Assembly: GCF_000003855.2 (NCBI RefSeq)
Contig: NW_003101635.1
Span: 1-42,290 of the forward strand
From: Blastomyces gilchristii SLH14081
Lineage: Eukaryota > Ascomycota > Eurotiomycetes > Onygenales > Ajellomycetaceae
DNA length: 42,290 bases
Direction of reading: 5' to 3'
Shown here: one piece after another, positions 1 through 42,290 of the stretch
Numbering within the stretch: the first letter of the stretch is position 1
How the letters are laid out: every line of letters starts with the position of its first letter
Translations under genes and position numbers: made by a program
The notes under the pieces: generated by a model
Databases searched by the model: none
What the model saw: only the letters and a program-made list of their open reading frames with translations
Told to the model about the DNA's origin: nothing

Positions 1-100
1 GGCTGCGGCGTTGTTTGATTTAGTGTTTGGTTTCGTTTCAGAGGTGATCCTGCAGACCTTTCAACGTTGAAAGAATCAGAGAATCATTATCTCTGACAAA
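1..100. other. GC-richer edge sequence, origin unknown
   Basis: The first 60 or so bases keep CG and GG dinucleotides (for example GGCTGCGGCG), unlike the sequence from about 100 onward. I see no recognisable domain. It may be less mutated element sequence or the end of a neighbouring unit outside the window. Confidence 0.3.
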
Positions 101-139
101 AAAGATAATGAATTATCTGTGAGAGAAGACTTTTTTATA

Positions 140-470
140 GAGTCTCTACGACATTATAAATGAAGATTAGTGATCTTCTTCTTCAAGAAGTTATCACTCA
201 TACAGAGAAGATATAATACTCATGATTAGAAGATGTTAGCAATTATTGAATTCTTTAAGATCTAGTGATATTATCTTTAGAATAGTAAGTACTCAGTGTA
301 AGTTCTCACTGATCATGTAAATCTGTGTTACTTCTTGATAATAAAGAGCTTGATAGAATATTAAGTCAGATGAGTGAAGCTGCTTTCAGAGTATGATTTC
401 TATATCTGATACTGTTCAGATCAGCTTAATCTCACTGACATACTATCTAGACAGCCTGATTATAATATTA
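140..470 (+). pseudogene. RNase H remnant of gypsy element
   Basis: Read across frames and stops, the strand gives a recognisable gypsy RNase H C-terminal half. There is a KLSxxxRRYxTHDxxMLAI-like stretch near 190-240, then VRVLTDHVNLCYF near 295-340, then a segment ending in DILSRQPDY near 455-475, matching the usual 'DxxSRRPDY' end. In life this domain removes the RNA strand during reverse transcription. Stops interrupt it (for example TAG and TGA where Trp or Arg is expected), so it cannot be functional. It runs directly towards the integrase zinc finger downstream. Confidence 0.7.
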
Positions 471-949
471 TTAATATGAAGAAGAATTCTATAAAAGAAT
501 CTCTGTTATCACTGCAGAAGAAGCTGGCTGTAGAGAATTGAAATTCTCTGAAGCTCAGAAACAGCACTGAAAAGACAGCTACACAACTCAGTATAGAAGA
601 TGAAAGAAAATTCAGATTCTCACAGAGAACTGACACTGAAGATCATAAGCTTCTCATATTATATTATACAATTATTGAATTTATAAAGAATGATATAATC
701 TACAATCTTCTAATCTGACTACTTTTGAAATTTATTAATAAGTTATAGAAGAGAGATATCTCTACTACAGTTTGAATTCAGAAGTTGAAGAAGAAAGAAT
801 CTGATTTAAACTTGAAAGAGACAGACTCTGAGTGAGACAGTGCTGCTAAGAAATCAAGTCACTGATAACTAGAAGAATATGAACTTCTACTACTGAATGA
901 TTCAGTCTTCATCTCTTATAGTAGAGTGATGTGTCAGAAGTTATTAAGA

Positions 950-1630
950 ATTTATTATAATGATTCTCATACAGAGCACTTCAGATTAGAGAAGACTGAG
1001 AAGCTTCTAAAATATAAACATATTTGAGACAAGCTCTGAACAGATGTTAAAGAGTATATTAAAACTTATAATATCTGTCAAAGAATAAAGATTCTGCAGT
1101 ATAAGTAATACAGTGAGTTGATATCACTGTCTATTTCAAAGAGTCTATGATAGAATCTATCAATGAATTTTATAGTTAATCTACTGAAGTTGACAAGAGT
1201 CAAAGAATATAACTCAATTTTAGTTATTATTAACTGTTTCATGAAGATAGTCAGATATATCTTTATTTATAAAAAGCTTAAAGCCTCTGAATTGACTGAC
1301 CTATTTTTAGATACTATTATTTATGATCACAGTGCTCTGAAATCATTAATAATAGATTAAGAATTCCTCTTCATCAGCAAATACTGATTGACTTTTTATT
1401 ATTATCTTATAATAAGATATCTTCTCAGTACTGTATTTCATTCACAGATAGATGATCAGACTGAATATCAGAATCAGATACTAGAATAGTATCTTTAAGT
1501 ATTCTATTTATATTATTAGAATAATTGACTTAAACATCTTCTAACTGCTGAATTTATATATAACAATATAAAGAATGTAATCTTAAAGATATCTTCTTTC
1601 TATACTTATTATAAATATAATTCTTCATTA
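950..1630 (+). pseudogene. Integrase remnant of gypsy element
   Basis: The H2C2 zinc-binding region is at about 950-1092 (SHTEHF, then ICQRIK), with one His and one Cys apparently changed to Tyr. The catalytic core begins with the 65-residue open stretch at 1163-1360. It contains FIVNLLK, SILVIINCFMK and KASELTDLFLD, the usual 'DFIxxLPxS / DxILVIVDRFTKM / ELADLFLD' signatures. It continues across a stop to TDDQTEYQNQ near 1445-1475 and AEFIYNN near 1550, equivalent to 'TDGQTERxNQ' and 'AEFAYNN'. The first catalytic Asp is Asn here; the second Asp and the Glu remain. Strand transfer would be lost. Confidence 0.85.
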
Positions 1631-2084
1631 CTCAGTAATATCACAGACAATATTTCAAAGAGAGAAATAGACAGTCAGAATATTGAACAGATACAGAGAA
1701 CAGAGTATTTCTTATTATCAGAAGTAAAAGTGAGATTGAAACTTTTAAATAAAATTTATAAGCAGATAGTGAAAAGTATTTACTGTGTTCAGAAGTAGTA
1801 GATAAAATACTATAATTGTAAACATCTTTCAATAAAGTTCTTAATAGAGAATTAAGTACTACTTTCAGCAAAGAATATCAAGATAATAAGACTGTGTAAG
1901 AAGCTCAGTGAGTGATGACTAGAATCTTTCTTAGTAACAAGAGTAATAAGTAAGCAGATATATAAATTGAAATTATTCATAGAATTGAAATTAATTTATT
2001 TTATTTTTCACATTTTCTATTTAAAGTTCTATAAATAATATCTCAGAGTGAAGTCATCTCAGCTGAATAATATTAAGATAGAGA

Positions 2085-2250
2085 GTAATACTGAATATCT
2101 TATGAAGAAAATATTGAATAAGTGAATATATTATAACAAGCTTCAATATCTTGTGAAATGAAAAGATTATTCATTGTCAGAGAATTCATGAAAACTACTT
2201 AAGTATTTGAAAAATACTGAGAAAGAGATTGCAAGCTATGAGATAGCTAG
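2085..2250 (+). pseudogene. Chromodomain remnant at end of gypsy pol
   Basis: Translation gives EYLMKKILN, then LQYLVK-stop-KDYSLSENS-stop-KLLKYLKNTEKEI. This is the chromodomain pattern 'EYxVEKILD...LQYLVKWKGYxxxENTWEPLxxLKNAxxxI' with both Trp codons turned into TGA. Chromodomains of chromoviruses tether integrase to modified histone tails and bias insertion. The two stops fall exactly at the aromatic Trp positions, a direct effect of the GG-to-GA mutation seen across the window. Confidence 0.8.
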
Positions 2251-3043
2251 TAGAGATTATCTTATTATATACTAGAGATATTGAGTAAGAAATGCTGCTT
2301 AAGACTTCTCATTTTTCTCAAAGAATTTTTTAAAGATAATCTTACAGTGATGAGTCAGTGTCTTATAAGCTCTGTAACACTCTTCTTCTATTTTCTTTCA
2401 AAGAGTTTTTAGAAGTTTAATGAGACTACACAAGTATAAAATTCCTGAAGCAGTTAATAAGAAAAGAAAGAAATATTTGAAATTAATAAGAATTAATATT
2501 ATCAATCTGCAGATCACTGCTATTCTAATAGAGTCACAGTCTGCTGAAAAAGTAAAAAGAGAGAATCTCAGAGTTTACTTATTAATAATTACATCTTTAT
2601 TAAACTCATTCTTTATCATTGAAGTCTCTAACACTGATATCTTTATCTACTGAGAAGTTAGTACTGTAGTACTGCAGAGAAGCATGCTACAGAAGAATAT
2701 GAGAGATACTGAAAGTATTAACTTATTAACTTATAAAATATCTTAATTATCTGTTTTAACTAAAGTGAGATTCTCTTTAATTAGTAATTGATCTTTGCAG
2801 TGCTTTTAATAACAGTGCTGACTAATCTCTTCTTAAGATCAGTCATTCTGAGGTGTTTTTTCATCTCAGAGACTTATGCTTTCATCTTCTTTTATAGATA
2901 AGTAAAAGAGATCTTCTCAGTCTTGACAGAATCTGTTAATACTTGAAGCTCTGAGACTCTCACTCTGTACTACTTGAGTATCTAGACTTCTTATCAGAGC
3001 TGATATAACATCTTTCTATGAGATAATACTTATAGAGAGACAG
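2251..3043. other. AT-rich stretch after the chromodomain, no recognised gene
   Basis: It is probably the 3' untranslated region and perhaps the 3' LTR of the gypsy element, but no LTR partner is in the window. A lysine-rich open frame at 2420-2653 (plus, 77 codons) has no recognisable motif and may be the tail of pol. An inverted repeat CTGAGAACTTTTAGTTCTCAG lies just beyond, near 3117-3137. I see nothing else here. Confidence 0.4.
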
Positions 3044-3056
3044 AAGTCATTGTTAT
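3044..3056. repeat. LINE target-site duplication, 3'-end copy
   Basis: AAGTCATTGTTAT here is repeated exactly at 6086-6098. The two copies bracket the LINE, as expected for target-primed reverse transcription, where duplications of about 7-20 bp are usual. Confidence 0.85.
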
Positions 3057-3075
3057 TATTATTATTATTATTATT
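3053..3075. repeat. (TTA)n tail of LINE
   Basis: About seven TTA units start inside the target duplication. On the LINE's coding (minus) strand this reads (TAA)n and forms the very 3' end of the element. Several LINE clades, including I-like elements, end in a short-unit repeat instead of poly(A). Confidence 0.75.
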
Positions 3076-6000
3076 CTTCAATTATAGATGTATGCAGTCA
3101 GAGACTATGACATCTACCTGAGAACTTTTAGTTCTCAGGGTTTTTCCTATATCTGTAAAGTTAACTATTATACATTCATCAATTTCAGATATGCAAAATC
3201 AGAAAATTCCAGCCCAGAATACAAAAACTGTTTACAAATTGCAGTGTTTTAACATCATCTCATACTTTGAAATCATTTGACAATATCATGACAAAGGAAA
3301 AGAGAACACAGTCTTAAAGATAGACACATTAAATAGATAGACAGAAAGAAATTGAAATGAAAAGATAAAATAAAGAAAGACTGTAACAAAACAAATTATT
3401 AAAAGATAGTATATAGCTGTTTTAACAGACTATATCTGGTTGATTTCCTCCTCTTCATATTCAGATAATTCTGAATTTAGCCATTTTCTTGTAGCTGCTT
3501 GAGTTTCTGATATAAAGTTTATTAAGTATTTAATTTCTGTCTCAGTTAAGAATAAGAATCTCATATTTAATTGATTTAGATCATACTTCTCTTTCAATCT
3601 GACTCTGAGACTATTGTATAATGCACAGTGTATTACAATATGCTCAGAATTCTCATTTGTATTGCAGAATGAGCATTCTATTGAGTCAAATCTATCATCA
3701 AATCTTTGTATATAAGATTTGAAATAGCCATGTCCTAGTTTCAGCTGTATTATAGATGAGAATATTTTCTTTTTACATTTAATTGAACAAGATTTCCACT
3801 TGGGTTTTGTTTCAAATCTTGAATAATGTATACTCTTCTTTTGTTTCTGCCAGCTTTCATTTCACTTGTCTAAACAAGATTCTTTTATTTTTCTCTTTAT
3901 AAAAGACCAGGACATAATTTTTTGAATAGATCTGCTTAATTCTGCACCCTTTTTTGCAGCTGAATCAGCCAATTCATTGCCATGAATATTCATATGAGCA
4001 GGAACTCAGTGTAGATGAATTATCAGCTTTGATATTCTTCTCTTTTGAATTTTCAAAATAGAGTTTAAGATCAGTTCAAGATTCATTTGATCATTATGAA
4101 TCTGACTATTTCTAAGTCTTTTTAAAGCAGCTTGACTATCAGAGAATATTCATACCTCTTTCAAACAATTTCCTCTTTTATGAGATTTTATTGTAATGAG
4201 TTTGAAAGCTTTCACTATTATAAATAGTTCAGCATCAAAGACTTCACATTCAGAGCCTAGATTCCAGAAATCTGAGATAAAATTGATATTATCTTCAGTA
4301 TAAGCAATGTCTGCATCTAATCTATTCAAGTTCTCATTTTTTGAGTCATCTGAATAAATCAGAATAGAGTTCTTTATATTGATTGTAGAAATTCTCTTCA
4401 AATACTGTTCATATTCTTTCTCTTTTGATAGTTCACTTATTTGTAAGTCTATAAGAGATTCAAGCTTTTCTCTCCAGAGAGATAACTTCTCATGATCAAC
4501 TTTTTCAACATTTAAAGAAGAAAATTGATTTTTAATCAGAGAGCATAGTCTGTACAGTTGAGAAGGCATTTTCTTTGAAGAATTATTTTCATTCCAATCA
4601 AGAAATCTATTTCAATCCAGTTCATTTCCAGAGTTAATTGATGGAAATGAAGAAGAGACTCTTTCTCTGATTATATGATTTGAGCTCATCTTTACAACTC
4701 TCAGAGCATAGTTCATACAGGCCTTTTCAAATCTAATAGCAGGAGGAGGAATTGAAGCTTCAATTTCCAATGCTTTAATAGGAGATGATTTGAATGCTCT
4801 CAGAATTCTTCTCAAGGCTCTGTTTTGCAGACTTTGAAAGAGTTCAGTGAAATTCCCTTGATTATTTCATCAAACTTGAACTTCATAATCAGCTACTGAT
4901 GTAATACAGGCTATATATAACTGTCTCATAGCCTGGAAGAATAGACCTCTCTCTGTATTTGATAGTCTGATTATGTTGTTCAATAGTCTTTCTGCCTTGA
5001 CAGTTCTTTGTTGAATGTGATATTTAAAATTCAACTTGGAGTTTAACCATACTTCTAATTATTTGACATTTACACTGGGTTTAATCTCTCTATTTAAAAG
5101 AGTTAGAGATAGTTCTTTCTCATTGAATCTTGGAAAGAAGTGAATTAACTCAGTTTTATTCATATTAAATTGAATTTGATTGATATCTGCTCTAACAAAG
5201 ATTTTCTTTGCAGCTTCTTCAATTACTTTCAAATTCTCTTTGATAGTTTTTGAGCTGTAGACTAGATCAATATCATCCACATAACTTGGAGATCGCACTA
5301 TTCTCATATTTCTATTTTTAAATAGATATGCAGTGTATATTGCAAATAAAATGAGTGAGATTGGAGATTCCTGTGATACTCCTATTTTTATCTCAGTCTT
5401 GTCTTGTTTCATTCCATCAAAGAAGAGTTGTATACTTCTTTTAGACATAAAACAGTTAACTCATTTTATTAGAGAAAGTGGCAGTTTTAATATCTTCAAT
5501 GTCTGAATTAACTTTGACTTTGAAACATGATCAAATGCTTCTTTTATATCAATAAAAACTGCAGTTGAGACCAGACCCTCATGCTTTGCTATTTGAATAT
5601 CATGAACAACTGAGAGAACAGTGTCAATTGCAGAACACTGTTTTCTACCTCTCATTTGTTCACTGAATAAAAGAGAATCATCTATAGAGCTTATAAAAGA
5701 TAGTTGAGTAGCTATTATCTTTTCTAAAACCTTTTCTAGGCAGTTCAATAGAGATATTACTTTATATGACTTAGGAATTGAAGTTTTTCTATTAGGTTTT
5801 GCAAGAATCACTCCAGTGGCTTCTCTCCAGCATTCAGGATGATATTCATTTTTCAAGAGATTGAAAAAGAGCTCAAAATATTCATTCTTTAAGTAGGAAT
5901 ATGTATTCTGAATAATCAAGTGATTAATTGAATCAGGACCTGCAGCAGTTTTAACAGAACATGAGAAGACAGCTGACTTTAATTCATCTTGTGTAAGATC

Positions 6001-6085
6001 AGGCCATTCCCAGTCATTTTCATCGATGTAGTTGAGAAGTGATATATTCTCTTCCTCTGAATCTGAATCTGAATCTGGTGAGACC
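3057..6085 (-). mobile_element. Tad1/I-like LINE, 5'-truncated copy 1
   Basis: A 3.03-kb minus-strand non-LTR retrotransposon is bounded by a 13-bp target duplication and a (TTA)n tail. It keeps reverse transcriptase, RNase H and a Cys/His knuckle, but lacks ORF1 and the endonuclease, so it is a 5'-truncated insertion. The 3' untranslated region spans about 3076-3429. A second, plus-strand copy of the same family lies at 35205-42290. Presence of an RNase H domain and the knuckle fits the Tad1/I group of fungi. Confidence 0.88.
3430..6085 (-). pseudogene. LINE ORF2: reverse transcriptase - RNase H - CCHC
   Basis: One reading frame runs from the 5' junction to a TAG at 3430-3432. It is interrupted by stops but by no frameshift that I could find. 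The reverse transcriptase shows AAGPDSI, GVILAKPNR, FIDIKEAFDHV and the catalytic box YVDD (5272-5283). RNase H follows with IYSDDSK, ECEVFDAELF, FSDSQAALK and HGNELADSAAKK, so its catalytic Asp-Glu-Asp-Asp set is visible. Last comes a C-x2-C-x7-H-x4-C knuckle (3625-3674). Most stops are TGA where Trp is expected: 5461, the pair near 4877, 4612, 4150 and others; 5059 is TAA. It is inactive, but only mildly decayed compared with its neighbours. Confidence 0.9.
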
Positions 6086-6098
6086 AAGTCATTGTTAT
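6086..6098. repeat. LINE target-site duplication, 5'-end copy
   Basis: This is an exact repeat of 3044-3056 (AAGTCATTGTTAT). It marks the 5' truncation point of the LINE. Beyond it the sequence changes character and no longer encodes LINE protein. Confidence 0.85.
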
Positions 6099-6184
6099 AA
6101 ATGTAATGAAAATAACAGAAGTAGAAGAAGAAGTGAGTATATAAAATCTTCTTCTTCTTCAGCTGCTTAGTGCAGTGTAGATAA

Positions 6185-6625
6185 GTAGTGATACTAGTCA
6201 GAGACTGCACTGAAGCCTTCTTACAGAGAGAAGACAAAGAAACTGTGAGATTCTGCAGACTCAACTCAGCAGTATTCTGAGCAGGGCTCAGATATATCAT
6301 AGAAGAGGAACTACAGATTGAGCTTCTTGAAGTCACTGTTCCCAGAATCAAGCTCTTCCCAGGGTCCTCTTCAAATGATCACATGAGGTCATATGCCACT
6401 GTGTTGATTGAGAGAGGGGATGGCGTCACAACAGCGGTGGGGGAGGCACAGAAAGAACTGGACACAGATGAACTGACCAGCAGAAGGGATGACATCTCAC
6501 TGCAAGGCACAGCAACAACCACCACGGCCGCAAGAGAAGCAGGAGAAGGAGAAGAAGGAGAAGGTATGACAATGAGAGCAGTGCTCCCGCGGTCTGTCAA
6601 CACTGCTGTCTTCATCTTCAACTGA
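6185..6625 (+). CDS. Unrecognised open frame in a less mutated island
   Basis: One frame stays open from 6185 to a TGA at 6623-6625, broken only by a TGA at 6278-6280 that could be a mutated Trp codon. The downstream part from Met 6383 gives 80 residues, with an acidic Gly/Glu run (REAGEGEEGEGM) and a Thr run. The upstream part contains RFCRLNSAVF and IIEEELQIELLEV. I recognise no family. The opposite strand is also open (6379-6678, Ser/Ala/Val-rich), so the coding strand is uncertain. The region keeps CG and GG dinucleotides and is about half G+C from 6380 to 6660. That suggests single-copy DNA spared by the repeat-directed mutation, possibly a fragment of a host gene. Confidence 0.35.
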
Positions 6626-6660
6626 GCTTTCTTGACAGTCATGAAGGCTGCAGCTGCATC

Positions 6661-7666
6661 ACAAAGACATTTATTCACTAGAAAATGTCAGAATAAGCTC
6701 TTTATTATTCTTCAAGAATGATACTCTCATACACTCACTGTTATAATTGAGAGAGAGAAAAAGAAAAATATTTCATAAGAGAGAGAGATCTTTTCAAAAA
6801 ATCCTGTTACTACTGTTAACTTTGTCTCTAAAACACATCACTTTTACAGAGAATTTTATATATAGAATGAAATATATTGAGAGATCTATAAGTCACTTAT
6901 TAACTACATTTTTCATATTTTAAATTGATATATAAGAAACTCACTTATCATGTATTTAATTTGAATAAAGATAAAAAAAGAAAGATCTATACAGTCAGTA
7001 GAAAAACTCATTTATTTCTTTATATTATATACAGTATATACACTGTTAATCAGTTGATAACTATTACTATATAATAAAGATAATTTCTAATTCAGTAATC
7101 TTGAGAGTATAGAGACTATACTTTTAAAGAGAAGAGTATTATCACACTCTCAGCTGTATTAAGACTCTGTTATAATTTCACACAGCTTATTACTTTCATG
7201 TAAATAATTTCATTCTATCTGAACTAGTTTCTAATCACTCTATAACATTATTCAGATATATTATAGAAAGATTCAATTGATAAATATGAGAATCTTACTT
7301 CTATATAAGATTAGCAGATTACTCTTTCTTAATAATAAAATGCTGCTGAGATATCACTTCAGCTATTCTAACTCATGAAATGAGAGAAGAGTATTCACTC
7401 ATTATCTATATAGAATAGCTAGATACTGACTTCTTATTAAAGAAGTCAGTAATTCATTTTTCTTCTACTGAAATAAATATAAGAGTTACTGCATGTCTCA
7501 TACAATCTTCTTAGTATACTAAGTATCATATCTGTGATATTCTTGTAATAACTCTGTAGTCTACAAGCTCACTATTCAAGCAAGATAGTTAAGCTCACTT
7601 ATACAGCTTCTTAAACAACTATCTCTACATGACGCCGCTGACTAGTCATCACTTCGGTTCCGCCAT
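6661..7666. other. AT-rich interval, no recognised feature
   Basis: This is heavily mutated, stop-rich sequence in all frames. I see no retroelement domain. A short CG-containing patch (GACGCCGCTG and CGGTTCCGCCA) at about 7631-7665 precedes the hairpin repeat and is the only part that looks little mutated. Confidence 0.4.
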
Positions 7667-7725
7667 GTTACAAAGAGATAGAAATAGAGATAAAGAATTA
7701 TTGAGAAGTAAGATTTCTTATATAT
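7667..7725. repeat. Short repeat with internal hairpin, copy 1
   Basis: TGTTACAAAGAGATAGAAAT, followed by an AAAGAAT...GATTTCTT inverted repeat, matches a second copy now split by element II (14747-14764 joined to 31177-31215). The second copy is better preserved, with GC-rich arms. The two copies lie in the same orientation at the two ends of gypsy element III, so they could be the visible part of its LTRs. Similarity fades after about 57 bp, so this stays unproven. Confidence 0.5.
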
Positions 7726-9650
7726 TTCTCTCTCTCTAAGACTTCATCTGTGAAGTCTTTTATTAAGTGATTTTATAGAATCAGACTCAGTACTGCAGTA
7801 ATACTCCCTAAAAATTCTTCATATCTATAAAAAAATCTCAGTGAGGAAAAATCTCTTATTACTATAAAGAGAAAAGAGTCTATTACTTAGTTTATTATTC
7901 TATAAGATTCTTTATAATCTGCAGATCTTTCTCTGACTATTATACAGATTTATCTCACATCTTTTATACAGAAGAGTTTCAGTTAACTCTCAATCATTTC
8001 TGTGAGATTCTTAAATAATTATCATACAGATTCATTCTATAACTTTCAATCTGAATAATTTCAGTTAATCTTCAATCATTTTTCTACAAGATTCTTATGT
8101 GACTGTTACATAGATTCATTCTGCAGATGAATCACTTTCTGTAAGATTACTCTTATCAAAGAGAAGTATTTATAAGTTAATCTTTTACTCATTCTTATAA
8201 ATTATCATTCTTTAACACTGTAGAGTTGTAAGGAATTTTTCATTCTTTCATTAACTCTGTAGATTTATAGAATCAAGATATCTACAGTCTATAATCACTC
8301 TTTATAGTTCTATAGAAGGATTCAGATCTGTAATTTATAATTATTCTTTATTTACTAGAGTGATCTGACTGTTCTATAAGATTACTTATAGTGTAAATAA
8401 ATCTCTCTAGAGTAGTATAAATATCTCAGATCTGTTTATAAAATCTTATCTTCTTTTCTCTTTTTCTGTAACAGCTCTTATTCTTATAAACTGTGAGTAT
8501 CTTCATTCATTTATAAAGTGTTTTTACTTAGATAATAGAGAGAGAGTATTTCTGACAATATCTGTATATTAATTCAAGAACTTCTTAACAATTAAAATTT
8601 TTTCAATTTTAATATCTTTATAAATAATATCTGACTACTACTGAGCTTCTTATAAGTATTTTTATAATATCTCTAATTACTTTCTATCAGCTGATAATGC
8701 AGAGATATTATTATCTGTAATAGTATCTTTACTTCTCTCAGACTTATTATTATATCTGATCTTCAGATTAGCAGCTAATTTTATATCTCTCTCAGATCAG
8801 CTTCTAACTCTTAGTAGTATAGTTCTTCTCTTTACTATAAGTCTCTCTGTAAGTAATTTCTTACAGATTCTAGATAATAGTTTCTACAAAGCTCTCAGTG
8901 CTGCTAGTGCTCTCTGCAGCTCTGTGAGTCTATAATTATCTGCTCTCTACTTATACAATCTCTGATCAGATATATGCAAATATGTCTAGATTCTCTATTA
9001 ACAGTTCTCATATTATAGCATATTTCTGCAACTTCATCATCAATGAGAGATGAGTCTCTGAGTATCTGTAAAATTCAGATAATTAAGATAATATAAATGT
9101 TATGAATTTGTAATAAGAGTTAATCTGAGTAGATAAGCTCTCTCTCTGCATCTCAATTATTTCTGAGCTGAATACTTCAGTGTAACTGAAGAAGTGAATA
9201 CAGCTTTGTAAGAGATATCTGATTATATATATAGATAATCAGCTCTCAAGACTCTGCTACAAATACATACACTCTGATATTCAGCTCTCTTAAAGTCTAT
9301 ATATTTATGACAGTCTTTATATTAAATATATTAATTATCTGTACTGCAGATATAATACTCTCTGCTTCTTTAAAGAGAAAAATTAATAGTTATAAGAGAA
9401 TTCAGTATTATAGATATTAAGAATATAAATGTGAGTTTTCTTTGTTTTTTCTTTATTAATCTCTAAATTATATTTATAGTCTGATTTTATTTTTCTTTAT
9501 TTTTAATTTTAATAATAACATGATTTCTTCTTTTCTTATATATATTACAAACTGTTCATCTTAGTAGATACTCATCATCTTTGTAAACTATAGTTTATAA
9601 ATAACAGTGTTAATATCTTTATTATAATCAGATTCTTAGCAAAGATTAGA
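7726..9650. other. 3' region of gypsy element III, no domains seen
   Basis: This long AT-rich stretch follows (on the minus strand) the chromodomain-like end of element III pol. It probably holds the 3' untranslated region and 3' LTR, but I cannot define LTR limits. No open frame of note is present. Confidence 0.35.
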
Positions 9651-9679
9651 TTATTCTAACTTATTAGAATTTACAGTAT

Positions 9680-9850
9680 AAAAGTTATATCTCAGCTTCT
9701 GCAGATATCTTATCTATTTAGATAATTCTTAAGTAAACTTATTCATCTTATCAGAATATTCTTATCACTGAATCTTAAATCAGAGCTTATAATCTTACTT
9801 CTCTGAGTTAATAATTTCTTTGATCTGATATTCTCTTTCACTCTCTAATA
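9680..9850 (-). pseudogene. Chromodomain-like end of element III pol
   Basis: The minus strand reads EYQIKEIIN, then after a variable stretch Q-stop-QEYSDKMNKFT-stop-E. This resembles 'EYxVExILD...WxGYxxxxNxxTWE', with Trp codons lost to stops. The match is weaker than the chromodomain at 2085-2250 and the sequence differs from it, so the two elements are different families. It is called by position after integrase and by the aromatic pattern. Confidence 0.5.
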
Positions 9851-9999
9851 CTTTATAAATAGAGAAATGAGTCACAGAGTTCTTTTCTAAAAATTTCTTA
9901 TATTTACAAAGTAAAAAGATATAAAAAATATTATATATCTATAACTCAGATAACAGTTTTAATTTATAGAACTATAAGCTAACTTTTTTTATAATCTTA

Positions 10000-10920
10000 T
10001 AAGACTCTATCTGTAAGAGATTCAGCTTCTTACTAGATATTTATATAATAATATTTTTAAGACTTAATTAGACTTTATTATCTTTCTTAAAACTTTTTAT
10101 AATATACTTAAAGTCATAGTATCTCTTCTAATAGTCTTAAGTCTTTTTTAAGAATTTATAAGCTTTCTTTTAAATATTTTGAATTCTCTCAGCTCATTTA
10201 CAGATATTATCACACTCTATAGTATACTCTCATAGATTCATCAGAGTTATTTATATATAAGTCTCAGTGAGTATCTTAAAGAGAGTTTTATCTATACTAA
10301 TATACTTTAAGTTATTGTATATAAACTCTGTAAATAATAATCAATATACTCAGTTATTCTGATTGTAATTAACAATGTATTACAGATACTATTTTAATAT
10401 ACTTATTAAATATTCTATCTAATCATCTATCTGTTAATAAAAAGTCATACTTAGATCTCATAAGATTATAAGTATAGTTATCAGATTAGATCAGAACTTT
10501 TTTATAAAGATTAATTCTCTATCTGAGATAATATTTACAGATAACTCATATAATTAGATCATATCACAGATAAAGATATAAGTTAAATTCTTTGACTTTA
10601 AGTTCTCATAAGTGAGTATAAAGTGTGTCATCTTAATAAAGTAATCTACTATCATCAGCACACTGTCAAAACAGATATTATATATATTCTTACTTTCAGA
10701 GAGACTTATAACAGTGTTCATTTCTAGCAGTTTTTAAGATTTTTATAAGATGAGTAGAGAAGTAAGTTCTTTATATAATCTGAATCACACTACTTATAAA
10801 CTCTGATAAATAGTATAAGAATTTACTATCTTCTTTATAAGCTCTTGTATCTTTAGTCAGAAGTATTATTTTATAAGTAACTTATAAGTGCTAGTATCTG
10901 TAAAATAATATATTAAAGAA
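10000..10920 (-). pseudogene. Integrase remnant of element III
   Basis: The core is recognisable on the minus strand as MNTVISLSESKN, then DSVLMIVDYFIKMTHFI and TYENLK (about 10720-10600). These match 'MDFVxGLPxSK...YDSVLxIVDRFTKMTHFIPT'. Near 10450-10410 the equivalent of 'YHPQTDGQTER' can be read with two stops. The first catalytic Asp is Asn. A decayed zinc-finger region precedes it (about 10920-10800). Confidence 0.7.
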
Positions 10921-11999
10921 GAGTTATAATATCTTTTAATAAGTTCTATATATAGAAACTTATTTATAAGTATATAAATCTGACTCTCTCTTTATAAGAG
11001 ATTATTTAAATCTCTTCAATTCTTTATTTCTGCAGAATTGATCTCTGTTATAAGCAGTTTCTAAATATACTAAGTATATTTATTTTTTAATTGCAGTTCT
11101 GATAATCTGAATAGAAGATTTTATAAAAAGTTATACTCTGTTTTTTCTTATATTAAATCTTCTACAGTACTTCTCAAAGTCTATAAATTCTTCAGATTAT
11201 AGATACTCTCTTCAAGAATTCTTGCAGAGATTCTCAGAGTGTTAACTCTCAGTATTATAGATAGTAGTTATACAGACTTCTTCTATCTCTTCTCTTTCTT
11301 CTCTTATATAGAATTAAGAGACTCTTCAGTTAATTTCTTTATAAAACTTAATTTAAGTATTCTATAAAGCTTTTCTATCTTCTCTACTCTCTCTATATCT
11401 ATTATTCTGATCTTTCTAATATAGTCAGATCTGTGAGAGAGTTTATTTACTAAATTCTTAGTTCTTTTAATATACTCTATCTTGAATCAGAACGTACTTA
11501 GTCTCTGAGCTCAGTGAATCTACTACTATGAGAGTTTCTTTGTTAAAGTAAACTATTATAAACTGTTATGATCAGTTCTAATAGTAATCACTGTTATAAG
11601 ACTCTCAAAGAAGTGATATCAGTAATGAAAGAATTTAACTATTATAAGAAGCTTGTAATTATAAATATTATAGTTAATCTTCACACATTATATCTTCTGT
11701 AAGAAAAAGATTACTAAAACTCAGTTCTCATTTAACTGTAGTTATAAGACTATTTCTAAAATTATAAAGAAGAAGATATCTGTATTCAATTTAATTAAGA
11801 GAAAGAGATTAAAGTGAAACAGTATTACTGTATCTATAAATATCTATTTTAATTTTATAAAAATCTTATAAGCTTCTGAGATAAAAAAGTTCTTACACTT
11901 CTTTCTTCTTAACAATCTTTTCATGCTTTATTTATAAGATAACTTCTTCTTATTTTCACTTTTTAGCATGTCTGTAAGAATTAAGAAGATTCATATAAA

Positions 12000-12850
12000 T
12001 ATAAAGATAAATTATCTGTAGAAATTCACAAAGCTTAGAAAGAGCTGAATCTTATAAATACTAGTTAACTTTAATTATAATAGAATAGTCTCAATCTGTG
12101 AAGATTTCATCTGAATATTATTTACAGTAATTATATATTCTAGGAAATTAATTCAGCAGACACTGAAGTTATACTTTATAAGCTTAATATACAGTTCTGT
12201 CTTATCTAAGATCTTTAATACAGTTTATATATACTCAGTGTGTTCTTTCTTCTTCACAGAGTACATTACTACATCATTTAAATATATTACTATAAAGATA
12301 TTCAGATATATATAAAGTATTTTATTAATAAAAGACTGAAATATCATAGAGATATTAGTTAAATCAAAAGATATTACTAGATATTTAAATAATTTCAGCA
12401 CAGTTCTATAGAGAGTCTTTTATTCATTCTCAGACTGTATTTATAGTTATATATATATATTAATAATATTCAGTTATATGAATATAATAGCTCTTATAAG
12501 ACAGTTAATTATATTCTCAATCAGAGATAGAAAGTAGTAACTCTTTATAGTCTTAAAGTTCAGATTACAGTAGTTTATATATAATCTGAGATCTTTATTC
12601 TTCTTCTTGATAAATATTATAGAGACTTCTATAAAAACCGAAAAAGATCAGATAAAGTTATTCTTTAGTTCTTCTTTATATAAGTCTATAAAATCTCTGT
12701 CTTATAATAAGAGAGCTTATAGATTAATTCTCAGAAGAGTTTCTATTCTTCTATTAAATCTATTATCAGATTCTTCTCACAGTGAGATAGAAGCATAGCT
12801 ATCTTAACTGAACTGAATATCTCTGTAAGATCTTGATATTTCTCTGATCT
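12000..12850 (-). pseudogene. Reverse transcriptase remnant of element III
   Basis: Minus-strand reading, with frame changes, gives LIIDLIE, IYKLSYYK, FIKKKN, LRLYVNY-like residues, then TVLKLFKYLVISFDLTN and the catalytic box as VIYLNDVVMY (12273-12284). This follows the Ty3/gypsy order 'FVKKKDGxLRLCVDYR ... FxYxVMPFGLTNAP ... YLDDVLIYS'. The first Asp of YLDD is Asn, consistent with CTGGAT becoming CTGAAT or TTAAAT. RNase H should lie at about 12000-11100 but I could not define it well. Confidence 0.75.
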
Positions 12851-13439
12851 TTGAAGCTCAGTTTTCATGATCACAAAGTTCTCAGACATTTATAAAGTTA
12901 TTATATAAATAAGCTTGTCTTCTCTTGTTAACTCTATAGTATCAACTGATTCTATCTTTATAAGTAAGTCTATTAACACTGATGAGAAGTATAAACCTGA
13001 CTCATAGATAACTATATACAGATTATTTCTTTGAAGTTATACAAGTTTCAAGAACATATTATCTGAAATATCTGTAATGATAACAGTTTTTACAAATCTT
13101 CTTCAAGTTCTGAAGAGATCTTGTAATTCAAAGATAGCTCTTATAAGTCTCTCAGCTCTCAGATCTGAGTTCTCACACTCTGTCTATTATAAGAGCAGAT
13201 TCTCAGTCTTTATTTCTCAGTTTATTCAATCTGCAAGCTTTAGAGACACTATAGTAATCTCAGATTCTAAGTTTATTAATACTTCTTATACTTACAGAGT
13301 AGTAGTATTATAGTACAGTCTCTCTCTATAAGTATATATTTTTATTAGAAAAGTAATACATTCAGATATCAGCTTTAAAACTCTTAAGAAGACTGTTACT
13401 CACTCTGTCTATAACTTTTTAAATTATTATTTTAATTTA

Positions 13440-14250
13440 TTTAAACAGTTTATATAAAGATGTTGTGATTTATAATAGATAAAATAGAGACTCTTTTTCT
13501 TAGTCTCTCTATTATATACTCTGTTCACAGAAGCTTATAAAGCTCTCTCTCTCTACTTAGTGATTAGATATGAATCTCTCTATATCTTATTATTATTTCT
13601 CAGTAAATCTATTCTCTGTTATTCTAGTTCTTATAGAGTTAGTCAGTGATTTACTCTTTATAAATCTATGACTTTTATAGTGATCTGTAAGTAGTGAATG
13701 AGAGTCATCAGTTTCTTCAGAGTTAAGAACTTAGAGTCTTACTTAATAAGCTTATTCTATATATATTTATTCAGTCTCTTTATAAATATAATTATTCAGA
13801 TCTTGTTTCAGAGCTCTGTTTTCACAGAATTTAATTCATATTATAATTTTATAAAGCACAGTAAGTAGTCTTTATCAGATTTCTTATCTCTTTTTCTAAT
13901 ATTAATAATTACAGCTCAGATGTTTTCTATTCAGCTTACAGAGTTTCTCAACTTATTCTTTAAATAGATCTTAAGAACAGATTAGTAAGATCTTAAGTAA
14001 TTATTCTCTAGATAATTCAGTCAATTCTTAACTTCAGTGTAGTAAAGATCTATTATTATATAGATAACAGCTTCTTCATCTTTTATATCATATAGCTGAG
14101 CTTGTAAGTCAATTTTAAATACAAACTTATAAAAGCTTTTATAGATTGTGATTCAATAGATAATCTTAAGTAGTTATAGCTTAAGAAAGTTTCTTTTCAG
14201 TTTATAAGTATCTCTGAAGATTATATCTAAGAACTCAGTTTAAGAGTGTC
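13440..14250 (-). pseudogene. gag remnant of element III
   Basis: The minus strand gives a gag-like stretch (QAQLYDIKDEEAVIYI, then YYTEVKN, then LKIYLKNKLRN) similar to the capsid region of gypsy gag, where a conserved Trp and an 'FxxYLxxxF' helix occur. It ends in a decayed CCHC knuckle at about 13490-13444, in which the first two Cys have become Tyr but His and the last Cys remain (YKSQHLYINC). Confidence 0.5.
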
Positions 14251-14746
14251 TACAGACAGTAAGTATTTCTTATAGAAAAACAGCTTAATTCTGTAGATAA
14301 TACTCAAGAATATTCTTCACTGAAATTGATTTATTTATGAATTTAGAGAGTTTCTCTATTACAGATATAGAGAATAATGTTCTGTAAGTAATTAATAAGT
14401 TCTCTGAGACTTCTTCTATAAGAGTTATTCATGATTTAGATAGCTACTTCTGAGTGTCTGCAGTAAGATTTACAAAGATTAAAGTATATAAGTTACTAGT
14501 TCTTTTAGTTATAATAGATAGTTACTGACTGATAGAGCTTGAAATGTAAGAATAAGTGCTTACATATAATTATTCAGATGTTTGCAGCTTAACATAATAT
14601 ATACTATTAACTACTAGAAGTATTCACAGTAGAAAGTGAAAATATAGAAGTGAAATATATAATAGTATTCAAGCTGAGTTATGAATAGTATTCATGAACT
14701 TCAGTCTATATAGTTTTGTGTAGTCAAGGGCTGCTAACTCTATTAA

Positions 14747-14764
14747 TTACGTGAGAGATAGAAA
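14747..14764. repeat. Hairpin repeat copy 2, left piece, with GAAA target duplication
   Basis: TTACGTGAGAGATAGAAA matches the start of the repeat at 7667. The last four bases, GAAA (14761-14764), recur at 31173-31176 as the target duplication of element II. The remainder of this repeat copy is at 31177-31215. Confidence 0.65.
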
Positions 14765-14931
14765 TGTGATTCGGAAGAATGTACGACCGCCTGATAATAA
14801 CACGGCCGCTTCCAAACACGCTTACGAATGTAAAGGGGTCATAGCAGCCACTAATTAATTTAGTATGACATATATAAGAAGCTAGCATACACTTGTAATT
14901 GTATGCTAGCTCAAGCAACCTTTAAATCACA
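14765..14931 (+). repeat. 5' LTR of element II
   Basis: This 167-bp LTR begins TGTGATTC and ends AAATCACA, imperfect TG...CA termini. It ends with a 12-bp perfect stem, AGCTAGCATACA and TGTATGCTAGCT, around an 8-nt loop (about 14880-14911). By hand count it differs from the 3' copy at about 23 positions, nearly all transitions. The internal sequence starts TCTGATAGCATGT, the same as in element I, and is the place to look for a primer-binding site. Confidence 0.92.
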
Positions 14932-15655
14932 TCTGATAGCATGTTTAAAAATCAATGAGAAGTGCAGACTTCTTCAGAGTGTGATAATTTCATCTATGAA
15001 GTAATTTGTAGTTATCATATCAATGTGATTCTAAATGTCTCAAAAGATAGTGTATAAGAAAGCAGTGAGTGAAAGAGTATTCAATTAATACTGTTCTACT
15101 TATTGAGAGAAAACTTCACACTCAGATGAATGTCATGTATGTAAACAGATAAGATGTGAGAAAGAGAATGAAAGCAGTGAATCAGATTCAAAGGCATTCA
15201 CTCTCTACTTAGAGAGATACAAGAGAGGTAGTCACAATCAAAGTTATATAATAATGACAGAAATCATATAATAATATGACAATAGACACTGTATAATCAA
15301 TGAGAAATTACTGAAATAAATACCTTCTCTAGTTAATATGAATAATACCACTCTTCTCTGCTACCTAAACTGAAAGATATACAGAATCTCTCAGAAGGTT
15401 TATTTGAAGTAGTAAGAAAAGCAGTCAAGATTACTGAATTAGAAGCAAAACTCTGTACATATATAAGAATTTTAAACAAGATTGAGATCTTGCATATACA
15501 GTGACAGGTCAAGATAGAAGTCAAATAACAATTAATATTCACTGTGAATCAAGTATTCACTATGAAGATCTTCATTAATACAATCATTATTATTAATAAG
15601 AATAGAGAAAATCAGAACATAGACCTGCAGTAAGAGATTGAATACTTACATAGAT
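14932..15655 (+). pseudogene. Leader and gag N-terminal part of element II
   Basis: This stretch matches, base by base with mutations, the gag start of element I (about 23771-23040 on the minus strand). The coding frame of gag can be followed near 15390-15650 with several stops. It breaks off at 15655 where element I is inserted and resumes at 23951 with no loss apart from the AGAT duplication. Confidence 0.7.
15652..15655. repeat. AGAT target duplication of element I, left
   Basis: AGAT here and at 23947-23950 flanks element I. Rejoining the gag sequence of element II across one copy gives continuous similarity to the uninterrupted gag of element I, which supports the 4-bp duplication. Confidence 0.8.
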
Positions 15656-15830
15656 TGTGATTCAAAGGTTGCTTAAGTCAGCGTATGATTACAGGCGTAC
15701 GCGGGCTTCTTATATATTGTAATATTGTATGCTAAATTAATTAGCGGCTGCTATGGCCTCTTTACACTTATAAGCAAGTTCAGAAGCGGCTGTGTTATTA
15801 TCTGATGATTGTATGTTCTTCTGAATCACA
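15656..15830 (-). repeat. 3' LTR of element I
   Basis: This 175-bp LTR reads TGTGATTCAAAGG...GAATCACA on the plus strand. It differs from its partner at 23772-23946 at about 17 positions by hand count, mostly transitions at CG and GG. Just inside it (15831-15845) the minus strand reads CTGATGAGAGAGGA, a polypurine tract for plus-strand priming. Confidence 0.93.
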
Positions 15831-16357
15831 TCCTCTCTCATCAGATTCAGTCACACTCATGTGATCATGATGTCTACTCTAGCTTCATGTGAATTAGTAT
15901 GCCACTAGTGTTCACAATTATGTGATCTATCTCTGATTTGACTAGTGTTCTGTGTACACTCTTATAAAGAAACTTTCACTATATTACATCTCTTATTCAC
16001 TAACTTTTCTCATTCTTCAATCATCTTCTTCATTATTGTCATCATTGAATATCACTATCTCATACAAGATTTCTATCTCTTCTTCTGTTCAACTCTTTTC
16101 ATCTGTTTATCTATTACATTGTACATGTTTCTGATGATAACCTCTCATTTTCACAATAAGTGTTCTCATAGTGCTCATATCAGGCAGTTTGTTAGCAGTA
16201 AGTGTAATGTGTTGTGAAATGTGATCAGGACTTGTTTATCTTCTAACAATTATCAGAATGTACTATTATGAATGATATATTTTCTTTATCTTCTTATACA
16301 TTCTTAACTATTTTCTTCTCAGTGAGTTTCTGATCATGTTTTCTGACATGATTTTGC

Positions 16358-17862
16358 ATGAACACAGATGCTGATATGTTTGTTTTTATTTATGTAGAAT
16401 CTTTACACATTGACAGATTCATGTCTGCTAATAATAGTGAACTCAATATTGAATCATTGATCAAGAACTTGAAGAACATGATAATGAAGAAATTGTTTAT
16501 ACTATGTGTGACTGAGTCTTCTGTATTTCTCTCTACTCTCTCTGTTTCTTTCTCTGTCACTCTCTCTCAATCTTCTACACCTGCTTCTGTGTCTGGTTCT
16601 CCTGCTCCTGCTATCTCTGTTTTCATGACTCTCACTTCTGCTACTCCTGGTTTTACTGTCTCTGCTTTTGTTATCAGCTCTTCTCATTTCAAGGAGATGT
16701 TGTATAGACTTAATGAACTATGTTTTTCAGTGTGTATGCTCTCACTCTTCTTACTGACTCTCAGAATAATTTATTATATGAAGACTATGTATAATATAAC
16801 TATCTGAAGCTCAGTTACAGATGCTGATTATTATATTCATTTTAAATATTCATGATGAGACAATTGTTCATTTATATCAGAGAATCATCTTTCTTCTCAA
16901 CAGTGTTGAAATTATAAGTCTTTTTCTTTTCATCTTTTCAATTGAATTACTCAGTTCAGAAGTAACTCTTTTTCTATTCTTAGAAAAAATTGTTATAGAT
17001 TTTACTGTGCACAAAGTTGTAATATTCATGAATATCAAGAAACTTTTCATGACTGTTAAATTTAATATTGTGAGTATATCTGCTCTGATGAATATCTTCA
17101 GAATGATCAATCTGTATCAGTCTATTCTTTAGTATTTGTTATCTGACTTTGTGATGCAGATGAAGAATATCTGTGTTTTCAGAAATAAGAACATAGATGT
17201 TATACTCTTTTACATCTGCAGATGTGAGACTTGTACACCTTGTCTGAGATGTTGTTATGAAAATGAGCTGTTTATACACTGTGTTCTGCTTTCTGCATTT
17301 CTCTGTATCTCTCTCTCTCTTTCTGAGAAGCCTCATGTGTGTTGTAATTGCATGTATAACTCTAAGATCAGTGAGTATTTATTCAGTAACTGTTCTCATC
17401 TCTGATTTTGTGATTTTTATATGCTAACAATGATTCTTAGTTACTTCAGTGTCAGAGGCTATTCTAATCAAAGATGATAACACTGCTGAGACTATCTTCT
17501 CTCACTCTTAAGCTTCTTCTGTCACTTTCTCTCTCTTCTCTGTAGAGAAGATTGTGTGCATACTGAATTGTAAGTGTTCAGTGCTGAGTGACTTCTGCTG
17601 TTATTTATCTAATTCTGCATCTCTTTCTTTCATTTCTTCTGTCTCTATCTTTTCTGTCCTGGCTTCTGGTTCTGCAGATTCTGTGCTCTTCTTCAATTTC
17701 TCTACACATATGTGTATACATTTCTATATTGGCATTTCAGTCAATCTTGTGATAAATGACATTAATGTTGTATACAGAGTGGTAGAGGAATCAGAGATAT
17801 GCACAGTGTTATTGTGAGAGTGACTTACAGCTCTTGAATTTCTTATGAATCTCAAGTTTTGA
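16358..17862 (+). CDS. Antisense accessory gene of element I, Cys-rich, spliced
   Basis: This gene lies opposite to gag-pol, between the integrase end and the 3' LTR. Segment A (16358-16807) starts MNTDAD and holds IESLIKNLKNM plus a Ser/Thr/Pro-rich middle. Segment B (16821-17370, one TAG at 17130) contains a Cys cluster, CRCETCTPCLRCC then HVCCNCMYNSK, with CxxC spacings suggestive of metal binding. Segment C (after a 70- or 79-nt intron) contains a Ser-rich part and VINDINVVYRVVEE, and ends at TGA 17860-17862. Segments A and B differ by one frame in both element copies, so a second intron or a frameshift lies near 16807. The copy in element II aligns along the whole length with the same start and stop. 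I do not recognise the protein. Gypsy elements of some plants carry antisense genes, but I know of no named fungal match. Confidence 0.6.
16936..16968. repeat. Short dispersed duplicate within antisense gene
   Basis: TCAATTGAATTACTCAGTTC followed by AGAAGTAACTC nearly matches 18853-18884 (end of integrase) on the same strand. Element II has the integrase copy (about 28050-28082) but lacks this one. A local templated insertion of about 23 bp into the antisense gene of element I is the simplest reading. Confidence 0.55.
17371..17440 (+). other. Spliceosomal intron in antisense gene of element I
   Basis: Donor GTGAGT at 17371, branch-like TGCTAAC at 17422-17428, acceptor TTCTTAG ending 17440 (alternative ACTTCAG ending 17449). 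Either acceptor joins the frames, because they differ by 9 nt. Splicing continues the Cys-rich frame into ...SEA...DDNTAETI. Length and signals are those of a fungal intron. Confidence 0.7.
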
Positions 17863-18439
17863 GATTTTCTTTGTTTTTGATGTTTTTCAGATGATGTGAT
17901 GTTAGAAATAGATTAAATGTATGATATATGAAAATGAATGAAGTATGTATAATAATATTTATCTTTTACAGCTGACTCTTACAGTTGATAATTAATTCAT
18001 TATTTCTTTTCTTTTCTTACACTTTTTCTTTATCTGCTAGTCACTACTCTTACATGACCTCTATATAGTACAGTATTCAGTGACTAGATTCAGCAGCTTT
18101 TATCTTTTATAATTCTATCTCACATATTATACTGTCTCTCTTTGCTTACTCAGATCACTACAGTAAACAGCTCATTGAAACTAACCTCACTCAATCTCTG
18201 AGTATCTTTAGAGGTTGAGATGACTTGGTCTCATGTGTCTGCAGATGTTTCAGATAATTCATTCTCTGTAATCTCTGTGATTGAACTGATGTAAACAGTT
18301 GAATTCAACTCTGAATTTCTTTTTCTTCTGTGATCTGACTCACATACAAGTCTGCTGCTTTGAGACTGCTCTTTACTGCATTGTGTCTACTGTCTGCAGT
18401 GCATTATTGTACAACTGGCTACAGTCTCATCACTTATTG

Positions 18440-19880
18440 AAGTGTGATATTCATCTGATTTCTTCATTACTTCTCATTCTTTTCTTATAATTATAAAAAG
18501 ATTGAAATAAGTGAGATTATCTGATTTGTAAATGTCTATGATTTCTCTTATCTTGTGAGACTTTTCAATTGTAAGCCTCTTCTTTTTCAATGCTGATAAT
18601 AGTGCTGTGAATAATCATAATCTACTCAGGTCTTGTACATTTGCTTCTATAAGTTGTAAATCATTTATTAAGTTGTGTAAGACCTGTCTCTCTGATTCTT
18701 TCAATGTGTACATTTCCAGAGAATGTGATTTGAGTATTTTATATGGCTCAAATCACCTAGGTTGAAACTTCTCAGAACTCTCATTATGTATGAGAACTCA
18801 CATTCTTATCTTGAGACTTGATTTCTTAACTAGTGAGTCTCATATTCTTTTTAATTGAATTGCTCAGTTCAGGAGTAACTCATTAGCTTTTGCATGTGTG
18901 TGGCTGATCTCTTTCAATCTTGGTTCTGTATCTGTGACTGTTGTGTCTGCAACTGCTACTACTGTATCTGCAACTGTTGTTCTCTTTCTTATCTTTTCTG
19001 AAGCATTCTTCAGGATGTGCGGATGCAATTCATACAACAGGTAGAATGATGAATACTTGAAGACTGCATGCTGTTGAATTCATGTGGCCAGTAGTGCCTG
19101 TCTGAGATATTCATCTCATAGTCTTGTAGGCTTGTTCACTAGATATTTTATCAGCATATTGTTCAAGATTTCATTCAAGTGTTTCATCTTTCTGTTCATT
19201 CACAGATGATATGACATTGTTCTACAATATCTTGTCTATAACTGATTTATGAAATGTCTCATCACTTCTTCTATGAGATTCACATCATTATCAGTTAGAA
19301 TCTCATGTGGCATTTCATAGTTGACATAGATCTCATTATATAGAAACTTTGTCATCATCTTCTCTGTTACCTCTGAAACTGCTTTTGTGACTGGCCAGTC
19401 AGTAGTGTAATTAATAGCAGTGATTATTCATTGATTTTCATTTGATGTCTGTGACAATATATCTATGAGGTTCACTCTTCATTATTTAAACAGTTGTATT
19501 ATACACTTCATCTGATGTTATACTTTCTCATGTTCTAACTCTTTCTTAGATTCTGTTGTAATCTGACAATTCAGGCACTTGTAAGTGTATATCTGAATGT
19601 TCTTGACCATGCTTGGCCAGTATACTCTTGGTTTGAGTATGCTCATGAGTTCAGGGTTTTCTAAGTGACTGAATTCTTTGTATATGTGAGTCATTAACTC
19701 ACATTTAAATGAAGATTCTAGATAGGAAGCTTCTGTGTATTCTAGATTACAGTAAAGCACAATGTCATTTTTCAATTTTCTCAGCTTGAAGTTTGAAAGT
19801 ATCTCTTCTACTACTCTTACAAGATACTTATTATCTGATATCTTGTCATTCTTCAAGTGAGAGATCATAGTGTTCACTCA
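18440..19880 (-). pseudogene. Integrase of element I with GPY/F module
   Basis: The open stretch 19877-19518 carries the H2C2 zinc finger (HIYKEFSH ... YKCLNCQ). Past a stop the core shows DILSQTSNENQ, ITAINYTTDWP and ILTDND, then MNRKMKHLNE, the equivalent of 'TNGKVERLNG'. In the last the catalytic Glu position appears as Lys. The C-terminal part contains FEPYKILKSH, YTLKE and VLHNLIN (about 18790-18690), the GPY/F module of chromoviral integrases with Gly changed to Glu. No chromodomain is evident after it. Pol ends tail-to-tail with the antisense gene. Confidence 0.85.
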
Positions 19881-19959
19881 TTCTGATTCCTTGCATTCTC
19901 TCAGTGTGTTTAATATGAATGTCTCTTATACCTGGTTCACAGAATCCTCACTCATGAAA

Positions 19960-21160
19960 TCAGGTCTGTGACTGATTATATCAGATATCACAGTGTCTGA
20001 ACTCTTTCAGTATTTAATATGAAGATTGTACACTTGAAACTCTGAGATTCAACATACTAAGTGTTTGAAAGGTTTTATTATTGATTATAGATAGATGAGA
20101 CTTTTATAATCTGTGATCACTGTTATTGTATATCTGTTGTTGATATATCTATTTCATAATATCAGTATATGCTTAATCACTAGCAATTTCTTTTCATACA
20201 CTGAGTAATTGAGCTCAGTGTCTGATAGTTTTCTATCATTGTATATCACTGAGTGCAGCTTGCTATTCTTATTCATCTGTAGAAGAGTGCCTCTGATAGC
20301 TTATTCAGATGCATCTGTCTCAATGTAGAAAGATTTATCATGATCTGATTGAATAAGCACTGAGAATGTTGTTACACATTCTCTCAGTGTGAGAAAAGAC
20401 TCTTCACACACAGCATTTCAGATAATTGAATGAAACTTCTTCTTTCACAGATTTATATCTATTTCTCTTAAGAGATCTGAGAGTGATGCAGATATTCATA
20501 TAAAATCCTTGATGAATCTGCAGTAATATAAGATCAATTCAAGAAACTGTTGTATACAATGTACATTTCTCAGCTGCAGTCAATTCACTATGACATTCAA
20601 TTTCTTCAGAATGAAGTGTATACAGTCATCACTCACTACATATTCTACAAATTTCAATGCTTTCATTTCAAACACACACTTGATTAGTTTGATGTAGAGC
20701 TTATACTCTGTCAGAGTTGTAAGCACTTCATTGAAATACTTCAGATATTCATTATATGAGTTTGAAAAGACTAGAATGTTATTAAGATATATGAGATATG
20801 AGGTTTCATTCTGTTTATAAAGAATTATATTCATCATTGTTTGAAAGATGACAGATGCATTTATCAGACTAAATAGTATTATCAGGAATTCAAACTTCTT
20901 TCATTGTGTATTAAATGTGGTTCATGAAACTGACAATTTATCTACACAGATCTGTCAGTATTCTGAGAGAAGATTGATCTTTGATAGATATCAGGTGTTT
21001 TCAACTGTATTCAACTGTTGTTGAATTCATGACAGTGAATATTCATTCTTGATTATAAGCTTATTAAGTGCTCAATAATTGATACACATCTGTCACTCTT
21101 CACCTGCCTTTTTCACAAATAGAACTGGAAAGTCTCATGTGCTTGATAAGAGTTATATAA
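19960..21160 (-). pseudogene. Reverse transcriptase and RNase H of element I
   Basis: The minus strand shows PVLFVKKAGEE, MCINYRALNKL, QICVDKLSVS, FQTMMN, then the catalytic box YLNN (20778-20789) followed by ILVFSNSYNEYLKY. The 85-residue open stretch 20837-20580 covers the palm and thumb (LTEYKLYIKLIKCVFEMK). RNase H follows: FYIETDASE-stop-AI, KLSDTELNYSVYEKKLL, VITDYKSLIYL, DIISHRPDFM. Trp codons are TGA and both Asp of YLDD are Asn, so polymerisation is dead. RNase H keeps its first Asp. Confidence 0.88.
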
Positions 21161-21699
21161 GATTATGTTCTAGAAGGTCTGTGATCTGATACTTCTGTTC
21201 TTCAAGATGTGTTTGTGACAGAGAATATGTATTCTGATTGACTGGTTTTGTGTCCCTTATATCAATCTCATATACAAATCCTTGTTTCAGTAGCAATTTT
21301 GATGAAAGATCTGTTCAGAAGATCTTCTCATGCTTCTTCAGAAGCTTCTTCATATGCTTATTCTCTTGTATATTCTTTATCTTGGTTTTCTCTGCTTCTG
21401 AGTCCTGTATGACATACAGAATGCTTTCAGATGAGGTCTTGTGAATCATTCTCTTTATTTATTAATATGTAAGCAGATTTAACTCTTCTATATCAGAGAT
21501 GTGAAATGTCCTTCTCATATCAGTTGATAGAATTGTATGAACCATTTTCTTTCTATTGATCAACTGCATATGACATGTACATTATTGAATCTGTGAATTG
21601 AACCTTTGAAATTAATTGAGTCTGAGAATAAGGTTGTATTTCATGTTCTGCAGCTCTCACACTCAAATATAGCAAGATTATTCTCTGAAGTACAAGGAA

Positions 21700-21880
21700 A
21701 CTCTTACTCTTACAGGTGATATCAAATATTAATTATCAGATAATCTTATGTGTCAGAGATTCTTCATCTGATAAATCTCTTTCAATCTTCAGATCATATA
21801 ATCATTAATATATTATGTAGAAGCTTCTGTGTCTGCTAACACTTTTACAGTCATCTCTTGATTCTTACTCAAGTGTCTCT
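21700..21880 (-). pseudogene. Retropepsin active-site region of element I
   Basis: The minus strand reads VLADTEAST (active-site triplet at 21816-21833), the retroviral-type aspartic protease motif 'DTGAS' with Gly (GGA) changed to Glu (GAA). It sits between gag and reverse transcriptase. A stop follows immediately. The domain would cleave the Gag-Pol polyprotein. Confidence 0.7.
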
Positions 21881-21899
21881 TATACATTAATATTTCAGG

Positions 21900-23690
21900 T
21901 CTTAAGATATTGAGATAAGTGTTCACTTCATTCTTCTCATCTGCATCTCATTTGAGAGTCTGCTTCTTCTTTGTATTTGCAGGATTCAGGGAATTATCTA
22001 ATACAGGCATCTCTTTCACTTTGAAGACTTTTCATAGAATATCAGTGAGTGTCTTCAAGCTTACTGATTCTTCTAGTTTTTTAACTTTCTTACTTCTCTT
22101 GACTGTGTACACTGAGTGCAATCTTTTACATCATGATTTTAATATCTGCAGTTAAAGCAAGCTCAATGCTTATAATATCAAGATTTTCACTCAGAGAATC
22201 CCTTTTTCAGAGAATTCAGTGCTTTAGTGATAACATTCAGATCTAGATTCATCATATCTGAGTGTGTGACTTGTGTTATAGAAGTCTGATTATTTGTTCT
22301 CTGCTGAGACATACTCAATTGCAGTATTTTCTATTGCAATTGACTTGCTTATTCTTATATAATAAGAATATTGTATACTTTCTTCACTGTGTCTGACTGT
22401 GAGATTAAGCATTTTCATTTCACTCTCAACTCAGATGTAAGATCATGAATGAAGATCTATAAATAGAAAGATGTTGAAAGCTCTTTATTCAATACAAGAT
22501 AGTATAAGCTGAAGTGTGTGAAATATGATATAAGATTACTTACTTATCTACACTCAGTGAAGTGTTTGTAACACTTGTCTTATATATTTACTTTCTCAAA
22601 GTTATGTAAGATTCATTTGAAAAACTCATTTCATATTTATAAGAATAAATATTACTCTGAGTCTGTGAGATTCATCTTTTCATCAGTTATTTATAATGAC
22701 TTTGCTTTTCTATATAGAAATGTGACAGATCTTAAGACTTGTTGAAATTCTGTTAACTGTTTGTCTGTGAGTTCATATTCAATCTGATAATATGATTGCA
22801 TCTGACTTAGTCAGCTGATTGCAGCATTATTTTTTCAGTTATCATTGAAGCTTAGTGACTTCAGCAGATTTTCTCACTTGATATATTTTATACTCAGATT
22901 CTCATTCTGTGCAGTGATCTCTGATAATGTGTATACTTCTGAAGAGAGTGTGAATAATTGTGATGAAATCTTCAGATTCAGTGTAGTTATCTGTCTGTGT
23001 AATCATTCAATCTTCTGCTGCAGGCCTAAGATCTGGTTTTCTCTATTCTTATTGATGATGATAATTGCGTCAGCAAAGCTCTTCATAGTGAATACATTAT
23101 TCACAGTGAATGTCAATTGTTGTTTGACTTCTGTCTCAGCCTGCCACTGTGTATACAAGGCCTTGATCTCATTTAGAATCCTTGTATGTGTATGAAGCTT
23201 TGATTTCAGTTCAGTGATTTCAGCTGCTTTTCTTACTGCTTTGAGTAAACTCTCTGAGAGGTTCTGCATATCTTTCAGTTCAGGTAGCAGACAAAGGTGT
23301 TGTTTATATCAGTTAGAGAAGATATTCATTTCAGTGATTTCTTGTTAATTGTATAATGTCTATTGTTATATTACTGTGTTATTATATCAGTATATTATTC
23401 TATCACTATATCATTATATTGCTATATCATTATATGATTTCTGTTATCATTGTATGACTTCAGTGATGATCATCTCTTCTTTTATCTCATTGAATGAAGA
23501 GCAGTCTTCTTTGAATCTGGTTCATTGCTCTCATCTCTTTTCTCACATCTCATCTGTTTGCATATGTGGTATTCGCCTGAGTGTGGAGTTTTCTCTCAAT
23601 AAGTGAAGCAGTATCAATTGAATGCTCTTTCACTCACTGCTCTTTATATGCTATCTTTTTGAGGTGTTCTAGAACCACACTGACATGATA
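21900..23690 (-). pseudogene. gag of element I with coiled coil and CCHC knuckle
   Basis: The best-preserved stretch is 23269-23003: 88 residues, MQNLSESLLKAVRK...ILGLQQKIE, helical and Leu/Lys/Glu-rich, probably a coiled coil. Downstream the frame passes several stops and ends in a zinc knuckle near 22105-22165, CFNCRY-stop-NHDVKDC (C-x2-C-x4-H-x4-C). The copy in element II has CAA (Gln) at the stop position, so TAA arose by C to T there. Gag forms the virus-like particle and binds the RNA. Confidence 0.72.
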
Positions 23691-23771
23691 ACTATGAATC
23701 ACTTTGTAGATAGAATTATCATGCTCTGGAGAAGCCTGCGCTTCTCACCGGTTTTTAGACATGCTATCAGA

Positions 23772-23946
23772 TGTGATTCAAAGGTTGCTGAAGCCAGTGT
23801 ATGATTACAGGCGTATGCTGGCTTCTTATATATTGTAATATTGTATGCTAAATTAATTAGCGGCCGCTATGGCCCCTTTACACTTGTAAGCAAGTTCAGA
23901 AGCGGCCGCGTTATTATCCGACAGTCGTATGTTCTTCCGAACCACA
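23772..23946 (-). repeat. 5' LTR of element I
   Basis: This 175-bp LTR is the least mutated of the four in the I/II family. On the minus strand it starts TGTGGTTCGGAAG and ends GAATCACA. It keeps two GCGGCCGC motifs. Near its 3' end is an imperfect stem, AGCCAGCATACG with CATACACTGGCT. It is followed by AGAT (23947-23950), the right target duplication. A separate GC-richer patch (CTGCGCTTCTCACCGG) lies just inside the element at about 23736-23751. Confidence 0.93.
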
Positions 23947-23950
23947 AGAT

Positions 23951-25030
23951 AGATAATTACACTAAATCTAAAGATTTTATTATAATCATTTACAATCTCT
24001 TCAGAAGTATACATATTATCTGAGATCACTGTACATGATCAGAATTTAAGTATAAAATATATTAAGTCAGAAGATCTGCTGAAGTTATCAAGCTTTAATA
24101 ACAACTAAAAAAATGATACTGTAATTAGCTGACTAAGTCAAATATAATTATATTATTGAATTGAGTGTGAACTTATGAGCAGACAGTTAATGAAATTTTA
24201 ACAAGTCTTAAGATCTGTCACATTTCTATATAGAAAAGCAAAGTTATTATAAATGACTGATGAAAAAATGAATCTCACAGATCTGAAGTAATATTCATTT
24301 TTATGAATATGAAATAAGTTTTTCAAATGAATCTTGCATAACTTTAAGAAAGTGTATATATAAGATATGTATTATAAACACTTCACTGAGTGTAGATAAG
24401 TAAGTAATCTTACATCATACTTTACACACTTCAGTTTACACTATCTTATATTGAATAAAGAGCTTTTAACATCTTTCTGTTTACAGATCTTCATTCACAG
24501 TCTTACATCTAAGTTAAGAGTGAAATGAAAATGCTTAATCTTATAATCAGATATGATGAAAGAAGTATATAATATTCTCATTATATAAGAACAAGTAAGC
24601 TGGCTATAACAGAAAATACTGTAATCAAGTATACTTTAGCAGAGAACAGATAATCAGACTTCAATAATACAAGTCATTCACTCAGATATAATGAATCTAG
24701 ATTTGAATGCTATTGCTAAAGTACTGAATCTCTCAAAAAAGAGATTCTTTGAGTGAAAATCTTGATATTATAAGCATCAAGCTTGCTTCAACTGTGATCA
24801 TCAAAATCATGATATAAAGAATTACACATAGTATATACAGTCAAGAGAAGTAACAGAGTTAAAAAACTAGCAGAATTAGTGAGCTTGAAGACTCTTACAG
24901 ATATTCTATAAAAAGTCTTCAAAGTGAAAGTGATAATCATGTTAGATGACTCTCTGAATTCTGTAAATATTAAGAGAAAGCAGGCTTCTAAATGAGATAA
25001 AGATAAGAATGAAGTAGTAAACACTCATCT
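23951..25030 (+). pseudogene. gag C-terminal part of element II
   Basis: gag resumes after element I at GATAATTACAC, in register with the uninterrupted copy. The CCHC knuckle at about 24783-24825 reads ACFNCDHQNHDIKNY, with the last Cys changed to Tyr. Several stops lie between. Together with 14932-15655 it makes one gag. Confidence 0.7.
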
Positions 25031-25039
25031 CAATATCTT

Positions 25040-25160
25040 AGAGTCTGAAATATTAATATATAGAGAGTACTTGAGTAAGAATCAAGAGATAACTATAAAA
25101 GTATTAGTAAATATAGAAGCTTCTATATAATATATTAATAATTATATAATCTGAAGACTG
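25040..25160 (+). pseudogene. Retropepsin active-site region of element II
   Basis: VNIEAS (25110-25127 codes NIEASI) stands where element I has DTEAST and where 'DTGAS' is expected, so the catalytic Asp is Asn and Gly is Glu. It is preceded by LSKNQEITIKV, matching LSKNQEMTVKV of element I. Confidence 0.65.
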
Positions 25161-25789
25161 AAAGAAATCTGCTGAGTGAAGAATTTTCAATGTATAAGAT
25201 TGTCTGATAACTGATATTTAGTATTATCTATAAGAGTAAGAGTTCTCTTGTACTTCAGAGAATGATCTTGCTATATTTGAGTATAAGAGCTGCAGAACAT
25301 AAAATATAATCTTATTCTCAGACTTAATTAATTTCAAAGATTCAATCTGCAGATTCAATAATGTACATGTCATATACAGTTAATTAATAGAAAGAAAACA
25401 GTTTATACAATTCTATTAACTAATATAAGAAGGACATTTTATATCTCTAGTATAGAAGAGTTAAATCTGCTTACACATTAATAAGCAAAGAGAACAATTT
25501 ACAAGACCTTATCTGAAAGTATTCTGTATATTATACAGGATCTGAAAGCAGAGAAAATCAAGATAAAGAATATACAGAAGAATAAGTGTATGAAGAAACT
25601 TCTGAAGAAGTATAAAAAGATCTTTTAAACAGATCTTTCACTGAAATTGCTGCTGAAACAAGGATTTATACATGAGATTAATACAGAGAATGTGAAATCA
25701 GTCAATCAAAATGTGTACTCTCTGTCACAGACATATCTTGAAGAATAGAAGTATCAGATCACAGATCTTCTAGAATATAATCTTATATA

Positions 25790-27000
25790 ATTCTTATCAA
25801 GTATGTGAGACTTCTCAGTTCTATTTATGAAAAAGATGAGTGAGAAGTGACAGATATGTATTAATTCTTAAGCACTCAATAAGCTTACAATCAAGAATAA
25901 ATACTCATTATCATGAATTTAACAACAGTTGAATGCAGTCAGAAACACTTGATATTTATCAAAGATTCATCTTCTCTCAGAATACTGACAGATCTGTGTA
26001 GACAAACTGTCAGTACTATGAACCATGTTTAATATATAATGAAAAAAGTTCAAATTTCTGATAATATTATTTAATTTAATAAATGTATCTGCTATCTTTC
26101 AAATAATAATGAATATAATTCTTTATAAACAGAATAAAATCTTATATCTTATATATATAAATGATATTCTAGTCTTCTCAAACTCATATAATAAATATCT
26201 GAAGTATCTCAATGAAGTGCTTATAACTCTGACAGAGTATAAGCTTTATATTAAATCAATAAAGTGTGTATTTGAAACAGAAGAGTTGAAGTTTATAGAA
26301 TATGTTCTAAGTAATGACTATATACATCTCATTTCAGAGAAATTCAATATCATAGTAAATTGACTGTAGCTGAGAAATATTTATTATATACAATAGTTTC
26401 TTAAGTTGATCTCATATTACTGCAGATTTATTAAGAATTTCATATAAATAACTGTATCACTCTCAGATCTCTTAGAAGAAATAGATATAAATCTGTGAAA
26501 GAATAAGTTTCATTCAATCATCTGCAATGTCATATGTAAAGAGGTCTTTCTCACACTAAGAGAATATGTGATAACATTCTCAGTACTTATTTAATCAGGT
26601 TACAATAAATCTTTCTACATTGAGATAGATACATTTAAATAAGCTATCAGAGATGCTCTTACCAAAGAGAAAAACCCCAGCGGCATGTTATTAAGTACTT
26701 GATAAAACCATCAAATGCTGAGCTCAATTACTCAGTGTATGAAAAGAAATTACTAGTAATGAAGTACATACTGATGTTGTGAGATAGATATATTGATAAC
26801 AGATATATAATAACAGTGATCATGAATCATGAAAGTCTTATCTATCTATAATTAATTACAAAACTCTTCAAACACTTAGTACATTGAATCTCAGAGTTTT
26901 AAGTATACAATCTTCATATTAAATACTGAAAGAGATCAGACACTGTGATATCTGATGTAATCAGTCACAGATCTGATTTCATGAGTGAGAGTTCTGTGAA
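25790..27000 (+). pseudogene. Reverse transcriptase and RNase H of element II
   Basis: This stretch is homologous to 21160-19960 of element I on the other strand. The open stretch 26109-26363 holds the catalytic box as YIND (26154-26165), followed by ILVFSNSYNKYLKYLNEVL and LTEYKLYIKSIKCVFE. RNase H begins near 26612 (FYIEIDTFK, where element I has FYIETDASE) and continues through ELNYSVYEKKLL. A segment at about 26659-26712, which contains CCCC and CGGC, is less mutated and does not align cleanly to element I. Dead by stops and active-site change. Confidence 0.82.
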
Positions 27001-27039
27001 CTAGATATAAGAGAAGTTTGTATTAAACATGCTGAGAGA

Positions 27040-28330
27040 ATGCAAGAAATTAGAATAAGTAAATGTAATAATCTCTTACTTAAAGAATGTTAAGATATTA
27101 AATAATAAGCATCTTATAAAAGTAGTAGAAGAGATACTTCTAAACTTCAAGCTGAGAAAATTAAAAAATGATGTTGTGCTATACTGTGATCTAGAATATG
27201 TGAAAGCTCTCTATTTAAAACATTTATTTAGATATGATTTGATGACTTATATGCACAAGGAATTCAGTCATCTTGAAAGTTCTGAACTCATGAGTATACT
27301 CAAATTAAGAGTGTACTGACTAAGCATGACTGAGAACATTCAGATATACACTCACAAGTATCTGAATTATCAGGTTGTAAAAGAATCTAAGAAAGAATTA
27401 GAATATGAGAATGTATAATATCAGATAAAATATATGATATAATTATTTCAACAATGAGAGATGAACCTCATAGACATATTACTGTGAACATTAAATGAAA
27501 ATTATTGAATAATCACTGCTATTGACTACACTACTAACTGATCAGTTATAAAAGAAGTTTCAGAAATGATAGAGAAGATGATGATGAAGTTTCTATATAA
27601 TAAGATTTATATCAACTATGAAATACTGTGTGAGATTCTAACTAAGAACAGTGTGAATCTCATAGAAGAAATAATGAGGCATTTCATAAGCCAGTTATAG
27701 ATAAGATATTATAGAACAACATTATATCATCTACAAATAAATAGAAAGATAAAACACTTAAATGAAATCTTAAGTAATATACTGATAAAATATCTAGTGA
27801 GTAAGTTCATAAGACTATGAAATGAATATCTGAGACAGATGTTGTTAGTTATATGAATTCAGTAGTATACAGTCTTTAAGTATTCATCATTCTATCTATT
27901 ATATGAATTGCATCCGCGCATCTCAGAGAATGCTTCACAAAAGATAAGAGAGAAAACAGTAATTACAGATACAACAGTAGTGAACACAGCAGTTATAAAC
28001 ACAGAATCAAGATTAAAAGAGATCAGTCATACACATATAAAAGCTAACAAGTTACTTCTAAACTGAGCAATTCAATTAAAAAGAATATAAGACTCACTGA
28101 TTAAGAAATCAAGTCTCAAGATAAAAATGTAAATTCTTGAATATAATAAGAGTTCTGAGAAGTTTCAATCTAGATAATTTAAGCTCTATTCAATACTTAA
28201 ATCACAATATCTGGGAACATATGCATTGAAAAAATTAGAGAGATAAGTCTTACATAACTTAATAAATAATTCATATCTTATAAAGATGAAGATGTAAGAT
28301 CTGAGTAAATTATAATTATTCACAGCACTA
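27040..28330 (+). pseudogene. Integrase of element II
   Basis: The zinc-finger region at 27245-27380 reads MHKEFSHLESSELMSIL and then YLNYQ, with both Cys of the CxxC changed to Tyr. A decayed core follows, and a GPY/F-like module near 28150-28260 (FKLYSILKSQYLGTYALKK). It matches element I throughout and ends tail-to-tail with the antisense gene. Confidence 0.75.
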
Positions 28331-29081
28331 TTATCAGCATTGAAAACCAAGAGACTTATAATTAAAAAGTCTCACAAAGTAAGAGAAATTATAGATGCTT
28401 ATAAATCAGATAATGTCACTTATTCTGATCTTTCTATAATTATAAGAAAAGAATGAGAAGTAATGAAGAAATCAGATAAATATCACATTTTAATAAGTGA
28501 TAAGACTATAATCAGTTGTATAATAACACACTGCAGACAGTGAGTATAACACAGTAAAGAGTGATCTCAAAGCAGTAGACTTACACATGAGTCAGATTAC
28601 AGAAGAAAAAGAAATTCAGAGTTGAATTCAACTATTTACATCAGTTTAATCACAAAGACAACAGAGAATGAAGTATCTGAAATATTCACAGATATATGAG
28701 ATTAAGCTATCTTAATCTCTGAGAACACTCAGAGATTGAGTGAGATTAGTTTTAATAAGTTATTCGCTGTAGTGATCTGAGCAGGTAAAGAGAGACAGTA
28801 TAATACATGAGATAAAATCACAGAAAGTGAAAACTGTCAAATCTAGTCACTGAACACTGTATTATATAGAGATCATATAACAGTAATGACTAGCAGACAA
28901 AGAAAAAGCATAAGACAAGAAAAGAGAATGACTCAAGAGATAATAAATTAATTATTAACTGTAAGAATCAGTTATAAAAAGACAAATGTTATTATACATA
29001 TCTTATCTCTTTTCATACATCACATATTTAATCTATTTTCAACATCACATCATCTGAAAAACATTAAAAAGAAAGGACATC

Positions 29082-30560
29082 TTAAAACTTGACATCTGTA
29101 AGAAATTTAAGAGCTGTAAGCTGCTTCTGTAACAATGCTGTACATATTTCTAATTTCTCTATCACTCTGTATACGACATTAATATCATTTATCACAAGAT
29201 TGACTAAAATGCCAATATAGAAATGTGTACATATATATGTAGAAAAATTGAAGAAGAGCATAGAAGCTGCAGAATCAGAAGTCAGAGCAAAGAGAATAGA
29301 GATAGAAGAAATTAAAGAAGAAGAAAATACAGAACTGAATAAATAATAGTAAGAGTCACTCAGAACTGAACACTTATAATTCAGTATACACATAATCTTT
29401 TCTGCAGAGAAGAGAGAGAAAATGATAGAAGAAGCTTGAAAGTGAAAGAGAATAGTCTTAGCAGTATTATCATCTTCAGAAATTGAAATAATCTCTGACA
29501 CTGAAGTAACTAAGAATCATTAGCATATGAAAATATAGAAAACAGAAATAATAATTATCAAATCAACACTCACTGATCTTAGAATTGTACATGTAATTAC
29601 AACATACATGAGACTTCTCAGAAAGAGAGAGAGAGACACAGAGAAATGCAGAGAGAAGAATATAACATATAAATAGCTTATTCTCATAATAATATCTTAG
29701 ATAAGATGTATAAGTCTCATATCTACAGATGTAAAAGAGTATAACATCTGTATTCTTATTCTCAAAAACACAGATATTCTTCATCTGCATCATGAAGTCA
29801 GATGATAAATGTCAGAGAATAGACTGATATAAGTTGATTATTCTAAAGATATTCATTGAAGTGAATATAGTTATAATATTGAATTTAACAGTTGTAAAAT
29901 GTTTCTTGATATCTGTAGATACTATGACTTCATGCATGATAAAACTCATAACAATTTTCCCTAGAAAAACTAGTGTTAGAAGAGAAGATGAAAAAGAAAA
30001 GACTTATAGTCTTAACACTGTTGAGAAAGAGAATAATTCTCTGATATAAATGCATAATTATCTCATTATAAATACTTAAAATAAACATAATAATCAGTGT
30101 CTGTGACTGAGCTTCAGATAGTTATATTATACACAGTCTTCATACAATAAATTATTCTAGAGATTGATAAAAAGAGCAGAAGTGTACATACTGAGAAACA
30201 TGATTCACTAAGTCTATATAACATCTTCTTGAAACAAGAAGAGCTGATAACAGCAGCAGAAGTAACAGCAGAGATAACAGAGGCAGAAGTAGCAGAAGCA
30301 GAGATAGCAGAAGTGAGAGAATCAGATACAGAAGTAAGTGTAGAAGATTGAAAGAGAGTGACAGAGAAAGAAACAGAGAGAACAGAGAAGAACATAAGAG
30401 ACTCAGTTATACATAATATAAACAATTTCTTCATTGTCATGTTCTTCAAGTTCTTGATTAACAATTCAACATTGAGTTCATTATCATTGATAAATATGAA
30501 TCTGTCAATATATGAAGATTTTACATGAATAAAAACAGATATATCAGCATCTGTGTTCAT
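29082..30560 (-). CDS. Antisense accessory gene of element II, Cys-rich, spliced
   Basis: This is the counterpart of 16358-17862. Segment A (30560-30114, 148 residues) starts MNTDADISVF and aligns end to end with the 149-residue copy in element I. Segment B includes MQMKNICVFENKNTDVILFY and the Cys-rich region, where several Cys have become Tyr. Segment C follows a 64- or 73-nt intron and contains VINDINVVYRVIEK, ending KF-stop at 29082-29084. About 23 bp in segment B present in element I are missing here and change the frame. The protein is not recognised. Shared start, stop, intron and frame relations in two diverged copies argue that this was a real gene before mutation. Confidence 0.6.
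29510..29573 (-). other. Spliceosomal intron in antisense gene of element II
   Basis: On the minus strand the donor GTGAGT starts at 29573, followed by a TGCTAAT branch-like site and acceptor TTCTTAG ending at 29510 (alternative ACTTCAG ending at 29501). It occupies the same codon phase as the intron of element I. It is 64 nt against 70 nt, and its interior has diverged more than its signals. Confidence 0.7.
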
Positions 30561-30988
30561 GTAAAATTATGCTAGAAAACATGATTAGATGCTCACTGAG
30601 AAGAAAAGAGTTAAGAATATATAAGAAGAAGAAGATATATTATTCATGATAAGATGTTCTGATAATTATTAGAAGAGAAACAAGTTCCGATCACATTTTA
30701 TAATATATTACACTTACTGCTAATAAACTGCCTGATATGAGCACTATGATAATACTTGTTATGAGAACAGAGAGTCATCATCAGAAACATATACAATGTA
30801 ATAGATGAACAGATGAGAAAGTACTTTATAAAGAAGAAGATGCAGAGATCTTGTACAAGATGATGATGTTTAATGATGATAATGATGAGAATGATGATTG
30901 AAGAATGAAAATGTTAGTGAATAAGTGGTGTAAAATAGTGGAAGCTTCTCTGAGGAGCGGCTTATGTCATGGTCATGTGAGTGTGACT

Positions 30989-31006
30989 GGATTTGGTGGG
31001 GGAGAA
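30989..31006 (+). other. Polypurine tract of element II
   Basis: GGATTTGGTGGGGGAGAA lies directly before the 3' LTR. The equivalent tract in element I reads CTGATGAGAGAGGA, which looks like the same tract with G to A changes at GG. Confidence 0.75.
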
Positions 31007-31172
31007 TGTGGTTCGAAAGAACATATGACCGCCGGATAATAACGCGGCCGCTTCTGAACATGCTTATGAATGTAAAGAGGTCATAGCGGCCACTAATTAA
31101 TTTAGTATAACATATATAAGAAGCCGCGTACGCCTGTAATCGTACGCTGGCTCAAGCAACCTTTGAATCACA
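31007..31172 (+). repeat. 3' LTR of element II
   Basis: This 166-bp LTR begins TGTGGTTC and ends GAATCACA. It has a stem, AGCCGCGTACG against CGTACGCTGGCT (about 31123-31153). It is followed by GAAA (31173-31176), the right target duplication. It keeps more CG than the 5' copy. Confidence 0.93.
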
Positions 31173-31176
31173 GAAA

Positions 31177-31215
31177 TAGAGGTAAAGAATCCGCGAGGAG
31201 CGGGATTTCTTACAG
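31177..31215. repeat. Hairpin repeat copy 2, right piece
   Basis: GTAAAGAATCCGC GAGGA GCGGGATTTCTTAC forms an almost perfect stem of about 13 bp with a 5-nt loop (31183-31214). It continues the repeat broken by element II at 14764 and matches 7690-7725. The GC-rich arms are unmutated compared with copy 1. Confidence 0.65.
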
Positions 31216-32412
31216 TATAGAAGAAAAATATTAAAAAAAATATTTACTTTATTTATTTTAAATCAGAATATTTTCATATGAACTACTTTTATAACTTAAA
31301 ATAAAAATTTAAAAAGCTACAGACAGAGTCAGTAACTGTTTTTTTAAAAACTTTAAAACTAGTTTCTAAATCTATTACTTTTTTAATAAAAATAAATACT
31401 TACAGAGAAAGACTGCACTGCAGTACTGTTATTTTCCAAGTATTAAAAATATTAATGAATTCAGAATTTCAAATCATTATAATATTTCTAAAACTTATAA
31501 AATAAATAAATACAGTGATAAAAACTGAAAATCTGCTTCTGCAGTAAACAGAGTGTGATAACTGAGAGTTGAAAATTAAGAAACTTATAAGAGTAATCTT
31601 TGAATTATAAGATTTATCTGAAACTTAGAAGAGATTTATGAAAATTATAATTATTATAAATATTACAGATAACATGTATCTGAAACTTGTATAACTTTAA
31701 AAATAAAATTCAGACATAGTTACTCATGAGTCAGATTTATACTTTGAATCAGTGTTAACAGACTTACTTACAGAAATAGAATTAGTAAATAGTGCAGAGA
31801 TAATTAGAGAAAATAAGCTTATATATATAATAATTTTGTAAATATCTGAAAACTTCACAGTTATAGAAACTGAGCTTTAAATATCAGAAAAATATCAAGA
31901 TTTTACAGAGATATTTAACTCAGTTACAATAGTAAAGCTTTTATTATATTATAAAGACAATCTGATAATAGATTTAATAGAGAAGCAGAAACCTTTTTCA
32001 AAATTAATTTATAAACTTTTTTATCATAAAACAGAAGTTCTGCAGATTTATATAAAGAAAAATCTGAAAAATAGTTTCATTTAACTCTCACTGATCTTTA
32101 TGAAAGTCTCTGTGATATTTATAAAGAAGAAAAATGAAGATCTCAGATTGTCTGTAAACTATTATAATTTAAACTTTAAAATTACAAGGAGTTGTTACTT
32201 TCTATTTCTGATAAAAAATATGATTAACTATTTCACAGAAGCTTTTATATTCACACAATTAAATATAATTAATGTTTATACACAGCTGTGAATAGAGTTT
32301 GAAAATGAATAAAAAGCGGCTTTTAAAACTGCACTCAGATTATTTCAATATTTAATCATATTTTTTAATTTAGCTAGTATCTCTGCAGTATTTCAGTTTT
32401 TCATTAACAAAA
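31216..32412 (+). pseudogene. Element IV, gag knuckle to reverse transcriptase fingers
   Basis: This is a plus-strand relative of element III. It starts abruptly inside gag at the decayed knuckle (about 31235-31275) and continues through the protease region. The reverse transcriptase follows, with the open stretch 32100-32291 (IFIKKKNEDLRLSVNYYNLN ... FIFTQLNIINVYTQL), equivalent to 'FVKKKDGxLRLCVDYRxLN ... IFTKLDLxxAYxQL'. Further on come AAFKTALRLFQYL and VFQFFINKI. It breaks off after AACAAAATAC at 32412, where a 2.3-kb block is inserted, and resumes at about 34669. Confidence 0.8.
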
Positions 32413-32418
32413 TACAAG

Positions 32419-32456
32419 CATCAAACGCTCGCTTACGCTCGCTTTGCTGCTTGCGC
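32419..32456. repeat. CG-rich border with internal direct repeat
   Basis: ACGCTCGCTTACGCTCGCTT contains two copies of ACGCTCGCTT. It is followed by TGCTGCTTGCGCA. It is strikingly unmutated next to decayed element IV sequence and marks the left end of the insert. Confidence 0.6.
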
Positions 32457-32880
32457 AACTCCCTCTATCATTTCCACTCTTTACCTCTACCTTCTTATCA
32501 TCATCACCGCCTCTACCGTCTCTACCGCCCCGCAACACTCTCTATCACTTTCACTCCCTATCTATACTCTCTCTTATCATCTCTATTCTCTCTTATAACG
32601 TCTACCTCTTCTTACGACCTCTACTCTCTCTACCACCACCACCGCCTTTACCGCCCCGCAGCTGTCTCTATCACTTTCACTCTCTATCTCTACTATCGCT
32701 CTTATCACCTCTACTTTCTCTATCATCATCATCATCTCTACTGCTCCGTAACTCTCTCTATCATTTCTACTCTCTATCTCTACTCTCTTGTTATTACCTC
32801 TATCACTTCTTTCACTCTCTGCTCTCTCTGCTATCATTATCATCTCTACTTATTCTACTAATTCCTTTCACTCTGTATCA
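32453..32880. repeat. Pyrimidine-rich minisatellite arm
   Basis: Irregular units of roughly 70-130 bp are built from CTCTCTATCACTTTCACTCT, CTATCTCTACTCTC and TATCATCATCATC. Several units start with a CCGCCCCGCA-type box (about 32524, 32651, 32738). The plus strand is almost purely pyrimidine. Open frames across it are composition artefacts. Confidence 0.8.
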
Positions 32881-33009
32881 TCTCTATCATCATTATCAGA
32901 TTAATCAGAGCTGTACAGACTGCAGAGTCAGCTATTCAAAACAATCTCATTCATGAATTTAAAGAGATACACATAACATCACATGAGATTTTATTACAGA
33001 GTATTTAGC

Positions 33010-33450
33010 AGTATATACTATAAAACACAGTGATTAAAATGTGATAGAGATAGTAAGAGAGAAGTAGAGAGAGTAAAAGTGATAGAAAAGACTGCAGAGT
33101 AGTAGAGATAGTAATAATAATAAAGAGACTAGAGAGTGAAAAAGATGATAGAGAGACATGATAGAGAAGAGTGATAATAATAAAAGATAATGAGAAAGAG
33201 ATAGAATAATAGATAAGAGTAGAGATAGAGAGTAAAAGTGATAGAAAGTGCTGTAAGACAGTATAGATAGTAGTAATGATAGAGAGAGTAACTTAGAAAG
33301 AAAAGAGATAATAAAAATGATAAAGATAATAGAGATAATAGAGGTATCAGAGATGATAAGAGAGAGTCGGAGTAAAAGAGTAATAGAGATGATAGAAGTG
33401 ATAGAGATAATAGAGATAGTAAGAGAGTAAGTGATAAGACAGAGGTAAAG
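33010..33450. repeat. Purine-rich minisatellite arm, inverted copy
   Basis: This arm carries GTAGAGATAGAGAGTAAAAG and GTGATAGAAA-type units, the reverse complement of the arm at 32453-32880. The spacer between the arms is about 130 bp. A further short stretch of the same unit lies at 33954-34041 between the MITEs. Confidence 0.8.
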
Positions 33451-33451
33451 A

Positions 33452-33953
33452 TAAACTGACTTTGTAACTATGTCTAAGATCAGAATCAGAATATTTAATA
33501 GTCTTATTATCAATTTGACTGATTTCATTACACAGTTTTAAGATTATATAGTAATCTTATACTGTCTCAGTGAGACTTACTGTCTACTCTTATCACATTT
33601 TTCAAATAAAACCATAATTTTCACTTCTCAATTTAAATTATTTTTATGGCTTTAAATGACTTTAAATCTTATTTGAGTATTATCAAAAAGTGTTACTTTT
33701 TAAAAAATTAAAAATAGTCTAAAAAAAACCTTAAAATGTCTAAAAATAGTAACTTTATAGTAAGAATGAAACTAAGACTAAATGAAACTACTTTCTTATT
33801 TTTTCTAAGTCATGGTCTCATTTTGAGATTTACTATATAGTCACTTTGCATGTTTTTTTAATAATTAGTCTCAGTACAATACATGCCAAGAAATGTATAA
33901 GATCAGATTAAATGAAATTAAATGTGAAATTCATAGTCTTAGCAGTCAGTCTA
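33452..33953. mobile_element. hAT-like MITE, copy 1
   Basis: This non-coding element of about 502 bp is nearly collinear with copy 2. Its ends are TAAACTGAC... and ...CAGTCAGTCTA, imperfect terminal inverted repeats. No clear 8-bp duplication flanks it. It sits in the purine-rich minisatellite. Confidence 0.7.
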
Positions 33954-34049
33954 GATAGAGGTATAAAGTAGAAGTGATAGAGAGTACTGCTGAGTGTTAG
34001 AGATAATGATGATAATAAAGAGAGTAGAGATAATAGAAGTAATTGCTAT

Positions 34050-34554
34050 TAGACTGATCATGTGACCGTGTCTGAGATTAGAATCAGAATATTTAATAAT
34101 CTTATTATCAATTTAACTGATCTCATTACATAGTTTTAAGATTAGATAGTAGTCTTATACTGTCTCAGTGAGACTTACTGTCTACTCTTATCATATTTTT
34201 CAAATGAGATCATGATTTTCACTTCTCAATTTAAATTCTTTTTATTGCTTTAAATGACTTTAAATCTTATTTGAGTGTTATCAAAAAGCATTACTTTTTA
34301 AAAAATTAAAAATAGTCTAAAAAAACCTTACAATGTCTAAAAATAGTAACTTTATACTAAGAATGAGACTAAATGAAATCAAATGAAATCAGTTTCTTAT
34401 TTTTTCTAAGTCATGATCTCACTTTGAGATCTGATAAATAGTCACTTTGCATGTTTTTTTAATGACTAGTCTCAGCGGAATTTATATCAAGAAATGTATG
34501 AGACCAGATTAAATGAGATTAACTGTGAAATTCATAATCTCAGCAGTCAGTCTA
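34050..34554. mobile_element. hAT-like MITE, copy 2, with 8-bp target duplication
   Basis: This 505-bp non-coding element starts TAGACTGATC and ends CAGTCAGTCTA. Its terminal inverted repeats share TAGACTGA and CTGAGATTA. It is flanked by ATTGCTAT at 34042-34049 and 34555-34562, an exact 8-bp duplication as produced by hAT transposases. The TAG start also fits hAT. No transposase is encoded, so it depended on one elsewhere. Confidence 0.85.
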
Positions 34555-34668
34555 ATTGCTATAACCATGTCACTGAGCCGCTTATTCATGAATTTTTAAT
34601 AGGATGCATGTGATGTCATGTTACAGCGTTTTTTACACGGAAAAGTTAGTTTTTCTTTAATATATAGA

Positions 34669-35205
34669 GAGATTTCATACATATCTTGATGTTTTTATAG
34701 TAATATATCTGAATGATGTGATAATATACTCTGTGAAAGAGAAAAAACATACGGAGTATATATACACTGTATTGAAGATTTTAACTAAGATAACACTGTA
34801 TATTGAGCTTGTAAATTGCAACTTCAGTACTAACTGAATTAGGTTTCTACAATATATAATCACTGTAAATGATATTGAGATCAAACTGTCACAGATTGAG
34901 ACTGTGCTATTATAATCAGAGTTAATTAATATTCATGAAATTAAGATCTTTCTGAATTTTATGAATTTTTATAAACAGTATATTTTTGTATTTATGAGAA
35001 TTGTGTTGACTTTGACAGACACATTGAACAGTGAAAACATGAAAATATTATATTGTAAGTGAAGAATGAAAAAGTTATTGAGAAAAAAGAACTGTAAGAA
35101 CTTTCATACTTCAGAAACTTATGAAATCTTTACAGAGTTAAAACAGGAATTCACATATATAATAATACTGTATTACTTTAATTTCTGACTTTTAATCAGA
35201 TTAAA
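34669..35205 (+). pseudogene. Element IV, reverse transcriptase palm and thumb
   Basis: This continues the reverse transcriptase: FIVIYLNDVIIYS with the catalytic box YLND at 34706-34717. Next comes the thumb (YTVLKILTKITLYIELVNCNFS) and the connection IFLNFMNFYKQYI, equivalent to 'FLGFxNFYRRFI'. It runs to the start of RNase H near LLIRLKAN at about 35200, where the second LINE copy begins. Confidence 0.8.
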
Positions 35206-36357
35206 AGCTAATATTTTCTTTTTATAATTTTAGAAATTATCTTATAATTACAGTTAGATAAATAGAAAAGCTTTAATTTCTAAGTTATATAGAGTAATAT
35301 CTCTTTTGAACTGTCTGAAAAAGATTTTAGAAAAGATAATAGCTACTAGACTATCTTTTATAAGCTCTATTAGTGATTCTCTTCTATTTCATGAATAGAT
35401 TAGAGGTAGAAAACAATGTTCTACAATTATCACTGTTCTTTCAGTTGTTTATAACATTTAAATAGCAAAGTATGAAGATCTGGTCTCAACTGCAGTTTTT
35501 TTTAATATAAAAGATGCATTTAATCAGGTTTCAAAGTCAAAGATAATTCAAACTTTGAAGATGTTAAAACTGCTACTTTCTCTAATAAAATAAGTTAACT
35601 GTTTTATATTCAACAGAATTATGCAAGTATTTTTTGATGAAATGAAACAAGCTAAAACTGAGATAAAAATAGAAGTACTGTAAGAATCTTTAATCTCATA
35701 TATTTTATTTACAATATACACTGCATATCTATTCAAGAATAGAGAGATGAAAATAGTGAGATCTTCAAGTTATATGAACGATGTTAATCGAGTCTACAGT
35801 TCAAAAATAATCAAAGAGAATTTAGAAGGGATTAAAAAAGTAGTAAAGAAAATCGTTGTTAGAGCAGATATCAATTATATTTAGTATAATATGAATAAAA
35901 CTGAGTTAATTCATTTTTTTCCCAGATTCAATGAGAAAAAACTAAGTATAACTCTTTTGAAAAAAGAGATTAAACTCAGTTTGAATGTGAAATGACTAAG
36001 AGTATGATTAAGCTCCAAATTGAATTTTAAATATCATATTAAACAAAGAACTATTAAGGCAGAAAGACTATTGAATAGTATAATCAGACTATTAAATACA
36101 GAGAGAGATCTATTCTTTTAGACTATGAGACAGTTATACATAGTCAATATCATCTCAGTAGCTAATTATAAAGTACAAGTTTAGTGAAATAATCAAAGAA
36201 ATTTCACTGAACACTTTCAAAGTCTGTAAAACAGAGCTTTGAAAACAATTCTAGAAGTATTCAAATCATCTTCTATTAAAGCAATAAAAATTGAAGTATT
36301 AATTTCTTCATTCACTATTCAGTTTGAAAAGGCCTGTATAAACTATACTCTGACAGT
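35205..36357 (+). pseudogene. LINE copy 2 reverse transcriptase, part before element V
   Basis: Reading gives YRVISLLNCLKKILEKIIAT, IRGRKQCSTI, IKDAFNQVSKSKIIQTLK, FFDEMKQAKTEIKI, then the catalytic box YMND (35771-35782) and NMNKTELIHFFPRFNEKK. All align with copy 1 (5760-4700 on the minus strand). The first Asp of the box is Asn. More stops than in copy 1 show greater decay. It ends at CTGACAGT, where element V interrupts the codons that encode ALRVVKM in copy 1. Confidence 0.85.
36353..36357. repeat. ACAGT target duplication of element V, left
   Basis: This is a perfect 5-bp duplication with 42129-42133. Removing element V and one ACAGT restores a sequence collinear with LINE copy 1. Confidence 0.9.
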
Positions 36358-36672
36358 TGTAAGGGGCCTACGCCGAATAGATCGGTATTGTATTGATAGG
36401 TCTTATATAACAAAGAGAACAATGTCAGAGAAGGAAAGAAAAGAGAAAGTGTGAGAATCAGTGATTGAAGTGAATATTTATACGCGTATATAGTGGCCGA
36501 GGATCGGCGATTGAGATTGACTGAGAATCAGAGCATACATGTTCATAGCGGCTGAGAATTGGCAATTGACAATGGCTGAGAATCAGAGTGTACATGTTTG
36601 AGAATGAAGTGATTGAAATCTGTGAAGTGTAACAGAATAGTCTATATAATTGATCAGGCGCAGTCTGCCACA
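36358..36672 (-). repeat. 3' LTR of element V
   Basis: This 315-bp LTR reads TGTAAGGGGCC...TCTGCCACA on the plus strand. It holds two tandem 55-bp units (from about 36494 and 36549). It is more mutated than its partner; most differences are G to A at GG or CG, and C to T. Immediately inside (36673-36690) the minus strand reads CTGAAAGAGAGAGGCTAA, the polypurine tract. Confidence 0.93.
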
Positions 36673-36879
36673 TTAGCCTCTCTCTTTCAGAAGCAGTTCT
36701 CATTGATCAAGAGCTGCTGTTTCAGATAATACAGAACTCAGAGTTCAGGTCAGTTGATTATAGCTGACTCATTTCATGAGATATTATCAGTCACAGCTGC
36801 AGAGTGTTCCATTGAGAATATTCTCAATCTCTCACTCAAGCTCATTATCTTCTTCTATGATGTCTGACAGCTGTCAGTC

Positions 36880-38060
36880 AGAAGTCAGTTGAGAAGAAAA
36901 CAGATCAGTGACAGCACAGCAGAGCAAGCTTGTATAAAAGATATTATGAATTTCTAATAATATGTTAAGACAGTAGTTATGACTATCTAGAACTTCTATC
37001 ACTTTATATCTGACATGATGATAATCTAGTGTACAAGATGAACATGTGATTTGTATATTTATAAGATTTAATTATACAAGGTCTTCTATCTTATACTGCT
37101 CTGCAGAATCTCATTAAATATTGATCTAATCTTCTTAATCTTATTTCATGATTGTTATGAGAATCTCTGCTCAGTCACAGATATCTTAGAGCTTCATTAC
37201 TATATTATCAGTGATTTGAATTGAACTGCAGAGGTTCAGTGTAAACTGTGTAATCTCTAGAAGATTTAATCCTTTCATTTGATATTTATATATAAGAAAG
37301 AATGAGCTTATATCTATTGAAATAGTATCTTAATCATTGATAGTGATCTCTGTGTATAGAAGAAGATTATATCAATCATCTTATAAGTAATTGCAGAACT
37401 TATAAAGATAATTCTTTACAGTCTGAATTATTCATTCTGATGCATTATTAGTCTCAGAGTGATAAATAGTTGATAGATAGTGTGTAATCTTGAGAACTTG
37501 ACAGATTCTTATTCAGAGAATGCTCATGAATTAGCAGCTCTGATCTGATACTATCAATCTCAATAACTTATACATCTGATAGAATGAACTTCATAAGAAG
37601 ACTTCAGTGACTTGTTCAGTATTCATCTTGTTAAAAGATTTTAATATTACACTCTTACTTAGTCAGTTAATAATAATCAGAATATTTCTACAATCTTTAC
37701 TCTCAGATAGATCAATAGTGAAGTTAATTACTACATCTCATCAGATTCTATCACAGATATTGAGTGATTTCAGTAGATCATTTCTACAGTTCTTTCATAA
37801 GATAATGAAAGAACAGTGATTATAGTTTCAGACAAAGTATCTGATGCTGTTTAATATCTCAGATTAATAGAACTCTCAGAAGATTATTCTATACAGTTGT
37901 TCACAGCCTGAATAATCAGTTATACATAAATTATGCATCTCTTGCATTATGTAAGTGTGTAAGAATTTGAAGTGAGAGACTTAGCATTGTTTGTGAAATT
38001 ATAAAGTGTTATTATCATTGATTAAACATTCTGAGATGTCAGTTCTTACACATAGTTCTG
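36880..38060 (-). pseudogene. Integrase of element V
   Basis: The minus-strand core shows DVVINFTIDLSESK, NILIIINWLSKSVILK and LLRLIVSDQ. Next come LSTIYHSETNNASE and LYKFCNYL, equivalent to 'DFxxDLPxS ... ILVxVDRLSK ... PxxIVSDRG ... LSTAYHPETDGxSER'. The three catalytic acidic residues (D, D, E) are all identifiable, with stops between. It continues to IYKYQMKGLNLLE and a decayed C-terminal part. Confidence 0.8.
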
Positions 38061-38289
38061 GGAGAAATCAGAGTGCTTCTTATCCCACTGCTTCAGTGAG
38101 TGCTCAGAGAAGTTCATCAGTTTAAGCTGTTATATATTATAGCTCATCTAATATAGTTTCAGAAGAAGTTGAGATATCAGTGACAGTTCTAACTGAAGAA
38201 GCATGTATAGTTCTAATCAGAGAAGCATATATAGTGTCATGAGCTGTTTCATCTTAATTAACTAGTATCTTCAGGTTCAAGAGCTGATG

Positions 38290-39780
38290 CTCTCAGTTCA
38301 TTCAGCGAGTATTTGTTACATCAGATGATATATCTTACTCTCATTGTAAGAGAGTATCTATTATCAAGTTCTAACTGTCAGAATGATAGTGTATTATAAA
38401 ATGAAAGTAGCTTAAGAACTCAGATTATTACATCTATCATTCAGTGAGTTTATAGATAGTTATGAAGTATTTGAGATTCTTATAATCTGTGATTATCTCA
38501 AATTCAGAGATACTTCAGAGTTCAGAGTTTCATTCTTCTAAACAGTGTATGATTGTAAGAAGTTTCTTATCATAGATCTTATAATTGCATTCAGTGAGAC
38601 TCAGTTTCTTAGATATGAAGATATATAATCATAGAACATCTTCATCATTATATTGCAATATCACTTCTTCTATTATATAGTCAGAGAAATCAGTCTCAAT
38701 AACTATCTTATAATCAGAATCAAATATTATCAGCAGAGAGATATTAATGAATATCTTCTTTATCTGTGTAAATGCAGCTTCAGTATCTGCTGATCATTGA
38801 AATACTGAGTCTTTCTTAATAAGATCTGTAAGTGATCTCATAATATCTGAGAAGTTTTGTATAAATCACTGATAGAAGTTAGTAAATTCAATGAAGCTTT
38901 ATACATCTTTCACAGTATGAAAAGCTTTTCATTCAAGAATAACAGAGATCTTCTCAGAATTCATTCAAAATCTCTTATCAGCTTCTATGATGAAATCTAA
39001 GTATTTAGTACTCTTAACTTCAAAATCATACTTATCAATATCAATTAATAGTTCTGCTTCTTATAGTTATTATAATACTCTTCACACATACTCTTGATAT
39101 TCTTTTCTGAATTCATTGATAAAGATGAGAATGTTATCTAGATAAGCAGATACAAACTCATCAAGAAAATCTCAGAGTGCTCAGTTAATATACTTCTGAA
39201 ATATACTGAGAGTATTAGTCAGTTCAAAGAGTGTGTCTATTCATTCAAATAGACTATAACATGTTCAGAATGCTGTAAGCCATTCATCTTCTTCCGTGAT
39301 ATAAATCTTATGAAACATGATGATAATATCTAGCTTTATAAATCATTGAGCTCATCTGATCTGTGCTAGAGTTTTATTGATAAGAGATAAGAAATATCAA
39401 TCTTTCTTTGTCAATCTATTCAGATCTTCATAGTTTACACAGAATCCGAGTTCTTCATCTGACTACTTTACAAAGAGAATAGAAGCTGCAGTGAAAGAGT
39501 TATTAATATATATAAATTTCTTATTTAACAGATCATTAAGTGTCTTCTGAAGAAGAAGAAGTTTATCTCAAGATATATTATAAAGAGAGTCTCACAGTGA
39601 CTCAGAATTCTTATCATTTTTCTTTTCTAACTTGATACTGTGATTCACTTCTGGGCCTCATAAACAAGATATATTCATAATATTGTCTTGTTGAAAGACA
39701 TCTAGATAATCATGATATTATTGAGAAAGTTTTATATAAGAATCTATTATTATAACACAGAATAACTTTTCTAGAGTCTT
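38290..39780 (-). pseudogene. Reverse transcriptase and RNase H of element V
   Basis: The minus strand reads NKKFIYINNSFTAASILFVK, LGFCVNYEDLN, EEDEWLTAF and FELTNTLSIFQKYIN, then the catalytic box YLDN (39133-39144) in FVSAYLDNILIF. IDIDKYDFEVKSTKYLDFII and FIEFTNFYQ follow. RNase H begins at IVIETDFSDYII (about 38680). It is a classical fungal gypsy layout. The second Asp of YLDD is Asn, so catalysis would be lost. Confidence 0.88.
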
Positions 39781-40017
39781 CTTGAGATTGACCAGACTGA
39801 CAGAATAGATTAATACATGATTCTGCTGTCAGTGATCTTGTCAGTGACTCTGTCAGTGATTTTGATGACAACTTCTTTTTCAGAGTATTTCATAAGCATT
39901 AACAGAGATCTGTGTAAGATTCATAGTCTTGTGAATATCATCTTTGTGAATTCTATCATTATTAGAAAATATCAAGCTTCTGTTTCAAGTATTTAACAAG
40001 ATATCTTGTTCAGATAG

Positions 40018-40317
40018 TCAGACAAGTTCTAATATAAGATTATAATTGAAATTATCAACTTTATATGCATAGACATCTTCATGTTGATGTTCTCTCACAT
40101 CTATATTTAGTTTCATTATGAAATAAGTATAAACATCTTTTGAGTCATTAAATCCTGTGAGGAGTTGAGATTTTGATAAGAAGATATACTGAAGATTATG
40201 ATATCTTACAACTGAAGATTTTATTATTGTATAGTAGCATAGATCACTGTCTATCATGGCTTTTATATTATACATATTATCAATCACAGTAGATATAAGA
40301 ATCACATTCATTGTCAT
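40018..40317 (-). pseudogene. Protease region of element V
   Basis: A 99-residue open stretch starts MTMNVILISTVIDN and contains AMIDSDLCYYTIIKSSVV. This matches the 'ALIDSGxxxxFI' aspartic protease active site with Gly changed to Asp. It sits between the gag knuckle and the reverse transcriptase, where protease is expected. A later QLLTGFNDS fits the second half of such folds. Confidence 0.65.
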
Positions 40318-40329
40318 TTTCTCTTCAAA

Positions 40330-41700
40330 TTGTTATCATCTGATCTCTTCAAGCTTCTGTTTGTGAATTTGAATAGAAGCTAATCTTTTCCCTGTTTCAT
40401 CAAAGTATTCTTGTAGTTATCTTCTGAATCTTTCTTCACTGTAATGTAGTTGATGTGGATGAGCACTGATTCATCTTTCAAACAAGACACTGATATTTCT
40501 CTTGATTAAGAAGATATATAGATTGATCAGCAGTTGAAAGCAATGTGCTCTGATTGATTACAGTTGATGCACACTTCTTATTGACATTGATCAGTGACTT
40601 CTTCAGAAGTGATCTCAGAAACTCAGAAGTCTGTTCAGATAGTGACAACTCTTACTTATGTATAGATATTCAAGTTTACTCAATTCATGACATCTGCATC
40701 ATTGTTATTCTTCAGTGCAGGTGTATGAGTTGCTGAGATGTAATATCTTCTGCCACTGTTCTGTATACTCTTGAGCTTGATAAGATGATCATTCAATGTC
40801 TGAAGCTGTGTGCAGAAGTCTTTATAAGTCTAGTCTTTATCTACACTTACAAGAGTCTGTAAGAGTTTGAAAGTGAATATCTTCTTGAGTATACTAATCT
40901 TCATTCAATTCTCTCAAGATTGATCACCTGCTTCTACAATTTTGATGTTGAAGTCAGAGATGAATATTGTAAGAGAAGTGTTTCTCTGTTTAGCACTCTG
41001 TAACTAATGTAACACTTTCTATTACATGACAGTGTCTCAGAACAGAATATTGAGATATTTGAGAATATTATCAGGCATTTACAATGCTGGTTCACATGCT
41101 TTCATTCATGAATGAAACTTCTATTTCACATGATTCTTCAATTATTCATTGATATATCAATCTTGATTGATTAATGAACTGATGATATCTTCATCTACAC
41201 TCAGTTTCACAAGCATTTTCATTCTTCATGATAAGTAGAGAGTGAGATCAGAAGTATTGAAATATATAGAAGCATCTAAGTATTCTTTCAGTGCTTTTGT
41301 ATTCAATTCTGTAGATGTTAAAATTGCATGAGTTAATTATTGAATCTCTTTGTATTGATGTTGTTAAGTTGTGTGTATGTCTGATATCTGTTGCTATTGT
41401 AATTTCAACATTACTCAGAGCCACTGTGATATCATCTCTATACTCACACTCAAGAGTTCTTCCATATTATCATTAGACATGATTATATTATTTTGTTGAA
41501 TGTATGATATCTGTGAAATCTGAAGAAGTGTAATCATATTCTCATAAATCTGAGTGTCAGAACTCTCAGATCTTTTACTGACATTCTCTTGTAAGATCTT
41601 ACTCTCTTTGTAAGATCTTGTTACAGGGTCAGAATGACTGTTGAGTAAGCTTCTATCTGAGAACTCAGTGTCTGCTTAACTGTTTGACTGTTTCTCTATT
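40330..41700 (-). pseudogene. gag of element V
   Basis: Most of this stretch is too stop-rich to follow, but it ends in a good zinc knuckle at 40530-40571: VCINCNQSEHIAFNC, C-x2-C-x4-H-x4-C, with Gly positions changed. This places the nucleocapsid end of gag. The interval up to the 5' LTR holds the capsid part and leader. Confidence 0.6.
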
Positions 41701-41813
41701 TCTTACACATTGTTACATGTTCAGATATCTCTCAATGAATAATTGTTTTGAATAATGAGAAGATGATGTGTGAATAATCATTTCTAATAAGAAGACAATA
41801 AATGTTTTTCTAA

Positions 41814-42128
41814 TGTAAGAGGCCTACACTGAATAGATTGATATTGTATTGATAGGTCTTATATAACAAAGACAAAAATGTTAGAGCAGGAAAGGAAAGA
41901 GAAAGTGCGAGAATTGGCAATTGAAGTGGATATTTATACGTGTATGTGGTGGCTGAGGATCGGCGATCGAGAATGGCCGAGAATCGGAGTGTATGCGTTC
42001 GTGGCGGCCGAGGATCGGCGATTGAGAATGGCTGAGAATCGGAGCGTACGCGTTCGAGAATGGAGCGGTTGGAATCTGTGGAGTGTAACGGAATACTCTA
42101 TATGATTGATCGGGCGCAGCCCGCCACA
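41814..42128 (-). repeat. 5' LTR of element V
   Basis: This 315-bp LTR is richer in CG and GG than its partner and better preserved. It contains two tandem 55-bp units (from about 41951 and 42006), each with GAGGATCGGCGAT and GAGAATCGGAG. Open frames on both strands in this LTR are not genes. It is followed by ACAGT (42129-42133). Confidence 0.93.
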
Positions 42129-42133
42129 ACAGT

Positions 42134-42290
42134 TATAACAATGAGCTTAAATTATATAATCAGAGAAAGAGTTTCTTCTTCATTTTCATCAATCAACTCA
42201 TAAAATGAACTGGATTGAAATAGATTTCTTGATTGAAATGAAAATAATTCTTCAAAGAAAATGCTCTCTCAACTATAGAGACTATATTCA
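42134..42290 (+). pseudogene. LINE copy 2, continuation after element V
   Basis: This resumes the LINE reading frame. TATAACAATGAGCTTAAATT and what follows encode residues aligned with KMSSNHIIRERVSSSFPSIN of copy 1. Further on it matches the segment with NRFLDWNENNSSKKM, with Trp codons as TGA. It leads towards RNase H beyond the window. Confidence 0.85.

What the first reader, a model, noticed from the sequence alone, without database searches (positions are those of the whole stretch)
16358..17862. Antisense, intron-containing Cys-rich gene carried by a gypsy element, first copy
Seen: a gene-like region opposite to gag-pol between the integrase and 3' LTR of element I. It has a start (MNTDAD), a Ser/Thr-rich part, a Cys cluster (CRCETCTPCLRCC, HVCCNCMYNSK), a short intron, and a stop after KF. 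The same structure is in element II. Known: antisense accessory genes occur in some plant gypsy lineages. I know of none described with this content in fungal gypsy elements. Inference: the element family gained a host-derived or novel regulator, perhaps metal- or nucleic acid-binding, transcribed from or near the 3' LTR.
Basis: partly seen in the sequence, partly recalled or inferred. Interest (0 to 1): 0.88.

Follow-up and report, generated by a model that had tools for sequence, protein, structure and literature searches.

The report
Antisense host-like gene inside fungal retrotransposon
A jumping gene present in hundreds of mostly decayed copies in the fungus Blastomyces carries, on its opposite strand, an intron-containing gene homologous to one of the fungus's own genes; the gene was likely captured from the host and is predicted to make a DNA- or RNA-binding helper protein for the jumping gene.

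Summary
The window lies in a 74.8-Mb Blastomyces gilchristii-like assembly. Element I (15656-23946) is a gypsy insertion with a 4-bp target duplication. Between integrase and 3' LTR, on the opposite strand, lies a four-exon gene of 467 codons (16137-17862). In 64 aligned copies, 61 keep all exons in frame; exon indels are multiples of three in 24 of 26 events against 21 of 79 outside exons (p 2e-9); shared transversions favour third codon positions (9/5/21). The frame was thus under selection before RIP-like mutation broke most copies. The 'MNTDAD' start is intronic, there are three introns, and 24 of 35 apparent Cys codons look like mutated Arg. What remains is a six-cysteine DUF3716 domain (C-x2-C-x9-C-x19-C-x2-C-x8-C), matching a host gene found in seven related species (profile probability 97%, E 1e-10) with an intron of the same phase within one codon. 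Antisense orientation would let a captured gene keep introns through an RNA cycle. DUF3716 ORFs also sit in two helicase-bearing repeat families. Closest known kinds: plant Retand antisense ORFs, HTLV HBZ; no fungal precedent in the searches named. The role in the element is inferred.

The parts
15656..15830 (-). 3' LTR of element I (TG...CA ends, 175 bp)
   Evidence: 90% identical direct repeat of 23772-23946
23772..23946 (-). 5' LTR of element I
15652..15655 (.). target duplication AGAT, left copy (right copy 23947-23950)
   Evidence: sequence read directly
20583..20900 (-). reverse transcriptase piece (RVT_1)
   Evidence: 34.4 bits, cut-off 29.6
20157..20300 (-). RNase H piece (RT_RNaseH_2)
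   Evidence: 32.5 bits, cut-off 29.8
19521..19877 (-). integrase zinc-binding piece (Integrase_H2C2)
   Evidence: 34 bits, cut-off 25.5
16137..16197 (+). antisense gene, exon 1 (start codon ATG in 47, ATA in 15 of 64 copies)
   Evidence: matches exon 1 of annotated P0001
   Evidence: GTAAGT in 62 of 64, TAG in 61 of 64
16398..16913 (+). exon 2 (Ser/Thr/Pro-rich part, then a part without known domain)
16914..16983 (+). intron 2 (55 nt in 47 of 64 copies)
   Evidence: RTAAGT in 61 of 64 (first base G in 23, A in 41 of all 64), TAG in 61 of 64; host intron of the same phase within one codon
16984..17385 (+). exon 3, with the DUF3716 six-cysteine domain (about 17241-17378)
17386..17440 (+). intron 3
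   Evidence: (G/A)TAA(C/T)T in 62 of 64, TAG in 61 of 64, YTRAY 17 nt before the acceptor in 63 of 64
17441..17862 (+). exon 4, ending with a predicted C-terminal helix and stop 17860-17862
30718..30778 (-). element II, exon 1
   Evidence: mapped through the alignment
30008..30520 (-). element II, exon 2
29559..29960 (-). element II, exon 3
29082..29509 (-). element II, exon 4

Best explanation
A Ty3/Gypsy retrotransposon family of Blastomyces carries, between integrase and 3' LTR and on the opposite strand, a four-exon gene for a DUF3716 protein homologous to a conserved host gene; it was likely captured from the host with its introns and is predicted to act as a nucleic-acid-binding regulator of the element. 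Shown by the calls: position, strand, exon structure as read from copies, coding constraint before decay, homology to the host gene, a six-cysteine domain with host spacing, and one intron shared in phase and, within a codon, in place. Inferred: capture as DNA or unspliced RNA, after which antisense orientation protected the introns, because splicing of the sense genomic RNA would not remove them. Inferred: expression from a promoter near the 3' LTR, convergent with gag-pol. Inferred: a zinc-binding six-Cys module plus a C-terminal helix that binds DNA or RNA and tunes LTR transcription or counters host silencing, as proposed for plant Retand TRP28 proteins and, for HTLV HBZ, known from general knowledge.
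For: Constraint: 61 of 64 copies keep all exons in frame; exon indels 24 of 26 multiples of three against 21 of 79 in introns and flanks (p 2.3e-9), shared ones 13 of 13 against 9 of 36; in the 35 copies left after dropping 29 taken from a protein-search list, 19 of 20 against 13 of 56. Shared transversions by codon position 9/5/21, p 0.0026, and rarer in exons, 35 of 1401 against 43 of 875 sites, p 0.003. Six codons of this frame are stops in at least 90% of copies, one being the terminal stop, against 16 and 25 in the other spliced frames and 19, 23, 20 in the sense frames; four of the six show traces of a mutated sense codon, and annotated relatives have a residue at the fifth. Homology: P0003 over the DUF3716 cut-off (30.3 against 22 bits); host profile against P0003/P0001 probability 97, E 1e-10, 245 columns. 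Cys spacing 2-9-19-2-8 against host 2-9-14/15-2-8. Family trait: first-look candidates 766 for integrase and 805, 762, 758 for three gene pieces; 86 of 149 integrase places have a listed gene match 1.5-4.2 kb past them on the opposite strand, 0 of 149 on the same strand, 0 of 149 on the other side.
Against: No transcript or protein evidence. Function is inferred: DUF3716 has no known function, the draft exon alignment A1 found no solved relative, and both AlphaFold models are poor (mean pLDDT 44 and 42) except the C-terminal helix. The damaged copies alone (draft A1) gave only a weak profile match to the host family (probability 11); the strong match rests on two annotated relatives. 63 of 149 integrase places had no match in the gene lists; the lists are capped, so absence and low rank cannot be told apart. 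18 of the 26 exon indel events lie in the Ser/Thr-rich stretch 16430-16670; outside it 6 of 8 are multiples of three. The lower transversion density of exons rests on the introns (27 of 310); flanks (16 of 565) are like exons. The N-terminal ~195 residues have no host counterpart. The donor chosen for intron 3 differs from the annotated models.
Confidence: 0.62

Rival explanations
1. The gene was acquired from another mobile element rather than directly from the host chromosome; DUF3716 genes circulate among unrelated elements.
For: The same genome has DUF3716 ORFs in two helicase-bearing repeat families: L092-type (19 of 40 matches cover at least 1300 of 1401 nt; DUF3716 antisense to the helicase ORF) and L086-type (four matches cover at least 1457 of 1500 nt, itself included). 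In the unrooted tree the element branch is long and not inside the Blastomyces host clade. Rotifer LTR elements share extra ORFs between element types (PMC5408684, passages).
Against: Colinear match to the host gene including its C-terminal part, and an intron of the same phase within one codon. The helicase-family proteins were looked at by Pfam domain only, so the comparison is one-sided.
Confidence: 0.25
2. Passenger: a host gene fragment carried along with no use to the element.
For: Captured host sequences are commonly passengers (general knowledge); no function is proven.
Against: Frame, splice sites and third-position excess were kept while the family spread.
Confidence: 0.12
3. Reverse direction: the host gene is a domesticated copy of the element's gene.
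For: Domestication of element genes is known in fungi (general knowledge); the tree is unrooted.
Against: Host-type proteins were found in Blastomyces species, Emmonsia crescens, Histoplasma, two Emergomyces and Paracoccidioides, while element-type proteins were found only in Blastomyces (searches limited to proteins sharing words with the query).
Confidence: 0.08
4. No gene: open frames by chance on a T-rich strand with few mutable codons.
For: The strand is T-rich and RIP-like change makes few stops on it; single frames stay open in most listed copies (129 of 150 by my count).
Against: Indel, transversion, splice-site, stop and homology results.
Confidence: 0.02

Closest known systems
Plant Retand/Grande/RIRE2 gypsy elements with antisense ORFs (TRP28, PF04195) between pol and 3' LTR
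   Same: Same slot and strand, family-wide, proposed DNA-binding regulator (PMC11963269, abstract and passages)
   Different: Unrelated protein: no PF04195 match. Plant, not fungal. The word intron does not occur in that paper's main text, whereas this gene has three introns and a host homologue
HTLV-1 HBZ, a spliced antisense gene from the 3' LTR
   Same: Antisense, spliced, near the 3' LTR (titles and abstract openings in the listing: PMC1459196, PMC10186651)
   Different: bZIP protein (recalled) of a retrovirus; no bZIP match here; promoter use not shown here
Host DUF3716 gene of Blastomyces and relatives (L079, P0020, P0023, P0030 and others)
   Same: DUF3716 six-Cys domain, C-terminal Y-x-I-P-x2-L and helix, intron phases
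   Different: 22-30% identity in the alignments; host protein lacks the ~195-residue N-terminal part; found here as one GC-rich locus (L079), with L082 a possible second gene
Rotifer LTR elements with captured ORF3s (PMC5408684)
   Same: Family-specific extra ORFs
   Different: Other proteins (DEDDy, GDSL); antisense placement not stated in the passages seen

Membership tests
Ty3/Gypsy LTR retrotransposon | LTRs with TG/CA ends and a short target duplication | tested here: met
   175-bp LTRs, AGAT duplication of 4 bp
Ty3/Gypsy LTR retrotransposon | Order RT - RNase H - integrase | tested here: met
   Pfam matches at 20900-20583, 20300-20157, 19877-19521 on the minus strand; the likely integrase core piece 19239-19427 had no match
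DUF3716 (PF12511) | Score over the curated cut-off | tested here: met
   Annotated relatives 23.0 and 30.3 bits against 22; of 8 mutated copies 5 match at E up to 0.1, best 3.7e-5. The window's own exon-3 piece alone did not match
DUF3716 (PF12511) | Six Cys with host spacing | tested here: met
   2-9-19-2-8 against 2-9-14/15-2-8; the middle loop is four or five longer
Retand-type antisense ORF | Antisense ORF between pol and 3' LTR | tested here: met
Retand-type antisense ORF | TRP28 domain PF04195 | tested here: not met
   no match; it may work like Retand's, it is not a member
HBZ-type antisense regulator | bZIP domain | tested here: not met
   no match
HBZ-type antisense regulator | Spliced antisense transcript from the 3' LTR | not testable with these tools
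   no RNA data
Zn(II)2Cys6 zinc cluster | Pfam Zn_clus profile; CX2CX6CX5-12CX2CX6-8C (spacing recalled) | tested here: not met
   no match; same six-Cys order but loops of 9 and 14-19

The most novel reading that the evidence does not exclude
DUF3716 is a recurrent accessory module of fungal mobile elements: a host zinc-binding-type gene family taken up repeatedly, often antisense, by unrelated elements (a gypsy family and two helicase-bearing repeat families in one genome), where it acts as a transcription or anti-silencing factor that helped the gypsy family fill much of the Blastomyces genome before RIP ended it.
Probability: 0.3. Interest if true: 0.85.

Novelty: new variant of a known kind. 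Interest (0 to 1): 0.68.

Why it matters
It extends the antisense accessory-gene architecture of plant Retand elements and retroviruses to a fungal gypsy family, with an identifiable host relative and preserved intron structure, and so suggests why a captured gene should be antisense: only there would its introns survive the RNA cycle. It offers a testable candidate for how a gypsy family spread in the Blastomyces genome, gives DUF3716 a first context, and shows that several annotated Blastomyces 'hypothetical proteins' are element genes.

Tried and rejected
Intron at 16730-16814, donors at 17070 and 17371, and a TATA box near 15965: rejected, since the decisive letters there vary as C/T or G/A products among copies. 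MNTDAD as start: rejected (intron 1). Stops shared by nearly all copies inside the frame taken as real stops: rejected, since copies hold mixed stop types or traces of sense codons, and annotated relatives have a residue there. Structure search: not run, both models too poor. Solved-structure search with draft A1: no match. DUF3716 in print: 0 papers; PF12511: one paper with one passing mention (PMC5225507, passage). Fungal precedent: searches and passages of PMC3248453, PMC4427930, PMC4595289, PMC11540331 gave none; most subscription papers are not in that library.

Full report
WHERE IT IS. The window is the start of contig C48 of a 74,819,186-base assembly in 75 contigs. The protein P0001, named by its source as a hypothetical protein (BDBG_17024) of Blastomyces gilchristii SLH14081, comes from a contig of 3,179,325 bases, the length of C7 here, and locus L085 on C7 encodes it at 93-100% identity. 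The organism is therefore B. gilchristii or its like; no tool names it directly.

THE ELEMENTS. Element I runs from 15656 to 23946 on the minus strand: 175-bp LTRs with TG/CA ends, 90% identical, an AGAT target duplication, and Pfam matches in the order reverse transcriptase, RNase H, integrase zinc domain. Element II is in the opposite orientation and is split by element I: its 5' part is 14765-15655 and the rest begins at 23947 (self-comparison; inference from the alignment blocks). The two are about 81% identical.

DECAY. Copies differ almost only by C-T and G-A changes; minority cells that are transversions number 331 against 9,269 transitions in 42 copies (summed from its table). Where both neighbouring columns vary, CG is present in 43 cells against TG 2,439, CA 2,206, TA 1,530. 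This is RIP-like decay with a CpG preference (name inferred from the pattern; one Blastomyces paper says LTR elements are susceptible to RIP, PMC11540331, passage). A synonymous-excess test on transitions would therefore mislead. I used indels and transversions, which RIP does not make.

GENE STRUCTURE. I aligned 64 unique copies (78 loci, 65 unique, one dropped). Three introns have conserved signals: GTAAGT in 62 of 64 and TAG in 61 for intron 1; RTAAGT in 61 and TAG in 61 for intron 2, its first base being A in 41 of 64; (G/A)TAA(C/T)T in 62 and TAG in 61 for intron 3, with a branch-like YTRAY 17 nt before the acceptor in 63. Joined exons give 467 codons including the stop. Exon 1 as read here matches the first 20 residues of the annotated P0001 on L085 (452-511). 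The annotated models P0001 and P0003 lack the second half of the Cys domain; the donor at 17386 keeps it, and the host orthologues have it. That choice is an inference.

CONSTRAINT. 61 of 64 copies keep all four exons in frame; each in-frame copy has 5 to 12 stops, mean 8.2. Distinct indel events: 24 of 26 multiples of three in exons, 21 of 79 in introns and flanks, Fisher p 2.3e-9; those shared by at least two copies 13 of 13 and 9 of 36, p 1.9e-6. In the 35 copies left without the protein-search loci: 19 of 20 and 13 of 56, p 1.4e-8. Against this, 18 of the 26 exon events lie in the low-complexity stretch 16430-16670; outside it 6 of 8 are multiples of three. Transversion columns shared by at least two copies: codon positions 9, 5, 21, p 0.0026; in the subset 16 of 25 in position three, p 0.004. 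Columns cluster by descent, so these p-values are rough. Their density is 35 of 1401 exon sites against 43 of 875 others, p 0.003; flanks alone (16 of 565) are no denser than exons, so the density result rests on the introns (27 of 310). Codons that are stops in at least 90% of copies: 6 in this frame (one is the terminal stop), 16 and 25 in the other two spliced frames, 19, 23 and 20 in the sense frames. These results are hard to obtain unless the antisense frame was translated and selected while the family was spreading.

HOW MANY COPIES CARRY IT. The first look found 766 integrase candidates and 805, 762 and 758 candidates for three gene pieces. Three gene lists, each capped at 150 rows, hold 334 distinct places; 86 of 149 integrase places have one of them 1.5-4.2 kb past the integrase on the opposite strand, 0 on the same strand and 0 on the other side. 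That is a lower bound; the other 63 are undecided. Similar candidate counts suggest, but do not show, that nearly every element has the gene. Among the 64 aligned copies the 30 whose fetched stretch and alignment reach the LTR run on through the gene to 18100; the others mostly were fetched too short to tell.

WHAT IT ENCODES. The search with A1 gave 18 proteins at E 0.01, each from Blastomyces, among the 7,989 candidates scored. P0003 passes the DUF3716 cut-off (30.3 against 22 bits). In the same genome the best DUF3716 match is a GC-rich locus, L079 (56.6 bits; GC 0.49), with orthologues in Blastomyces silverae, B. parvus, Emmonsia crescens, Histoplasma, two Emergomyces and Paracoccidioides (39-67% identical to it). 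Profile comparison of these seven with P0003 and P0001 gives probability 97, E 1e-10, over 245 columns including the C-terminal end; with the draft alignment of mutated copies only 11. Codons that mix C with Y (mutated Cys) and codons that mix C with H (mutated Arg) can be told apart: 11 Cys-type and 24 Arg-type among 35. Cys-type codons in exon 3 give C-x2-C-x9-C-x19-C-x2-C-x8-C (one extra Cys follows the fourth), the host C-x2-C-x9-C-x14/15-C-x2-C-x8-C (for P0034 the pattern search ran on to a later Cys).

INTRONS SHARED WITH THE HOST. The host gene has an intron of phase 1 just before its V-x-E-E-V motif and another of phase 1 after the Cys domain (read from L079, and P0020). Element intron 2 is phase 1 and, in the alignment, lies one codon from the first; element intron 3 is phase 1 and follows the Cys domain, about nine codons nearer to it. 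Intron 1 and the N-terminal ~195 residues have no host counterpart. In the tree of ten sequences host and element are separated by long branches (1.89 and 2.71), and the element pair is not inside the Blastomyces host clade; so capture was old, or evolution fast, or the source was a paralogue. The tree is unrooted.

HOW IT LIKELY WORKS. Inference: a chromosomal gene entered the element as DNA or unspliced RNA. In sense orientation its introns would be spliced out of the genomic RNA; in antisense they would be invisible to splicing and be copied. The gene would be transcribed from near the 3' LTR towards pol. The six-Cys domain is predicted to bind zinc and, by analogy with other fungal six-Cys modules (recalled), DNA or RNA; the C-terminal helix, the only confident part of either model, may pair proteins. 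The most likely use is regulation of LTR transcription or defence against silencing. No call tests this.

OTHER CARRIERS. DUF3716 ORFs also occur in two repeat families with a helicase C-terminal ORF: L092-type, antisense to it, with 19 of 40 matches covering at least 1300 of 1401 nt, and L086-type, same strand, with four near-full matches. The helicase matches are below the Pfam cut-offs, and calling them Helitron or Pif1-like is from memory. This is why the novel case is kept bold.

KNOWN WORK. Plant Retand elements are the nearest parallel (PMC11963269, abstract and passages). Two Blastomyces genome papers describe the gypsy expansion and give no hit for 'antisense' in their main text (PMC4595289, PMC11540331; passages only). 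Gypsy elements of Paracoccidioides are 5.4-5.7 kb (PMC4427930, passages), against 8.3 kb here.

Noticed in passing
14765-15655 and 23947-31172: Element I is nested in element II in opposite orientation, with AGAT on both sides.
   Followed up: partly
L092:564-827 (+) and 1489-1776 (-); relatives L088, L093: Repeat family with a helicase-like ORF and an antisense DUF3716 ORF; 19 of 40 genome matches cover at least 1300 of 1401 nt.
   Followed up: partly
L086:1477-1989 (-) and 2668-2973 (-): Second helicase-bearing repeat with a DUF3716 ORF, on the same strand; four near-full matches, itself included.
   Followed up: partly
L082:1489-1758 (-): GC-rich locus (0.47) with a DUF3716 ORF (36.1 bits), perhaps a second host gene.
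   Followed up: no
L084, L090, L095, L097; window 14076-14765 and 3056-3235: Another repeated family with DUF3716 matches broken by stops; its DNA matches window sequence beside element II (88%) and at 3056-3235 (98%).
   Followed up: no
P0001-P0019: Annotated Blastomyces hypothetical proteins match this antisense gene, so gene catalogues appear to count element genes as host genes.
   Followed up: partly
4692-5793 and 35261-36362: Inverted pair (84%) with reverse-transcriptase-like ORFs on the minus strand near 5059-6378; looks like a Tad-type LINE (recalled).
   Followed up: no
whole window: CpG is scarce (observed/expected 0.146) and copies differ by transitions: RIP-like decay with CpG preference.
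   Followed up: partly
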